Source of the DNA: Pleomorphomonas carboxyditropha
GTDB lineage: Bacteria; Pseudomonadota; Alphaproteobacteria; Rhizobiales; Pleomorphomonadaceae
Assembly (NCBI RefSeq): GCF_002770725.1
Contig: NZ_NQVN01000001.1
Location: 372,001-436,000, forward strand
Direction: 5' to 3'
Length of the DNA stretch: 64,000 bases
Numbering within the stretch: position 1 is the first letter of the stretch; each line of letters opens with the position of its first letter. The position numbers and the translations under genes were made by a program. Below are positions 1-64,000 of the stretch, piece after piece. The notes beneath the pieces were generated by a model. It saw nothing but the letters and a program-made list of their open reading frames with translations. It was not told the DNA's origin and did not search any database.

Positions 1-74
1 GATTGACGCAATCGCGCAAGATAAGGCGCCCATTGCCGGGCACCCGCCCAGCGTTTATTGCTTTCAGGTCGTCC

Positions 75-2669
75 ATGCCCGCCGCATTGCCATCGGAACC
101 CGCCGGAACGTCTTCCGCCCAGCCCGGGCGTCTCGCCCGGCTGAAGCCGATCCTCATCGCGGTGGTCGCGGTCCTCATCGTCGGCCTGTCGGTGCTGGCG
201 CTGTCGCGCCTTCTGTCGAATGTCGTCTACGACGACCTGCTCTCGGCGATCGAGGATACGCCCTGGTCGCGGATCGGCCTTGCCCTGCTGTTCACCGCCG
301 GCAGTTTCCTGGCGCTTTCCATCTATGACGTCCACGCGCTGCATTTCGCCGGGGCGCGGCTGCCCTACCGGCTGGTGGCGCTGGCGAGCTTCTGCGCCTA
401 TGCCGTCGGCAACATCGCCGGCTTCGGCCCGCTGACCGGCGGCTCCGTCCGCTATCGCTTCTATTCGCCCTTCGGCCTGGAGCCGGAGGCGATCGCCAAG
501 GTGGTCGCCTACGTCGCCGCCGCCTTCGGCTTCGGCCTCGCCTTCGTGGCCGGCCTGGGGCTGACCATTTCCGGGCCGGACCTCGCCGCGCTGATCGGCA
601 TGAGCGGCGCCGCGGTGCGCGGCATCGGCCTCCTGATGCTGGCGGGCGTCGCGGCGGTGCTGCTGTTTTCCGCCGCGCGGCGCGGTTCGGTGACGGTGTT
701 CGGCCGGGCCGTCGCGTTGCCCAACCTGCGCGATATCGTCTCGCAGCTCGTCGCCACCTCGGTGGACGTCGCCTGCGCCGCCGCCGTGCTCTACGTGCTG
801 CTGCCGGACGGCGACGTCTCCTTCCCGACGGTGCTGGCCGTATTCTCGGTGGCGATCGGCGCCGGCGTGCTCAGCCACCTGCCGGGCGGCGTCGGCATCT
901 TCGAGACCATCGTCGTCGGCGCGCTCGGCACGCGCCTGCCGATCGACGGCGTCATCTCGGCCCTGCTGCTCTATCGCATCGTCTACTACGTGGCGCCGCT
1001 CGTCGTCGCGGTCGCCGCCATGATCGTCAGCGAGGCGCGGCGGGCGACGATGGCCAGCCCGGCGCTCACCGCGGCGGTGTCCGGCATCGCGCCGATCATG
1101 CTCGGCACGCTCGCCATCGTGCTCGGCGCCATGCTGGTGTTCTCCGGCGTGACGCCGCCGGCCGACGCTCGCCTCGACCTGATGGACGCCTTCATTCCGC
1201 TGCCGCTGGTCGAGGGGGCGCATTTCGTCGGCTCGGTGATCGGCATCTTCATGATCGTCGCCGGCCGCGGCCTGGTCCACCGGCTCGACGGCGCCTGGTG
1301 GCTGGCGCTGGTGCTGACGGCGCTGTCCATTCCGCTCGCCCTCTTGAAGGCGCTGGCGATCGGCGAGGCGGTGCTGTTCGCGCTGCTGATCGTCGGGTTG
1401 GTGTCCAGCCGGCATCTCTACACGCGGCCGGCCTCGCTGCTGCACGACCGGCTGAGCCCGGCCTGGTGGCTGTGCATCGCCTCGATCCTGGCGCTGGCCG
1501 CCGGCATCCTGTTCTTCGTCTACAAGGAAGTGCCCTACAGCCACGATCTCTGGTGGCAGTTCGAGATGTCGGCCGCCGCGCCGCGCTCGCTGCGCGCCGC
1601 CGTCGGCATCGGGCTCGCCACCGCCGCCGTGGCCGCCTGGCTGCTGATCCGGCCGCCGTCCGGCCGCATCGAGCCGCCCAGCGCCGACGATCTCTCCCGC
1701 GCCGTGGCCATCGTCGCCGGCACCGGCCATGCCGCGGCCAATCTCGTGCGGATGGGCGACAAGAACCTGATGTTCTCCGACGACGGCGCCGCCTTCCTGA
1801 TGTACGCCAAACGCGGCCGCTCCTGGATCTCGCTCGGCGATCCGGTCGGCGCCGAGGCGGGCCGGCGCGAGCTCGTCTGGCGGTTCATCGAGACGGCCCG
1901 CGCGCATGGCGGCCGCGCCGTATTCTACCAGGTGCCGGCCGACAGCCTGGCGCTCTACGCCGATGCCGGACTGTCCGCCTTCAAGCTCGGCGAGGAGGCG
2001 ATCGTCGATCTCGCCGCCTTTGACATCAAGGGCACGCGGCGCGGCAACCTGCGCAACGCCATCAACAAGGCCGAGCGCGACGGCGTCGTCTTCGAGGTGG
2101 TGCCGCCGGAGGGCGTGCCGGCGATCCTCGACGAGCTTGCCGCCGTGTCGAAAAGCTGGCTGGAGGCGCGCAAGGCCCGGGAAAAGGCCTTCTCGCTGGG
2201 CGCCTTCGAGCCGGATTACGTGGCCTCGCAGCCGGTGGCCGTCCTGAAAAAGGCCGACCGCATCTTCGCCTTCGCGACGCTGATGATCTCCGGCGACGGC
2301 CGCGAGGCGGCGATCGACCTGATGCGCTTCACGCCGAAATCCGCCAACGGCACCATGGAGCTGTTGTTCACCCGCGTGCTGCTGCACTTCAAGGCGGCCG
2401 GCTTTGCCGCCTTCAGCCTCGGCATGGCGCCGCTCGCCGGCCTTTCCGACAGCCCGATGGCGCCGCTCTGGCACAAGCTCGGCCGCGCCGCCTTCGAGCA
2501 CGGCAACGCCTTCTACAATTTCCACGGTCTGCGCGCCTTCAAGACCAAGTTCGATCCGGTCTGGCGGCAGCGCTACATGGCGGTGGCCGGCGGCCTCAAC
2601 CCGCTGCTGGCGCTCGCCGACGTGACCTTCGTCATCTCCGGCGGCCTCAAGGGAGCCGTTTCCAAATGA
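75..2669 (+). CDS. mprF: Bifunctional lysylphosphatidylglycerol flippase/synthetase
   Basis: This membrane protein transfers lysine from Lys-tRNA to phosphatidylglycerol and flips the product, which lowers envelope negative charge and protects against cationic peptides and acid. The N-terminal part is a long series of hydrophobic helices (UPF0104-type flippase). The C-terminal part, from about residue 535, is a soluble DUF2156 aminoacyl-transferase domain, recognisable from its segments around MGDKNLMFSDDG and LMRFTPKSANGTMELL. An in-frame TTG at position 3 would add 24 unconvincing residues, so I chose the ATG at 75, giving 864 aa; a start upstream of the window cannot be excluded. The stop overlaps the next gene by four bases (ATGA), so the two are translationally coupled. 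In rhizobia this gene is called lpiA and is acid-inducible together with its partner. Confidence 0.93.
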   Translation: MPAALPSEPAGTSSAQPGRLARLKPILIAVVAVLIVGLSVLALSRLLSNVVYDDLLSAIEDTPWSRIGLALLFTAGSFLALSIYDVHALHFAGARLPYRLVALASFCAYAVGNIAGFGPLTGGSVRYRFYSPFGLEPEAIAKVVAYVAAAFGFGLAFVAGLGLTISGPDLAALIGMSGAAVRGIGLLMLAGVAAVLLFSAARRGSVTVFGRAVALPNLRDIVSQLVATSVDVACAAAVLYVLLPDGDVSFPTVLAVFSVAIGAGVLSHLPGGVGIFETIVVGALGTRLPIDGVISALLLYRIVYYVAPLVVAVAAMIVSEARRATMASPALTAAVSGIAPIMLGTLAIVLGAMLVFSGVTPPADARLDLMDAFIPLPLVEGAHFVGSVIGIFMIVAGRGLVHRLDGAWWLALVLTALSIPLALLKALAIGEAVLFALLIVGLVSSRHLYTRPASLLHDRLSPAWWLCIASILALAAGILFFVYKEVPYSHDLWWQFEMSAAAPRSLRAAVGIGLATAAVAAWLLIRPPSGRIEPPSADDLSRAVAIVAGTGHAAANLVRMGDKNLMFSDDGAAFLMYAKRGRSWISLGDPVGAEAGRRELVWRFIETARAHGGRAVFYQVPADSLALYADAGLSAFKLGEEAIVDLAAFDIKGTRRGNLRNAINKAERDGVVFEVVPPEGVPAILDELAAVSKSWLEARKAREKAFSLGAFEPDYVASQPVAVLKKADRIFAFATLMISGDGREAAIDLMRFTPKSANGTMELLFTRVLLHFKAAGFAAFSLGMAPLAGLSDSPMAPLWHKLGRAAFEHGNAFYNFHGLRAFKTKFDPVWRQRYMAVAGGLNPLLALADVTFVISGGLKGAVSK

Positions 2670-4084
2670 AGCGACTGATACTTTTCGTCATGGTCGGCGT
2701 CCTCACGGCGGCCGGCATCGCGACGGGCGCCTTCCTCTATCTTTTCCCCCACCTGCCGGTCGACAGGACGGACACGCTCGGCATCGCCGAGGTGATCACG
2801 CCGCGCGATGAGCCGAGCGGCATCGTCTTCCTGCTGTCGGGCGATGGCGGCTACGGCTTCTGGGACCGCGTCAAGGCCCGCCGCTACGCGGCGAATGGCG
2901 CCGTCGTCGTCGGCATCGACACGCCCGCCACCTTCGCCAAGGCGGAAAAGCTGTCCGACGATTGCGTCTACTTCGTCTCCGACGTCGAGCAGGTCAGCCA
3001 GAACATCCAGCGCGTGCTGGACGTCGACAGCTATCATTCGCCGCTGATCGTCGGCGACGGCCTCGGCGGCACCTTCGCGCTGGCGCTGGCCGCCCAGTCG
3101 CCGGACGCCACGATCGGTCGCACCATCGCCGTCGATCCGCGCGCAACGCTGCCGCTTCGCAAGGAGCTGTGCAGCGAGGCAAAGCACGCGCGGGCCGCCG
3201 ACGGCCGCGGCTGGGTCTACGAGCTTCAGAAGGGGCACCTTCCCGACCCGATCGACGTCTATCTGACCCGCCATGCCGATCCGGCCGGCGCGGCTCATGT
3301 CGACGAGCTGGTCCGGTCGGGCTTTGCCGTCGCCACGGCCAAGAGCGTCAAAGGCGCCGGCCGGACGCTCGACGGCGCGGTGTTCGACCAACTGGTCAAG
3401 GCGGACGACAACGGTTCGCCGCTGGCCGGCATCCCGATCACCGTGGTGGGCGCCAACCCGACGCACGACACCATGGCGATCATCTATTCCGGCGACGGCG
3501 GCTGGCGCGACATCGACGCCGAGATCGGCGGCTATCTCGCCAAGGCCGGCGTGCCGGTGGTCGGCATCGATTCGCTGCGCTACTTCTGGAACGACATCGA
3601 CCCGGCCGACGCCGCCGACGACCTCGCCAAGGTGATCGACGCCTATACCCGGAAGTGGAACGTCCACAAGGTGGCGCTCGTCGGCTATTCGTTCGGCGCC
3701 GACGCGCTGCCGGCGATTTACGACGCGTTGCCGGCCGACCACAAGGCCAGCGTCAATCTGGTGTCCCTGCTCGCCTACACCGGCGCGCGGCAGTTCGAAA
3801 TCCAGGTCTCCGGCATTCTCGGCGGCAAGACCGACCCGAACGGACCGTCGACGCTGCCGGATCTCGAAAAGATCGAGCCGGCCAAGGTCCAGTGCATCTA
3901 CGGCAGCGAGGACGAGGAGACCGCCTGCGTCCGCCTTCCGAAGGACAAGGGCTTCAGCCTGCGCGTCCATCCGGGCGGCCACCATTTCAACGACGACTAC
4001 AAGCCGGTGGCCAAGGATATTCTCGACCGCCTCGTTCCGCCGGCCGCCACGCCGGCGGCGTTGGAGGCGAAGGCCACGCCTTGA
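2666..4084 (+). CDS. acvB: AcvB/VirJ-family virulence protein (probable lysyl-PG hydrolase)
   Basis: This 472-aa protein has an N-terminal membrane anchor or signal (residues 1-27) and two VirJ-type alpha/beta-hydrolase halves. Each half begins with an SGDGG motif (Ser58 and Ser275 regions). The C-terminal half carries a normal nucleophile elbow, G-Y-S342-F-G. The first half has G-D-G132-L-G, so its serine is missing and it is probably non-catalytic. In Agrobacterium, AcvB is reported to hydrolyse lysyl-phosphatidylglycerol in the periplasm, balancing LpiA/MprF. The ATGA overlap with mprF makes that pairing very likely here. The assignment of substrate rests on the family and the gene context. 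Confidence 0.88.
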
Positions 4085-4115
4085 CGGCGGCGGCCGGAAC
4101 GGGGAACAAGACGCC

Positions 4116-4805
4116 ATGCGCTTTCCCGTTCCGCTGGTGCCCGGCCGGCTCGTCCGCCGCTACAAACGCTTTCTCGCCGACTGCCGTCTCGACAGCGGCG
4201 AGGAGGTGACCGCCCACGTCGCCAATTCCGGCTCCATGCTCGGGCTCGCGACGCCCGGCGCCCGCGTCTATCTCGCCCGCTCGGCCGATCCGAAGCGCAA
4301 GCTCGCCTGGAGCTGGCAACTGGTCGAGGCGGATGGCGCCTTGGTCGGCATCGACACCGGCCTGTCCAACCGCATCGTCGCCGAGGCGATCGCCGAAGGG
4401 CGGATCCCGGCGCTCGCCGGCTACCGGACGCTCCGCCGCGAGGTGCCCTACGGCGCGCGCAGCCGCGTCGACATGCTGCTCGAAGGCGAGGGGCGGCCGC
4501 CCTGCTATGTCGAGGTGAAGTCCGTCACCTTGTCGCGCCGGCCGGGAATTGCCGAATTTCCCGACGCGGTCACCGCGCGCGGGGCGCGGCATCTCGCCGA
4601 GCTGGCTGCCATGGCAAGCGCCGGCGCCCGCGCCGTTCTTCTCTACCTCGTGCAGCGCGGTGACTGCCGCCGTTTCGAAATCGCCGCCGATATCGATCCC
4701 GCCTATGCGGCGGCGGCGCTGGCGGCCCGCGCGGCCGGCGTCGAAATGCTGGTGGCGCGCGCCGACGTCAGCCCGGCGGGAATCGAAATCCGGTCCGATT
4801 TCTGA
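4116..4805 (+). CDS. sfsA: Sugar fermentation stimulation protein homolog
   Basis: This 229-aa protein matches the SfsA family along its length: an N-terminal OB-fold-like part ([20 protein letters not shown]) followed by a PD-(D/E)XK-like nuclease fold with the typical segments YVEVKSVTL and [16 protein letters not shown]. SfsA binds DNA and was named for effects on maltose metabolism in E. coli; its real role is unclear. It lies 31 bases after acvB on the same strand and 106 bases before map, an arrangement (sfsA-map) common in rhizobia. Confidence 0.93.
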
Positions 4806-4911
4806 CAGAATGATGAACCAGAGCCGTGTACTCGGCGCGGTGCTTGGGTATATGACGACGAAAACGCGAAGCCGTCCGGCTTCCAATGCCAGACTGAGGT
4901 TGGTTGATCCG

Positions 4912-5742
4912 ATGATCAATTACGTCGACGCGGCGGTCGCCCCGCTGCGCAACACCGGAGATATTCGCCTTTACGGCGCCGCCGACTTCGAGGGCATGCG
5001 CAAGGCTTGCCAGATCGCCGCCGGCTGCCTCGACGACCTCGTCGATATCGTCAAGCCGGGCGTCACCACCCAGGCGATCGACGATTTCGTCTATGGCTAC
5101 GGCCGCGACCACGACGCCCTGCCGGCCGACATCTACTACCGCGGCTACAAGAAGTCGGTCTGCACCTCGATCAATCATGTGGTCTGCCACGGCATTCCCG
5201 ACGAGAAGCCGTTGCGCGAGGGCGACATCGTCAACATCGACGTCACCTTCATCCTCGACGGCTGGCACGGCGATTCCTCGCGCATGTATGGCGTCGGCGC
5301 CGTCAAGCGCGCCGCCGAGCGGCTGATCGACGTGACGCATGAATCGCTGATGCGCGGCATCGCCGCCGTCCGGCCGGGCAACACCACCGGCGACATCGGC
5401 GAGGCCATCCAGAAATACGTCGAGAGCGAGCGCTGCTCGGTGGTGCGCGACTTCTGCGGCCACGGCGTCGGCAAGCTGTTCCACGACACGCCCAACATCC
5501 TGCACTACGGCCGCAGGGGCGAGGGGCCGGTGCTGAAGCCGGGCATGATCTTCACCATCGAGCCGATGGTCAATCTCGGCCGGCCGCACGTGAAGGTGCT
5601 CAGCGACGGCTGGACGGCGGTCACCCGCGACCGCTCGCTGTCGGCCCAGTTCGAGCATGCCGTCGGCGTCACCGACACCGGCTGCGAGGTGTTCACGCTG
5701 TCGCCGAAGGGCTTGTTCAAGCCGCCGCTGAAGGTCGCTTGA
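4912..5742 (+). CDS. map: Type I methionine aminopeptidase
   Basis: This 276-aa enzyme removes the initiator methionine from new proteins. The five metal ligands of the pita-bread fold are recognisable in the segments NIDVTFILDGWHGD, CGHGVGKLFHD, FTIEPMVN and QFEHAVGVT. The reading frame is open far upstream, but rhizobial Map proteins begin with a segment like MxxYxDAAxAPLRNTG, which matches the ATG at 4912; an upstream ATG at 4810 would add 34 poorly conserved residues. Two strong inverted repeats follow the stop codon. Confidence 0.93.
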   Translation: MINYVDAAVAPLRNTGDIRLYGAADFEGMRKACQIAAGCLDDLVDIVKPGVTTQAIDDFVYGYGRDHDALPADIYYRGYKKSVCTSINHVVCHGIPDEKPLREGDIVNIDVTFILDGWHGDSSRMYGVGAVKRAAERLIDVTHESLMRGIAAVRPGNTTGDIGEAIQKYVESERCSVVRDFCGHGVGKLFHDTPNILHYGRRGEGPVLKPGMIFTIEPMVNLGRPHVKVLSDGWTAVTRDRSLSAQFEHAVGVTDTGCEVFTLSPKGLFKPPLKVA

Positions 5743-5784
5743 TATCAACTCGCGAAGATGCTGACGCATCCGCTCGTTGGAGCC

Positions 5785-5829
5785 ATCACGAATTTCTCAT
5801 GTGCATCAGGGGCATGAGAAATTCGTGAT
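5785..5829. terminator. Strong inverted repeat after map
   Basis: Perfect 17-bp arms (5785-5801 and 5813-5829) are separated by an 11-base loop, 42 bases after the map stop and between convergent genes. There is no T-run on either strand, so it is either a bidirectional terminator or a dispersed palindromic repeat. Confidence 0.6.
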
Positions 5830-5833
5830 CGGA

Positions 5834-5865
5834 ATGCCAAGGGTCATTTTCAATGCCCTTGGCAT
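5834..5865. terminator. Second inverted repeat between map and the DUF1178 gene
   Basis: Ten-base arms ATGCCAAGGG and CCCTTGGCAT enclose a T-rich loop. It lies only four bases after the previous hairpin and 16 bases from the end of the convergent DUF1178 gene. Confidence 0.6.
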
Positions 5866-5881
5866 GGCCGTGCTTCCTACT

Positions 5882-6124
5882 TCAGAAGCCCGCCGCCATC
5901 GGACAGCCGGGGTTGGCGCAGGTCGACGGATTGCAGGCCGGCTCCGCCGCGAAGGAGGCCTTGGCCGCGCCGAGGCTGGGCGCCATCAGCGCCTTCTCGA
6001 CCCGCGCGACGCCGCAGGACGGACAGGCGTAGTCGGGCTTTCTCGCCTCCCAGTCGGCCATGCCGCCGAACCAGTCGTCGAAGTCGTGGCCGCAGGCGGC
6101 GCAGTGCAGGTTGTAGTGGATCAT
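5882..6124 (-). CDS. DUF1178-family zinc-ribbon protein
   Basis: An 80-aa protein starting MIHYNLHCAACGHDFDDWFG, the signature of DUF1178. Two CxxC-type pairs are visible: C-A-A-C near residue 8 and C-P-S-C near residue 34, followed by the VEKALMAPSLG segment typical of the family. Family members are usually about 140-150 aa; this copy ends at GCPMAAGF and lacks the usual C-terminal helical half. The C-terminus is instead cysteine-containing (CNPSTCANPGCP). The function of the family is unknown. The ATG at 6124 is preferred because the family always starts with MI. Confidence 0.8.
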   Translation of the reverse strand: MIHYNLHCAACGHDFDDWFGGMADWEARKPDYACPSCGVARVEKALMAPSLGAAKASFAAEPACNPSTCANPGCPMAAGF

Positions 6125-6308
6125 GGCGAGGCCGTGGTCTCTCGTTGTCGGTCGGCGATAGGTCGCCGCGACGGTCCATCCTGTCAAGCGCAGTCTCCCG
6201 GATGGAAGATCGCAAGCCGCAAGGCCGCCACAGGTCGGTCTTCGCGCCATCGCAATCCTCGGGCAGGATCGCGCCATCGGGCCAAATCGTTCCCCGGGGG
6301 AGATCAAC

Positions 6309-8306
6309 GTGAAATCGATGCCGCTTGCCGCCGCGCTTCTTGCCGCCGCCTCGCCTCTCGTGCTCGCCACGGCGGCCCTTGCCGCCGACAAGGTGGGCTC
6401 CGTGCTGCTGTCGTCGGGCGGCCTGGCCGAGATCGTCCGCACCGTCGATCTTGCGGAAGGGGAGAGCCGCCTGGCGCTGGAAATTCCCGCCGACCAGGCC
6501 GACGACGTCCTGAAGAGCCTTCTCGTTAGCGATCCCGCGGGCTCCATCGTTTCGGTCACCCTCGACGGCGCCAACGCCGTCGCCGAGGCGTTCAAGCGCC
6601 TGCCGCTGACGCGCGAGGACCTTGCCTCCACCGCCACCATCGCCGCCGCCATGACCGGCTACGCCGCGACCATCGACGACGGCGCCGGCCACAAGGCGAG
6701 CGGCGTCATTCTCGGCGTCGCCAAGGTGCCCCGCGCCACCGCAGGGCAGCCGATCGAGCTGCCGGCGGTGGCGCTGCGCCAGGACGACGGCAGTTTCGCC
6801 GAAGTGCTGCTCGGCCCCGGCGCGGCCATCGTGTTCGCCGACAAGGAGTTGCAGGCGCGCCTCGATGCGGCGATCTCGACCGTCCGCGCGGCGGCCGACG
6901 CCGGTTTCCGCACGCTCGGCATCGAAACGACGGGCAAGGGGCAACGGACGGTGCGGCTTTCCTACGTGGTGGCGGCGCCGGTGTGGAAGGCGGCCTACCG
7001 CATCGTGCCGGCCGAGGGCGGCAAGTTTCGCGTCCAGGGCTGGGCGGTGCTCGAGAACGGCAGCGGCGAAGACTGGAGCGACGTTCGCCTGACGCTGTCG
7101 TCGGCCAATCCGGTGGCGCTCCGGCAGCGGCTCGTCGACATGTACTGGCGCGACCGCCGCGAGGTGCCGCTGCTGCTGCCGGGCGGCGACGTCAATCTGC
7201 TGGTCGATGGCGCGCAGGCGGGCGGCGCTTCGCAGGAGATGTACGGCATGCCCGGCCAGGCGGACCTCGCCGCGGAGGCGCCACCGCCGCCCATGGCGAT
7301 GCGGGCCCTGGCCATGCCGGCGCCGGCCGCGCCGTCGCGCGGGCCGGAGGCGGTCTCGGTCGAAGGCGACGTCGGCGTCAGCTTCACGCTGCCGCAGCCG
7401 GTGACGCTGAAGGCGGGGGCGACGCTGACCGTGCCGATCATCGATGCCGATCTCGACGCCGACGTCGTCTCGCTGTGGCGGGAGGGCAGCGGCAGCGCGC
7501 CGCAGGCGGCTGTCTTCCTGTCCAACACCACGGGCAGGAGCGTGCCGCCCGGCATCTTCACCGTCTACGGCGCGGACGGCTATCTCGGCGATGCGCAGGT
7601 GGCCGGCATTCCGCCCGGCGAGAAGCGCTTCGCCGCCTTTGCCGCCGATCCGAAGACGCGGGTTGCCAGCGAGCGGCAGCAGAAAACCGACATCGTCGGC
7701 CTTTCCGGCGGCGATGGCGTGCTGACCGTGAGGCGGTCGACAGTCTGGACCACCCTCTATCACCTCGCCGCTCCCAAGGACGAGGCGCGTACGGTGATGA
7801 TCGATCACGCCCGCGTCGCCGGCACCGAAGCGACGACCGATGGCGAGGTGGTATCCGACGAGCCGGGGCGGCTGCGCATCAGGACGGGCGTTGCGGCCGG
7901 CGCCGCGAAGGATATCCGGGTGACGGAAACGCGCACCGACGCCGAGGCCGTCCACCTCGTCGACAGCGATCCCGACACCCTGCTGTTCTATGCCTCGACC
8001 CGGAATATCGAGCCGGCGGTGGCCGAGAAGCTGAAGGCGATCGCCGCCATCAAGGGGCGGGTCGGCGAGGCCGAACGGGCGATCGAGCGGGCCGAGCAGG
8101 CGGGCCGGCGCCAGGCCGACGAGCAGGGGCGCATCCGCGCCAATCTCGAGGCTTTGCCGGAAACCTCCGATAGCGCCAAGTCCTACATCGCCAAGCTCGC
8201 GGAGAGCGAAAAGGCGATCGAGGAGGCCGAGGCCGCCCGGGCCGAGGCGCAGACAAGGGCCGACCGGGAGAAGGCGGCGCTCGACGCGGCGCTCGCCGCG
8301 TTCTGA
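6309..8306 (+). CDS. Secreted DUF4139-domain protein
   Basis: A 665-aa exported protein with a clear signal peptide (residues 1-26, cleavage near ALAAD). The N-terminal half resembles DUF4140 and the middle contains the DUF4139 beta-sandwich region ([44 protein letters not shown]). The last 80 residues are charged and Ala/Glu-rich and probably form a coiled coil. Related proteins are called MuiA-like mucoidy inhibitors, but the role of these bacterial members is not established. The GTG at 6309 is favoured because a purine-rich GGGGAGA lies about seven bases upstream; ATG 6318 is an alternative. Confidence 0.82.
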
Positions 8307-8310
8307 GACC

Positions 8311-8646
8311 TCATGCCGGCGTCTCGCTCCGCAGGCCGTAGATGGGCTCCCAGCGAAGCCATTTCTCCCGCACCGCTGCGTCGAGATCGACGCCGGCGGC
8401 GCGGGCGAACAGCAGAAGCTGGCAGAATACGTCGGCCACTTCGGCGGGAAGCTGCGCCGCTCCATCGTCGGCATCACGGCGCGAACGGCCGGTCCGGCTC
8501 AGCCACGCCTGAGTCATCTCGCCCATTTCCTCCTGCACCTTCAGGAGGAACCAGTCGCCACCCCGGTCGATGGCATAGGTGGCGGCATAGGCAGCCGAGA
8601 TCGCCTCGAGGCGATCGGCGAGGGCGTTGAGAGACGGAGCGGACAT
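8311..8646 (-). CDS. MazG-like nucleotide pyrophosphohydrolase
   Basis: A 111-aa all-alpha protein. The segment [14 protein letters not shown] (E-E-x-x-E) and the later [13 protein letters not shown] (E-x-x-D) supply the metal-binding acidic residues of the MazG/dUTPase-2 superfamily. Such short proteins hydrolyse nucleoside triphosphates to monophosphates, often for pool cleaning, but the substrate cannot be told here. It converges on the DUF4139 gene with only four bases between the stops and is divergent from radC. Confidence 0.82.
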
Positions 8647-8760
8647 GCGAATTCTTCCTTCAGTCGTTCCGAGGAAGAGAACACGCTGCCGGTCGCGATG
8701 CTGTCAGTATGCCTTGCCGCCAAATCTGCTAGGCTGCGCTTGCTCCACACGGAATCGAAC

Positions 8761-9462
8761 ATGGGCGACTTTCAGGACGGCAAGGTCAACCCGCCGCATT
8801 ACACCGGCCACCGCGAACGGCTGCGCGAGCGCTTCCGCACCGGCGGTGACGAGGCGATCGCCGACTACGAGCTCCTGGAGCTGATCCTGTTCCGGTCGAT
8901 CCCGCGCCAGGACGTCAAGCCGCTCGCCAAGGAGCTGCTGGCCGCCTTCGGCTCTTTCGCCGAGGTAATCGGCGCCTCGAAAGCGCGCCTCAGGACGATG
9001 AAGGGCATCGGCGAGGCGACCATTCTCGACTTCAAGGTGGTGCATGCCGCGTCGCGCCGCATCGCCCGGTCGGGCGTGGTGAAGCGGCCGGTCCTGTCGT
9101 CCTGGCCGGCGGTGATCGACTATTGCCGCACCGCCATGGCCTACGAGGACCGCGAGCAGTTCCGCGTGCTGTTCCTCGACAAGAAGAACCGGATGATCGC
9201 CGACGAGGTGCAGCAGACGGGCACGGTCGACCACACGCCGGTCTACCCGCGCGAGGTGGTGAAGCGGGCGCTGGAGCTCGCTGCCACGGCATTGGTTCTC
9301 GTCCACAACCATCCCTCCGGCGATCCAGCACCGTCACGGGCCGACGTCACCATGACCAAGCAGGTGATCGACGCCGCCACGCCGCTCGGCATCACCGTGC
9401 ACGATCACATCATCATCGGCCGCGACGGCCATGCCAGCCTGAGGGGGCTGCAACTGATCTGA
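8761..9462 (+). CDS. radC: RadC family JAB/MPN-domain protein
   Basis: A 233-aa protein with the N-terminal helix-hairpin-helix-like UPF0758 region ([13 protein letters not shown]) and the C-terminal MPN domain. The JAMM zinc motif is complete: H182-x-H184-P-S-G-D-P-x-P-S-x-x-D195. RadC was once thought to be a DNA repair protein; that role has been questioned, and the family is best called a predicted metalloprotein. I chose the ATG at 8761 (MGDFQDGK) over an in-frame ATG 63 bases upstream because homologues begin near the [13 protein letters not shown] segment. Confidence 0.92.
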
Positions 9463-9633
9463 GGAAGCCGGTTCCGGCCTGTCGGGGCGCCGGCCGCCGG
9501 CACGATGCCCGCACTGCAAATGCTGCCCGGCCGCTGATATTCTGCCGAAGCAGTGCTAGAAGCTGTCGGTCCGCCTGCGGCCTCGACAGGGTCGGCAACG
9601 CGTCCCATAGTGGTCGTTCGGTAGGTCAAATCC

Positions 9634-12600
9634 ATGACGGATCTCGCCATTCTGAAATATTGGCGATCGGCGGTCGCCGACAGTGCGATCGGAGACGCCT
9701 GCCTGACGGGCAGGATGGTCGAGGAATTTCGCAGCCTGTCGCGCGAGGAAGCCGAGACTGGTGTTCTTGGCCGAGAGGCCGTCGATTGGCTGTTTGCCGG
9801 GGTACCGGAGCATGTGCGGCGCATCGCCGTCAGCTACCGCCCCCTCCATGTGCGCCGGCAGAGTCGGCATGCCAGATCGCGCGCTGACGGCCTCCCGCTG
9901 GAGGTCACTCCGATCGTGACCGAAGCGCAGGTCACGCGCGAAGGCCGGATCATTCCCAATCAGAGCGTCATTGCGCGGGATATTCTCGATCCGCTGGCGC
10001 ATGGCGCCTTCTCGGTCGGACGCGTCGCCGACCTCGACAGCTTTCTGACGGCCCGGCCCTTTCCGCTCAAGGAGGAAGATCCGGATCTTTGGCAGAACTA
10101 TCGGGACCACTGGCAACGGATGATGGCCGAAGTCGGCGGTAACTGGCCGGCTTCGGACCCGGAATACCAGATCGTGGGGCATGGGCTGATTCGACCCGCG
10201 ACCGAGGCGGCCGATACGGTGAGGCATATCCTGTCCTTGCTCGACACGTTGATCCACGAGCAGCCGGAGAGCCCGCTTCTGGCGAATTTCGCACGCAAGA
10301 CCCCCTGCGATATCGAAGCCGTGCGCCAGGCCCCCTTCCCACTGGCGGAACGTCTCGGCCATTCCAGCGACGAGTTTCCCATCGCGGACCATCAGCGCGA
10401 AGTGCTTGCACATCTGGCGGTGGCGCGGGACGGCGACATCCTTGCCGTGAACGGCCCTCCGGGTACCGGAAAGACGACGATGCTCCTGTCGGCAATCGCC
10501 GGGGAATGGGTGCGCTCCGCGCTGGAGCAGGACAATCCGCCCGTGATCGTCGCGGCCTCCACCAACAATCAGGCGGTCACGAACATCATCGACGCCTTCG
10601 GCAAGGACTTCGGCCGAGGTGAAGGTCCGTTTGCAGGGCGCTGGCTGCCGGATATCAAGAGCTTTGGACTGTTCCTCGCGGCAGCCAGCAGGGAAGCGGA
10701 AGCCTCGGCAAAATATCAGACCGAGCGCTTTTTCCATAAACTTGAAACGCCGGAATATGTGAGCCGCGCCGGCGCGGCCTATCTCGAGGCGGCTCGGAAC
10801 GCCTTGCCGCACCTGAAGCAGGTGAATGTGACGGCTGTCGTCGCTGCCCTGCGGCAGCGCCTGCGAGAGGAAAGCGCTTTGCTCGTTCGGGCCGATGAGG
10901 CTTACGCGAAGTACCGCGGAGCAGAAAACGCTGTCCGCCGGCTCCTCGGGGATGATCCGGAAGCCGCCTTTGCAAGACGCCGCGATGCGATGAAGCGCGG
11001 CACAGCCGAAAAGGCCGAAGCCGACGCGCTCCTGCACAAATGGGAAGGTTGGCTGGCGGCCGAACCGATGCTGCTTTCGCTGTTCGGCTTTCTGCCGCCG
11101 GTTGCGAAAAAGCGGGCTCTGCGAGCACGGCTGTTCCTGCGCGAAGCGGGTGCGCCCGATGACCTTGCCGCGGCCGGCCGGGTCGATGCCATCGACAACC
11201 GGCTGAAGACCTGTTCGAGCGATATTGCGGCGCGAGCCAATGAGGCTGCGAAAGCTTGCGATCAGGCGGAACGCGCCTTGGCAGAACAAAGGCTGCTGGA
11301 AAGGGCATGGCGCGCGCTGGCGGCGGCTCTTCTCCCAAACTCGGACGGCGCCGATCTCCGGGAGTTCGATCGCGCGGCCGATCGTTCCGTGCGTTTCCGC
11401 CTTTTCCTGCTCGCGACCCATTACTGGGAAGGGCGCTGGCTGCTGGAAATGGAGAAGGCATTGCCGGCGCTCCAGCGGGTGCAGCAAAGCGGGCGCGGCG
11501 GCAACGACCGCAGCATGGTCGAACCGATGTGGTGTCGTCGGATGATGCTGACGCCGTGCGCCGTTTCCACCTTCGCGACTTTGCCGCGAAAAATGACCTG
11601 TCGTGACAATGCGTCGGGCAGCTATCGCACGGAATATCTATTCAATCATATCGACCTGCTGATCGTCGACGAGGCCGGGCAGGTGCTGCCGGAGGTCGCG
11701 GGTCCCTCGTTTGCTCTGGCGAAACGAGCGCTGGTGATCGGTGACACCCAGCAGATCGAGCCAATTTCCACGCTGACCGCCGCCGTCGATACCGGAAATC
11801 TGATCGAGGCGGGACTTCTGCCGCCCGGCGGCGGCCGGCAGGCGCTGCAGGCTCTCGATAAGGTCGGCCTTACGTCGCGCGGTGGAAGCACCATTCGGCT
11901 CGCGCAGTCGGCCTGCCGCTTCTATCCCTATCCGGAGCTGGAGCGGGGCCTCTATCTCTTCGAGCACCGGCGCTGCTACGACGAAATCATCAGCTTCTGC
12001 AACGACCTTTGCTACAAGGGAACCCTGCAGCCGATGCGCGGCCCGGCGAAGGACTGCACGCTGCGGCCGATGGGATATCTCCATATCGACGGCATGGCGA
12101 TATCGGCGGGCGGCAGCCGGTTCAATCCGCTGGAGGCGCAAACCATTGCCGCCTGGCTTGCCGCCAATGCCGGCCAGTTGAAAGCACGATATGGCAAGCG
12201 GCTGGAAGACATTGTCGGAATCGTCACGCCTTTTGGCCGCCAGGTTCGCGAAATCCGCAATGCCTGCGCGGCTCTCGGCATTGACGTCGGACGGCAAGGC
12301 ATGACTGTCGGCACCGTGCACGCGCTGCAGGGCGCCGAACGCCCGGTGGTCATTTTCTCGCCCGTCTACTCCAAACATGCCGACGGCGGTTTCATCGACC
12401 TCTCGCCCAGCATGCTCAACGTGGCGGTCTCGCGCGCGAAAGATGCCTTTCTCGTCTTTGGAGACATGGATACGCTGGCTTCCGCCCCTCCGGGCAGCCC
12501 GCGATCCGTCCTTGCGAGCTTCCTTTCCAAGGATAGCGCCAACGAGATGGCCTTCGAAGTGCCATCTCGAACCGATCTTTCCAGAGGGACGCGCACGCTC

Positions 12601-13068
12601 GAATCCTTGCGCGATGCGGCGGAGCATGACGCCTTTCTTTTGAAGGAATTTGCGAACGCCCGGCGCAGGCTTTGCATTGTCTCCCCGTGGATCAACATTG
12701 CGACGATGAAGGAGGTCGGATTCATCGGCGCCATCGCCACAGCCCGCGCCCGGGGCGTCGAGGTGGATATCTACGCCGATCCCCGCCTGACCCGTGATCG
12801 CAACAAGGCCGGACAGGACATGTTCGCCGAAGCCGATGAGGCATTGACCGGGATCGGCGCAACGCTCCACGCCGTCCAGCAACTTCACAGCAAGCTGGTA
12901 TGGGCGGACGACTCCTTGCTTGCGGTCGGCTCGTTCAACTGGTTCAGCGCCCACCGGACCGGCGAATTTGCCCGTCACGAGACCTCGGTCGTCTATCGCG
13001 GCAAGCATTTGGGGCCGGAAATCCAAACGCTTGAAGACAGCCTGAAGGCCCGCACTCCAACCTATTGA
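9634..13068 (+). CDS. SF1 (Upf1-like) helicase fused to a phospholipase-D nuclease domain; Mokosh type II-like defence candidate
   Basis: A 1144-aa protein with no close housekeeping counterpart. An N-terminal region of about 260 residues is of unknown type. Then come helicase motifs: Walker A GPPGTGKTT (274-282), Walker B DEAGQ (679-683), the SF1 motif V-like TVGTVHALQGAE (892-902) and motif VI-like NVAVSRAKD (929-937). A roughly 400-residue, partly coiled insertion separates Walker A and B, as in COG1112 helicases. The C-terminus carries one HKD-type motif, H1085-S-K1087, followed by GSFN (1099-1102), as in PLD-family nucleases that act as dimers. Type II Mokosh phage-defence proteins combine the same two activities in one chain. 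The gene stands alone, and its base use looks less GC-extreme than that of its neighbours, which may indicate transfer. A general RNA/DNA repair role remains possible. Confidence 0.85.
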   Translation: MTDLAILKYWRSAVADSAIGDACLTGRMVEEFRSLSREEAETGVLGREAVDWLFAGVPEHVRRIAVSYRPLHVRRQSRHARSRADGLPLEVTPIVTEAQVTREGRIIPNQSVIARDILDPLAHGAFSVGRVADLDSFLTARPFPLKEEDPDLWQNYRDHWQRMMAEVGGNWPASDPEYQIVGHGLIRPATEAADTVRHILSLLDTLIHEQPESPLLANFARKTPCDIEAVRQAPFPLAERLGHSSDEFPIADHQREVLAHLAVARDGDILAVNGPPGTGKTTMLLSAIAGEWVRSALEQDNPPVIVAASTNNQAVTNIIDAFGKDFGRGEGPFAGRWLPDIKSFGLFLAAASREAEASAKYQTERFFHKLETPEYVSRAGAAYLEAARNALPHLKQVNVTAVVAALRQRLREESALLVRADEAYAKYRGAENAVRRLLGDDPEAAFARRRDAMKRGTAEKAEADALLHKWEGWLAAEPMLLSLFGFLPPVAKKRALRARLFLREAGAPDDLAAAGRVDAIDNRLKTCSSDIAARANEAAKACDQAERALAEQRLLERAWRALAAALLPNSDGADLREFDRAADRSVRFRLFLLATHYWEGRWLLEMEKALPALQRVQQSGRGGNDRSMVEPMWCRRMMLTPCAVSTFATLPRKMTCRDNASGSYRTEYLFNHIDLLIVDEAGQVLPEVAGPSFALAKRALVIGDTQQIEPISTLTAAVDTGNLIEAGLLPPGGGRQALQALDKVGLTSRGGSTIRLAQSACRFYPYPELERGLYLFEHRRCYDEIISFCNDLCYKGTLQPMRGPAKDCTLRPMGYLHIDGMAISAGGSRFNPLEAQTIAAWLAANAGQLKARYGKRLEDIVGIVTPFGRQVREIRNACAALGIDVGRQGMTVGTVHALQGAERPVVIFSPVYSKHADGGFIDLSPSMLNVAVSRAKDAFLVFGDMDTLASAPPGSPRSVLASFLSKDSANEMAFEVPSRTDLSRGTRTLESLRDAAEHDAFLLKEFANARRRLCIVSPWINIATMKEVGFIGAIATARARGVEVDIYADPRLTRDRNKAGQDMFAEADEALTGIGATLHAVQQLHSKLVWADDSLLAVGSFNWFSAHRTGEFARHETSVVYRGKHLGPEIQTLEDSLKARTPTY

Positions 13069-13177
13069 AATGGAGGCCGGCGAACCGGACGGCCGACAGG
13101 GGCGATCAGCGGAAGGAAATCGAGAGGCGATGCCGGGCGTTGCGTCATCTCCCCGATCGCGATGGCCTTCGCCGCGC

Positions 13178-13981
13178 TTACAATTGCGCACCCAGTTCCG
13201 CCGATATCCGCCTGGCCGTTTCCTTGAGCGGGCCGAGCAGGCTGGCGAGCCCGATCTTTTCTAAACGCGCCGTCGACAGCGAGATCGACGCCGCATAGGG
13301 CACGCGGCCTTGGATGTCGAACACCGGCGCCGCCACGCAGGAGACGCCGAGCTCGTTCTCCTCGCGATCGAGCGCATAGTTGTCGGCGCGGATGGCGGCG
13401 AGCTCGTGGAGCATGTCGGCGTGGTCGACGATGGTGTTGGCCGTCAGCTTGACGATGCCGCTCCGGTGGCTCTGCCAGTAGGCCTCGAAATTGGCCGGCT
13501 TGTCGTGGGCGAGGAAGATCTTGCCCATGGCCGAGCAGAACAGCGGCAGGTGCTGGCCGATATAGGTGCGGGTGCGGATCATCCCCACCGTCGGCTCCAG
13601 CTTGTAGATCATGATGGCGTGGTCGTCCTCGCGCGTCGAGAAGTTGATCGTCTCGCCGACGTCGAGGTTGAGCGCCTCGAGATGCGGCGCCGCCACGTGG
13701 ATGATGTTGAGCGACGACAGCGTCTTCTGGCCGATGGCCACGAACTTGGTGGTCAGCCGGTAGCTGCCGGGCGACGGCGCCCGCGTCACGTAGCCGGCGC
13801 TTTCGAGGCCCTGCAGCAGGCGGTGCGTCGTGCTCTTGTTGAGCCCGGCCAGCTCCGACAGCTTGGCGAGCGGGCAGCCGTTGGGGAAGTTGCTGAGGAT
13901 CTCGACGAGCTGAAGGCCACGCAGCAGGCTCTGGCTGCCGGCCGGCGGCTCCTGGCCCGGCGCATTCTCCATCTCGGACAT
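13178..13981 (-). CDS. yiaJ: IclR-family repressor of the 2,3-diketo-L-gulonate operon
   Basis: A 267-aa regulator with an N-terminal winged helix-turn-helix (about residues 15-75; LAKLSELAGLNKSTTHRLL) and a C-terminal IclR effector domain. Many segments match E. coli YiaJ, which represses the yiaK-S operon: AGSQSL, EILSN.PNGCPLA, ALSSLNIIH.AAPHLEALN, GETINFS.REDDHAI and DREENELGVSC. It is divergent from the yiaL-yiaK operon, as in E. coli, and a palindromic operator candidate lies between them. Repression relieved by a sugar-acid intermediate is therefore the likely mode. Confidence 0.92.
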   Translation of the reverse strand: MSEMENAPGQEPPAGSQSLLRGLQLVEILSNFPNGCPLAKLSELAGLNKSTTHRLLQGLESAGYVTRAPSPGSYRLTTKFVAIGQKTLSSLNIIHVAAPHLEALNLDVGETINFSTREDDHAIMIYKLEPTVGMIRTRTYIGQHLPLFCSAMGKIFLAHDKPANFEAYWQSHRSGIVKLTANTIVDHADMLHELAAIRADNYALDREENELGVSCVAAPVFDIQGRVPYAASISLSTARLEKIGLASLLGPLKETARRISAELGAQL

Positions 13982-14080
13982 TCACCCGTCTCCCGCGTCG
14001 CCTCTGGCGTTCCGCCGATGGATTAGTCCCGGCGAAGGGCGCCGTCAAATGGGTGCCGGCGCCTTCAGGAAACTACGGCA

Positions 14081-14108
14081 TTGACAAAGCCGGAGTCCAG
14101 CATATACC
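14081..14108 (+). promoter_or_regulatory. Sigma70-type promoter of the yia-like operon
   Basis: TTGACA at 14081-14086 and TATACC at 14103-14108 are 16 bases apart. Transcription would start near 14115, about 50 bases before the first gene. Confidence 0.6.
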
Positions 14109-14129
14109 AAAATGCAGAACGACATTTTG
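14108..14129. promoter_or_regulatory. Candidate YiaJ operator
   Basis: CAAAATG (14108-14114) and CATTTTG (14123-14129) form a perfect inverted repeat with eight bases between. It overlaps the -10 box and predicted start site, which suits a repressor. A third half site, AAATG, follows at 14137-14141. Confidence 0.55.
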
Positions 14130-14163
14130 AAATACGAAATGTTGAGGGCGACGGGAGGACGGC

Positions 14164-14649
14164 GTGCTCAAGGGTTCGATGGACGACGCGGCCTGGCGGG
14201 CCGGGCTGCCGGCCGCCTTGCGGCATATGCTGGAGCGGCTCGCCGATCCGGCGCTGCGGCAGGCGCCGGCCGGCCGCCGCGACCTCGACGGCGACGCCTT
14301 CCTGATGGTCAACGACTACGCGACGCAGCCGGCCGAGGCGCTGCGCGCCGAGAGCCACCGCCGCTATTGCGACGTGCAGGTGATGCTGGAGGGGGCCGAG
14401 CAGGTGGGTTGGGCGGCGCTCGCCGGCGATCCCGATGCCGCCTACGACGCGGCGGGCGACGTCGCCTACCACGTACCCGGTCCGGTGCTCGCCTGGCACG
14501 CCTTCACCGCCGGCGACGTCTTCGTCTTCGCCCCCGACGATATCCATCTGCCCGGCGTGGCGCTTCACCGGCCGGCCCGTGTCCGCAAGCTGGTCGGCAA
14601 GCTGCCCTGGACCACGCTCGCCGGCGACTGGCCGCCGGCCGCCGGCTGA
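14164..14649 (+). CDS. yiaL: YhcH/YjgK/YiaL family protein
   Basis: A 161-aa cupin-like protein of the DUF386 family. Family segments visible are LDGDAFLMVNDY, SHRRYCDVQVMLEG and FAPDDIHLPGVAL, the last of which includes a conserved histidine. E. coli YiaL lies next to yiaK in the same operon, and other members include EbgC, the beta subunit of the evolved galactosidase. The biochemical role of YiaL is not settled; sugar-acid mutarotase or isomerase activity has been proposed for the family. The start is GTG at 14164, with GGGAGGA five bases upstream. It is the first gene of the operon. Confidence 0.87.
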   Translation: MLKGSMDDAAWRAGLPAALRHMLERLADPALRQAPAGRRDLDGDAFLMVNDYATQPAEALRAESHRRYCDVQVMLEGAEQVGWAALAGDPDAAYDAAGDVAYHVPGPVLAWHAFTAGDVFVFAPDDIHLPGVALHRPARVRKLVGKLPWTTLAGDWPPAAG

Positions 14650-14685
14650 GCCCTGAACGAAAACGGATTGCCCGGAAGGAAAGCC

Positions 14686-15687
14686 ATGCTGCATCTCACC
14701 CATCAGGACCTGAAGGCCGAGTTCCGGCGCGTCCTCCTTGCCTCCGGTCTTGCGCCCGACAAGGCCGACGCCTGCGCCGGGCTGTTCGCCGACACCACCG
14801 AGACCGGCGTCTATTCGCACGGCGTCAACCGCTTCCCGCGCTTCGTCCAGCAGATCCGCGCCGGCCACGTCCGCGTCGACGCCGAGCCGAAGAAACTCCT
14901 GTCGCTCGGTGCCATCGAGCAGTGGGACGCCTGCCGCGCCATCGGCAACCTGACGGCCACCGCCATGATGGAACGGGCGATCGCGCTGGCCGCCGAGCAC
15001 GGTATCGGCCTCGTTGCACTCCGCAACGCCAACCACTGGATGCGCGGCGGCTCCTACGGCTATCAGGCGGCCGAGAAGGGCTATATCGGCATCTGCTGGA
15101 CCAATTCCATCGCCGTCATGCCGCCCTGGGGCGCTAAGGAGTGCCGCATCGGCACCAACCCGCTGATTGTCGCCGTGCCCGGCGAGCCGGTGACCATGGT
15201 CGACATGTCGATGTCGATGTTTTCCTACGGCATGCTGGAGGTGAACCGGCTGGCCGGCCGTCAATTGCCGGTCGACGGCGGCTTCGACGACGACGGCCGG
15301 CTGACCCGCGACCCGGCCATCGTCGAGAAGAACCGCCGCATCCTGCCGATGGGCTACTGGAAGGGCTCGGGCCTCTCCATCGTGCTCGACATGATCGCCA
15401 CGCTGCTCTCCGGCGGCCTGTCGGTGGCCGAGGTGACGGAGGAGATGGACGACGAATACAACGTGTCGCAGGTGTTCGTCGCCGTCGAGGTCGACCGGCT
15501 GATCGACCGCGGCACGCGCGACGAGAAGCTGAGGCGCATCTGCGACTATGTGCTGACCGCCGAGCGCTCCGACCCCGCCGAGGCCATCCGCCTGCCGGGC
15601 CACGAGTTTCCGCATCTGAAGGCCCGGAATGTCGCGAACGGCATTCCGGTGGACGAGCGCGTCTGGGAGACCATCCGCGCCCTCTGA
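14686..15687 (+). CDS. yiaK: 2,3-diketo-L-gulonate reductase (3-dehydro-L-gulonate 2-dehydrogenase)
   Basis: A 333-aa NAD(P)H-dependent oxidoreductase of the LDH2/MDH2 family that reduces 2,3-diketo-L-gulonate to 3-keto-L-gulonate. Near-identity to E. coli YiaK (DlgD) is obvious in long blocks: [58 protein letters not shown] and GYWKGSG. The catalytic His of the family falls in the SHGVNR block. The ATG at 14686 follows a GGAAGGAA ribosome site; a TTG 18 bases upstream is less likely. This gene fixes the substrate of the whole operon. Confidence 0.95.
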
Positions 15688-15712
15688 CGGCGGCGGGGAG
15701 GGGGAGATTTCG

Positions 15713-17257
15713 ATGAAGTCCAGCTCAATTGCGCCAGAGGCCGATGCGCCGATCCTGTCGATGGCGGGCATCGTCAAGACCTTCGGCCGCGTCGCCGCCG
15801 TCGACCGGGTGAGCATCGACGTCAAGCCCGGCAAGATCCTGGCCCTCCTCGGCGAGAACGGCGCCGGCAAGTCGACGCTGATCAAGATCCTGGCCGGCGT
15901 CTACAAGCGCGACGGCGGCACCATCCGCTATCATGGCCAGGAAATCGCCTCGGCCGCCGCCGTCGGCCGGCGCGGCAGCCAGCCGATCGCCTTCATCCAC
16001 CAGGACCTCGGCCTGATCGACTGGATGACGGTGGCCGAGAACATGGCCTTCACCATGGGCTTCCCCCGCCGCTTCGGCCTGATCGACGCGGCCGGCGTGC
16101 GCCGGCGCGCCGAGGCGGCGCTCAACTTCGTCGGCACCGACATCGACCCCGACGCCCGCGTCTTCGAGCTGTCGCGCACCGAGAAGTCGCTCTTGGCCAT
16201 CGCCCGCGCCGTCGCCGTCGACGCCGAGGTGCTGGTGCTCGACGAGCCGACCGCCTCGCTGCCGGCCGACGACGTCAAGCATCTGTTCGAGGTGCTGAAC
16301 CGCCTGCGCGACAAGCGCGTCGGCATGATCTACGTCACCCACCGCCTCGACGAGGTGGTGGAGATCGCCGACGAGGTCTGCGTCATGCGCGACGGCCGGC
16401 AGGTGGCCGGCGGCGCCACCGCGCAATACCAGTTGCGCGACCTCGTGCGGCTGATCGTCGGCGAGGAGAAGCGCGGCGACAAGTGGCGGCCGCTGCCGGT
16501 CGGCGCTCCCATCCTGCTGAAGGTCGACGGCCTGACGGTCGGCGACACCGGGCCGGTGTCCTTCACGCTGCAGCGCGGCGAGATGGTGGCCCTGGTCGGC
16601 CTGCGCGGCGCCGGCCAGGAGGAGATCGGCCGCTGCCTGTTCGGCAAGCGGACGGCCGCGGCCGGCTCGATCGAGCTCGACGGCCGGCCGATCCGGCCGG
16701 CCAGCCCCACCGAGGCGATCGCCGCGGGCATCTCGCTGGTGGCCGGCGACCGGCTCGGCGAGAGCCTCGTCATGACCATGTCGGTGCGCGAGAACCTGTT
16801 CCTCAACCCCTGCAACCTCGGCCTCAGGCCGGTCGCCCCCTACGGCACTCACGCCGAAGCGAAAAGCGCCTGGGAGGAGGTGGAGCGCTTCGACGTGCGG
16901 CCCCGCCTGATCGACATCGATGTCAGCGCGCTGTCCGGCGGCAACCAGCAGAAGGTGGTGATCGCCCGCTGGATGAAGCTCGGCACGCCGGTGCTGATCC
17001 TCGAGGACCCGACGGCCGGCGTCGACGTCGGCGCCCGCGCCGAGATCTACGACCTGCTCAACGCGGCGCTGGAAAAGGGCATCGCCGTGCTGGTCGTCTC
17101 GATGGACTTCGAGGAGATCGCCCACATCTGCAACCGCGCCCTGGTGTTCAACCGCGGCAAGGTGGTGGGCGAGCTCACCGGCGGCGACGTCACCTTCGGC
17201 AACCTGTTGCATCTGGCCGCCGGCGGCGGCGAGGAGAGGGCGGCCGGCGCCGCCTGA
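15713..17257 (+). CDS. Sugar ABC transporter ATPase, two nucleotide-binding domains (CUT2 type)
   Basis: A 514-aa tandem ATPase of the RbsA/XylG type that would energise import of the operon substrate. Domain 1 has Walker A GENGAGKST (47-55), Walker B ending D177-E178, and a divergent signature LSRTEKS. Domain 2 has the degenerate GLRGAGQ loop normal for this family, the signature LSGGNQQ, and a Walker B that reads L430-E431-D432, that is Glu-Asp where Asp-Glu is usual. Start at ATG 15713, just after a GGGGAGGGGGAG ribosome site. E. coli uses a TRAP transporter (YiaMNO) at this step, so this locus has swapped transporter type. Confidence 0.92.
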   Translation: MKSSSIAPEADAPILSMAGIVKTFGRVAAVDRVSIDVKPGKILALLGENGAGKSTLIKILAGVYKRDGGTIRYHGQEIASAAAVGRRGSQPIAFIHQDLGLIDWMTVAENMAFTMGFPRRFGLIDAAGVRRRAEAALNFVGTDIDPDARVFELSRTEKSLLAIARAVAVDAEVLVLDEPTASLPADDVKHLFEVLNRLRDKRVGMIYVTHRLDEVVEIADEVCVMRDGRQVAGGATAQYQLRDLVRLIVGEEKRGDKWRPLPVGAPILLKVDGLTVGDTGPVSFTLQRGEMVALVGLRGAGQEEIGRCLFGKRTAAAGSIELDGRPIRPASPTEAIAAGISLVAGDRLGESLVMTMSVRENLFLNPCNLGLRPVAPYGTHAEAKSAWEEVERFDVRPRLIDIDVSALSGGNQQKVVIARWMKLGTPVLILEDPTAGVDVGARAEIYDLLNAALEKGIAVLVVSMDFEEIAHICNRALVFNRGKVVGELTGGDVTFGNLLHLAAGGGEERAAGAA

Positions 17258-17320
17258 GACATTTGCGGCCGGCGGCGACGGGCGCCGCGGCCGGGCAATC
17301 CGACACACCGGGAGAACAAG

Positions 17321-18373
17321 GTGGCCAGTTCATCTGTCAAATCGACCGCGCTGGAGGAGCGCGTCAGCCTGAAGCGCGACGGCCTCGCGCCGGTCCTCAC
17401 CCAGGCGGCCACCCGCTACGGCCTGCCGATCCTCTGCGTCCTGTTGATCGTGCTGTTCTCGCTCACGACGCCGTCCTTCGCCTCGATGCTGACCTTGCAG
17501 GCCATCGTCGCCAGCAAGGCCAAGATGGCGCTCCTGGCGCTCGCCGCCACCATCCCGATGATCGTCGGCAAGATCGACCTCAACGTCGGCTTCGGCATCG
17601 TGCTCTGGCACATTCTGGCCATCAGCCTGCAGGTGACCTACGGCCTGTCCTGGCCGATGGCCGTGCTGATCGTGCTGCTCCTCGCCGCCCTCTACGGCCT
17701 GTTCAACGGCATCCTGGTGGCGGTGGCCGACATCGACAGCTTCGTCGCCACCCTCGGCAGCGGCACCACGCTCTATGCCGTCGCCCTCTGGCATTCCGGC
17801 GGCCGCCAGATCGTCGGCGACCTGCCCGACGCCTTCCTGATGCTGCACCACACCGAGATCGCCGGCATTCCGGTCGGCGGCTTCTACGTGCTGGCGCTGG
17901 CCGTCGTGCTGTGGCTCGTCACCGAGCGCACGCCGCTCGGCCGCTGCATGTACGCCGTCGGCGGCAATCCCAACGCCGCCGGCCTCAACGGCATCCCGGT
18001 GACGCGCACCATCATCGGCTCCTTCATCGCCTCCTCGGTGATCACCGGCTTCACCGGCGTGCTGGTGGCGGCCGAGCAGGGCGTCGGCCAGGCCAGCGTC
18101 GGCATGGACTACATGCTGCCGGCGCTGGTCGGCGCCTATCTCGGCTCGACCACCATCCGGCCCGGCCGCGTCAACGTCTGGGGCACGGTGGTCGGCGTCG
18201 CCATCCTGGCGATCGGCATCGCCGGCATCCAGCAGTTCGGCGGCGCCTTCTGGGTCGAGCCGCTGTTCAACGGCACCACGCTGCTGTTGTCGATCACGCT
18301 GGCCGGCTACGCCCAGCGGCGGCGCCTCATGAACCAGAAGGCCGTGCAACGCGGCTCGACGAAGAAGGCGTGA
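17321..18373 (+). CDS. Sugar ABC transporter permease (CUT2 type)
   Basis: A 350-aa inner-membrane protein of the BPD_transp_2 (RbsC/XylH) family with about eight to ten hydrophobic helices. The typical segment GGNPNAAGLNGIPV, which contacts the ATPase, is present near residue 210. The GTG start at 17321 follows GGGAGAACAAG. The gene sits between the ATPase and the binding protein of the same transporter, with gaps of 63 and 43 bases. Confidence 0.93.
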   Translation: MASSSVKSTALEERVSLKRDGLAPVLTQAATRYGLPILCVLLIVLFSLTTPSFASMLTLQAIVASKAKMALLALAATIPMIVGKIDLNVGFGIVLWHILAISLQVTYGLSWPMAVLIVLLLAALYGLFNGILVAVADIDSFVATLGSGTTLYAVALWHSGGRQIVGDLPDAFLMLHHTEIAGIPVGGFYVLALAVVLWLVTERTPLGRCMYAVGGNPNAAGLNGIPVTRTIIGSFIASSVITGFTGVLVAAEQGVGQASVGMDYMLPALVGAYLGSTTIRPGRVNVWGTVVGVAILAIGIAGIQQFGGAFWVEPLFNGTTLLLSITLAGYAQRRRLMNQKAVQRGSTKKA

Positions 18374-18416
18374 GCCGTCCGTTCACGCTCACCAAAGGGA
18401 AAAGGGAGAAAACGCC

Positions 18417-19523
18417 ATGACACGACTTGGATTCTTCATCTCGACGGCCGCCTGCGCGCTCGCCGCCGCCACGCTGCCGGTGCGCGCCGACGCCTTCCTC
18501 GACGAGGCCAAGGCGCTGGTCGCCAAGGCGACGGCGCCGGTGTCGGCCTGGGACGGCCCGACGTCCGGCCCGGCCATCGCCAAGGACAAGACCATCGTCT
18601 ACATCGCCTCCGACATGAAGAACGGCGGCGTGCTCGGCGTCGAGGAGGGCGTCGAGGAAGCCGTCAAAGCGGCCGGCTGGAAGATGGATACGCTCGACGG
18701 CGCCGGCTCGGTCAAGGACCAGCTCGCCGCCCTCAACCAGGCGATCGCCCAGAAGCCGGCCGGCATCGTCATCGGCGGCTGGAACCCCAACGTCGCCAAG
18801 ATCGCCCTGAAGAAGGCGGTGGCGGAAGGCATCGTGCTGGTCGGCTGGCACGCCGTGCCCAAGCCCGGTCCGATCCCCGAATACGGCGTGTTCTACAACG
18901 TGACGTCCGACAGCGACGACGTCGCCAGGACAGCGGCCATGTATGCCGTCGCCAAGTCGGAAGGCACGGCCAAGGCGATCATCTTCACCGATTCGCTCTA
19001 CCAGATCGCCCTCGACAAGGCGAACGCCATGAAGGCGGTGATCGAGAAGTGCGCCGGCTGCAAGGTGGTCGAGTTTATCGACACGCCGCTCGCCGACACC
19101 TCCAACCGCATGCCGCAGATGACCTTCTCGCTGATCCAGAAATACGGCGACGACTACCAGTATTCGCTGGCCATCAACGACCTCTATTTCGATTTCATGG
19201 CCTCGTCGCTGCAGACGGCCGGCAAGGCGGGCGACGGCGCGCCGTTCAACGTCTCGGCCGGCGACGGCTCGGTGACCTCCTACCAGCGCATCCGTACCGG
19301 CAACCACCAGACGGCGACGGTGCCCGAGCCGCTGAAGCTGCACGGCTGGCAGATCGTCGACGAGTTCAACCGCGCCTTCGCCGGGGCCGAGCCGTCGGGC
19401 TACGTGACGCCGGTGCATCTGGTCACCAAGGACAACATCGCCTTCGACGGTGGCGACAAGAATGTCTTCGACCCGCAGAACGACTACCAGGGCCACTACA
19501 AGGCGATCTGGGGCGTCGAGTAA
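18417..19523 (+). CDS. Periplasmic sugar-binding protein (CUT2 type)
   Basis: A 368-aa exported protein with a signal peptide ending near ADA (residue 25) and a type I periplasmic-binding fold (Peripla_BP_4). Substrate is inferred from the operon as L-ascorbate, dehydroascorbate or 2,3-diketo-L-gulonate; a direct match to a characterised protein cannot be made by eye. A strong purine-rich leader (AAAGGGAAAAGGGAG) precedes the ATG, which fits the high expression needed for binding proteins. Confidence 0.9.
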   Translation: MTRLGFFISTAACALAAATLPVRADAFLDEAKALVAKATAPVSAWDGPTSGPAIAKDKTIVYIASDMKNGGVLGVEEGVEEAVKAAGWKMDTLDGAGSVKDQLAALNQAIAQKPAGIVIGGWNPNVAKIALKKAVAEGIVLVGWHAVPKPGPIPEYGVFYNVTSDSDDVARTAAMYAVAKSEGTAKAIIFTDSLYQIALDKANAMKAVIEKCAGCKVVEFIDTPLADTSNRMPQMTFSLIQKYGDDYQYSLAINDLYFDFMASSLQTAGKAGDGAPFNVSAGDGSVTSYQRIRTGNHQTATVPEPLKLHGWQIVDEFNRAFAGAEPSGYVTPVHLVTKDNIAFDGGDKNVFDPQNDYQGHYKAIWGVE

Positions 19524-19600
19524 GCCGCGCGTCGCCAGCCACCATCGTCCGGCGCGAAGACTTCTCCGCGCCGGAAGCCCTTCGCTCGGGAAGATCACCC

Positions 19601-20530
19601 ATGTCGGCCTTTCTCTCCTCCACCGACGGCGTCGCGGCCGGCTTCCTGCGGCCCGACAGCGTCCTCAGGCGCCTCGCTTCGCCCGCCGCCTGGGCCGAGG
19701 GGCCGGTCTGGCTGCCGGCCGAGGACGCGGTGGTCTTCTCGGACGTTAAGGGCAACCGCATGTTCCGCTGGTCGCGTGACGGTGTGGTGAGCGTGTTCCG
19801 CGATCCGTCCAATTTCGCCAACGGCAATGCCCTCGACCGCGACGGCCGCCTCGTCACCTGCGAGCACGGCCGCCGCGGCGTCTCCCGCACCGAGCCGGAC
19901 GGCCGCGTGCACATGCTGGTCGACCGCTTCGACGGCCGCCGCCTCAATTCGCCCAACGATGTCGCCGTCAAGTCGGACGGCAGCATCTGGTTCACCGATC
20001 CGCCCTACGGCATCACCGGCGACGCCGAGGGCTTCAGGTCGGAAAGCCAGGTGATCGGCTGCTGGGTCTACCGCTTCGATCCCGAAACCGGCGAGGTCGA
20101 CGCCGTCGCCACCGACGTGCAGCGGCCGAACGGCCTTGCCTTCTCGCCCGACGAGCGCCGGCTCTACGTCGCCGACATGTCGGTGGTCGACTTTCCGACC
20201 AAGGGCCGCCGCCATCTCGCCGCCTACGACGTGGTCGACGGCCGGCGCCTCGCCAATCCGCGCGTCGTCGCCGTCGTCGAGCTCGGCATTCCCGACGGCT
20301 TCACGGTCGACGCCGCCGGCAACCTCTATTGCAGCTTCGAGGCGGGCGTGATGGTCATCGCCCCCGACGGCCGCCGCCTCGGCGTCATTGCCGTGCCCGA
20401 GCGCGTTTCAAACTGCACCTTCGGCGGCCCCGATCAGGACGAGCTGTTCATCACCGCCACCACCTCGCTCTACCACATCCGCCTGGCGGCGCGCGGCGTG
20501 CAATACGGCCATCTCCTGGAAGGACGCTGA
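19601..20530 (+). CDS. SMP-30/gluconolactonase family lactonase
   Basis: A 309-aa six-bladed beta-propeller of the SGL family. Segments WAEGPVWLP (metal Glu), LNSPNDVAVKSDGSIWFTDPPYGI (metal Asn), RPNGLAFSPDERRLYVAD (metal Asn and Asp region) and GIPDGFTVDAAGNLY (metal Asp) give the usual divalent-cation site. In this operon it probably opens a sugar-acid lactone such as an ascorbate-derived or gulono-lactone before YiaK or the kinase. I chose ATG 19601 because the fold begins soon after. Confidence 0.88.
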   Translation: MSAFLSSTDGVAAGFLRPDSVLRRLASPAAWAEGPVWLPAEDAVVFSDVKGNRMFRWSRDGVVSVFRDPSNFANGNALDRDGRLVTCEHGRRGVSRTEPDGRVHMLVDRFDGRRLNSPNDVAVKSDGSIWFTDPPYGITGDAEGFRSESQVIGCWVYRFDPETGEVDAVATDVQRPNGLAFSPDERRLYVADMSVVDFPTKGRRHLAAYDVVDGRRLANPRVVAVVELGIPDGFTVDAAGNLYCSFEAGVMVIAPDGRRLGVIAVPERVSNCTFGGPDQDELFITATTSLYHIRLAARGVQYGHLLEGR

Positions 20531-20532
20531 AG

Positions 20533-22050
20533 ATGCCGGTCTGGCTGGGCATCGACTGCGGCGGCACCTTCCTGAAAGCCGGCCTCTACGATGAGGCGGG
20601 CCGGATCGTCGGTCTTGCCCGCCGCGGCCTGCCGGTGCTCTCCGAGCGACCGGGCTGGGCCGAGCGCGACATGGACGCGCTGTGGCAGGCCACCTGCCGG
20701 GTGATTGCCGACGTGCTGGCGACAAGCGGCATCGCACCAACCGAGGTCGCCGGCCTCGGCATCTCCGCCCAGGGCAAAGGCCTGTTCCTGCTCGACCGCG
20801 AACGGCGACCGCTCGGTCGGGCCATGCTGTCGTCGGACCAGCGGGCGCTCGACCGGGTGCGCGCCTGGCAGCGCGACGGCCTGCCGGAAAAGCTCTATCC
20901 GCGCACGCTGCAGACGCTCTGGACCGGTCATCCGGTGTCGCTGTTGCGCTGGCTGAAGGACGAGCAGCTGGAGATCTACGGCCGCATCGGCTCGGTGATG
21001 ATGGCGCACGACTACCTGCGCTTCCGCCTGACCGGCGCGCGTGGCGCCGAAATCACCAACATCTCCGAAAGCAACCTCTACGACATGCGGACCGGCCGCT
21101 ATGACGGCGCGCTGGCCGATCTCTGCGGCATCGGCGAGGCGATGGCGGCGCTGCCGCCCGTCGTCGGCTCGGCCGAGGTGGTCGGCGGCGTCACGCGGCA
21201 GGCGGCGGCCGACACCGGCCTTGCCGCGGGCACGCCGGTGGTCGGCGGCCTGTTCGACGTCGTCGCCACCAGCCTCGCCGCCGGGGTCGAGGACGAGAGC
21301 CGCATCAACGCCGTGCTCGGCACCTGGTCGGTGGCGACCGGCGTCGCCGCCGAAGTGGCGCCGAGCCTCGATATTCCCTTCGTCTACGGCCGGCACGCCG
21401 AGCCGGGCCTCTACATCGTCCACGACGCCAGCCCCACCTCGGCCGCCAACCTCGAATGGCTGGCCGCCCAGTTCGCCGACCGCGACTATGCCGGCATGGA
21501 CCGGGCGGTGGCGGCGCTGCCGCCGGCCGCCAGCGACGTGCTGTTCCTGCCCTTCCTCTACGGCTCCAACGCCGGCCTGGGCATGAAGGCCTGCTTCTAT
21601 GGCCTGCAGGCGCTGCACGGCCGCGCCCACCTGTTGCAGGCGGTCTACGAGGGCGTGGTGTTCAGCTTCCTGCAGCATCTCGACCGGCTGCGCCGCCGCT
21701 TTCCCGCCGCCGAGGCGCTGCGCGTCACCGGCGGCCCGGCCCGCTCGGCGGTGTGGATGCAGATGCTGGCCGACGCCACCGGCCTGCCGCTGGAGCTGCC
21801 GGCCGTCGAGGAGACCGGCTGCCTCGGCGCCGCCATGGCGGCGGCGGTCGGCACCGGCGCCTTTGCCGACTTTCGGACGGCGATGGCAGCCTTCGCGCCG
21901 GCGCTGACGCGCGTCGAGCCGGTGCCCGCCCGCTTTGCCGCCTATGCCCGCAAGCGTGCCGCCTACCGCGAGCTGATCGCAGCCCTTGCCGGATACGAAG
22001 AGCGTCTCGCGGCGCTCCGCGCCAACCCATCCCCAGGAATCGCCACATGA
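20533..22050 (+). CDS. lyxK: FGGY-family L-xylulose/3-keto-L-gulonate kinase
   Basis: A 505-aa kinase that matches E. coli LyxK (YiaP) in long blocks: LGIDCGGTFLKAGLYD (phosphate loop), GWAERDMDALW, GISAQGKGLFLLD, LWTGHPVSLLRWLK, GTPVVGGLFDVV, FLPFLYGSNAGL and VEETGCLGAA. In the yia-sgb pathway this kinase is thought to phosphorylate 3-keto-L-gulonate (and L-xylulose), giving the substrate of the next enzyme. It starts two bases after the lactonase stop and its own stop overlaps the following gene by ATGA. Confidence 0.92.
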   Translation: MPVWLGIDCGGTFLKAGLYDEAGRIVGLARRGLPVLSERPGWAERDMDALWQATCRVIADVLATSGIAPTEVAGLGISAQGKGLFLLDRERRPLGRAMLSSDQRALDRVRAWQRDGLPEKLYPRTLQTLWTGHPVSLLRWLKDEQLEIYGRIGSVMMAHDYLRFRLTGARGAEITNISESNLYDMRTGRYDGALADLCGIGEAMAALPPVVGSAEVVGGVTRQAAADTGLAAGTPVVGGLFDVVATSLAAGVEDESRINAVLGTWSVATGVAAEVAPSLDIPFVYGRHAEPGLYIVHDASPTSAANLEWLAAQFADRDYAGMDRAVAALPPAASDVLFLPFLYGSNAGLGMKACFYGLQALHGRAHLLQAVYEGVVFSFLQHLDRLRRRFPAAEALRVTGGPARSAVWMQMLADATGLPLELPAVEETGCLGAAMAAAVGTGAFADFRTAMAAFAPALTRVEPVPARFAAYARKRAAYRELIAALAGYEERLAALRANPSPGIAT

Positions 22051-22700
22051 CCCGTCCCGCCCTGCAAGTCGCCCTCGATTTCACCGCGCTCGAGCCGGCG
22101 CTCGCCGCCGCCCGCCGGCTCGCCGGCCACGTCGACATCCTGGAAGCCGGCACGCTGCTCTGCCTTGCCTGCGGCATGGATGCGGTGCGGGCGCTGCGCC
22201 GCGATCATCCCGACCACCTGCTGGTCGCCGACTTCAAGGCGGCCGATGCCGGCGAGACGCTGGCCGAGCTGGCCTTCGACGCCGGCGCCAACTGGATGAC
22301 CGTCGTCTGCGCCGCGCCGCTCGCCACCATGGAGCGGGCGCTCGCCGTGGCCGAAGCGCGTGGCGGCGACGTGCAGATCGAGCTGTTCGGCCATTGGACG
22401 CTCGACGACGCCCGCGCCTGGCGCCGGCTCGGCATCCGCCAGGCGGTCTTCCACCGCGGCCGCGACGCCCAGGCGGCCGGCCAGACCTGGAGCCGCGACG
22501 ACCTCGACCGGCTGAAGGCGCTCTCCGACATCGGCCTCGAAATGTCGGTGACCGGCGGGATAGCCGCCGGGGACCTGCCGCTCTTCCGCGACATCGCCGC
22601 CAAGGTGTTCATCGCCGGGCGCGCTCTTTATGGCGCGACCGATCCGGCAGCGGCGGCCATTGGCTTTCAGCAGGCCATCGCCGACATCTGGGGAGCCTGA
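22047..22700 (+). CDS. ulaD: 3-keto-L-gulonate-6-phosphate decarboxylase
   Basis: A 217-aa TIM-barrel of the orotidine-5'-phosphate decarboxylase superfamily that converts 3-keto-L-gulonate 6-phosphate to L-xylulose 5-phosphate and CO2. The active-site DFKAADAGE (D-x-K-x-x-D) is intact, and HRGRDAQAAG and SVTGGI are the phosphate-binding and catalytic segments known from UlaD/SgbH. The ATG overlaps the kinase stop, so translation is coupled. Confidence 0.93.
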   Translation: MTRPALQVALDFTALEPALAAARRLAGHVDILEAGTLLCLACGMDAVRALRRDHPDHLLVADFKAADAGETLAELAFDAGANWMTVVCAAPLATMERALAVAEARGGDVQIELFGHWTLDDARAWRRLGIRQAVFHRGRDAQAAGQTWSRDDLDRLKALSDIGLEMSVTGGIAAGDLPLFRDIAAKVFIAGRALYGATDPAAAAIGFQQAIADIWGA

Positions 22701-22704
22701 GGCC

Positions 22705-23565
22705 ATGCGCCGCCATCCCCTCGGCATCTACGAGAAGGCGCTGCCGCCGGGCCTCTCCTGGCCGGAGCGGCTGGCGCTCGCCAAGGCCTGCGGCTTCGAC
22801 TTTGTCGAAATGTCCGTCGACGAGAGCGACGCCCGGCTCGCCCGGCTGGAGTGGAGCAACGAAGAACGGCTGGCGCTGGTGCGCGCCACCGTCGAGACCG
22901 GCATCGCCGTGCCGTCGATGTGCCTGTCCGGCCACCGCCGCTTTCCCTTCGGCAGTCATGATCCGGCCGTCGTCGAACGCGCGCGCGACATCATGGAGAA
23001 AGCGATCCGCCTGGCCTGCGACTGCGGCATCCGCACGGTCCAGCTTGCCGGCTACGACGTTTATTACGAGGACCAGGACGAAGGCACGCTCGCCCGCTTC
23101 GAGGCCGGCCTGCAATGGGCAGTGGAGAGAGCCGCGGCGGCGCAGGTCATGCTCGCCGTCGAGATCATGGATACGCCCTTCATCAACTCGATCCGGAAAT
23201 GGAAGGACTGGGAGGCGCGCATCCGCTCGCCCTGGTTCACGGTCTACCCGGATGTCGGCAATCTCAGCGCCTGGCGCAATGACGTGTCAGCCGAGCTCGA
23301 GCTCGGGCTCGACCGGATTGCGGCCATCCACCTGAAGGATACGCGCCAGGTGACGGCCGATCATCCCGGCGCCTTCCGCGACGTCGCTTTCGGCGAGGGC
23401 TGCGTCGACTTCAGCGGCATCTTCGCCCGGCTGAAGGCGCTAGGTTATCGCGGCGCCTTTCTGGTGGAGATGTGGACCGAAAAGGCGGAGGAGCCGGTGG
23501 CCGAACTGATCGCCGCCCGCCGCTTCATCGAGGCGCGCATGAGGGAAGCGAGATTCGAGGCTTGA
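22705..23565 (+). CDS. ulaE: L-xylulose-5-phosphate 3-epimerase
   Basis: A 286-aa TIM-barrel of the AP-endonuclease-2 (xylose isomerase-like) family. It resembles UlaE/SgbU in the blocks LGIYEKALP, FVEMSVDESDARLARLEW, CLSGHRRFPFGS, VQLAGYDVYYE, VEIMDTPF and DVGNLSAW. It makes L-ribulose 5-phosphate from L-xylulose 5-phosphate. The last step, the 4-epimerase SgbE/UlaF to D-xylulose 5-phosphate, is not encoded in this window and must be elsewhere. This is the last gene of the operon. Confidence 0.92.
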   Translation: MRRHPLGIYEKALPPGLSWPERLALAKACGFDFVEMSVDESDARLARLEWSNEERLALVRATVETGIAVPSMCLSGHRRFPFGSHDPAVVERARDIMEKAIRLACDCGIRTVQLAGYDVYYEDQDEGTLARFEAGLQWAVERAAAAQVMLAVEIMDTPFINSIRKWKDWEARIRSPWFTVYPDVGNLSAWRNDVSAELELGLDRIAAIHLKDTRQVTADHPGAFRDVAFGEGCVDFSGIFARLKALGYRGAFLVEMWTEKAEEPVAELIAARRFIEARMREARFEA

Positions 23566-23682
23566 GGAAACTGGCGGGGCCGACGATTGACAGCTTGCAT
23601 TCGGCGACGAGCGCGACGACGCTGGGCCTGCCATCGGCAGGCGACTCCTCGCCGGCGCCGACCGTGAACTCGCCTTCCTGAA

Positions 23683-24183
23683 ATGACCGAGGCCGAATTA
23701 CTCCTGCTGGTCCACCAGCTCATGCCCGCCGACGGGACAATCGACAAAGGCACTCTCGGAGAGGCCGCTGCGGCGCCTGGCGCCTACGCGCTCATCCTTC
23801 ATCTGGCGGTTCCGGTCCGGTTCTCGCGCACCGGCATGGCCAGCGCCTCGTTGTCGGGCTGGTATGTTTATGCGGGAAGCGCACGCGGCAGCGGCGGTAT
23901 TCGGGCGAGGCTCCAACGCCACTTTCGACCGGGAAAGACGGTTCACTGGCATGTCGACGAGCTGACGAATGCCGCCGATCGACTGCTCGCCCTGGCGTAC
24001 CCTCAGGGGGCGGAATGCGACATTGTCGATCGATTGCTACGGTCGAGCCTATTCCAGCCGGCTCTGCGGCGCTTCGGCAGCAGCGACTGCAAGCGCTGTC
24101 CGGCTCATCTGCTAAAGCCCGTCCCGGACATGCTCGGAACGCGTTACGGCAGCGCTGCTGAGCCGCCAGAGCTTTTTCGATGA
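23683..24183 (+). CDS. DUF123 / GIY-YIG-like nuclease family protein
   Basis: A 166-aa protein of the COG1833 family, a circular variant of the GIY-YIG fold. GAYALILHL and WYVYAGSARGSGGIRARLQRHF supply the GxYxL and (Y)VYAGSA(R/L)G...R motifs, followed by HWHVDEL and the C-terminal C-D...SDCKRCPAHLL region usual in the family. Some members are fused to endonuclease III or stand alone; nuclease activity is predicted only. It is 117 bases after the ascorbate operon and probably unrelated to it. Confidence 0.85.
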   Translation: MTEAELLLLVHQLMPADGTIDKGTLGEAAAAPGAYALILHLAVPVRFSRTGMASASLSGWYVYAGSARGSGGIRARLQRHFRPGKTVHWHVDELTNAADRLLALAYPQGAECDIVDRLLRSSLFQPALRRFGSSDCKRCPAHLLKPVPDMLGTRYGSAAEPPELFR

Positions 24184-24207
24184 AATCAGGCCCACCGAAA
24201 AAGCTCT
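24168..24207 (+). terminator. Hairpin around the end of the DUF123 gene
   Basis: Perfect 12-bp arms AGAGCTTTTTCG (24168-24179) and CGAAAAAGCTCT (24196-24207) enclose the stop codon. It can terminate in either direction because of its A and T tracts. Confidence 0.6.
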
Positions 24208-24215
24208 ATCTCCTT

Positions 24216-24287
24216 GTTAAGACGCATTTTCTTTACGCGAACCGGGGTCCGCTTCGCTCGGAAATGCTTTAGAGGAGCATTTCCGAG
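24216..24287. repeat. Hyphomicrobiales-type intergenic palindromic repeat
   Basis: The stretch beginning CGCATTTTCTTTACGCGAAC and ending near GGAAATGCTTT looks like a short dispersed repeat I recall from many rhizobial intergenic regions, with GCATTTTC/GGAAATGC arms. It runs into a second perfect hairpin with 12-bp arms (24257-24268 and 24276-24287). Copy number cannot be checked here. Confidence 0.5.
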
Positions 24288-24690
24288 GCGTTCCAGCCCA
24301 CCGGCAACGGCGACGGCCGCTCGATCCTGACATTGCGTGCCTCGAAGCCCTCGACGCCCCGTCCGAACAGCGCCGGCAGGCCGCCCGGGTAGTCGTCGAT
24401 GCCGACGACCTTGCCGTCCGGACCGGGCGTCCAGGCATTGGCGCGGCCGGCAGCCGCGGAGGCGGGTGCGAGATCGGCTTTCGACGGCCGCATGTGACGT
24501 CGAGCACGAGGCGGACGAGAGGCGGGTCGATGAGGCGGGCGAGCGCCTGCACCACCTTGCGGGCCAACCGGCCGGCCGGCGTCAGTTCCAGCGTCGTATG
24601 GATGAATTCTTACGGCGCCAGCGCGTCGCCGGGCTTTTGAGGCTCGCGCCGAGAATGTCCCAGTCGCCGCCGGCCCCCGGCCGTCGGCTT
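24269..24690 (-). pseudogene. Decayed remnant of a coding gene downstream of uxaC
   Basis: Protein-like text is spread over three minus-strand frames: GGDWDILGASLKSPATR, then EFIHTTLELTPAGRLARKVV after a stop, then GGLPALFGRGVEGFEARNVR to a TAA at 24269. No single frame joins them, which fits a gene broken by frameshifts and a stop. The C-terminal piece has the look of a carbohydrate-active enzyme tail, but I do not recognise the family. Its place directly after uxaC suggests a lost member of that operon. The region 24184-24696 holds only this remnant, one hairpin and one repeat. Confidence 0.4.
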
Positions 24691-24696
24691 CGGCGG

Positions 24697-26103
24697 TCAC
24701 AAGCGGTAGGCGGCCTTGGCGAGACGATAGGCGAGATCGTGGGCGATCTCGAAGGCCTCATCGTCGTCGATGCGGCCGGTGGCGACAAGCGTCGCCAGAT
24801 AGGCGGCGTCCACCCGGCGAGCGACGTCATGCCGGGCCGGGATGGAGCAGAAGGCGCGGGTATCGTCGTTGAAACCGACGGTATTATAGAAGCCGGCCGT
24901 CTCGGTCGTCATCTCGCGATAGCGGCGCATGCCCTCCGGGCTGTCGTGGAACCACCAAGCCGGCCCGAGGCGCAGGGCCGGATAGACGCCGGCGAGCGGC
25001 GCCAGTTCGCGGGCATAGGTGCTTTCGTCGAGCGTGAAGACGATGATGGTAAGGTCGGCCCGCTCGCCCACCGCTTCGAGCAGCGGCCGCAGAGCCCGCA
25101 CGTAGTCGGTGCGCAAGGGCAGATCGTAGCCCCGATCGCGGCCGAATCTTTGGAGCATGGGCGTGGAGTGGTTGCGCAGGGCACCGGCGTGAAGTTGCAG
25201 GACAAGGCCGTCGTCGAGACTCATGCGCGCCATTTCGGTCAGCATGTGGCCGCGGAAAGCGTCGGCTTCCTCGGCCGTGGCAATGCCCCTCAGCGCCTTA
25301 TCGAACAGGGCCGCCGCTTCGTCGCGGGACAGATTCTCGGTTCGAGCGGTCGGATGGCCATGATCGGTGGAGGTGGCGCCGAAATCCTTGAAGTAGGCAC
25401 GCCGGATGCGGTGGGCGTCGAGATATCCGTCCCAGCGCGTGGCGTCGACACCGGCGAGCGCCCCGAATGCCTCGACATTGGCAGCGAAACCGTCGCTATC
25501 GGGATCGACCACCGCGTCCGGCCGGTAGGCGGTGATCACCCGGCCGGACCAGCCGCTCTCCCGCAGCAGCCGGTGCCAGCGGAGGTCATCGAGCGGCCCT
25601 TCGGTTGTGGCCAGCACCTCGATGCCGAAGCGCTCGAAGAGTGCTCGAGGCCGGAATTCCGGCCGGGCAAGGCAGCCGGCGATGTGATCGAAAACCGCGT
25701 CGGCGTTGCTCTCGGCCAGACTCTCGTCGATGCCGAACACCGTTTCGAAGGCGTGCCTGAGCCAGAGCCACGACGGCGTGCCGCGCAGCAGGTGGAAGTG
25801 GCGAGCGAACAGCCGCCACACTAGCCGCGAATCCGTCTCCACCGGACCGCCGTCGGCGCGGGCGACGCCCAGCGCCTCAAGCGGCACACCCTGCGAATGC
25901 AGCAGACGGAAGACATAGTGGTCGGGGGTGACGAAAAGCCGCGCCGGATCGGGAAACGGGGCATTCTCGGCGAACCAGCGGGGATCGGTGTGGCCGTGCG
26001 GGCTGATGATCGGCAGGTCGCGGGTGGTGGCGTAGAGTTCCCGCGCCAGCCCGCGGGAGCGCTCCTCGACCGGGAATAGCCTGTCTTTGGAAAGTCGCGC
26101 CAT
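24697..26103 (-). CDS. uxaC: Glucuronate isomerase
   Basis: A 468-aa enzyme that converts D-glucuronate to D-fructuronate (and D-galacturonate to D-tagaturonate), the first step of hexuronate catabolism. The family start (DRLFPVEERSRGLARELYATTRDLPIISPHGHTDP, with the H-x-H metal site) and the C-terminal GFNDDTRAFCSIPARHDVARRVDAAYLA block are clear. ATG 26103 was chosen since UxaC proteins begin just before this segment. It is the last gene of a six-gene minus-strand operon. No uxuA, uxuB or uxaB follows, so later steps are elsewhere. Confidence 0.95.
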   Translation of the reverse strand: MARLSKDRLFPVEERSRGLARELYATTRDLPIISPHGHTDPRWFAENAPFPDPARLFVTPDHYVFRLLHSQGVPLEALGVARADGGPVETDSRLVWRLFARHFHLLRGTPSWLWLRHAFETVFGIDESLAESNADAVFDHIAGCLARPEFRPRALFERFGIEVLATTEGPLDDLRWHRLLRESGWSGRVITAYRPDAVVDPDSDGFAANVEAFGALAGVDATRWDGYLDAHRIRRAYFKDFGATSTDHGHPTARTENLSRDEAAALFDKALRGIATAEEADAFRGHMLTEMARMSLDDGLVLQLHAGALRNHSTPMLQRFGRDRGYDLPLRTDYVRALRPLLEAVGERADLTIIVFTLDESTYARELAPLAGVYPALRLGPAWWFHDSPEGMRRYREMTTETAGFYNTVGFNDDTRAFCSIPARHDVARRVDAAYLATLVATGRIDDDEAFEIAHDLAYRLAKAAYRL

Positions 26104-26185
26104 GTCGCCATCTTCTCCTGAGGAAACCCGCGCCGTCCGCAGGTCGGTTGATCGATCCATCCAGCCGCTTCCTGGGACTTGGATG

Positions 26186-27001
26186 TCACTCCTTGGTGGC
26201 GCCCGCCAGCAGGCCGCTCATGAAGAAGCGCTGCAGGCTGACGAACAGCAGGCCGGTCGGCACCACCGACAGTACCGACATGGAGAGAAGGCGCGGCCAG
26301 TTGATGTCCCATTGGCCGACGTTGCTGGCCAGCGCCAACTGCACGGTCCACTGGGAGCGGTCGTTGATGATCAGGAAGGACCACAGATAGTCGTTCCAGC
26401 GGTCGACGAAGGTGAAGGCCGTCAGCGTGGCGATGGCCGGGATCGACAGCGGCACGATGATCCGCCACAGGATGCGCCACTCGCTGGTGCCGTCCATGCG
26501 GGCCGCCTCGAGCAGGCTGTCGGGAATGCCGCGGATATACTGCCGCATGATGAAGACGCCGGTCGGTGTCGCCGCGGGTGCGAGGATGACGCCCCACAGC
26601 GAGTTGAGCAGGTGAAGATCTCTCAGCACCAGAAAGATCGGGATCAGGATGATCTGCAGCGGGATCATCAGCGCCGACATGATCAGCAGGAAGAAGAAGG
26701 TTTCGCCTGGAAAGCGGAATTTCGACAGCGCGTAGCCGGCCATCACCGCCGTCACCACCGACAGCGCCGCCGAGATGGTCGAAACGAAGGTCGAGTTCAT
26801 GAAGAAGCGGGCGAAATTGTCCTGCGACCATGCCCGCACGAAGTTCTCGAGCGTCGGCTGGTGCGGCCACAGCGACGGTGGCCAGGCGAAGATTTCCGTC
26901 GCCGGCTTGAGCGCCGAGAACAACAGCCAGAGCGGTGGCGTGATGAACAGAATCAGGACGAGCGCCACGCAGGGCAGGCGGACGTATCGTGCCATGACCA
27001 T
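26186..27001 (-). CDS. Carbohydrate ABC transporter permease (MalG type)
   Basis: A 271-aa inner-membrane permease of the CUT1 family with six predicted helices. The EAA loop that docks the ATPase is visible as EAARMDGTSEWRILWRIIVPLS. Its ATG shares one base with the stop of the upstream permease (TGATG), so the pair is translationally coupled. It works with the permease at 27001-27954, the binding protein at 27951-29195 and probably the ATPase at 33513-34631. Confidence 0.92.
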   Translation of the reverse strand: MVMARYVRLPCVALVLILFITPPLWLLFSALKPATEIFAWPPSLWPHQPTLENFVRAWSQDNFARFFMNSTFVSTISAALSVVTAVMAGYALSKFRFPGETFFFLLIMSALMIPLQIILIPIFLVLRDLHLLNSLWGVILAPAATPTGVFIMRQYIRGIPDSLLEAARMDGTSEWRILWRIIVPLSIPAIATLTAFTFVDRWNDYLWSFLIINDRSQWTVQLALASNVGQWDINWPRLLSMSVLSVVPTGLLFVSLQRFFMSGLLAGATKE

Positions 27002-27954
27002 CAGGCGCGTCCTTTCTGGAAACGGAGCTGGGCGACCGACAGCACCAGCAGCATGACGAACAGCACCAGCGACTGGGCGGCGGCGACGCCGGCCTGATTG
27101 GGTTTGGTGAAGGCAGTCTCGTAGATGAGCTGGATAAGGTAGACGGTCGACCGGCCCGGCCCCCCGGCCGTCAGCGACACCACCAGTTCGTAGACCTTGA
27201 ACGCCTCGACCGAGGACAGCAGGACGACGAGGGCGAGAGTAGGCTTGAGAAGCGGCAGGGTGATCCTGACGAAGGCCCGCCAGGGTGTCGCCGCGTCGAT
27301 CGCGGCTGCCTCATAGAGATCGTCAGGAATGGCGCCGAGACCGGCGATCAGGATCATCATGTAGAACCCGGCGTTGGCCCATACCCAGACCACCACCACG
27401 GCAATCTGGGCCATGACGTCGTGCTCGATCCATGGTACCGGCGCGATATCGATCAGCGACAGCGCGTAGTTCACGACGCCTGAATTGTAGCCGAACATCC
27501 ACTTCCAGATGATGCCGATGATGAGCAGGCTGACCATCTTGGGGAAGAACACCACCGCCCGGACGAAGCCGACCGATCGGAAAACCGGCTTGAGCAGCAG
27601 CGCGAGCGCCAGCGAGGTGACCGTCAGCAGCGGCACCGCGACGACCACGAAGCCGATAGTCTTGAGCAGCGTGGCCAGGAATTCCGGATCGCGGGCCAGC
27701 GTCGCGAAATTGTCGAGGCCAACGAATTTCGGCCAGGAGCTCGGCACTCTTTCGGCTACCACCACGCCGCGCTTGTAGAAGGCCATGAACAGGCCCTGGA
27801 GCAACGGATAGAGCGTGAAGATCGTCAACATGCCGACGGTGGGCAGCAGCAGCAGATAGGCAAACCCGCCCTGCCTGACCCGGGCGATCCATCCCGCCGG
27901 CGAGCTGACGCTCGCCGGCGGGATGTCGGTTGCCGATGGCAGGGTCGCCGTCAC
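27001..27954 (-). CDS. Carbohydrate ABC transporter permease (MalF type)
   Basis: A 317-aa CUT1 permease with six helices. The EAA loop reads EAAAIDAATPWRAFVRITLPLL. The reading frame stays open well upstream, but the GTG at 27954 overlaps the stop of the binding-protein gene (GTGA) and gives the length usual for MalF-type permeases without the large periplasmic insertion, so I take it as the start. Confidence 0.91.
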   Translation of the reverse strand: MTATLPSATDIPPASVSSPAGWIARVRQGGFAYLLLLPTVGMLTIFTLYPLLQGLFMAFYKRGVVVAERVPSSWPKFVGLDNFATLARDPEFLATLLKTIGFVVVAVPLLTVTSLALALLLKPVFRSVGFVRAVVFFPKMVSLLIIGIIWKWMFGYNSGVVNYALSLIDIAPVPWIEHDVMAQIAVVVVWVWANAGFYMMILIAGLGAIPDDLYEAAAIDAATPWRAFVRITLPLLKPTLALVVLLSSVEAFKVYELVVSLTAGGPGRSTVYLIQLIYETAFTKPNQAGVAAAQSLVLFVMLLVLSVAQLRFQKGRA

Positions 27955-29195
27955 TTCGACGCCTCGAGCGACTCGTCGGCCGCCTTGTGGATCTTGGCGA
28001 CAGCCTCGGCGCTGGTCAGCTGGCCGGTGACCGCCTGGACGACCGACTGCTTGATGGTGTCCCAGACATACTGCATGGCCTCGTTGCCCTGGTCGGTGGC
28101 CGCGTAGGTCGGGCTGTCGGCCAGTTCCTTCTGCATGGCCGCGAGGGCTGCCGTCGCCTTGTCGCTGCCTGTGTCGATGGGGCCGGTATTGAGGTTGGCC
28201 GGGATGTACATCGGCGCCTTGCAGAAGATCGCCTGGCCTTCCGGCGAGGTCAGCCACTTGATGAAGTCGGTCGCTTCCTTGATGTGCTCGCCGGTGTTGA
28301 AAGCCATGACGTAGTCGCCGCCGAAAATCGACGATTTGACGGTGCCGTAAGGCGTCGGGCCGGCCTGCCAGTCGAACTTGGCATCGGCGGCAAGGCCAGA
28401 GACCTGCCAGCTGCCCGACATCCAGGCGACCGCCTGTCCGTTGGTGAAGAGCTGCTTGGGGTTGTCCGACGACGAACCTGACCACTGTCCGGGCGGCATG
28501 TAGTTCTTGGTGATGTCGATGAACTTGTCGAGCGTTTCGGTCCACTTGGCGTCGTCCATCACCACCTTGTAGGGCGCCTCTTCCGAGTAGATGTGGTTGC
28601 CGTACTGGAACTCGTGGATGATCCAGCGGCTGGCCGACACGTCCCAGACCAGCGGATAGCGGACGCCGGCCTTCTCCTGGACCGTCTTGATCGCTTGCAG
28701 AAACTCGTCCCAGGTCCAGCCCTTGTCAGCGGGCGGGATGGCGATGCCGGCTTTGTCGAAGGCCGACTTGTTGAGCAGGATGCCGGTGGCCGTCACCAGG
28801 AGCGGCGCGGCGATCACCTGGTCGCCGAGTTCGGCACCCATCGCCCAGCCGGGAACAAAGTCCTTGAGATAGTCGGGCCCGAAGTGTTCCTTGAGGTCGA
28901 CGAGATAGGGCCGGATGATCGGCCGCATCGACGACGTCTTGGTAATGTCGGGAGCGGTGCCGGAGGCGACGAACTGCGAGAACTTCTGCTCGATGCCGTC
29001 ATAGGGCACGATCTGCAGGTCGAAGGTGGTTTCGGGGTTCTTGGCGGTATAGGCGGCCAGCGCTTCCTTGATGGACTGCTCCTCGGCATCGGCGCCGATA
29101 TACCAGAGCACCTTGAGCTGCGAGGCGTGTGCCAGTGGGTTGAACAGAATGGACGCGGCAAGCGTGACCGTCGAGAGCAGGCTTAGCTTTTTCAT
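27951..29195 (-). CDS. Extracellular solute-binding protein (CUT1 type)
   Basis: A 414-aa family 1 binding protein. The signal peptide is MKKLSLLSTVTLAASILFNP..AHA, with cleavage near residue 24. The ATG at 29195 follows AGAGGGGATG. Context (uxaC, a glycosidase-like protein, a ROK kinase) suggests uptake of a short oligosaccharide containing glucuronic or galacturonic acid. This is inference from neighbours only. Confidence 0.9.
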   Translation of the reverse strand: MKKLSLLSTVTLAASILFNPLAHASQLKVLWYIGADAEEQSIKEALAAYTAKNPETTFDLQIVPYDGIEQKFSQFVASGTAPDITKTSSMRPIIRPYLVDLKEHFGPDYLKDFVPGWAMGAELGDQVIAAPLLVTATGILLNKSAFDKAGIAIPPADKGWTWDEFLQAIKTVQEKAGVRYPLVWDVSASRWIIHEFQYGNHIYSEEAPYKVVMDDAKWTETLDKFIDITKNYMPPGQWSGSSSDNPKQLFTNGQAVAWMSGSWQVSGLAADAKFDWQAGPTPYGTVKSSIFGGDYVMAFNTGEHIKEATDFIKWLTSPEGQAIFCKAPMYIPANLNTGPIDTGSDKATAALAAMQKELADSPTYAATDQGNEAMQYVWDTIKQSVVQAVTGQLTSAEAVAKIHKAADESLEASK

Positions 29196-29229
29196 GACAT
29201 CCCCTCTTCTGCTGCTGTAACACCGGCCG

Positions 29230-30996
29230 CTACGGGCCGGCTTCCTCATCGCCGGCAAGAACGCGAGCACGGTGCGCCAGAGCCACAGCGGCCGGCATGC
29301 TGCTCCATCCCTGCAGGAGAGATCCTCGTCCGAACGGCGGCGAGAAATACTCGACCGCCCCCATCCAGCCGTTTTCGAGACAAGTGCGCCACCAGCGCGT
29401 CAGCGGATAGCGCCAGCCGGCAAGGCCGCGCCGCAACCGCTCGCCGGCGTAAAGGCCGGACAGGTAGGGCCAGTCCGATCCATTGTGGTAGCGATAGGCG
29501 AAGGCCGTCTTGGCGCGCGTGTCGCTGCGCCGCTTGAAGGGCGGAAAGGCGCACATCACGCCCCAGTCGCCGTAAGGTTGCTCGTGGTTGCTACGACTTT
29601 CCAGACGGCGGGCCACATGGTCCAGCACCTCGACGGCCCGCGCCTCGGAGACGGCGTCGAAGCGCAGCAGCGTCAGGCTGTCGAGTGTCAGGTGATCCTC
29701 GACGAAGCCATCCTTCTCCCGATAGTCGGCAAACCAGCCGCTTGCCTGCAACAGCGCCTTTTCGAGCGAAGCACGGGCGCTGGCCGCCGAACGAGCGGCG
29801 GCGGCGGCAAGTTCGGCGTCGAATGCCGGACAATACCTGGCGATGACGTCGAGGGCGCCGATCCACAGGCCAAGATCGTAGGCGACATAGCCGCCGCGGT
29901 AGACGTTGTCGGCCCAGTCGCGATCATGGCGCGGCTTGAGCGGCAGGCCGTCAGCCGCCGCGAAGCCGAGATAACGCCGATAGATGGCGCGAATTCGGGA
30001 AAGATGGCGAGCAAGCGGTTCCGTGTCGCCCGTCGTCCGCACGTAGTCGCCGACGGTCAGGACGAAGAAGAGAGGACTGTCGAAATGGTCGCTCCACCAG
30101 TCGCCGGGCCGCAGGTGCTCTTCCTTGATGATCGAGTGCGACGCTCTGACCCTCTCCCAGGCTACCGACTGGGCGGGACCGGTGAGGATGACACCACTCG
30201 GCGCCTCGCCGTCCGGCTGCAGGCCGGAAGCGAGAATGTCGATCTGATCGCGGAGAACGTCCGGGCAGATCGCCAGCAGCGCCTGATGGGTCCAGTAGCC
30301 GTCCCGATAGTAGGTGCGGGCCGGCGCACTATAGGCCTGGCCGGCGGCGAGGCCGGCAAAGGCGCCCCGCTCGTTCCTGCGAATGCTGGAGAGCGCGGCA
30401 TGGATGCCTTGCGATACCATGCTGCGCAACTCGGGATCGCCTTCCGGCAACCGATCGCAACGGGCAACGTAGGCGTCGGCCTCGGCGACGATCGCTTCGC
30501 TGGACAGCAAGAGACCCGATTCCGCCTCGGCGGCGTCGACACCGACGGCAACGACCAGATCGTCGCCGCGGGTTTCGACGATCACCACGCCCCAGCCGGT
30601 CTCGGCGATGCGGCGGTCGCCAGCATGGCCGATCGGCTTGCGTGGTGCCGGATCGCTCCACCAGGCCGAGCGGGTGGCCGGCACCAGCGACCTCAGCCGG
30701 GCATTGCGCAGGACCATCGCCGGCACCGACTGGGCGACGCAGGCGCCGCCGCCGACCGCCATCACCCTATTAGGCGCATAGACATAAGGGCCGGCCCAGC
30801 CCGTGAAGCGCAGCGTGGCCAGCGTGCCGGAGCCCCAGAGCGCCAATTTGAGATAGCCATCGGGTGCGAGGTCGGCCTGCAGGCGTGGCGCCATGATCGG
30901 CAGCTGTACCGCTTCGCTGGAGGTCACCTGACCATCGGTCCGGGCGGTCAGACGCAGGGCGCCGTCGCGCCGGGCTTCGGATATGGCGTCGATCAT
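29230..30996 (-). CDS. Six-hairpin glycosidase-like protein
   Basis: A 588-aa protein with no signal peptide, so it acts in the cytoplasm. The first 190 residues look like a beta-sandwich; the rest looks like an alpha/alpha toroid as in GH15/GH78/debranching-type enzymes: ARTYYRDGYWTHQALLAICPDVLRDQI, GEAPSGVIL, WWSDHFDSPLFFVLTVGDYV, DRDWADNVYRGGYVAYD and WRTCLENGWMGAVEYFSPPFG. Candidate acid residues are the Asp and Glu in the RDGYW and GAVEYF segments. The exact GH family and the substrate are not clear to me; the operon suggests a uronic-acid oligosaccharide. The ATG overlaps the upstream ROK gene stop (ATGA). Confidence 0.72.
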   Translation of the reverse strand: MIDAISEARRDGALRLTARTDGQVTSSEAVQLPIMAPRLQADLAPDGYLKLALWGSGTLATLRFTGWAGPYVYAPNRVMAVGGGACVAQSVPAMVLRNARLRSLVPATRSAWWSDPAPRKPIGHAGDRRIAETGWGVVIVETRGDDLVVAVGVDAAEAESGLLLSSEAIVAEADAYVARCDRLPEGDPELRSMVSQGIHAALSSIRRNERGAFAGLAAGQAYSAPARTYYRDGYWTHQALLAICPDVLRDQIDILASGLQPDGEAPSGVILTGPAQSVAWERVRASHSIIKEEHLRPGDWWSDHFDSPLFFVLTVGDYVRTTGDTEPLARHLSRIRAIYRRYLGFAAADGLPLKPRHDRDWADNVYRGGYVAYDLGLWIGALDVIARYCPAFDAELAAAAARSAASARASLEKALLQASGWFADYREKDGFVEDHLTLDSLTLLRFDAVSEARAVEVLDHVARRLESRSNHEQPYGDWGVMCAFPPFKRRSDTRAKTAFAYRYHNGSDWPYLSGLYAGERLRRGLAGWRYPLTRWWRTCLENGWMGAVEYFSPPFGRGSLLQGWSSMPAAVALAHRARVLAGDEEAGP

Positions 30997-31967
30997 GATG
31001 CGTCCCTCCGTACCGGTCGGACCAGCGCGGCGGCGAGGCGGACGGCGCCCACCATGCCGGCGGCACGGTCGAGGGCGCTGGTCTCGATCACCGGTGGATA
31101 GGGTAAAAGCTGGCCAGCGTGGCGGCGGACGTCGGCGAGGAAGGAGGCCTGCACGCCGATGCTGCCGCCGAGGACGATGACATCGGGATCGATAAGTACC
31201 TGCACCGAGGCGATGCCGACGGCAGCGATCCGGGCGACATCCTCGATCACCGACTGCGCCCTTGCCTCGCCACGGCCGGCTCGGTTGAAGATCTCGGCCA
31301 CCGACACGCCGTCGTCGCCATAGAGGGCGCGGATACCCGGCGAGCCGACATTGTCTTCGAAGAGGCCGCTGTCCGAGCGGCAGGAGGCAAGGTGCGGCAA
31401 GTCGCCGTGCGGCAAGAAGGCAATCTCGCCGGCTCGGCCACTGGCGCCGCGCACGATGGTATTGCCGATCACCAAGCCCATGCCGACGCCGGTGCCGAAA
31501 GAAATGAAAGCCAGCGCACCGGCGTCGAGACGGCGCTGGTCCGCCTCGCCGTAGGCGGCGAGATTGACGTCGTTTTCCACCCGCACAGGGCAGCCCAGGC
31601 CATCTGCGAGGAGGCCGTGCAGCGGCCGATCGTCCGGCAGGGCCAGGTTGGGCGACAGCGATACCAGTCCGGTCGACGGCGACACCGCCCCGGGGACGCC
31701 GACCACCACTTGCGCGACTCGGCACCGCTCGACGCCGGCGCGCCAACACAGCTCGTCCGAGAGCTCGACGATCTGGCGCAGCACTGGGATTTCGGCACCG
31801 TGACGGGTCGGTCGCTCGTCGGTCGCCAGGATGCTGCCGTCGAGTGCGGCGACGCCGCCGAGGATCTTGGTTCCGCCGAGATCAATGCCGATCACGACAC
31901 CGTCGTCGTCGCTTTTCACAACATCGTTGGGAGGTATGCCACCGAGGCTCAGCGACGACTTTGACAA
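30993..31967 (-). CDS. ROK-family sugar kinase
   Basis: A 324-aa ROK protein without a DNA-binding domain, so a kinase rather than a repressor. The phosphate loop GIDLGGTKI is at about residues 27-35; ENDVNLAAYGE contains the catalytic Asp, and FGTGVGMGLVI is the second phosphate motif. The usual zinc cluster (CxCGxxGC) is altered: the region reads LPHLASCRSDSGLFED. It is the first gene of the uxaC operon. The start is uncertain: TTG 31967 is used here; GTG 31919 would give 308 aa. Confidence 0.85.
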   Translation of the reverse strand: MSKSSLSLGGIPPNDVVKSDDDGVVIGIDLGGTKILGGVAALDGSILATDERPTRHGAEIPVLRQIVELSDELCWRAGVERCRVAQVVVGVPGAVSPSTGLVSLSPNLALPDDRPLHGLLADGLGCPVRVENDVNLAAYGEADQRRLDAGALAFISFGTGVGMGLVIGNTIVRGASGRAGEIAFLPHGDLPHLASCRSDSGLFEDNVGSPGIRALYGDDGVSVAEIFNRAGRGEARAQSVIEDVARIAAVGIASVQVLIDPDVIVLGGSIGVQASFLADVRRHAGQLLPYPPVIETSALDRAAGMVGAVRLAAALVRPVRRDAS

Positions 31968-31990
31968 TTCGCCATTCCCGTTCTAATTTA

Positions 31991-32007
31991 TTCGGCACGG
32001 TGACGAA
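31991..32007. promoter_or_regulatory. Operator-like palindrome, copy 1
   Basis: TTCGGCACGGTGACGAA lies between the divergent ROK kinase operon and the ROK repressor gene. It shares the pattern TTCGKCA-N3-TGACGAA and flanking TAT/TAA bases with the copy at 33389. Confidence 0.6.
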
Positions 32008-32148
32008 TTAATATGGCTGCATGTTGAGGCTGTCAACAGGCCGTTTGGAGAAGCCGCGGCATCGTTCGTCAGGAAGCGCAATAGGATGTTGTCCGCGACC
32101 TGGCCGCGCTGCATTAAGGGATCACCCCACCCGGAGACCTTGATCCAC

Positions 32149-33351
32149 ATGACACTCGACGATGCCGTTCCCCCGGTCCTTCGCCAGATTTCCGTTCGGT
32201 CGGTCATGGACGTTCTACTCAACCATGGCGCAACGTCGCGCACGGAGCTGGCTAGAATCACCGGCCTGTCCAAGCAGACCATGTCGGAAGTGATCCGCGC
32301 GCTCGAAGGAAGCGGATGGGTGCAGGCCAAGGGCGTCACGTCCGGCCGGGTCGGTCGCTCTGCCATCATTTACGAAGTGACGCCCGACGCCGGTTTCGTC
32401 GTCGGCGTCGATCTTGGCGCGACAACCATCCGCCTTGCGGTCGCCAACATGGTCGGCGACATCCTCAAGGTCATCGAGGCTGCGGCCGATAGTCGTGGCG
32501 GCCTGCATCTCTTCATCCAGCTCGGCCAGCTCAAGGACGAATTGCTCTCCCTCTGCCGGCTGGATCCCGGCAAGATCCTGCTGGCCGCCGTTGCCACCCC
32601 CGGCGTCGTGGATCCGGAGGTCGGCACACTGTCGCTGGCCCCCAACTTTGCCGATATGGACGACTTCGATATCCCGGCCGTGCTGCGCAAGCAGATGGAA
32701 TGCGACATCGTCATCGAGAACGACGTCAATGCCGCCGTCATCGGCGAGTCCTGGCGCGGTTGCGCGGTAGGTATCGATGAGGTTGCCTTTGTGTCACTCG
32801 GCACCGGCATCGGCCTCGGCGCGCTCGTCAACGGCAAGCTCCTGCGCGGCGCCACCGGCGCCGCCGGAGAAATCTCCTATCTTCCCTTCGGTGCCGATCC
32901 CTGCTCGGCCGAGAGTCTCGAGCGCGGCGCCCTCGAAAGCGCGATCGGCGCCCGCAGCATCCGCGAGCGCTATCAGGGTCTCGGCGGCCAAGCGGGATTG
33001 ACGGTGCGCGACATCCTGTCGCGGGCCGAGGCCGGAGACGAGACGGCCCTGCAGACGATGAGGGAAACCGCTCGTATCGCCGCGCTGATGGTCGTTTCCG
33101 TCAGTGCCCTCCTCGATCCCAAGAAGATCGTGCTCGGCGGCAACATCGGCCGCAATCCGGCGATGGTGAAGTTGATCGGCGCCCAGTTGCCTCTCCACAG
33201 CCGCCGCCCCATCGCCGTCGAGGCCAGCGCGCTCGGCCAGGCGGCAACGCTCCACGGTTCGGTCGCCATCGCCCTAAACCAAGCGCACAATCTGCTGTTC
33301 AGCCCGCAGGATCTGCCTCAGCCGCTGCGCCTGCCACAGGCGAGGCGGTAA
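32149..33351 (+). CDS. ROK-family transcriptional repressor (NagC/XylR type)
   Basis: A 400-aa regulator. An N-terminal winged helix (residues 10-70; ATSRTELARITGLSKQTMSEVIRALEGSGWV) is followed by a ROK sugar-binding domain with GVDLGATTIRLAV, IENDVNAAVIGE and SLGTGIGLGALV. It is divergent from the uxaC operon and directly upstream of the transporter ATPase gene, and matching palindromes lie in front of both units, so it very likely controls all of them in response to a sugar. ATG 32149 is preferred to an in-frame ATG 63 bases upstream because the winged helix starts soon after and GGAGA precedes it. Confidence 0.9.
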   Translation: MTLDDAVPPVLRQISVRSVMDVLLNHGATSRTELARITGLSKQTMSEVIRALEGSGWVQAKGVTSGRVGRSAIIYEVTPDAGFVVGVDLGATTIRLAVANMVGDILKVIEAAADSRGGLHLFIQLGQLKDELLSLCRLDPGKILLAAVATPGVVDPEVGTLSLAPNFADMDDFDIPAVLRKQMECDIVIENDVNAAVIGESWRGCAVGIDEVAFVSLGTGIGLGALVNGKLLRGATGAAGEISYLPFGADPCSAESLERGALESAIGARSIRERYQGLGGQAGLTVRDILSRAEAGDETALQTMRETARIAALMVVSVSALLDPKKIVLGGNIGRNPAMVKLIGAQLPLHSRRPIAVEASALGQAATLHGSVAIALNQAHNLLFSPQDLPQPLRLPQARR

Positions 33352-33388
33352 GCGATCGATCGTCAGACACGCCACGGTCTCTTTTGTA

Positions 33389-33405
33389 TTCGTCATCTTG
33401 ACGAA
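33389..33405. promoter_or_regulatory. Operator-like palindrome, copy 2
   Basis: TTCGTCATCTTGACGAA has perfect seven-base arms and lies 107 bases before the transporter ATPase gene. It matches the copy at 31991. Confidence 0.6.
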
Positions 33406-33512
33406 CTAATTAGATTGGTCGATGGTGAGGGTAGGGACGCTTCGGAAGAGCGTGGCAAACGCATGCGAGAGTTCGGTCCCTCCATGCCGCAGACAGATGG
33501 GAAGGGACTGTC

Positions 33513-34631
33513 ATGGCAAGTCTTGCCCTTGAAGGCGTCGTCAAGGATTTTGGCGCGCTCCGGATTATTCAGAGCGTCGACTTGGAGGTCAGGGACGGCG
33601 AATTCGTGGTGCTGGTCGGTCCGTCCGGTTGCGGCAAATCGACGCTGCTGCGGCTGATCGCCGGCCTTGATAAAGTAACCGGCGGTGCCATCCGGATCGG
33701 CGACCGCAATGTCGCCGACCTCACCCCGGCCAAGCGCGGTGTGGCGATGGTCTTCCAGTCCTATGCGCTTTACCCGCATATGACGATCATGAAGAATCTG
33801 TCCTTCGGCCTTGAAAATCTGAAGAAGCCGAAGGACGAGATCGAGCGTCGGGTCATCGAAGCGGCGCGCATGCTCGAGATCGAGCCGTTGCTGCACCGCA
33901 AGCCGCGCGAGCTATCGGGCGGCCAGCGTCAGCGCGTCGCCATCGGTCGCGCCATCGTCCGCGATCCCTCGATCTTTCTGTTCGACGAGCCGCTTTCCAA
34001 CCTCGACGCCGCCTTGCGCGTCCAGACGCGCGGCGAAATCAGCCGTCTTCACAAGCGCCTGGGCGCGACCATGATCTACGTAACCCATGATCAGATCGAA
34101 GCCATGACGATGGCCGACCGCATCGCCGTGCTGAATGGCGGCCGTGTCGAGCAGTTCGGTCCTCCCCTCGAACTGTTCGAGCGACCGGCCAACAAGTTCG
34201 TGGCCGGCTTCATCGGCTCGCCGCGCATGAACTTTTTCGAAGGCCGCATCGTCGCTGCATTGCCGGACCGCGTCGATGTCGAGGTCGGAGGCTTCGGTCG
34301 ACTATCGCTCGCCGTCGACGGAGCCGACGCTCGGGCGGGCGATGCCGTCACCCTCGGCATTCGGCCCAATCACTTCGAGAAGCGGCTGGCCGGCGACGGC
34401 GAGACTTCCGCGGCCTTCAAGGTCGACTACGCCGAAAGCGTCGGGACGGAGACCTACGTTTACGGCAAGATCGTCGGCAATGAAGCCGATGTCGTGCTGC
34501 ACCTGCCCAACCATGTGTCTGTCGGCGAGGGCGATACACTGGCCGTCGTCATCCCGCTCGCGCGTTGCCATCTCTTCCGCCGCGACAGCGGCCTGCGCTT
34601 CTCCTGCGCAGCATCCGAACGAGAAAGGTAG
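33513..34631 (+). CDS. Sugar ABC transporter ATPase (UgpC/MsmK type)
   Basis: A 372-aa ATPase of the MalK family. Walker A GPSGCGKST, Q-loop VFQSYALYPHMT, signature LSGGQRQRVAIGRA, Walker B FLFDEP and the switch histidine in YVTHDQIEAMTMAD are all intact. The C-terminal TOBE domain follows (FIGSPRMNFFEG onward). It supplies energy for the permeases at 26186-27954, which have no ATPase in their own operon. The ATG is preceded by GGGAAGGGAC. Confidence 0.92.
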   Translation: MASLALEGVVKDFGALRIIQSVDLEVRDGEFVVLVGPSGCGKSTLLRLIAGLDKVTGGAIRIGDRNVADLTPAKRGVAMVFQSYALYPHMTIMKNLSFGLENLKKPKDEIERRVIEAARMLEIEPLLHRKPRELSGGQRQRVAIGRAIVRDPSIFLFDEPLSNLDAALRVQTRGEISRLHKRLGATMIYVTHDQIEAMTMADRIAVLNGGRVEQFGPPLELFERPANKFVAGFIGSPRMNFFEGRIVAALPDRVDVEVGGFGRLSLAVDGADARAGDAVTLGIRPNHFEKRLAGDGETSAAFKVDYAESVGTETYVYGKIVGNEADVVLHLPNHVSVGEGDTLAVVIPLARCHLFRRDSGLRFSCAASERER

Positions 34632-34757
34632 ATCCGACCCATCCCATGCCAGCCTGAAAGGCTTGCAGCTCATCGGGGCTTACGGTCGTCGAGGATAGCG
34701 GCTCGAATGCCGGGCTGGTCCTGGCAAAGCAACCTACTATAGAGCCGAGTATAGATT

Positions 34758-34784
34758 GGCCCCCGCGATTGGTTCGCGGAGGCC
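34758..34784. terminator. Hairpin between convergent genes
   Basis: Arms GGCCCCCGCGA and TCGCGGAGGCC pair at 10 of 11 positions around a five-base loop. It lies between the ATPase gene and the convergent PRC-barrel gene. Confidence 0.5.
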
Positions 34785-34814
34785 TTCGGTGTCAATCTTC
34801 GCGTGATGTCGGGG

Positions 34815-35621
34815 TTACTGCGGCCGTACCCCTTCGAACGCCGGGGCCTTTTCAAGCTCCTCGCGCGTGACGTTGAGGATGATCCTGTCGGGGAGCGCGT
34901 CGTCACCGATTTTTGCTGTGTCGGCGGGCACGTCGGGATTGGCCGGGGGTTGATCCGCCGCGACGCCCGCGCCGCCCATGGCCGTCGTATCCTGACCGGG
35001 CGTGGCCGAGGCGTCGGGTACCGCACCAGTCGGAGCGGTCGTGGTATCCGGCATTGAATTCGCTACCGCATCGGCCTTTTCCTGCGTGTCGCCCGGTCCG
35101 AGCTGGAGGGCGCTGATGTTGACGGCAACGTCCTTCTGGCCAATGCCGAGGAAACCGCCGACGCCGATGATCACGGCGTTCACGCTGCCGTTCTGGCTGA
35201 CGAGAACGTCGCTGATTTCGCCGATGTTCGAGCCTTCCGAGCCGTAGACGGTTTTGCCCTGCAGGTCACTGACGCGCCAGGCGCCGGTTTCCGGGACCGT
35301 CACGAAGGTCTCGCCGGTGGTGGTGGACGCGCTCTGATCGGTGGGCGCGGCACTGCCGCTGTCCGTCGCCGGACCGGTGTCGTCGGTCGACGGCGCCGGG
35401 GTGGCGGCCGGGCTGGTCGTGTCCGGCTGAGTGGTGCCGCTGGGATCGGTCGTGGAATTGGTGTCGTCGGTCGGCTGGGTCGGGGTCACCCCGGGGGTGG
35501 TGTCCGTCGTGCCGGGGGTCGTCTCAGGCGTCGTGCCAGGCGGCGTGCCGGTGTCCTGCGCGACCGCGGCAAGCGGGAAGGCAGCGGTGAGCAGCAGTAC
35601 GGGAAGAAGACGAGTTTTCAT
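34815..35621 (-). CDS. Exported PRC-barrel domain protein with Thr/Pro-rich linker
   Basis: A 268-aa protein with a signal peptide (MKTRLLPVLLLTAAFPLAAVAQ). Residues about 23-105 are a low-complexity linker of Thr, Pro, Asp, Ser and Gly. A PRC-barrel follows (WRVSDLQGKTVYGSEGSNIGEISDVLVSQNGSVNAVIIGVGGFLGIGQKDVAV, roughly residues 115-175), then another flexible tail ending in a conserved-looking block (RIILNVTREELEKAPAFEGV). Such exported PRC-barrel proteins are common in Hyphomicrobiales and are thought to help envelope or stress functions, without proven activity. A 23-bp palindrome lies upstream. Confidence 0.83.
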   Translation of the reverse strand: MKTRLLPVLLLTAAFPLAAVAQDTGTPPGTTPETTPGTTDTTPGVTPTQPTDDTNSTTDPSGTTQPDTTSPAATPAPSTDDTGPATDSGSAAPTDQSASTTTGETFVTVPETGAWRVSDLQGKTVYGSEGSNIGEISDVLVSQNGSVNAVIIGVGGFLGIGQKDVAVNISALQLGPGDTQEKADAVANSMPDTTTAPTGAVPDASATPGQDTTAMGGAGVAADQPPANPDVPADTAKIGDDALPDRIILNVTREELEKAPAFEGVRPQ

Positions 35622-35743
35622 GATCGAATCCCTTTCTAGCTGGTTGAGGGCTACCAACCCCTGGGAACATCGAAGGTTCCAGAATTTCTCGACGCGGGGG
35701 GAGGTGGGCCGGCGCATCGGCATGGCGCTGCCGATCCGGTGTG

Positions 35744-35766
35744 ATCTGCCTATTCTATAGGCAGAT
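35744..35766. promoter_or_regulatory. 23-bp palindrome between divergent genes
   Basis: ATCTGCCTAT and ATAGGCAGAT are perfect ten-base arms around TCT. It lies between the PRC-barrel gene and the ATP-grasp operon and could be a regulator site for one or both. Confidence 0.5.
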
Positions 35767-35866
35767 GCTACCCCCGTTTGCTCCATGATGTTTCTTGCCC
35801 TTCCGGGTAGTTTGCCGCTTAATTCATCAACGGCAGCAATGCTAAGGAAACGGCGGAGGAACGGGA

Positions 35867-37342
35867 TTGCCGGCTTTCGACGAGATGCACGGGTTCGGGC
35901 AGGGCGTCCGATCCGCCTATAGGACCATCCAGGCCTGGCTCGACAGCTCCGACCCGGAAAATCTCAAGCGCCTTCAGAAAGAAGCGGAATTCCTGTTTCG
36001 CAGGATCGGCATCACCTTCGCCGTCTACGGCGACGCCGAGGCCGAGGAGCGCATCATTCCCTTCGATATCGTGCCGCGGGTGCTGACCGGCAGCGAGTGG
36101 GCGACGCTGTCGAAAGGGCTGACGCAGCGCGTGACCGCGCTCAACCGGTTCCTCGCCGACGTCTACGGGGCGGGCGAGATCATCCGGGCCGGCATCGTGC
36201 CGGCCGACCTCGTCTACCAGAACCCCGCCTTCCGGCCGGAAATGGTCGGTCTCAAGCTGCCGCACGACGTCTACGTGCAGATCGCCGGCATCGACATCAT
36301 CCGCACCGACGACAAGGACTTCTACGTTCTCGAGGACAATGCCCGCACGCCCTCCGGCGTCTCCTACATGCTGGAGAACCGCGACGTGCAGATGCGCCTG
36401 TTCCCGGACCTGTTCGCCGAGACGCGCATCCAGCCGGTCGAGAACTACCCGGACGAACTCCTGGCCTCGCTCCGCTCGCTGGCGCCCGCCTCGGCGCCGG
36501 CCGAGCCGACGGTGGTGCTGATGACGCCGGGGCCGCTCAACTCGGCCTATTACGAGCACTCCTTCCTCGCCGACAAGCTCGGCGTGGAGCTGGTGGAGGG
36601 CCGCGATCTCTTCGTGCTCGACGAGGTGGTCTACATGCGCACGACGCGCGGGCCGAAGCGCGTCGACGTCATCTACCGCCGCATCGACGACGATTTTCTC
36701 GACCCCATGGTGTTCCGGCCGGATTCGGTGCTCGGCATCCCCGGCCTGATCTCGGCCTACCGGGCCGGCAACGTGACGCTGGCCAACGCGGTCGGCACCG
36801 GCGTCGCCGACGACAAGGCCATCTACACCTACATGCCGGAGATCGTGCGCTTCTATCTCGGCGAGGAGCCGATCCTGAAGAACGTGCCGACCTGGCGCTG
36901 CCGCGAGCCGGACTGCCTCCGCTACGTGCTCGATCACCTGCCGGAACTGGTGGTCAAGGAGGTGCAGGGCTCGGGCGGCTACGGCATGCTGGTCGGCCCG
37001 AAATCGACAAAAGAGCAGATCGAGGCCTTCCGCGCCAAGCTGATCGCCGATCCCGACGGTTTCATCGCCCAGCCGACGCTGGCGCTCTCCACCTCGCCGA
37101 CCTTCGTCGGCGACGGCGTTGCGCCGCGCCACATCGACCTGCGTCCCTTCGTGCTGACCGGCGCCGACAAGGTGCGCATCGTGCCCGGCGGGCTGACCCG
37201 CGTGGCGCTGAAGGAAGGATCGCTGGTGGTCAACTCCAGCCAGGGCGGCGGCACCAAGGACACCTGGATCATCGCGGACCCGGCGGACGGCGCGCCGCCG
37301 CCGGACGGACAATCCCAGTCGCAATCGCAGGCGGGGGGCTGA
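35867..37342 (+). CDS. Circularly permuted type 2 ATP-grasp protein
   Basis: A 491-aa protein of the DUF404/DUF407 (CP_ATPgrasp_2) family. Conserved segments include PFDIVPRVLTGSEWATL, RALNRFLADVYG-like ALNRFLADVYGAGEI, EDNARTPSGVSYMLENR and VVKEVQGSGGYGMLVGP. It would use ATP to join a carboxylate and an amine; no substrate is proven. It is followed by an alpha-E protein and a transglutaminase-fold protein, a widely conserved trio thought to make or modify a peptide. The TTG start is chosen because GGAGGAA lies eight bases upstream; ATG 35885 is the alternative. Confidence 0.92.
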   Translation: MPAFDEMHGFGQGVRSAYRTIQAWLDSSDPENLKRLQKEAEFLFRRIGITFAVYGDAEAEERIIPFDIVPRVLTGSEWATLSKGLTQRVTALNRFLADVYGAGEIIRAGIVPADLVYQNPAFRPEMVGLKLPHDVYVQIAGIDIIRTDDKDFYVLEDNARTPSGVSYMLENRDVQMRLFPDLFAETRIQPVENYPDELLASLRSLAPASAPAEPTVVLMTPGPLNSAYYEHSFLADKLGVELVEGRDLFVLDEVVYMRTTRGPKRVDVIYRRIDDDFLDPMVFRPDSVLGIPGLISAYRAGNVTLANAVGTGVADDKAIYTYMPEIVRFYLGEEPILKNVPTWRCREPDCLRYVLDHLPELVVKEVQGSGGYGMLVGPKSTKEQIEAFRAKLIADPDGFIAQPTLALSTSPTFVGDGVAPRHIDLRPFVLTGADKVRIVPGGLTRVALKEGSLVVNSSQGGGTKDTWIIADPADGAPPPDGQSQSQSQAGG

Positions 37343-37346
37343 TGCC

Positions 37347-38288
37347 ATGCTGAGCCGCCACGCCGACAGCCTCTACTGGCTCGCCCGCTACGTCGAGCGC
37401 GCCGAGAACACCGCCCGGCTCATCGAGGCCGCCACCCGCCTCTCCGCCACGCCGATCACCGCCGAGGGCGGCCGCAACGAATGGGAGATGGCGGTCGACG
37501 GCACCGGCACGCTCGACCTGTTCCACCAGCAGCACGCCGAGGCGACGCAGCGCACCGTCATCGACTACCTCGCCTTCTCGCATGCCAACCCGTCGTCGAT
37601 CCGCAACTGCCTCGACGTCGCCCGCGCCAACGCCCGCTCGGTACGCACGGCGCTGACCATGGACATGTGGGAGACCATCAATTCCGGCTGGATGGAGACG
37701 CGCGGCGTCAACAGCCCCAACCTGACCCGGCAGGAATTGTCGGACTTCCTGTCGCGGGTGAAGGAGCTGTCGCTGCGCTTCGACGGCTCGGCCTACCGGA
37801 CGATGCTGAGGAACGACGCCTATTATTTCCTGCGCCTCGGCACCTTCATCGAGCGCGCCGACTTCACCGCCCGCGTGCTGGCGCTCAAGGCCGACGTGCT
37901 CGACCCGAACCGGCCGTCGGTCGGCGGCAGTTCCGACTATTTCCAGTGGTCGTGGATCCTGCGTTCGGTGTCGGCGCTGACCTCCTACCACTGGGTCTAT
38001 CGCGACAACCTGAAGCCCAACCTGGTCGCCGAGTTCCTGATCCTCAGGGCGGAAATGCCGCGCTCGCTGGTGTCCTGCTACGAGAACGTCACGCTCAACC
38101 TCGACAGCCTGTCGCGCGACTACGGCCGGCAAGGGGCGAGCCAGCGCAAGGCGCGCATGCTGCTCAGCCAGTTGCAGGACACGACGCTGCCCGGCCTGTT
38201 CGCCATCGGCCTCAAGGAATTCCTCGAGCGCTTCATCCTCGACAACGCCAACCTCGGCAACGCCATCGCCGAGCAGTATCTGGGGTAA
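37347..38288 (+). CDS. Alpha-E domain protein
   Basis: A 313-aa all-helical protein of the DUF403 family. The opening MLSRHADSLYWLARYVERAENTARLIEA and internal RNDAYYFLRLGTFIERADFTARVL repeat the same E-R-A-(E/D)-x-T-A-R motif, as expected for this family. It begins four bases after the ATP-grasp gene and always accompanies it; its biochemical role is unknown. Confidence 0.93.
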   Translation: MLSRHADSLYWLARYVERAENTARLIEAATRLSATPITAEGGRNEWEMAVDGTGTLDLFHQQHAEATQRTVIDYLAFSHANPSSIRNCLDVARANARSVRTALTMDMWETINSGWMETRGVNSPNLTRQELSDFLSRVKELSLRFDGSAYRTMLRNDAYYFLRLGTFIERADFTARVLALKADVLDPNRPSVGGSSDYFQWSWILRSVSALTSYHWVYRDNLKPNLVAEFLILRAEMPRSLVSCYENVTLNLDSLSRDYGRQGASQRKARMLLSQLQDTTLPGLFAIGLKEFLERFILDNANLGNAIAEQYLG

Positions 38289-38292
38289 GCCG

Positions 38293-39120
38293 ATGCGCCT
38301 GCGCATCCGTCACGACATCGTCGCCCGCTACGACGAGCCGGTCACGCTGGCCAGCCGGTCGCTGCATCTTTGTCCGCGCACCTTCGACGGGCAATATGTG
38401 CGCGCCTGGCATCTCGACGTCACCGGCGACTGCCGGCAGGCCCGCTCGTCCGACGCCTTCGGCAACATCGTCTACGACTGCGCCATCGAAGGGTCGCTCG
38501 ACGAGGTGGCCATCGCCGCCGAGGGCGAGGTGGAGGTGGACGACACCGCCGGCGTGCTGCAGGGCGCGCCGCTCGACCGCATTCCGCCGGCCGTCTTCCT
38601 GCGCGAGACGCGCGTCACCCTGCGCACGCCGACCATCCTGTCGCTTGCCGACAAGGTGCGGGCGCTTTCCGACGGCACGCCGCTCGACCTCTGCCACAAG
38701 CTGATGCACCTCATCCACGACGAGGTGGAGGCGCTCGCCGCCGATCCGGCCGAACTGTCGGGCGTGCGCGAGGTCGCCGCCGAGGATGTGCTGGCCGAGG
38801 CGCGCGGCACGCCGGCCGACCTCGCCCACCTGTTCATCGCCACGGCGCGCGGCCTGTCGCTGCCGGCCCGCTTCGTCTCCGGCTATCTCTGGCAGGAGGA
38901 GGCGACGGCCACCGGCGCGCTGGCCGCCTGGGCGGAGGCGCTGATCCCCGGCCTCGGCTGGGTTGGCTTCGATGCGGCGAACGATACCTGCCCGACCGAC
39001 GCCTACGTGCGCGTCGCCTCGGCGCTCGACCAGTCGGGCGCCGCCTGGGTCCGCGCGGCCGACCGCGGCGGCGCTCCCGCCGTGGTGACGGTGACGGCTG
39101 CGGCCGATCGGTTGGGTTGA
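38293..39120 (+). CDS. Transglutaminase-fold protein lacking catalytic Cys and His
   Basis: A 275-aa protein with an N-terminal Bact_transglu_N beta-domain and a C-terminal transglutaminase core. Homologues in this trio read G-x-C-Q-D-x-A-H at the nucleophile and A-H-A-W-A-E at the His. Here the same sites read G-T-P174-A-D-L-A-H and L-A211-A-W-A-E. Only the third residue, Asp227 in GWVGFD, is kept. The rest of the fold (RFVSGYLWQ, CPTDAYVRVA) is well preserved and the frame is intact, so this looks like a pseudoenzyme rather than a decaying gene. It completes the ATP-grasp/alpha-E operon. Confidence 0.88.
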   Translation: MRLRIRHDIVARYDEPVTLASRSLHLCPRTFDGQYVRAWHLDVTGDCRQARSSDAFGNIVYDCAIEGSLDEVAIAAEGEVEVDDTAGVLQGAPLDRIPPAVFLRETRVTLRTPTILSLADKVRALSDGTPLDLCHKLMHLIHDEVEALAADPAELSGVREVAAEDVLAEARGTPADLAHLFIATARGLSLPARFVSGYLWQEEATATGALAAWAEALIPGLGWVGFDAANDTCPTDAYVRVASALDQSGAAWVRAADRGGAPAVVTVTAAADRLG

Positions 39121-39206
39121 GGGAGTCCGGTTGTCTTTTCCGGTTCGAGATGGTTCGCGGAAGCAGGCCACGACGAAATTTATATAGTGAATTCAATTAT
39201 ATAAAT

Positions 39207-39364
39207 TGTCTTCCTCCGCGAAGGCGGAGGATCTCAGGCAGAATAAGATACAGGGCGGATATCAGGCGCCGTCTCCAGCGTGATCTACCTTCGTACAAAA
39301 GGAGCCCGATAGCGGCGTCGCATTCCATTCGGCCTGAGGTCTTCCGCCTTCGCGGAGGATGACA
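39207..39364. repeat. 158-bp palindromic intergenic element with 33-bp terminal inverted repeats
   Basis: The left end (39207-39239) and the right end (39332-39364) are inverted copies differing at three positions; each contains the palindrome CCTCCGCGAAGGCGGAGG or its variant. AT-rich sequence (ATTATATA-like) lies on both sides. This is the layout of a MITE-like or BIME-like dispersed repeat. It fills most of the 370-base gap without genes at 39121-39490. Confidence 0.6.
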
Positions 39365-39431
39365 GAAAATTATATATAAAACAGTTACTTATCTCGGATG
39401 AGCTACATCCGACTGCGAAGCCGAAAGCGCG

Positions 39432-39464
39432 AAGGCCGGGACCCTGAGACGGGTGCCCGGCCTT
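39432..39464 (-). terminator. Terminator of the GH2 transport operon
   Basis: A hairpin with AAGGCCGGG/CCCGGCCTT outer arms and ACCC/GGGT inner arms lies 27 bases after the stop of the ATPase gene. Confidence 0.65.
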
Positions 39465-39490
39465 GCTGTTCCTGGCGACGGAGGGGATCG

Positions 39491-40573
<1,083 letters not shown>

Positions 40574-40605
40574 GATGGGATTTCCGCTTCGATCGGTTGC
40601 GCCGC

Positions 40606-42852
40606 TCAGCCGGCCTTGAGGGTGAGGGTGGTCTCGCCTAGGCGATGGCAGGCGACCTTGACGGTGACGTCGCCGGCGCCGCCGGTGGTCTCCAGCCAGA
40701 AGCCGATGGCGCCGCCCTTCAGTACCACCTCCGACGGGCCGAGCAGCCTCACCGGTCCGCTCGCCGCGATATGCACCGCCTCGTCGAGGAAGGGCAGCAG
40801 GTTGCCGGCCTGGTCGAGGGCGCGGACGATGACGCGCACCGAATCCTTGGGCTCGGCCGACAGCGTCGTCCAGTCGGGCTTGACCTCCAGCGTGGTCGGC
40901 ACCGGATCGGAGGCGAACCTGACGGTCTCGACCGGCTTGCCGCCGATGTAGCCGGTGACGGTGGCTTCTTCCCACTTCATGCCCCAGAGGCCGAGTTCCT
41001 CGGCCGAGAAGGCGCGCTGGTCGATGACGACCGGCGCGTGCGGCAGGTGCGGGTAGGTCTCGCGGTCGGGTTTGACGCGCTTGACGATGTCCGCGCCGTA
41101 GCGAAGCTCCACCTCGTCGCAGTTGGTCAGCACGATCAGCGGCAGGATGCCGCCGATGTTGCGCTCGCCGCGGGCGTAATAGGTGACCGGCTTCAGCACC
41201 ACCTCGTCGGACGGGTCGCACTGGCTGGTGTAGACCCAGGCGGCGAACTTCGGCTCGCGCCAGGCGTCCATCACGCCGTGATGGCAGAGGCGGTCGCCGG
41301 AGCCGAAGTCCTTGTGGGTGTTGTAGTCGAACATGCACCAGCCGGTGGAGCCGGCGATGCCGGGATCGGCATAGGTGGCGTCGAGGATGGAGAGATAGCG
41401 GGAGACGTGCTCGGCCTGCCGCTGCTCCTGGTCATAGCGCTTGGTCGGGAACATATGGCCGTTGAACTCGGTCACCATGTAGGGCACCGGCGTCTTGAGG
41501 CCGGTGGTCTCGGAGATCGGCCTGAGCGCGATGCGCGGCCGGTTGGCGCCCGGCAGCTCCTCGTTGCCCTGGATGAAGTCGTTCATCGTGTAGACGTCTT
41601 CCAGGAACTCGCTGTCGGTGATGTAGCGGACGCCGCCGGTCTGGCGCGTCGCGTCGAGCTCGTGGGCGACCCGGTTGGTCGCCGCGTAGAAGTCGTGGAA
41701 GTCCTGCGATTCGTTGATGCGCACGCCCCAGATGACGATCGACGGATGGTTCCAGTCGCGCTCGACCATGGCGCGGACGTTGGCGATGGCCTGCGCCTGC
41801 CAGCTCTCGTCGCCGACATGCTGCCAGCCGGGGATCTCCTCGAACACCAGGAGGCCGAGGCGGTCGCAGGCATCGAGGAACCACGGCGACTGCGGGTAGT
41901 GCGAGGTGCGGACGACGTTGACCTTCAATTCGCTCTTGAGGATCTCGGCGTCGCGCTCCTGCGCCCGGCGGCCCATGGCGTAGCCGACGTAGGGATAGGC
42001 CTGGTGGCGGTTGAGGCCGCGCAGCTTCAAGGGCTTGCCGTTGAGGCGGAAGCCGTCGGTGGTGAACTCGGCGGAACGGAAGCCGAAGGTCACGCAGAGG
42101 CTATCGTCGCCGCTCTCGTGGACGAGATCGACCACCGCCTGGTAGAGGGCGGGATTGTCGATGTCCCAGAGGGCGATGCCGTCGAGGTTGTCGAGCTCCA
42201 GCGTGACGCTGTCGCCGGCGTAGGACGCATCGGCGCGGCCGACCGTCCTGCCGGCGGCGTCCTTCAGCGTCACCGACACCCGGCCGGCCAGCTTCAGGCC
42301 GCGCGGGTTGGCGATGTCGACGCGGACCTTCGCCGTCTTTCGGGCGGCGAGCACGTCGGGCGTCTCGATCTTGACGTTGCCGATGTAGACCGGCGCGGTG
42401 ACGCGCAGCCAGACGTCGCGATAGATGCCGGCGTAGGTGAGGTAGTCGATCTGGCCGCCGAACGGCGGGATGGCCGGGTTCTCGGAGCCGTCGATCCTGA
42501 CGGTGACGAGGTTGTCGCCCTCGACGAGCCGGTCGGTCAGCCGGGCGGTGAACGGCGTATAGCCGTCGGGATGGGCGACCGCCTGTTCGCCGTTGACGTA
42601 GACGACGCTGTCGGCCATGGCGCCGTCGAACACCAGGGCGACCTCGCGACCCTCGAACTCGGGCCGCCAGGCGATCACCTTCTGATAGGTGAACGGCCGC
42701 TGGTAGCAGGTCTCGTCGAAGTAGTTGTAGGGCAGCTCGACGGCATTGTGCGGCAGATTGACGGCCTCGCCCTTGCGGAACGCGGCGGCGAGATCGGCGG
42801 AGAAGCCTTGGTGGAAGGTCCAGCCGGTGTTGCAGTTGATGGTCTTGCGCAT
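40606..42852 (-). CDS. Glycoside hydrolase family 2 beta-glycosidase
   Basis: A 748-aa cytoplasmic enzyme (no signal peptide). N-terminal sugar-binding jelly roll, two immunoglobulin-like domains and a TIM barrel are followed by extra C-terminal beta domains. The acid/base is Glu381 in WGVRINES and the nucleophile is Glu462 in VTEFNGHM. LRGLNRHQAYPYVG matches the GH2 active-site loop of beta-galactosidases. Beta-galactosidase is the first guess; beta-glucuronidase or beta-mannosidase cannot be excluded. It lies inside a LacEFG-like transport operon and so hydrolyses an imported disaccharide or oligosaccharide. Confidence 0.92.
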   Translation of the reverse strand: MRKTINCNTGWTFHQGFSADLAAAFRKGEAVNLPHNAVELPYNYFDETCYQRPFTYQKVIAWRPEFEGREVALVFDGAMADSVVYVNGEQAVAHPDGYTPFTARLTDRLVEGDNLVTVRIDGSENPAIPPFGGQIDYLTYAGIYRDVWLRVTAPVYIGNVKIETPDVLAARKTAKVRVDIANPRGLKLAGRVSVTLKDAAGRTVGRADASYAGDSVTLELDNLDGIALWDIDNPALYQAVVDLVHESGDDSLCVTFGFRSAEFTTDGFRLNGKPLKLRGLNRHQAYPYVGYAMGRRAQERDAEILKSELKVNVVRTSHYPQSPWFLDACDRLGLLVFEEIPGWQHVGDESWQAQAIANVRAMVERDWNHPSIVIWGVRINESQDFHDFYAATNRVAHELDATRQTGGVRYITDSEFLEDVYTMNDFIQGNEELPGANRPRIALRPISETTGLKTPVPYMVTEFNGHMFPTKRYDQEQRQAEHVSRYLSILDATYADPGIAGSTGWCMFDYNTHKDFGSGDRLCHHGVMDAWREPKFAAWVYTSQCDPSDEVVLKPVTYYARGERNIGGILPLIVLTNCDEVELRYGADIVKRVKPDRETYPHLPHAPVVIDQRAFSAEELGLWGMKWEEATVTGYIGGKPVETVRFASDPVPTTLEVKPDWTTLSAEPKDSVRVIVRALDQAGNLLPFLDEAVHIAASGPVRLLGPSEVVLKGGAIGFWLETTGGAGDVTVKVACHRLGETTLTLKAG

Positions 42853-42862
42853 TTTGAACCTG

Positions 42863-43687
42863 TTACTTGACCGAGCCGAGCATGCCTTCGACGAACTGGC
42901 GCTGCATGGCAAAGAAGACGAAGAGGGTGGGGATGGTGGCGAGGACCGTGCCGATCATTACCGCGCCGTAGTCGGGGTAGTAGGCCGAGCCGAGCGAGGA
43001 GATGACCAGCGTGATGGTCTTCATGTCATTGGATTGCAGCACGATCAGCGGCCACAGATAGCTGTTCCAGGCCGTCATGAAGACGATGATGAAGGCGGCG
43101 GCGTAGGTCGAGCGCATCACCGGCATGTAGATCAGGAAGAAGATCTGCCATTCCTTCAAACCGTCGACGCGGGCGGCGTCACGTAGTTCGTGCGGGAAGG
43201 CCTTGGTCGACTGGCGGAAGTAGAAGATGATGAAGGCCGACGCGACGGTGGGCAGCACCACCGCGAGGTGGGTGTTGATGAGGCCGAACTGCTTCATCAG
43301 CATGAACAGCGGGATCATCAGCGCCGCGAAGGGGATCATCAGCGTCAAGAGCATCAGCGTGTAGAGCTTCTCGCGGAAGCGCGACGCGAAGATTTCGAAG
43401 CCGTAGCCGGCCAGCGACGAGATGAGCAGCGTCAGCACCGTGGCGATGATGGTGATCTTGGCGGAGTTCCAGAAGATCAGCGGCGCATCGACCTGGGTGA
43501 AGAAAGTGGTGGCGTTGACGACCAGGGCTTCGCCGAAGCTCATCTTGCCCTTGATGATGTCGGACGTCGTGTTGGTGGCGCCGATGATCATCCACAGGAA
43601 GGGAAAGATGGAGAGGAAGGCCATCACACCGAGGAAGATGTAGACGGCGACGGACGAAAGCCGCTGCTTGAGACCGTAGCTGGTCAT
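42863..43687 (-). CDS. Carbohydrate ABC transporter permease (LacG/MalG type)
   Basis: A 274-aa CUT1 permease with six helices. The ATPase-docking loop reads DAARVDGLKEWQIFFLIYMPVM. Its ATG overlaps the stop of the other permease by four bases. It lies 10 bases before the GH2 gene. Confidence 0.92.
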   Translation of the reverse strand: MTSYGLKQRLSSVAVYIFLGVMAFLSIFPFLWMIIGATNTTSDIIKGKMSFGEALVVNATTFFTQVDAPLIFWNSAKITIIATVLTLLISSLAGYGFEIFASRFREKLYTLMLLTLMIPFAALMIPLFMLMKQFGLINTHLAVVLPTVASAFIIFYFRQSTKAFPHELRDAARVDGLKEWQIFFLIYMPVMRSTYAAAFIIVFMTAWNSYLWPLIVLQSNDMKTITLVISSLGSAYYPDYGAVMIGTVLATIPTLFVFFAMQRQFVEGMLGSVK

Positions 43688-44598
43688 GCCTTGCGCTCCC
43701 GGGCGGCATAGAATTGCAGGAAGGACAGGACCGCCACCAGGAAGACGATGACGTAGGAGACGGTGGCGGCGTAGCCGTAGTTCGGGGCGAACTTGAAGGT
43801 TAGGTTGTAGATGTAAAGCGACAGCGTCAGCGCCGAGTTGCCGGGGCCGGCCGCACCGCTGGCCGAACCGCCGCCGGTGATGGTCGCCACTTCGTCGAAG
43901 AGCTGCAGCGTGCCGATGGTGGAGGTGACCGTGGTGAACAGGATCACCGGCTTCAGCATCGGTACCGTCAGGTGCAGGAAGCGGGCCCAGGTCGGCACGC
44001 CATCGATGCGGGCGGCTTCATAGACCGAGCGGTCGATGTTCTGCATGGCCGCCAGATAGAAGATCATGTTGTAGCCGGTCCAGCGCCAGGTGATGGCGAT
44101 GATGATCATCGTCCGGCACCAGAAGGGATCGGTCATCCAGGGGATGCCGACGTCGACGATGCCGAGGCCGATCAGCGTCGTGTTGATCAGGCCGTTGGCG
44201 ACGAACATCGACTTGAACAGCACCGAATAGGCGACCAGCGAGGTGACGCAGGGCAGGAAGATCGCCGTGCGCAACACGCCACGAAACTTGAGATCGGGAT
44301 TGTTGAGCAGTGACGCCGTGACCAGCGCCAGCGTCAGCATGATCGGCACCTGCACCAGGAAGAAGATGAAGGTGTTGGTCAGCGCCGTGAAGAACAGCGG
44401 GTCGTTGAACAGCCGGTAGGTGTTCTTGAGCCCGGCAAAGGAGAGGCGCACGCCGAGACCGGTCTGGAAGGACATCCAGAACGAATGCAGGATCGGAAAG
44501 ACCATGAAGGTGGCGATCAGCGCCAGCGCGGGGCCGACGAACAGCCAGCCGTTGACGTCGAAGCGCGGCTTAAGTCGCCGCGGGGAAATTGCTGACAT
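43684..44598 (-). CDS. Carbohydrate ABC transporter permease (LacF/MalF type)
   Basis: A 304-aa CUT1 permease with six helices; the docking loop reads EAARIDGVPTWARFLHLTVPML. The GC-rich loop near GGGSASGAAGPGN is longer than usual but lies in a periplasmic region. It pairs with the next permease through a four-base overlap. Confidence 0.92.
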   Translation of the reverse strand: MSAISPRRLKPRFDVNGWLFVGPALALIATFMVFPILHSFWMSFQTGLGVRLSFAGLKNTYRLFNDPLFFTALTNTFIFFLVQVPIMLTLALVTASLLNNPDLKFRGVLRTAIFLPCVTSLVAYSVLFKSMFVANGLINTTLIGLGIVDVGIPWMTDPFWCRTMIIIAITWRWTGYNMIFYLAAMQNIDRSVYEAARIDGVPTWARFLHLTVPMLKPVILFTTVTSTIGTLQLFDEVATITGGGSASGAAGPGNSALTLSLYIYNLTFKFAPNYGYAATVSYVIVFLVAVLSFLQFYAARERKA

Positions 44599-44748
44599 GG
44601 GTCACCGTTCCGGCAGAGCGGGGCTCTCGGGCAGCTTCCGGCGGTCGGGTCGGCCCGGCCGTGAGGAAGTGCCTTCGCACAAGAATGCGGGGCGTCGCCG
44701 TTCGTCGGTCAACCTCGTGGAGGAGGACGACGCGGGCTGGGGTAGAGA

Positions 44749-44772
44749 GGCGGACGGCATCGGCCGTCCGCC
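44749..44772 (-). terminator. Intercistronic hairpin after the binding-protein gene
   Basis: Perfect ten-base arms GGCGGACGGC and GCCGTCCGCC around a four-base loop begin ten bases after the binding-protein stop. It probably stabilises that message and limits read-through into the permeases, a common device in ABC operons. Confidence 0.65.
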
Positions 44773-44781
44773 CCTTCGTCG

Positions 44782-46035
44782 TTACTGAACGAGGGTCTGG
44801 GCCTGCTCGTCGATCGCCTTGAGCACGTCGTCGACCGAGCCGCCCTTGGCGAGTTCGGGCTGATGGGCGGCGACAACGGAGTCGACCTCGTTGGTGAAGG
44901 TGCCGTAGTTGACCGACGGAACCTTGGACAGCCAGTCGGAGAAGGTCTGCCAGATCGGCTCGTTGCTGAAGAACGGGTCGGTCGACTTGTAGGCTTCGCC
45001 GTCGCGGGCCGCGAGCAGTGAGCCGACCGCGCCGCGGTCGACGAGGATCTTCTGGTAGAAATTGACGTCCTTGGCGTAGACCTCGTTCAGGAAGTCGATC
45101 GCCTCGTCCTTGGCGGCGGAACCCGCCAGAACGTACCAGCTCGAGCCGCCGAGGTTCGAGTAGTGGGTGGCGCCCTCGATGGTCAGCTTCGGGATCGGGG
45201 CGATACCCCAGTTGCCGGACTGCTCGGGCTGCGACTTGACGGTGCCGGTGATCCACACGCCGGTGGTGACGGAGGCCACTTCGCCGCCGGTGAAGGCGCC
45301 GACCCAGTCGGCCCAGCCGGCGGCCGGGCGGAAGATGTTGGCGGTCTGGATCTTCTGGATGACCTCGAGAGCGGCCTTCAGCGCGACATTGCCCTCGATC
45401 GAGAGGTTGCCGTCCTTGTCGAAGTACCAGCCACCAGCCGACTGCATGATGATGCGGGTGAGGCCGGCATCGTTCGGGTCATAGGCCAGCATCTTCTTGC
45501 CGGTCTTCTCCTCGACGACCTTGGCGATCTCGATGTACTTGTCCCAGGTGAGGTCCTGGAGATCGGCGGGCTGGAAGCCAGCCTGCGACAGCAGGTCCTT
45601 GCGATAGTAGAAGCCGGTCACGCCCGAGTCGAAGGGCATGGAGTAGACCTTGTCGTCAAGGGTGGCGAGGGCGACCTTGTAGGGCGCAAAGCCGGAATAG
45701 TCGACCTTGTCGCTGAGCGGAGCGAAGGAGTCGGGGAAGGACTGGAGGAACTTCTGCGCGCCGTAATCCTCGATGAGGACGATGTCGGGCATGCCGTCGG
45801 CAACACCCGAGGCGAGGCCGGTCTGCAGCTTCCGCTCGATGTCGGCCTTGGCGAAGTCGACCACGTTGAGTTTGAAGTCGGGATGGGTCTTGGCGTAAAC
45901 CTCGCCGGCTTCCTTCATGATCGCGACGTTGAAATTGGGATCCCAGCACCAGACGGTGACTTCGGCGGCCTGGGCGGCCGTGATGGCGATGAGGCTGGCA
46001 CCCGCGAAGGCGAGCGCAACGGTTTTGCGGTTCAT
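44782..46035 (-). CDS. Extracellular sugar-binding protein (LacE type)
   Basis: A 417-aa family 1 binding protein with a signal peptide (MNRKTVALAFAGASLIAITAAQAAEV). It is the first gene of the GH2 transport operon. The substrate is probably a beta-linked galactoside or related disaccharide judging by the GH2 enzyme. A gap of 183 bases with a hairpin separates it from the permeases. Confidence 0.91.
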   Translation of the reverse strand: MNRKTVALAFAGASLIAITAAQAAEVTVWCWDPNFNVAIMKEAGEVYAKTHPDFKLNVVDFAKADIERKLQTGLASGVADGMPDIVLIEDYGAQKFLQSFPDSFAPLSDKVDYSGFAPYKVALATLDDKVYSMPFDSGVTGFYYRKDLLSQAGFQPADLQDLTWDKYIEIAKVVEEKTGKKMLAYDPNDAGLTRIIMQSAGGWYFDKDGNLSIEGNVALKAALEVIQKIQTANIFRPAAGWADWVGAFTGGEVASVTTGVWITGTVKSQPEQSGNWGIAPIPKLTIEGATHYSNLGGSSWYVLAGSAAKDEAIDFLNEVYAKDVNFYQKILVDRGAVGSLLAARDGEAYKSTDPFFSNEPIWQTFSDWLSKVPSVNYGTFTNEVDSVVAAHQPELAKGGSVDDVLKAIDEQAQTLVQ

Positions 46036-46165
46036 CCAGTTCCCCCACTCGTATCCGAGGCGTCCTCAGCCTCTCAGGGGAGCACTATCCGATACTCATC
46101 CGCCCGGCGCAATATATTATTTTGTAAATTTTACCAGCTTTTTGTTGCTGCGTTTTCGGGCTCAG

Positions 46166-46182
46166 AGGTAAATAGTTTACCT
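46166..46182. promoter_or_regulatory. Candidate LacI operator upstream of the binding protein
   Basis: AGGTAAATAGTTTACCT is a perfect palindrome with seven-base arms. A weaker relative (GGTAAA-A-TTTACA on the minus strand) lies at 46123-46135. Both are in the 266-base promoter region of the GH2 operon. Confidence 0.5.
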
Positions 46183-46301
46183 GTCCGCCGGGTGGAAGCC
46201 AATCGCGCCGCGATGACCAATTAGGATATGTGCTGACCTGTCGCGCGAGGGCTGCGGCTCTTGGCGCGAGATGGGCAGGGCGTGTCGTGCCGGACTTCGG
46301 C

Positions 46302-47342
46302 CTAGGCCGTTCCATCCGGCCGGCGGCAACTGTCGCGCCAGATCAGCTCGGTGGCGATGGTGACGCGCTTGACGTAGTCGCGGCCGCCCAACTGCTCCAT
46401 CAGCAGATCGAAGGCGTTCTCGCCGATGCGCTCGGCCGGGATGCGCACGGTGGTCAGCGGCGGCGCCAGGAACTGGGCGGCGGGGATGTCGTTGAAGCTC
46501 GCCACGGCGATGTCGGCGGGAATGCGCAGGCCGCGCTCCTGGATGGCGCGGTAGGCGCCGATCGCCACGTTGTCGTTGGAGGTGACGACGATCTCCGGCA
46601 GGTCGGCCTCGGCCATCAGCTGGCAGGCGAGGCGGTAGCCGCTCTCGAAGCGGAGCTGCTCGGCGAGCAGGTAGTGCGCGGGGTTGAACAGCCCCTTCCG
46701 CTCGGTCCATTCCTTGAAGGTCTTGGCGCGCTCCTCGCTGGCCGGATAGAGCACGTTGCCCGACGGACGGTCGTCGCCGAGAAAGCCGAAACGGCGGTAT
46801 CCGGCGGCATGGAGGCGGTCGAGCAGGCGGGCCATGGCGAAGGACAGATCGCAGGCGACGATGTCGAACTGGTCGATGTTGGGGGCGAAATCGGCCAGCA
46901 CCAGGTTGGCGTTGATCTGCCGCACCCAGTCGATCTCGGCGTCGGTGTGCATGCCGACGGCGATGATGCCGGCGGCTCCCTGCAAGTCGTCGGCCGACGG
47001 CAGCTCGGCCGAGCGATAGATGATCTGCAGCTCGGCGCGGTTGGCGTGCGCCCGCGCCTCGATGCCCATGCGGACGCCGATGTAGTAGGGGTCGGCCAGT
47101 TCCTCCTCGGGACGCAGGAAATGCACGATGCAGATGCGGCCGCCGATGTGGTCGGACGCTGCCTGCGGCCGATGCGGGCGCGGGCGGTTGCGCGGCGTCA
47201 GGTAGTTGAGCGCCTCGGCCGTCTCGATGATGGCCTGCCGCTTCGCCTCGGTGATCGACAGCGTCGCGTCGTAATTGAGGACGCGCGAAACGGTGGCCGA
47301 GGAAACTCCGACCGCCTTGGCGATTTCCTTGATCGTGACCAT
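46302..47342 (-). CDS. LacI-family transcriptional regulator
   Basis: A 346-aa regulator with the usual N-terminal helix-turn-helix and hinge (MVTIKEIAKAVGVSSATVSRVLNYD) and a periplasmic-binding-like effector domain (about residues 65-340). It resembles EbgR/GalR-type repressors. It lies upstream of the GH2 operon on the same strand, and GTAAA/TTTAC palindromes lie in front of both the operon and this gene, which suggests local control plus autoregulation. ATG 47342 is the conserved LacI start. Confidence 0.92.
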   Translation of the reverse strand: MVTIKEIAKAVGVSSATVSRVLNYDATLSITEAKRQAIIETAEALNYLTPRNRPRPHRPQAASDHIGGRICIVHFLRPEEELADPYYIGVRMGIEARAHANRAELQIIYRSAELPSADDLQGAAGIIAVGMHTDAEIDWVRQINANLVLADFAPNIDQFDIVACDLSFAMARLLDRLHAAGYRRFGFLGDDRPSGNVLYPASEERAKTFKEWTERKGLFNPAHYLLAEQLRFESGYRLACQLMAEADLPEIVVTSNDNVAIGAYRAIQERGLRIPADIAVASFNDIPAAQFLAPPLTTVRIPAERIGENAFDLLMEQLGGRDYVKRVTIATELIWRDSCRRPDGTA

Positions 47343-47412
47343 CCGTGCACTCTCACCCGGTTGCCCGAAGCCGATCAACCCTTTCAGTTTACGGCTAAAT
47401 GACCGTTCCGGG

Positions 47413-47428
47413 TAGTAAAGTTTTACTA
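47413..47428. promoter_or_regulatory. Candidate LacI operator upstream of the regulator gene
   Basis: TAGTAAAGTTTTACTA has perfect seven-base arms around two bases and lies about 70 bases before the regulator start. Confidence 0.45.
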
Positions 47429-47558
47429 AATCATCCGAAAGGCGGAGCCGACCATCGGCGGCCGCCGTGCCGCCGCCGGAGAATCCGGCGGAGAAGCGGG
47501 TTTCCTGTTACCCGCAATTGTTGCCGAGTGTAAAGGCTCGGCCGCTCGGAAGACCGGC

Positions 47559-47993
47559 TTATTGCCAGGCGACCAGCACGGCGCCGGCGGCGATCAGCGC
47601 CACGCCGGCGGTTCCCTGCGGCGACAGGCGCTCGCCGAGGAACAGCACGGCGAAAATCGCCACGAGCACGACCGACAGCTTGTCCACCGGCGCGACGCGC
47701 GCCGCGTCGCCGAGCTTCAGCGCCCGGAAATAGCAGAGCCAGGAGGCGCCGGTGGCAAGGCCGGACAACCCCAGGAACAGCCAGGTACGGCCGGGAACGG
47801 TGGGGATCTGTCCGAAGCCGTCGCCGAGGGCAACGATCAGCGCGGCGAGCACCAGCACGACGGCGGTGCGGATGAGCGTCGCGAGATCGGAGCCGATCGC
47901 CTCGACGCCCACCTTGGCGAGGATGGCGGTGGCTGCCGCGAAGATGGCCGACAGGACGGCCCATATCTGCCAAAGCTGAAAGAGGCTTTTCAT
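47559..47993 (-). CDS. EamA-family (DMT) half-size transporter
   Basis: A 144-aa membrane protein with about five helices and one EamA repeat. The family pattern LSGLATGASWLCYFRALKLGDAARVAPVDKLSVVLVAIFAVLFLGERLS is clear, with the conserved Lys-Leu and Gly-Glu. Such single-repeat proteins must dimerise. The substrate is unknown. It lies alone between the LacI gene and the glutathione S-transferase gene. Confidence 0.88.
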   Translation of the reverse strand: MKSLFQLWQIWAVLSAIFAAATAILAKVGVEAIGSDLATLIRTAVVLVLAALIVALGDGFGQIPTVPGRTWLFLGLSGLATGASWLCYFRALKLGDAARVAPVDKLSVVLVAIFAVLFLGERLSPQGTAGVALIAAGAVLVAWQ

Positions 47994-48137
47994 GATGGCG
48001 GATTCCTTTTTGGAGCGTCGGCACGTTAGCACGGCCCGCACGCTTGTGGACGGCCTCCGGCCGGCGGAAAGCGGCGGCGGCGATTGCCAAACGGCGGCGA
48101 AGGCGCGACAGTGCCGGCGCAACCGGAGGGCCTTGCC

Positions 48138-48791
48138 ATGCTGACCATCTACGGCGTCTACAAATCGCGCGCGTCGCGCCTCTACTGGCTCGCCGAGGAA
48201 CTCGGCTTCGCCTTCCGCAAGGAGCCGGTGATCCAGGCGCGCAAGGTGGCGAACCCGCTCGCCGCCGACGCGCCGCTCAACACCAAGACGCCGTCGTTCC
48301 TTGCCGTCAATCCGATGGGGCAGGTCCCGGCCATCGACGACGGCGGGCTGGTGCTGACCGAGTCGCTCGCCATTCTCCTCTATCTCGCCAAAAAGCACGG
48401 CGGTCCGCTGGCGCCCAACGATCTCGCCGAGGAAGGGCGGATGCTGCAATGGCTGTTCTGGGGCGCGACGGCGGTGGAGACGGTCACCGTGCTGGTCACC
48501 CAGGGCGACGAGAAGGGCGAGTGGAAGACCGAGGCGGGCAGGGCGAAGCTCGCCGTCATCGGCGAAGCGCTGAAGCAGCCGTTCGGCGTCTTCGAGGCGC
48601 ATCTCTCCACCAGCGACTACACCGTCGGCGACCGCTTCACCGTCGTCGATCTGGGGCTCGCCGAAATCGTCCGCTACGTGCAGGGCCATCCGGAGCTGCT
48701 TCAGGGCTTCCCCAGGGTGACGGCCTGGCTCGAGCGTTGCCAGTCGCGGCCGGCCTTCAAGGCGATGTGGGAGAAGCGCGACGCCGAGTGA
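48138..48791 (+). CDS. Glutathione S-transferase
   Basis: A 217-aa enzyme with an N-terminal thioredoxin-like GST domain ([54 protein letters not shown], with the cis-Pro and Glu-Ser glutathione contacts) and an all-helical C-terminal domain ([16 protein letters not shown] as the N-capping box). The substrate is unknown. ATG 48138 follows GGAGGG and matches the GST start. Confidence 0.92.
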
Positions 48792-48864
48792 GAGGTGAGC
48801 CGGTTGACAGCTTCCATCGGCGCTGCCACATGCGACGTCATCCTCCCACGTCCAGGAACCGACC

Positions 48865-49689
48865 ATGACCATCGCCAATTCGGGACTGCTCGACGGCCTG
48901 ATCGCCGCCTCGATCGAGGCCGGCCGCATCATCCTCGACGTCTACGCCCGGCCGATCGACGTCGCCTTCAAGGCCGACGCCTCGCCGGTGACCGAAGCCG
49001 ATGGGCTGGCCGAGGCGGCGCTGCTCGCCGCGCTCGAACGCCTGGTGCCCGGCGTGCCGGTGATCGCCGAGGAGAGCGTTGCGGCCGGTCGCGTGCCGCC
49101 CACCGCCGGGCGCTTCTTCCTGGTCGACCCGCTCGACGGCACCAAGGAGTTCATCCGCCGCAACGGCGAGTTCACCGTCAACGTCGCGCTCATCGAGCAG
49201 GGCGCGCCGGTGATGGGCGTCGTCCATGCGCCGGTCGGCGGTCGCCTGTTCGCCGGCGGACCGGACGGCGCCTGGGAAATGGCGGTGACAGCGGACGGGG
49301 TAGGGCAGCGGCGGCCGATCCACGTGCGGGACCTGCCGGCCGAGGGGGCGACGCTGCTCACCTCGCGCAGCCACGCGACGGCCGCCACCGAGGCTTTCCG
49401 GCCGGCCGTTGCCGTGGCCGGCCGGCGGGTGATCGGCTCGTCGCTGAAATTCTGCCTGATCGCCGCCGGCGAGGCGGACGTCTACCCGCGCTTCGGTCCC
49501 ACCATGGAATGGGACACGGCGGCGGGCGACGCCGTGCTCCGGGCGGCCGGCGGCATGACGACGCTGGCGGACGGCACGCCCTTCCCCTATGGCAAGCGAG
49601 GGCGGCCCGGCCTTGCCGATTTCGCCAATCCGTCGTTCATTGCTGCATCCGATCGGCGCCTTGTCGCGTTTAGCCACAACCCGGTTTGA
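48865..49689 (+). CDS. cysQ: 3'(2'),5'-bisphosphate nucleotidase
   Basis: A 274-aa inositol-monophosphatase-fold enzyme that removes the 3'-phosphate of PAP/PAPS made during sulfate assimilation. The metal-binding motifs are EES, DPLDGTKEFIRRNGEFTVNVALIE and WDTAAGDAVLRAAGG, all intact. It lies 73 bases after the GST gene. The substrate preference versus inositol phosphates comes from the KEF-I/R-N-G-E-F-T-V-N segment that typifies CysQ. Confidence 0.93.
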   Translation: MTIANSGLLDGLIAASIEAGRIILDVYARPIDVAFKADASPVTEADGLAEAALLAALERLVPGVPVIAEESVAAGRVPPTAGRFFLVDPLDGTKEFIRRNGEFTVNVALIEQGAPVMGVVHAPVGGRLFAGGPDGAWEMAVTADGVGQRRPIHVRDLPAEGATLLTSRSHATAATEAFRPAVAVAGRRVIGSSLKFCLIAAGEADVYPRFGPTMEWDTAAGDAVLRAAGGMTTLADGTPFPYGKRGRPGLADFANPSFIAASDRRLVAFSHNPV

Positions 49690-49714
49690 TTCATTTTCCC
49701 TGAGGAGATTTGCC

Positions 49715-50887
49715 GTGAGCCAGTCCGAAGCCCGACAGGAGCTTGCCGCCGTCAACGAGGAACTCAAGTCATGGCTGATGACCGAGGCCCTGCCGATCTG
49801 GTGGGCGTTCGGCGTCGACCACGTCAACGGCGGCTTCCATGAGGTTCTGGGGCTGCGTTGCGAAATCACGCCGGCGCCGCGCCGGGTGCGCGTCACGGCG
49901 CGCCAGATCTTCAGCTTCGCGCTGGCCGGCCGGCTCGGCTGGACCGGCCCCTGGGAGCGCACGGTGGAGGAGGGGCTCGACTACTTCCTCGACAAGTGCG
50001 TGCTGCCGAACGGCGCCGTGCGCATGGTGACCAACGCCGACGGCTCGCCCAAGGACGACACCTTCTGCCTCTACGACCAGGCCTTCGCGCTGTTCGCCCT
50101 GGCCGCCGCCGCGTCGGTGGTGAAGGACCGCTCGGCGGTCGAGGCGGCGGTGGTGAAGCTCCGGACCTTGCTGGTGACGGACTACAAGAACCCGATCGCC
50201 GGGTTCGAGGAGTCCATCCCCCGCTCGCTGCCGCTCAAGGCCAACCCGCACATGCACATGTTCGAGGCCTGCCTCGCCTGGGAGGAGGTGGGCGGCGACG
50301 CGACCTGGAGCCGGCTCGCCGACGAGATCGCCGATCTGTGCCTGACCAAGTTCCTCGATCCCGAGGAAGGCTGGCTGAAGGAATTCTTCAACGCCGACTG
50401 GTCGGTGGTGGACGGGGTCGAGGGCCGCATCTGCGAGCCCGGCCACCAGTTCGAATGGGCCTGGCTGCTCACCCGCTGGGGCACGTCGCGCCAGCGTCCC
50501 GATGCCGTCGCCGCGGCGCGGCGCCTCTGCGAACTCGGTGAGAAGCACGGCATCAACGTGCCGCAGCAGGTGGCGATCATGGGCATCCTCGACGATCTCT
50601 CCATCCATGACGGCACGGCGCGCATGTGGTCGCAGACCGAGCGGATGAAGGGCAACCTGGCGCTGGCCGCCGTCGCCGCCGCCGAGGCGGACCGCGAGGA
50701 CCATTTGCGGAAGGTGGTGACGGCGGCGCGGGCGTTGCAGCGCTATTTCGAGGTCGACACGCCCGGCCTCTGGCGCGACCGCATGAACCCCGACGGTTCG
50801 TTCGTGATCGAGCCGGCGCCGGCCTCGACCTTCTACCACATCATCTGCGCCATCGACGAGGTCGGAAAATATATCTCATCCTACTGA
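49715..50887 (+). CDS. AGE-family epimerase/isomerase
   Basis: A 390-aa alpha/alpha barrel of the N-acylglucosamine 2-epimerase family, which also includes mannose isomerases and cellobiose epimerases. Recognisable parts are WAFGVDHVNGGFHEVL, RQIFSFALAGRLGW, LYDQAFALFALAAAA, NPHMHMFEACLAWEEVGG, EPGHQFEWAWLLTRWG (catalytic His region) and STFYHIICAIDEV. The GTG at 49715 is used because TGAGGAGA precedes it. The exact sugar is unknown; mannose to fructose or a phosphorylated hexose is common for rhizobial members. Confidence 0.88.
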   Translation: MSQSEARQELAAVNEELKSWLMTEALPIWWAFGVDHVNGGFHEVLGLRCEITPAPRRVRVTARQIFSFALAGRLGWTGPWERTVEEGLDYFLDKCVLPNGAVRMVTNADGSPKDDTFCLYDQAFALFALAAAASVVKDRSAVEAAVVKLRTLLVTDYKNPIAGFEESIPRSLPLKANPHMHMFEACLAWEEVGGDATWSRLADEIADLCLTKFLDPEEGWLKEFFNADWSVVDGVEGRICEPGHQFEWAWLLTRWGTSRQRPDAVAAARRLCELGEKHGINVPQQVAIMGILDDLSIHDGTARMWSQTERMKGNLALAAVAAAEADREDHLRKVVTAARALQRYFEVDTPGLWRDRMNPDGSFVIEPAPASTFYHIICAIDEVGKYISSY

Positions 50888-50908
50888 AGACATTGGCTTT
50901 TCCAGCTT

Positions 50909-50985
50909 TGTTGAGAATCTGATTCAACCCGAGCCGCCCCGCTGCATGCCGGGGCGGCTTCTTCATGTTGAGAATCCGATTCAAC
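50909..50985. repeat. Pair of 20-bp direct repeats with GANTC sites around a hairpin
   Basis: Copies at 50909-50928 and 50966-50985 differ at one base and each contains the palindrome GAATCYGATTC, that is two GANTC (CcrM methylation) sites. A terminator-like hairpin lies between them. Confidence 0.6.
50933..50958 (+). terminator. Terminator of the AGE-epimerase gene
   Basis: GCCGCCCCG and CGGGGCGGC are perfect arms with an eight-base loop, followed by TTCTTC. It lies 45 bases after the stop codon. Confidence 0.7.
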
Positions 50986-51102
50986 ACCCTCTCTCGGGCG
51001 AAGAGTCCGGTGAATTGCCTAAGTTACCGATCCCCGATGCTTGCGCCCACGGCCATTGTGGGTTCAAGTGCGGCCGGAGGAAGCTGCAGCAAAGGGGTAA
51101 CC

Positions 51103-52692
51103 ATGGGAGGGGCGGTGGACGGACGCCTGTACGGGCAGCCCATGGCGGAGTCGGGGCTCGACGCGGCCTTCATCGAGCGATCGCTGTTCGACGCGCTGAT
51201 CGACATTGCCGAGGCCGATCCCGATCTTCCGGCCGTCGAGGACCAGAACCGGCAGCCGGTGACCCGTCGGAACCTGCTGCTCGCCGCCTGCGTGCTCGGC
51301 CGCCGCCTTGCCGCCCTCAGCCGCAAGGGCGAGCGGGTGGGGTTGCTGCTGCCCAACGTCAATGGCGTCGCCATCGCCTTCTTCGCACTTCTCGCCTACG
51401 GACGGACGCCGGCGCTGCTCAACTTCACCGCCGGCAGCCACGGCCTCGACGGCGCCATCAAGGTCGGCACCATCCGGACGGTGATCACCTCCAGCGCTTT
51501 CGTGAAGACGGCCAAGCTGGAGCCGGTGATCGACGAGCTCAAGGACAAGGTTCGCATCGTCTATCTGGAGGATGTGCGGGCCGGCCTGTCGTTGCTCGAC
51601 AAGGTCGCTGGAGCCGCCTATGCCCGTTGGGCGCGGATACTGCACCGACCCTATCGGCGGGCGCCGCGGGACATCGCCGCCGTGCTGTTCACATCGGGTA
51701 CCGAGGGCGCGCCGAAGGGAGTAGGGCTCACCGCCACCAACTTCCTGTCCAACGTCGCGCAGGTCCTGGCGCTCTATAAATTCCATCCCGAGGACACGCT
51801 GTTCAACGCGCTTCCGGTGTTCCACTCGTATGGTCTTACCGCTGGTCTCCTGCTGCCGATCTACGGCGGTTTCAAATCGTTCCTCTATCCCTCGCCGCTG
51901 CATTACAAGATCATTCCCGGCCTGGTGCGTGACAGCCGATCCACGGTGCTGCTGTCCACCGACACCTTCGCCGCCGGCTGGGTCAGGGCCGCCGAGGACG
52001 GCGACTTCGACAAAGTGCGCCTCACCATCCTCGGCGCCGAGCGCGTCAAGGAGCAGACGCGGGCGCTCTGGATGGACCGCTTCGGCGTGGTGCTCAACGA
52101 GGGCTACGGAGCCACCGAGTGCGCGCCGGTGCTGTCGGTCAACTATCCCGGCAGCTTCCGCGACGGCACCGTCGGGCGCCTCCTGCCGGGCATCGAGGCG
52201 CGGCTCGATCCGGTGCCGGGCCTCGAGATCGGCGGCCGCCTGCACGTGCGGGCGCCCAACATCATGGCCGGCTATTACCTCGCCGACCAGCCGGGCGAGC
52301 TCAAGCGCAACGATCCGGACGGCTGGTACGACACCGGCGACATCGTCTCCATCGACGAGGACGGCTTCGTCACGCTGCTCGGCCGCGCCAAGCGCTTTGC
52401 CAAGATCGGCGGGGAAATGATCTCGCTGGCCGCCGTCGAGGCCTTCGCGGCGGCCCTCTGGCCGAACGCCTCGCACGCCGCCGTCGCCGTTTCGGATCCG
52501 CGCAAGGGCGAGGCGCTGGTGCTGGTCACCGACGCCGGCGACGCCACCGTCGAGGCGCTTTCCGCCTATGCGCGCGAGCACGGCGTGCCCGAGCTGCAGG
52601 TGCCGCGCAAGATCGTCAAAACCTACGCGCTGCCCGTGCTCGGCACCGGCAAAATGGACCTCGCCGCCATCGAACAGATGGCGCGGTCCTGA
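51103..52692 (+). CDS. AMP-dependent acyl-ACP/acyl-CoA synthetase (Aas C-terminal half)
   Basis: A 529-aa ANL-superfamily ligase. Motifs: AVLFTSGTEGAPKGVGLT (P-loop), LPVFHSYGLT, NEGYGATECAPVLS (A5), GWYDTGDIVSIDEDGFVTLLGRAKRFAKIGGEMIS (A7-A8 and hinge) and the catalytic lysine in GTGKMDL near the end. It resembles the ligase half of the bifunctional Aas enzyme that reacylates lysophospholipids, but there is no PlsC acyltransferase domain. ATG 51103 with AAGGGGTAA upstream is chosen over a long unconserved extension. Substrate is inferred as a long-chain fatty acid. Confidence 0.88.
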   Translation: MGGAVDGRLYGQPMAESGLDAAFIERSLFDALIDIAEADPDLPAVEDQNRQPVTRRNLLLAACVLGRRLAALSRKGERVGLLLPNVNGVAIAFFALLAYGRTPALLNFTAGSHGLDGAIKVGTIRTVITSSAFVKTAKLEPVIDELKDKVRIVYLEDVRAGLSLLDKVAGAAYARWARILHRPYRRAPRDIAAVLFTSGTEGAPKGVGLTATNFLSNVAQVLALYKFHPEDTLFNALPVFHSYGLTAGLLLPIYGGFKSFLYPSPLHYKIIPGLVRDSRSTVLLSTDTFAAGWVRAAEDGDFDKVRLTILGAERVKEQTRALWMDRFGVVLNEGYGATECAPVLSVNYPGSFRDGTVGRLLPGIEARLDPVPGLEIGGRLHVRAPNIMAGYYLADQPGELKRNDPDGWYDTGDIVSIDEDGFVTLLGRAKRFAKIGGEMISLAAVEAFAAALWPNASHAAVAVSDPRKGEALVLVTDAGDATVEALSAYAREHGVPELQVPRKIVKTYALPVLGTGKMDLAAIEQMARS

Positions 52693-53658
52693 GGCCGCCT
52701 GCCGCCGGATGCTCGAAGTGCCTGAGCGGATTCGATGACCGGCGCCGGAGGGTTGTGCCGAACGCGATCGATTCACCGATCGGTAACCGCTGCATGAGAC
52801 TCTTCATACGCGCCATCATGCAATATGAACAATCGTAAGTAGCCATATCCAACCGGTTAAAGCTGCTGAGAAATTGGTTGAAGGTGGCATGATTATTCAT
52901 GATTAACAAAGGTTTGACGACCTTTGTTAATATGATGCCTCAGATTTGGCGCGAATATCCGCCCCGCAGTTGCCGCGGCACTTGCGGTTTTTCCGAAAAT
53001 GACAGCAAACACAAAAGGATGTTGGGTCATCCTTCGATATGCCATGCGGTTAGGGAGCGGTTTCTACCCATCGGGTAGCGGGCGGCAATGAGCCCCTGAA
53101 ATCGCCGGAAATGCCTTCTTTCCAAACTCCTCGCGCATGGCCGGGGCTCCCTTGGAGGAGGAAACCCCCGGCGATGTCCAAACCCGATTTGCGGCGCCGG
53201 CTGCAACTTTCGGGAGTCCGGCGCGCCGTCGCCTCGGCCAATGAATCAAAACCGGCACGGCCGATCAAGCCTAAATGGGAGTCATTTCAGGCTATTGGCG
53301 AGGGTGGCTTGCCCAACTTCGAGTCAGGTCGGCCTGATGTTGTGAATCGGAGTCCGATCGCAAGTCATTGAACGCTGCCGGAGCTGGCGAGCCGCAACGC
53401 CGACCTGGATTCGGACGAGCCCGAAGCGGGATAAGTTCAGGTTGACGCATCGGAAAACATCGCCCGCCCGTTGCCGCCATTGTGCAACCTCACGAAAGTT
53501 CGCGGTCTAGTGCGGATGGATATTTGTCCAGCTTGCACAAAGACGCTGCCGGGCTCGCACCCTATTGTGACAGCGCCCTGGTTGGACGTCAGAGGTGAAC
53601 ATCGGGGACAACGATGCGTATGCGCGTCGTAGAAGAAAACTTGCTCAGGGAGTGAGAT
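52693..53658. other. 966-base region without a supported gene
   Basis: Short open frames here (for example 53111-53371) have arginine/proline-rich or unconserved translations and no good start context. The region is locally more AT-rich than the rest of the window. Structures seen are the inverted repeat at 52902-52931 and a weaker hairpin AAGGATG/CATCCTT at 53015-53034. It may hold the promoter of the sugar-acid transporter near its right end or a small RNA. Confidence 0.6.
52902..52931. repeat. AT-rich inverted repeat
   Basis: Perfect 11-base arms ATTAACAAAGG and CCTTTGTTAAT around an eight-base loop. No T-run follows, so an operator or RNA hairpin is as likely as a terminator. Confidence 0.5.
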
Positions 53659-54972
53659 ATGACCACCACCGTGACATCCGGCGGGCTGGGCGCGAGCGGA
53701 ATCGACGCGACCTACAAGAAAGTCGCCTTGCGGCTGATCCCGTACATCTTCGTCTGCTATCTTTTCAATTATCTCGACCGCGTCAACGTCGGCTTCGCCA
53801 AGCTGCAGATGCTGGACGACCTCGGCCTCAGCGAGACGGCCTACGGCCTCGGCGCCGGCATCTTCTTTCTGGGCTACGTCGCCTTCGGCGTGCCGAGCAA
53901 CCTGATGCTGCACCGCTTCGGCGCCCGCCGCTGGATCGCGCTGATCATGGTGCTGTGGGGCCTGTTGTCCACCAGCCTGCTGTTCGTCCGCTCGGCCGAG
54001 TCGTTCTACGTCCTCCGCTTCCTGACTGGCGCCGCCGAGGCCGGCTTCTTCCCCGGCATCGTTCTCTACCTCACCAAATGGTTCCCGTCGGCGCGGCGTG
54101 GCGGGGTGATGGCGCTGTTCATGTCGGCCATTCCCCTGTCGGGCGTTCTCGGCGGACCGTTCTCCGGCTGGATTCTCGGTCATTTCACCGACGGCCAGGC
54201 CGGCATGCATGCCTGGCAGTGGCTGTTCCTGCTGCAGGGGCTGCCGACGGTGGTGCTCGGTATCGGCATCCTCGCCGTGCTCAGCAACGGCATCGACGAT
54301 GCGCGCTTCCTGTCGTCCGACGAGAAGGCCGCCCTCAAGCAGGCCCTGGTCGAGGACGACAAGAACCGTCCAAAGACGGTGTCGGACAGCTTTGCCGCCG
54401 TCCTCCGCAACAAGGGCGTCTGGGCGCTGGGCGTGATCTACTTCTCGATCCAGAGCGGCGTCTACATGATCAATTTCTGGCTGCCGTCGATCATCAAGGC
54501 CAGCGGCCAGACCGATCCGGCGCTGGTCGGCTGGCTGAGCGCCATTCCCTATCTCGCCGCCAGCGTCTTCATGCTGTATGTCGGCCGCTCGGCGGACCGG
54601 CACCGGGAGCGCCGCCTGCATCTGGCCATTCCCATGCTGATGGGCGTCGGCGGCCTGATGGTGGCGGCCAACTTCAGCGCCAGCCCCACCATAGCGCTGA
54701 TCGGCCTCACCATCGCCACCATGGGCGCTCTCACCGGACTGCCGATGTTCTGGCCGATTTCCGGCGGCTATCTGTCGCCGACCGCGATGGCCGGCGGCCT
54801 TGCCCTGATCAACTCGATCGGCCAGATCGCCGGCTTCGTCAGCCCCTATATGGTGGGCTGGATCAAGGACACGACCCAAAGCACCGACACGGCGCTCTAT
54901 ATCCTCGCCGCGATCATCCTGGTTGGCGTGGTCCTGGTGCTGCGCATTCCCGGAAAGCTGGTCAACCGGTAA
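53659..54972 (+). CDS. MFS transporter, anion:cation symporter family (sugar-acid type)
   Basis: A 437-aa major facilitator with twelve predicted helices. RLIPYIFVCYLFNYLDRVNVGFAKLQM and LTGAAEAGFFPGIVLYLTKWFP are hallmarks of the ACS family, which includes GarP/GudP (galactarate, glucarate), ExuT and phthalate or tartrate carriers. Its downstream neighbours, glycerate kinase and CdaR, suggest a hexarate or glycerate substrate. GGAGTGAGAT directly precedes the ATG. Confidence 0.9.
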   Translation: MTTTVTSGGLGASGIDATYKKVALRLIPYIFVCYLFNYLDRVNVGFAKLQMLDDLGLSETAYGLGAGIFFLGYVAFGVPSNLMLHRFGARRWIALIMVLWGLLSTSLLFVRSAESFYVLRFLTGAAEAGFFPGIVLYLTKWFPSARRGGVMALFMSAIPLSGVLGGPFSGWILGHFTDGQAGMHAWQWLFLLQGLPTVVLGIGILAVLSNGIDDARFLSSDEKAALKQALVEDDKNRPKTVSDSFAAVLRNKGVWALGVIYFSIQSGVYMINFWLPSIIKASGQTDPALVGWLSAIPYLAASVFMLYVGRSADRHRERRLHLAIPMLMGVGGLMVAANFSASPTIALIGLTIATMGALTGLPMFWPISGGYLSPTAMAGGLALINSIGQIAGFVSPYMVGWIKDTTQSTDTALYILAAIILVGVVLVLRIPGKLVNR

Positions 54973-54980
54973 GCTGATCG

Positions 54981-55005
54981 CCGGGGGCTTGCCATGAGCC
55001 CCCGG
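54981..55005 (+). terminator. Terminator after the MFS gene
   Basis: CCGGGGGCT and AGCCCCCGG are perfect arms around seven bases, followed by CCTCTTTC, nine bases after the stop codon. It may reduce expression of the following garK. Confidence 0.7.
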
Positions 55006-55070
55006 CCTCTTTCACGCCGGACACCGACACCCCCCAATTCCGCCTTTGCCAATCGATGAGGACACCGGCG

Positions 55071-56219
55071 ATGAAAATCGTCATAGCCCCAGATTCCTTC
55101 AAGGAAAGCCTGTCGGCACTGGAAGTCGCCAGCAACATCCGCGCCGGCTTTCGCGAGATCTTCCCGGATGCCGACTATGTCGTCCTGCCGGTCGCCGACG
55201 GCGGCGAGGGCACGGTCGAGGCCATGGTCGCCGCCACGAGCGGCTCCGTCGTCAGCCTTGCCGTGTCGGGTCCGCTCGGCAAACCGGTCGACGCCTTCCT
55301 CGGGCTGACCGGCGACGGCAGGACGGCGATCATCGAGATGGCCGCCGCCAGCGGCCTGATGCTGGTGCCGCCGGAGGCGCGCGATCCGCTGATCACCACC
55401 ACCTTCGGCGTCGGCGAACTGATCCGGGCGGCGCTCGACAGGGGCGCCCGCCACTTCATCGTCGGCATCGGCGGCAGCGCCACCAACGACGGCGGCGCCG
55501 GCATGCTGCAGGCGCTGGGCGTGCGTCTGCTGGATGCCGACGGCAAGCCCATCGGCCCCGGCGGCGGCGAACTCGGCCGTCTGGCGAGCATCGACGTGTC
55601 CGGCCTCGATCCGCGCCTCGCCGACTGCCGCGTCGAGGTGGCCTGCGATGTCGACAATCCGCTGATCGGCCCGCGCGGCGCCTCCGCCGTGTTCGGCCCG
55701 CAGAAGGGGGCGACGCCGGACAAGGTGGCGCTTCTCGACGCCAACCTCGGCCACTACGCCGCCGTCATAAAGGCCGTGCTCGGCGCCGACGTGGCGCATT
55801 TGCCCGGCGCCGGCGCGGCGGGTGGCCTCGGCGCCGGCTTCAAGGCGTTTCTCGGCGCCGATCTGAAGCCGGGTTCGGAGATCGTCACCACGGCGGTGGG
55901 GCTCGACGCGGTGGTGGCGGATGCCGATCTGGTCATCACCGGCGAGGGACGCATCGACGGCCAGACCATTTACGGCAAGACGCCGATCGGCGTCGCCACG
56001 GTGGCAAAGCGCCACGGCAAGCCGGTGATCGGCATCGCCGGAAGTCTGGGCGCCGATTCCGAGGCCGTCTTCGATCATGGGATCGACGCCGTGTTCGGCG
56101 TGCTGCCGCGCGCCTGTTCGCTGGCCGAGGCCTTCGCCGAGGCGAGCGACAACCTGCGCGTCACGGCGCGCAACGTGGCCGCCACGCTGAAGCTCGGCGG
56201 TTTCGGCCGGCAGGCGTAG
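55071..56219 (+). CDS. garK: Glycerate 2-kinase (class I)
   Basis: A 382-aa enzyme of the GarK/GlxK family that phosphorylates D-glycerate to 2-phosphoglycerate. The typical opening [16 protein letters not shown], the loop [12 protein letters not shown], the long [19 protein letters not shown] block and [23 protein letters not shown] are all present. ATG 55071 is chosen as it matches the family start and has GAGGA upstream. It ends galactarate/glucarate breakdown in E. coli, together with CdaR regulation, which fits the neighbours. Confidence 0.94.
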
Positions 56220-56289
56220 CGGCCCGGCGAACGTCTGGCGCAGATCCGTAACGGCCGTAGTATGATGGTCGTCCGCATCACCGGAGACG

Positions 56290-57483
56290 TTGGCCTTGGA
56301 TCGCGCGTCGCAGACCTTCACCCTGCTGCACATGGATGCCGCTCTGGCGCAGTCGATCGTCGAGCGCTCCATGCAGATCATCGACTGCAACGTCAACGTG
56401 ATGGATGCCCGCGGCATCATCATCGCCAGCGGCGACCGCAGCCGCATCGGCACGATGCACCAGGGGGCCTTGCTCGTCCTCGACAAGCAGGACGCCGTCG
56501 AGATCGACGGCGAGATGGCCAAGCGCCTCAACGGCGTCAAGCCGGGCGTCAACCTGCCGCTGCGCAGCCAGAACAATATCGTCGGCTGCATCGGGCTTAC
56601 CGGCGAGCCGGGCGACGTGTCGCGGTTCGCCGAGCTGGTCCGCCTGGCGGCCGAAACCATGCTCGAGCAGGCGCGCCTGATGCAGTTGCTGGCCCGCGAC
56701 GCCCGGCTTCGCGAAACGCTGGTTCACAGCCTGCTTCGCGGCGAGGACATCACGCCGTGGCTGCGCAACTGGGCCGAACGGCTGGGGCTCGATCTCGGCA
56801 TGCCGCGCGTGGTGGCGGTCATCGAGGTGACGACGCGCGGCGCCGATGCGAAGACCATCGTCGCCGAGCTCGAACGGCTGCACGGCCTGCTCAACTTGCC
56901 GTCGCACCGCAATCTGGTGGCGACGATCTCGCTCAACGAGATCGTCGTCCTGAAGCCGGCGCTCGACGGCCAGGGCAAGTGGGATCTCCATGTGCACCGC
57001 CAGCGCATCGAGAAGCTGCTGTCGCGCATGAACGAGGAAACGAGGCTGGGCTTGCGCATCGCGCTCGGCCGCTATTTCCCGGGCGAGCAGAACATCCCGA
57101 GGTCCTACCAACTGGCCAAGGCGACGCTGGCGGTCGGCAAGCGGCGCTGGCCGGAGCGCGCGGTGTTTCTCTACGACGACCTGCGCCTGCCGGTGATGCT
57201 CGACGCGCTGGGGCAGAACTGGCTGATCGACGACATCGGCTCGCCGATCGACGCGCTGGCGGAGGCCGACCGAAGCGGCCAGCTTCTGACCACGCTCAAC
57301 ACCTGGTTCGACCAGAACATGCACATGGGCAGAACGGCCGAGGCGCTGGGCATTCACCGCAACACGCTCGAATACCGGATGCGCCGCATTCGCGACCTCA
57401 CCAGGGTCGAGATGTCCTCGGTCGAGGAATGCTTCGGCCTCTACCTCGGCTGCATTTCCAGAAAATGGCGCGGCGGATCGTGA
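56290..57483 (+). CDS. cdaR: CdaR-family sugar-diacid regulator
   Basis: A 397-aa regulator with an N-terminal diacid-recognition domain (LAQSIVERSMQIIDCNVNVMDARGIIIASGD) and a C-terminal PucR-type helix-turn-helix (TAEALGIHRNTLEYRMRRIRDLTRV). It matches E. coli CdaR in many blocks, including QGALLVL, GVNLPLRSQNNIVGCIGLTGEP and SYQLAKATLAVGKRR. CdaR activates galactarate, glucarate and glycerate genes. The TTG at 56290, with GGAG five bases upstream, is the longest supported start; ATG 56332 is an alternative. It lies 70 bases after garK. Confidence 0.9.
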   Translation: MALDRASQTFTLLHMDAALAQSIVERSMQIIDCNVNVMDARGIIIASGDRSRIGTMHQGALLVLDKQDAVEIDGEMAKRLNGVKPGVNLPLRSQNNIVGCIGLTGEPGDVSRFAELVRLAAETMLEQARLMQLLARDARLRETLVHSLLRGEDITPWLRNWAERLGLDLGMPRVVAVIEVTTRGADAKTIVAELERLHGLLNLPSHRNLVATISLNEIVVLKPALDGQGKWDLHVHRQRIEKLLSRMNEETRLGLRIALGRYFPGEQNIPRSYQLAKATLAVGKRRWPERAVFLYDDLRLPVMLDALGQNWLIDDIGSPIDALAEADRSGQLLTTLNTWFDQNMHMGRTAEALGIHRNTLEYRMRRIRDLTRVEMSSVEECFGLYLGCISRKWRGGS

Positions 57484-57649
57484 GGGGGAGAGGCGAAACG
57501 GGAAAAAGATTGCCTCTTGCCCACCTCTCGCGCAACAAAAGCACGGTCTCCGGACTTTTCCCCGGAAGACCGTCCGACTATCATGTGTCATACCTCACGG
57601 AGGCACGGCCGGTTTCCGGTGAGGCCGGGCCGGTTTCTTTTGCGCAAGG

Positions 57650-58486
57650 ATGTCGTCGTTGTCCGCAAGTCTTCAATCCGTGAGCCGTCCGCTCGACGCC
57701 CTCGACCCGGTGTGGGCGCGCGTCCGGCGGGAAGCCTCGGCCATCGTCGAGAACGAGCCGGCGCTGGGTGGCTTCATGCACCTCACCGTGCTCGACCACG
57801 TCCGCCTCGAGGACGCGGTCATCCAGCGCGTGGCCGACCGGCTCGGCAACACCACCGTGCTCTCGGCGATGATCGCCCAGGCCTTCCGCGAGGCGGTGGC
57901 CGACGATGCCGATATCGCCGCCGCCTTCCGCTCGGACATCGTCGCCTTCGAGGACCGCGACCCGGCCTGCGACCGGTTCATCGAGCCGCTGCTCTACTTC
58001 AAGGGCTACCACGCCATCGAGGCGCACCGGCTCGCCCACTGGCTGTGGAACCATGGCCGGCGCGACCTGGCGCTCTACCTGCAGAGCCGGTCGTCGGAGG
58101 TGTTCCAGGTCGACATCAATCCCGGCGCGCATCTCGGGCGCGGCCTGTTCTTCGACCACGCCACCGGCATCGTCATCGGCGAGACGGCGGTGGTGGAGGA
58201 CGACGTGTCGCTGCTCCAGAACGTCACGCTCGGCGGCACCGGCAAGGAGACCGGCGACCGCCATCCCAAGATCCGCCACGGCGTGATGATCGGCGCCGGA
58301 TCGAAGATCCTCGGCAACATCGAGGTGGGCGCCTGCTCGCGCGTCGCGGCCGGTTCGGTGGTGCTGAAGCCGGTGCCGCGCGGCACCACGGTGGCCGGCG
58401 TGCCGGCGCGGGTGATCGGCGAAGCCGGCTGCAGCGATCCCTCCCATTCCATGGAGCAGCGCCTGCCGGAGGGCGGCGAGGGCTGA
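57650..58486 (+). CDS. cysE: Serine O-acetyltransferase
   Basis: A 278-aa enzyme that makes O-acetylserine for cysteine synthesis. An N-terminal helical domain (residues 20-150; ALGGFMHLTVLDHVRLEDAV) is followed by a left-handed beta-helix of hexapeptide repeats: DINPGAHLGRGLFFDHATGIVIGETAVVEDDVSLLQNVTLGGTGKETGDRHPKI, where the catalytic His-Asp region FFDHATG is intact. The C-terminal tail, which normally carries feedback inhibition by cysteine, is present. Hairpin-forming sequence (57594-57625 region) before the gene may end the cdaR transcript. Confidence 0.94.
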   Translation: MSSLSASLQSVSRPLDALDPVWARVRREASAIVENEPALGGFMHLTVLDHVRLEDAVIQRVADRLGNTTVLSAMIAQAFREAVADDADIAAAFRSDIVAFEDRDPACDRFIEPLLYFKGYHAIEAHRLAHWLWNHGRRDLALYLQSRSSEVFQVDINPGAHLGRGLFFDHATGIVIGETAVVEDDVSLLQNVTLGGTGKETGDRHPKIRHGVMIGAGSKILGNIEVGACSRVAAGSVVLKPVPRGTTVAGVPARVIGEAGCSDPSHSMEQRLPEGGEG

Positions 58487-58640
58487 GAAAGAGCGGGGGA
58501 ACCATGCAACCGGCCCGCCATTCGTGGGTTTCCTTGCCAGCCTGTCCGTGCCAGAACACGCCGACGCCGGCGACTCGTCGCCGTCCGGTTCGCCGCTCCC
58601 GCCGCGAGCGATCGCCGGCCTTCAGACTGGAGAAGCCAAC

Positions 58641-58853
58641 TTGACCAAAGACGAAATCGCCCGCATCGAGAAATTCCTGCGCAAGACGCTGCAGTCGCCG
58701 ACCATCAGCGTGCGGGTCCGGCCGCGCAAGACCGACTCGGCCGAGGTCTACGTCGGCGAGGAGTTCATCGGCGTCGTCTACGAGGACGACGAGGACGACG
58801 ACAAGTCGTTCAATTTCCAGATGGCCATTCTCGCCGAGGATATCGCCGGCTGA
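58641..58853 (+). CDS. DUF3126 family protein
   Basis: A 70-aa protein matching the small DUF3126 family of Hyphomicrobiales: TKDEIARIEKFLRKTLQSP..., VRPRKTDSAEVYVGEEFIGVVYEDDEDDDKSFNFQMAILAEDI. It is acidic and cytoplasmic, with no known role. It usually lies directly after cysE, as here. The start is TTG 58641 with GGAGAA seven bases upstream. Confidence 0.87.
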   Translation: MTKDEIARIEKFLRKTLQSPTISVRVRPRKTDSAEVYVGEEFIGVVYEDDEDDDKSFNFQMAILAEDIAG

Positions 58854-58881
58854 TCCGGCCGGCACGCGCATCGCGCCATCC

Positions 58882-58927
58882 AGAGCGTTCCGTGTTGCGA
58901 AAGAGCACGGAGCGCTCTGCTTTTTTT
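58882..58927 (+). terminator. Rho-independent terminator of the cysE operon
   Basis: Arms AGAGCGTTCCGTG and CACGGAGCGCTCT pair at 12 of 13 positions and are followed by GC and seven T residues. Confidence 0.88.
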
Positions 58928-58939
58928 GGGCGGGGTGCT

Positions 58940-59692
58940 TTAGGCGGTGACGCCGAAGGACAGCAGCAGCACGCGGACGCCGCTCTTGATGCCGGCCCAG
59001 TCGGCGAGCAGGCCCTTGCGGAAGCGGATCTGCACCGACAGGTCGGCGCCGGCGTGAATCTCGGTCAGGCAGGAGGCGGGGTATTCGCTGTCGTCCGGCG
59101 CCGTGCAATGGGTGGTGAACGGATTGGTCGAGCCCGCCTCGAAGAACACTTCCTCGCCGCTGAGCCCCGACTCCTCGGACATGCGGTGGCCGACGAGACC
59201 GGCCGGCGCCGGGATGGTCCCTTCCTCGAAGAAGTGCTGGTAGACGTTGATCAGCCGGCCGACGCTGTCGGTCGGCGTGTCGCGCGTGCGGATCGTCAGG
59301 TAGACGACCGGCGCGTTGGCGCCGAGGTCGAGGAAATCCTTGCGGAAGTCGCGCGCATAGCCGGCCATTTCCGGGAAATGGACGGCAAGGTCGATGCGCT
59401 CGTGCGGGCCGACGTTCCTCTGGTCGGCGAAGCGGAACATGTTGGCCGGGATCACCAGCCGTTGCCGGCCGATGAACAGCGCCGTCGGCGTGGGGTCGGT
59501 CGAGCGGCCGTCCCGGCTGTCGAAATTGCCGGAGAGGCTGACGAGGATGTTCACCAGCATCACGCCGCCGGCCAGCAGGAACGTGGTGAGGACGGCGCGC
59601 AGGAACCAGGCGGCCGCGCTGGTGCGGCGGCGGGCCGGGCGTCGAACCGGACGAAGCAGGCTTTCGTCGGAATATGCCGCGTAGTGGGTCAC
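58940..59692 (-). CDS. Single-pass membrane protein of unknown function
   Basis: A 250-aa protein. A basic segment (RPVRRPARRR) is followed by one membrane helix (about residues 30-52, FLRAVLTTFLLAGGVMLVNIL) and a large C-terminal domain that probably faces the periplasm. The domain contains LFIGRQRLVIPANMFRF and AVHFPEMAGYARDFRKDF, typical of a conserved but unnamed rhizobial family. The reading frame extends 147 bases further upstream, but GTG 59692 has a good GGGAGG site and gives a sensible N-terminus. I do not recognise a function. Confidence 0.72.
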   Translation of the reverse strand: MTHYAAYSDESLLRPVRRPARRRTSAAAWFLRAVLTTFLLAGGVMLVNILVSLSGNFDSRDGRSTDPTPTALFIGRQRLVIPANMFRFADQRNVGPHERIDLAVHFPEMAGYARDFRKDFLDLGANAPVVYLTIRTRDTPTDSVGRLINVYQHFFEEGTIPAPAGLVGHRMSEESGLSGEEVFFEAGSTNPFTTHCTAPDDSEYPASCLTEIHAGADLSVQIRFRKGLLADWAGIKSGVRVLLLSFGVTA

Positions 59693-59879
59693 GACCGCCT
59701 CCCGAATTGAGACAGGAGCCCCGAACCGCCACCCTCGGCCGTCCCGGGACACCGCCGAACCCCGCCAGTTTCGTCTTCCGGCCCGCTCCGCATCGTCGCG
59801 GCCCGCGCCTTGCCACGTCCCTGGCAGGTCCGTGCTCATTGTTTCATTTCGGATCAGGGTTAAGGCGGGGTTAACGGCA

Positions 59880-60209
59880 ATGAATGTCGAGATTCTGGTG
59901 ACGTGTTTTTCGATCGCTCTGGGCTTCGTCCTGGCGGGCCTCCTGTCGTCGCTCTACCAGCTCGTGACCTCGAGGCCGGCCCGCTTCGAGATGCAGGCGG
60001 AGACGATCCTGCTGGGCATCGCGCAGACTTTTCTCATCATGTTCGCCGGCCCGGCCATCCTGATGCGCAACGCCATCCGCGGCCGGCGGATCGAGCACCG
60101 CAATCTCGGCTGGCTGGTGGCCTCGACGGCGATCGCCGGCGCGTGGAGCCTCTGCTCGGGCGTGATGCTGCTGCCGTTCTTCGTCGTGGTCGCCCAGTCG
60201 ATCGGCTGA
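59880..60209 (+). CDS. Small multi-pass membrane protein (possibly DUF6949)
   Basis: A 109-aa protein with three or more hydrophobic helices (residues 4-26, 42-62 and 77-100) and a basic loop IRGRRIEHRNLGW. It resembles the short Hyphomicrobiales membrane proteins placed in DUF6949, though I am unsure of the number. The function is unknown. It is divergent from the gene at 58940-59692 with 187 bases between. Confidence 0.75.
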   Translation: MNVEILVTCFSIALGFVLAGLLSSLYQLVTSRPARFEMQAETILLGIAQTFLIMFAGPAILMRNAIRGRRIEHRNLGWLVASTAIAGAWSLCSGVMLLPFFVVVAQSIG

Positions 60210-60402
60210 GCCGGACGGCTTGCCCTTCGGCCGATGCCGTCCGCCGGGCGTCGTGCCGGGGAAACTCTTGTCGAAGAAAGACTTCTGAAACGCTTCGCCC
60301 CTAGAATTGCTCTTCATGCTTGTGGGCGGGACGTGGGCACATGTCGCGGTTCGGCTGGGAAGGGGCAGGGACGAAAGGCACGCGCCGCCGTGAGGTGGCG
60401 GC

Positions 60403-62451
60403 ATGAACCTTCTCGCCTTTCTGCGTTTCCGCAAGGCCGACCTGCTGCGGCGGCTGGCCAACCTGCTGCCGATCCTGTTCACCGTCGTCCTGCTGATCTT
60501 CGCCGAGAATTCCGCCCTCGAGGCCTACCGCACCTTCCAGCGCATCGAGGCCTCGAACGCCAGCGAGGCCATGCAGGCCGGCCGCGACATCGGCGATCAG
60601 GCCAAGCTGGTCGAGATGTCCCGCCGCAAGCTCGGCAATCGGCTGATCCTCGGCTTCACGGCCCAGGACGCCGGCGATATCCGCGACGCGCTCCAGCGGC
60701 TGCTCGCCACCATCGAGCGCGCCCGCCCGTCGTTCATCATGCCCGGCGACGCGGCGCTGATCGCCCAGATCGACAGTATCGCCGAGCTGGCCTCGGGGCT
60801 GGGCGTCGCCTTCGCGAGCGTCGGTCCCGACGATACGGCCGTCCTCAATGCGCTCGACGGCGATCTGAGGCGCCTGTCGGAAAAATTCCGCCTGCTTCAG
60901 GAGAACATGACCGAGCAGGGCACGCGCTATATCGCGCTGCAGGGCGAAACCCTGTCGGCGAGCTATTCGGCCATGCTGAAGCTCTCCATCGCCCTGGTCG
61001 GCGCCATCGTGTCGATGCTGGCGCTGCTGGTGCTCAACCGCCGCGCCACCTGGCAGGCCAACTATCGCGCCGACCACGACGTGACCACCGGCGTGCTCAA
61101 CCGCCGGGCCTTCGAGCGCTGGATCGAGGGCATCCACTTCGATCCCCAGGCCTCCAAGGCGGTGATGGTGTTCGATCTCGACAATTTCAAGGAGGTCAAC
61201 GACGAGCTGGGCCACATGGCCGGCGACCACGTGCTCAAGGCGTTCGTCGGCAATCTGGTCGCCTCCTTCGGCCAGGATGCCCTGGTGGTGCGCTGGGGCG
61301 GCGACGAGTTCGTGGTGGTCGTTTCCACCGACGGCTTCGTCGAGGCCGGCGCGGTGACGCTGCTGCGCGCCTCGTTTGCCCGCCTGCAATCGATCGTGCG
61401 CTTCGGCGATACCGACATCGACATCCGCTGCTCCGGCGGCGCGGCCGTCTGGCCGTCCGACAGCCGGGATTTTCACGAGGTGCTGCAGCTCGCCGACCTC
61501 GCGCTCTACAAGGCGAAGTCGCGCGGCAAGTCGCGCCTCCAGTTCTACGACGCCGACATCCTCAACGAGCGCCACAAAGTGCTGGCGCTGCGGGAGCGGC
61601 TGCGGGCGGCGCTGCGCGACGGCGAACTCAGCCTCTACTGGCAGCCGCAGGTCGACGTGGAGCGCGGCTACATCCCGTCGGCGGAGGCGCTGATCCGCTG
61701 GACGGACCGGGAGAGCGGCGAGCTGATCCCGCCGGGCGAGTTCATTCCGGCCGCCGAGGCGTCCGACCTGATCATCGAAATCGACAATTTCGTCATCGAG
61801 GAGGCGGTTCGCACCGCCGCCAGGTGGGCGACCATCTGGCAATACCCGCCGATCGTCGCCGTCAACGTCTCGGCGGTGCATTTCCAGCGGCGCGAATTCG
61901 TCGGCCAGGTGCGCGATATCCTGCGCCGCCACAACGTCAGCCCCGACCAGCTCGAGCTGGAGATCACCGAGGGCGTCATCCTCGGCAACAACATCGAGGT
62001 GACGCGCAATCTCAAGGGGCTCGAGGCGCTCGGCGTGCATATCGCCCTCGACGACTTCGGAACCGGCTACTCCAACATCGCCTATCTGTCGCAATTGAAG
62101 CCCGACCGGCTGAAGATCGACCAGACCTTCATCGCCTCGCTGTCGGGCAGCCACCAGATGGAATCGCTGGTGTCGGCGATCATCGGCATCGGCAAGGCGA
62201 TCAACTGCGAGGTGGTGGCCGAGGGCGTCGAGACGGCCGACCAGCTCGATCTGGTGCGGCGCCTGGGCTGCTGCCTGGTGCAGGGCTATCATTTCGCGAG
62301 GCCGATGCCCGACGCGGAATTCCAGGCCTGGCGCGACGCCAATTATCCGGACGCCGCGGCGTCGGTGAAGCACCTCCGCCGGCTCGGCGACCGGCTGGCG
62401 AGTGCCATTGGCGGCGACGCCGGCCGGGGGCGCGACCGCGAGACGCCGTAG
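60403..62451 (+). CDS. GGDEF-EAL cyclic-di-GMP enzyme
   Basis: A 682-aa membrane protein. The N-terminal helix (about residues 22-38) and a second near residue 195-215 enclose a periplasmic sensory domain of about 150 residues. The GGDEF motif (G299-G300-D301-E302-F303) is intact, as is the EAL motif (E428-A429-L430), with LDDFGTGYSN and EGVETADQ supplying the other phosphodiesterase metal residues. It could therefore make or degrade c-di-GMP; net activity cannot be told. GAGGTGGCGGC precedes the ATG. A gap of 193 bases separates it from the previous gene. Confidence 0.92.
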   Translation: MNLLAFLRFRKADLLRRLANLLPILFTVVLLIFAENSALEAYRTFQRIEASNASEAMQAGRDIGDQAKLVEMSRRKLGNRLILGFTAQDAGDIRDALQRLLATIERARPSFIMPGDAALIAQIDSIAELASGLGVAFASVGPDDTAVLNALDGDLRRLSEKFRLLQENMTEQGTRYIALQGETLSASYSAMLKLSIALVGAIVSMLALLVLNRRATWQANYRADHDVTTGVLNRRAFERWIEGIHFDPQASKAVMVFDLDNFKEVNDELGHMAGDHVLKAFVGNLVASFGQDALVVRWGGDEFVVVVSTDGFVEAGAVTLLRASFARLQSIVRFGDTDIDIRCSGGAAVWPSDSRDFHEVLQLADLALYKAKSRGKSRLQFYDADILNERHKVLALRERLRAALRDGELSLYWQPQVDVERGYIPSAEALIRWTDRESGELIPPGEFIPAAEASDLIIEIDNFVIEEAVRTAARWATIWQYPPIVAVNVSAVHFQRREFVGQVRDILRRHNVSPDQLELEITEGVILGNNIEVTRNLKGLEALGVHIALDDFGTGYSNIAYLSQLKPDRLKIDQTFIASLSGSHQMESLVSAIIGIGKAINCEVVAEGVETADQLDLVRRLGCCLVQGYHFARPMPDAEFQAWRDANYPDAAASVKHLRRLGDRLASAIGGDAGRGRDRETP

Positions 62452-62571
62452 GTCAGGGACCCCCTTTTAGGCTGCTCGGTTCACGGTCCGCCGCTGATCG
62501 GGCTTGGTGGCGGCACGGACGGGCGTTATGTATGCGCCAACCCATCCGTCAACATCCGAGGGGAGCGCGCC

Positions 62572-62922
62572 ATGGCCGTCTGGCCCACCGAAATCCGTCT
62601 TTCCGCCGACAAGCGTTCGCTGGCCGTCTCCTTCGAGGACGGCCAGTCCTTCTCCATTCCGGCCGAACTGTTGAGGGTAAACTCCCCTTCGGCCGAGGTT
62701 CAGGGGCATGCCCCGAGCCAGCGCATAACGGTGGCCGGCAAGCAGAATGTCAGAATCACCGCCGTCGAGCCGGTCGGGTCCTATGCCGTCCGCCTGGTGT
62801 TCGACGACGGCCACGACAGCGGCCTCTACACCTGGACCATCCTCTACGAGACCGGCCGCGACCAGGAGGCGCTGTTCGCCGCCTATGTCGCCGAACTGAA
62901 GGCCAAGGGCCTGTCGCGCTGA
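62572..62922 (+). CDS. DUF971 (GBBH-like N-terminal) domain protein
   Basis: A 116-aa protein of the DUF971 family, which resembles the N-terminal zinc-binding domain of gamma-butyrobetaine hydroxylase. PTEIRLSADKRSLAVSFEDGQSFSIPAELLRVNSPSAEVQGH and YAVRLVFDDGHDSGLYTW match the family. Some relatives are linked to Fe-S cluster work near ApbC/Mrp; here there is no such neighbour. GAGGGGAG lies ahead of the ATG. Confidence 0.91.
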   Translation: MAVWPTEIRLSADKRSLAVSFEDGQSFSIPAELLRVNSPSAEVQGHAPSQRITVAGKQNVRITAVEPVGSYAVRLVFDDGHDSGLYTWTILYETGRDQEALFAAYVAELKAKGLSR

Positions 62923-62943
62923 CCCGGCGAGGCGGACGCGAAA

Positions 62944-62971
62944 ACGCCGCCGCGGCCGGCCGCGGCGGCGT
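62944..62971. terminator. Bidirectional GC-rich terminator
   Basis: Twelve-base perfect arms (62944-62955 and 62960-62971) around CCGG lie between the convergent DUF971 and L,D-transpeptidase genes. An AAAA tract flanks one side and TCCT the other. Confidence 0.75.
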
Positions 62972-62986
62972 CCTGATGTCCTAGGC

Positions 62987-63586
62987 TCAGTGGACGACGA
63001 CGACCTTGGTGCCGACGCCGACGCGCTCGTAGAGGTCGGCGACGTCGTCGTTGGTCATGCGGATGCAGCCCGACGACACCGCCTGGCCGATGGTCCACGG
63101 CTCGGCCGTGCCGTGGATGCGGTAGATGGTCGAGCCGATGTACATGGCGCGGGCGCCGAGCGGATTGTCGGGGCCGCCGGGCATGAAATAGGGCAGCTTG
63201 GGCTGGCGCTTGCGCATGGCCGGCGGCGGCGTCCAGCCGGGCCACTCGGCCTTGCGGGTGATGTGATGCGTGCCCTGCCAGGTGAAACCGGGGCGGCCGA
63301 CGCCGATGCCGTATTTCAGCGCCTTGCCGTCGCCGACCACGTAATAAAGGCGGCGTTCGCCGGTGTTGACGATGATCGTGCCGTTGCCGTAGGGGCCGGC
63401 ATAATCGATCATCTCCTTCTTGATCGGGCTTTCCATCGGGCGCGCAGTCCGGCGCACGATGGTCTGGAAGCTGCTGGAGGCAGGATCCCAGAAGCGAACG
63501 GTTTCCTCTTCGGCACGGGCGGTGCCCGTGTGGAGCGACGCGGCCACCGTGGCGACCGCCGCAAGGAGAAGCATCTTTCTCATCAT
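62987..63586 (-). CDS. L,D-transpeptidase (YkuD domain)
   Basis: A 199-aa exported enzyme that cross-links peptidoglycan or attaches proteins to it. Signal peptide MMRKMLLLAAVATVAASLHTGTARA, then the YkuD domain. The catalytic motif is intact: H158-G-T-x11-S-x-G-C174-I-R-M. The segment PLGARAMYIGSTIYRIHGT is typical. Two adjacent ATGs exist at 63586 and 63583; an upstream extension of the frame has no signal-peptide character. Confidence 0.93.
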   Translation of the reverse strand: MMRKMLLLAAVATVAASLHTGTARAEEETVRFWDPASSSFQTIVRRTARPMESPIKKEMIDYAGPYGNGTIIVNTGERRLYYVVGDGKALKYGIGVGRPGFTWQGTHHITRKAEWPGWTPPPAMRKRQPKLPYFMPGGPDNPLGARAMYIGSTIYRIHGTAEPWTIGQAVSSGCIRMTNDDVADLYERVGVGTKVVVVH

Positions 63587-63822
63587 CGTGAAAGAACCGG
63601 AATCCGAAAGGTTTGAGGGGACGCGACACATCCGAAGTTCGACTCGGGGTATCGCGTCGAATGCGAAACTGACGAAGGACGATGCAGAGTGCATCGCCGA
63701 CCTTCAAGCGCTTATACGCGAAACCCCGGTATCGGTTCCACCTTCTCGCCGCTTTGTTGCCACAATGCAACGGTCGCGCTCAGGTTTTGGAAACCGCCGG
63801 ATACGCCTCGTTCGGTGCGCCG

Positions 63823-64000
63823 TCACACCGTGAGTTGCTGGCCGAGCTCGACCACCCGGTTGGAGGGCAGGCGGTAGAAATCGGTGGCGTTGGCCGCCAT
63901 GCGCGTCAGCGAGATGAACAGGCGGTTCTGCCACATCGGCATCGGCGACTGCGGGCTCGGCTTGAAGGAGCGGCGGTTGAGGAAGAAGGAGGTCGCCATG
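63823..64000 (-). CDS. kup: Low-affinity potassium transporter Kup, C-terminal end (partial)
   Basis: The last 59 residues of a protein that continues beyond the window. The segment [14 protein letters not shown], then [39 protein letters not shown], is the conserved C-terminus of Kup-type potassium/proton symporters (F-x-L-x-R, W-x-x-x-L-F, M-x-x-N-A-x-x-x-x-x-x-F-x-L-P-x-x-R-V-V-E-L-G). The stop codon is at 63823. The membrane part is outside the window. The gap of 236 bases to the L,D-transpeptidase gene holds no gene. Confidence 0.85.

Follow-up and report, generated by a model that had tools for sequence, protein, structure and literature searches.

The Mokosh family was reportedly named for phage defence, in work of 2022 by Millman. 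Mokosh type II is defined, in the relevant passage of PMC11672841, by a COG1112/UPF1-like helicase and a PLD nuclease joined in one gene with the helicase first, and Mokosh type I consists there of two genes with a kinase domain on the helicase. A statement in PMC11291487, itself citing others, describes Mokosh as degrading viral transcripts. According to a section of PMC11090510, CoCoNuT CnuH proteins are UPF1-like helicases in which a large helical insertion follows Walker A; some are fused to a nuclease, and they belong to multi-gene McrBC-type systems and are predicted to act on RNA. Here we analysed a 64,000-nucleotide stretch of the Pleomorphomonas carboxyditropha genome (the window) containing the gene mkoC. 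Our reading, with a probability of roughly 0.85, is that mkoC encodes an anti-phage protein of Mokosh type II (MkoC) that is complete and works as a single gene, and that mkoC was acquired horizontally within a segment that entered at the radC 3' end.

Domain architecture and family assignment

The mkoC product matched the PADLOC profile PDLC03924 (MkoC) end to end, with 1237.6 bits over positions 6-1135 of 1136, for which PADLOC gives no curated cut-off, and the same profile matched all 12 members of the full-length homologue alignment. The next-best PADLOC profiles were MkoA, which matched the helicase part with 108.9 and 82.3 bits, and MkoB, which matched the PLD part with 58.8 bits, while NCBIfam gave no MkoC match, its best being PLuB_AAA at 61.9 bits against a cut-off of 999. 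Further Pfam analysis detected AAA_11 (46.9 bits), AAA_12 (65.2 bits) and PLDc_2 (29.6 bits) in this order, each exceeding its curated cut-off of 27, and no kinase domain at E<=0.1. Carrying helicase and PLD in one gene, the protein is Mokosh type II by the published definition (PMC11672841, as far as given there), and judging by its sequence it is almost certainly MkoC. Mokosh type I has a related helicase core and PLD, as the MkoA and MkoB scores indicate, but this assignment was rejected since the mkoC product lacks a kinase and has its PLD in the same chain. The likeness to Mokosh type II that the original prediction had proposed is thus firmer than first put forward.

Table 1 Features of mkoC, its product and the inserted segment (window positions)
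Feature	Position	Strand	Basis or remark
mkoC-like gene, Mokosh type II helicase-PLD protein, 1144 aa	9634..13068	+	ATG start, single open frame
N-terminal domain, residues 1-215	9634..10278	+	without recognised solved relative
Walker A, G274-T282	10453..10479	+	residues 274-282 invariant in 12/12 aligned members
Long helical insertion after first RecA strands, residues about 364-620	10723..11493	+	predicted model
Walker B / motif II, D679-Q683 (DEAGQ)	11668..11682	+	alignment
Helicase motif VI, N929-D937	12418..12444	+	AAA_12 match 777-945; alignment
PLD nuclease domain, residues 979-1144	12568..13065	+	sequence and model
Single HKD motif H1085-x-K1087-x4-D1092 ... G1099-S-F-N1102	12886..12939	+	alignment
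radC, complete, left boundary of inserted segment	8698..9462	+	PF04002, 148 bits
Left copy of boundary repeat, the radC 3' end	9430..9459	+	repeat comparison
Right boundary repeat, partial second radC 3' end copy	34645..34674	+	25/33 identical
Inserted segment: mkoC and IclR / sugar-uptake and catabolism cluster	9463..34674	.	sister-locus alignment

The open reading frame, both Walker motifs, motif VI and the residues H1085, K1087 and GSFN (1099-1102) all lie where the original prediction had placed them, and the catalytic residues of Walker A, Walker B and the HKD motif are intact. The HKD motif is invariant or nearly so in all 14 aligned PLD domains; across the 12 aligned full-length members, the mkoC product included, H1085, K1087, G1099, S1100 and N1102 are invariant and D1092 nearly so. 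The full-length structure prediction had a low mean pLDDT of 65.5, with the RecA core as its weakest part, and placed helices at residues 364-619 in blocks mostly of pLDDT 70-90. This insertion is the fastest-evolving part of mkoC (dN/dS 0.268 over residues 356-585). The C-terminal PLD fold is supported both by sequence comparison and by the predicted model. Sequence and model together show a UPF1-like SF1 helicase core that carries the long helical insertion, preceded by a conserved N-terminal domain and followed by a PLD domain of the Nuc-like, single-HKD kind.

Compared with UPF1, senataxin and SEN1, the SF1 core and motif VI region are alike, but the mkoC product has a different N-terminal domain, the long helical insertion and the PLD fusion. 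The PLD fold and HKD motif are common to Nuc, NucT and Zucchini, which are small stand-alone nucleases, whereas here the PLD is fused behind a helicase. CnuH resembles the mkoC product by description, as far as PMC11090510 gives it, but no McrBC-type system was recognised beside mkoC. With Mokosh type II the resemblance is throughout: an N-terminal domain, a UPF1-like helicase and a C-terminal PLD in one stand-alone chain, the particular features here being the place at the radC 3' end and the absence of the gene from the 13 congeners sampled.

The segment inserted at the radC 3' end

mkoC is flanked by radC, which had a match in every one of the 14 genomes from the genus, and by an IclR-type regulator gene (PF01614, 197.3 bits); Pfam analysis of ten ORFs of the segment returned sugar uptake and catabolism genes. 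Alignment of ten sister loci with the window showed nine of them to be colinear as far as the radC end (9463); in G013 only radC aligned in that stretch. In all ten loci fetched, radC is followed by DNA other than mkoC. In G002, G008, G013 and G007, the sequence of window positions 34754-34828 resumes within about 55-150 bp of radC. Since the 34.8-kb sequence follows radC this closely in these four sisters, the window holds about 25 kb of extra DNA with mkoC as its first gene. A common insert of about 3.7 kb comes first after radC in G003, G011 and G009 (loci L050, L051 and L055), and the ORFs of the L051 insert resemble, by eye, a metal or iron uptake cluster. Extra DNA follows radC in G001, and other DNA in G012 and G004. 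The IclR/sugar cluster of the segment lies elsewhere in G009, G011 and G012, which indicates that the segment is composite.

The right boundary repeat, readable as HASLKGLQLI (34645-34674), is identical to the genome's own radC end at 25 of 33 positions, against a maximum of 22 in 30 shuffles; the repeat pattern, chosen after both copies had been seen, occurs twice in the window against an expected 0.00. The scan covered 30 kb downstream in the window and the sister loci to the ends of their 15-kb stretches. A nearly perfect second radC 3' end (32/33) lies 4.7 kb after radC in G004 (L059:7618-12333), where the same site was reused. The best radC-end matches in the other nine sister loci reached 18-23 of 33 positions, and the best shuffles 20-22. 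That of G009 (23 against a shuffle maximum of 22) implies that a small excess can occur without a boundary, which counts against the boundary-repeat reading. None of the 13 tyrosine integrase (PF00589) matches in the genome lies within the segment (C11:381463-406675). In staphylococci and macrococci, radC is known as a site of insertion, and the accounts in parts of PMC6008420 and PMC11769447 have the gene interrupted there, whereas here radC stays whole.

The gene had been described beforehand as isolated, without mobile genes and of different base composition. Indeed, no mobile gene was found directly beside mkoC, and its GC content is 63.5% versus 66.9% for the window (7 of 243 equal-sized windows lower), with a GC3 of 0.741 versus 0.788-0.967 in a hand-picked set of 13 other genes; what changes is the isolation, since mkoC opens an insert of about 25 kb. 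Taken jointly with the MkoC anti-phage identity, horizontal acquisition of mkoC, at the head of a segment that went in at the radC 3' end, is highly probable.

Distribution and genomic company of mkoC relatives

mkoC is single-copy in its genome, and a full-length match was found in none of the 13 other genomes of the genus, which represent 13 other species; G008 and G005 gave weak helicase-only matches. Among 397 genomes sampled from the order, 16 matched at E<=1e-50; apart from the mkoC genome, the other 15 (of 396) did so only within profile positions 243-970, and no full-length copy was found in the 396 other genomes with two candidates per genome scored. Those 15 genomes hold a separate UPF1-like helicase family without PLD (L007-L021, 1137-1290 aa), assigned as such from three scanned members, which match MkoC in the helicase part only. 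In the phylum sample, 8 of 398 genomes matched at E<=1e-100, five of them, the mkoC genome included, over the whole profile. The locus comparison that had been suggested with the original prediction found the segment absent from this site in four sister species, and mkoC, lacking a full-length copy in 13 congener species, is an accessory gene rather than a housekeeping gene conserved at this locus.

The closest relative is that of Mesorhizobium hawassense (82%; dN/dS 0.151), and the Agrobacterium plasmid relatives stand at 59%. Matches were found in 669 plasmid records, 40 of which cover 80% or more of the query, many of these being Agrobacterium pAt-type plasmids, and in eight phage records, none over 80%. 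Of the 26 loci that IMG/VR yielded, four (L067, L068, L069 and L071) are near full length. An enterobacterial homologue is present over at least 80% of its length in 829 of 5426 E. coli genomes, and all 919 places are chromosomal. An Ochrobactrum plasmid copy (L042:5934 onward), 69% identical, has a frame that ends at query residue 829 and looks broken.

No defence gene was recognised beside mkoC in the window. Elsewhere, the homologue in L068 adjoins gajB and gajA, dptFGH is found 3 kb from one E. coli copy, and another E. coli copy follows an integrase beside tRNA-Phe. In the viral contig L067 (1046-4784), VWA, PP2C and kinase-plus-zinc-ribbon genes directly precede the MkoC gene, a triad like the set named TerY-P in a passage of PMC11090510. 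Within 8 kb of 16 mkoC loci, some with short flanks, no neighbour family was common to more than three, in keeping with single-gene operation; the one common to three was ABC-type ATPases.

Proposed function and the N-terminal domain

Domain content, intact catalytic residues, selection and mobility are shown by the analysis; mkoC very probably defends against phage. The stepwise mechanism, which we mostly infer and hold at even odds as a whole, would begin with the N-terminal domain and helicase sensing phage nucleic acid and the helicase loading onto phage-derived single-stranded nucleic acid. ATP-driven movement would then rearrange the chain and act as a switch. Because single-HKD PLD enzymes, Nuc and BfiI among them, work as dimers, two PLD domains are proposed to pair, and the pair may cleave the loaded nucleic acid or, on a broader scale, that of the host, either RNA or DNA.

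An alternative is a UPF1/COG1112-like helicase with a housekeeping role in RNA or DNA metabolism, to which a PLD has been appended; the helicase core homologous to UPF1, SEN1, IGHMBP2 and DNA2 and the scatter of the second, PLD-less family through the order would fit it. This reading was nevertheless rejected, as no full-length copy was found in the 13 sister species or, with two candidates per genome scored, in the 396 other order genomes sampled, the gene's codon composition is foreign, it sits in an inserted segment, and its relatives occur on plasmids and prophages; we consider it very improbable. The outcomes that would have counted most against Mokosh identity, a conserved housekeeping gene at this locus or a model without PLD fold, were thus not what the comparisons returned. 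Somewhat less improbable, though still unlikely, is a cargo gene that serves a mobile element, for example by excluding rival plasmids, with phage defence secondary. The 40 plasmid records with at least 80% of the query, the opening position of mkoC in its segment and the E. coli copy after an integrase speak for it, but the E. coli copies are all chromosomal, and the family's name is said to come from phage defence.

The original prediction had also allowed for a divergent or new subtype, its N-terminal 260 residues being unfamiliar. The unfamiliarity held: residues 1-249 modelled alone (mean pLDDT 76.3, pTM 0.73, 78 residues at 90 or above) had no convincing relative among solved structures or viral models compared. 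Nonetheless, a new Mokosh subtype defined by this domain is the least probable reading of all and was rejected, since the MkoC profile match runs full length (from position 6) and the same region is present in all 12 aligned members, with 16-82% identity among those measured. Because the N-terminal region belongs to the MkoC profile, the protein is an ordinary Mokosh type II protein rather than a divergent one. Its architecture does not differ from that of the family, and mkoC is an intact fresh example of an already described anti-phage family.

Returning to the MkoC protein itself, invariant residues of the N-terminal domain include Y9, W10, P93, R102, G104 and R115 in eight sequences. Several weak structure matches, with few residues aligned, span residues 1-7 to 209-217, and on this basis helices 3-19 and 191-209 may pack against each other to form a stalk. 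Two relatives, L070:2254-5274 (profile 5-967, no PLD in Pfam) and G546:C3:9452-12421 (profile 3-963), are open frames that end before the PLD part, so by sequence some members may do without the PLD. A 1699-aa relative (L073:3969-10371; profile 115 to 941, 542.2 bits) has Toprim (38.7 bits) and a partial topoisomerase IA (19.9 bits, below cut-off) in place of PLD, the next gene matching a further topoisomerase IA part (39.9 bits); this relative hints at effectors other than PLD being driven by the sensor-helicase part. We tentatively raise the possibility, doubtful at present, that the N-terminal domain is a fold new to solved structures, set on a UPF1-like two-helix stalk (3-19, 191-209) at the UPF1 1B site, and the recognition part of an exchangeable sensor-helicase module. 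With the N-terminal-plus-helicase unit also occurring without PLD (L070) or fused to Toprim/topoisomerase IA (L073), a single sensor would then have several outputs, Mokosh type II among them.

The literature searched held no description of what Mokosh type II senses, and the conserved N-terminal domain is the best place to look for it. For the genus, an intact MkoC is added where the other sampled species lack mkoC, and its flanks show how the gene was gained.
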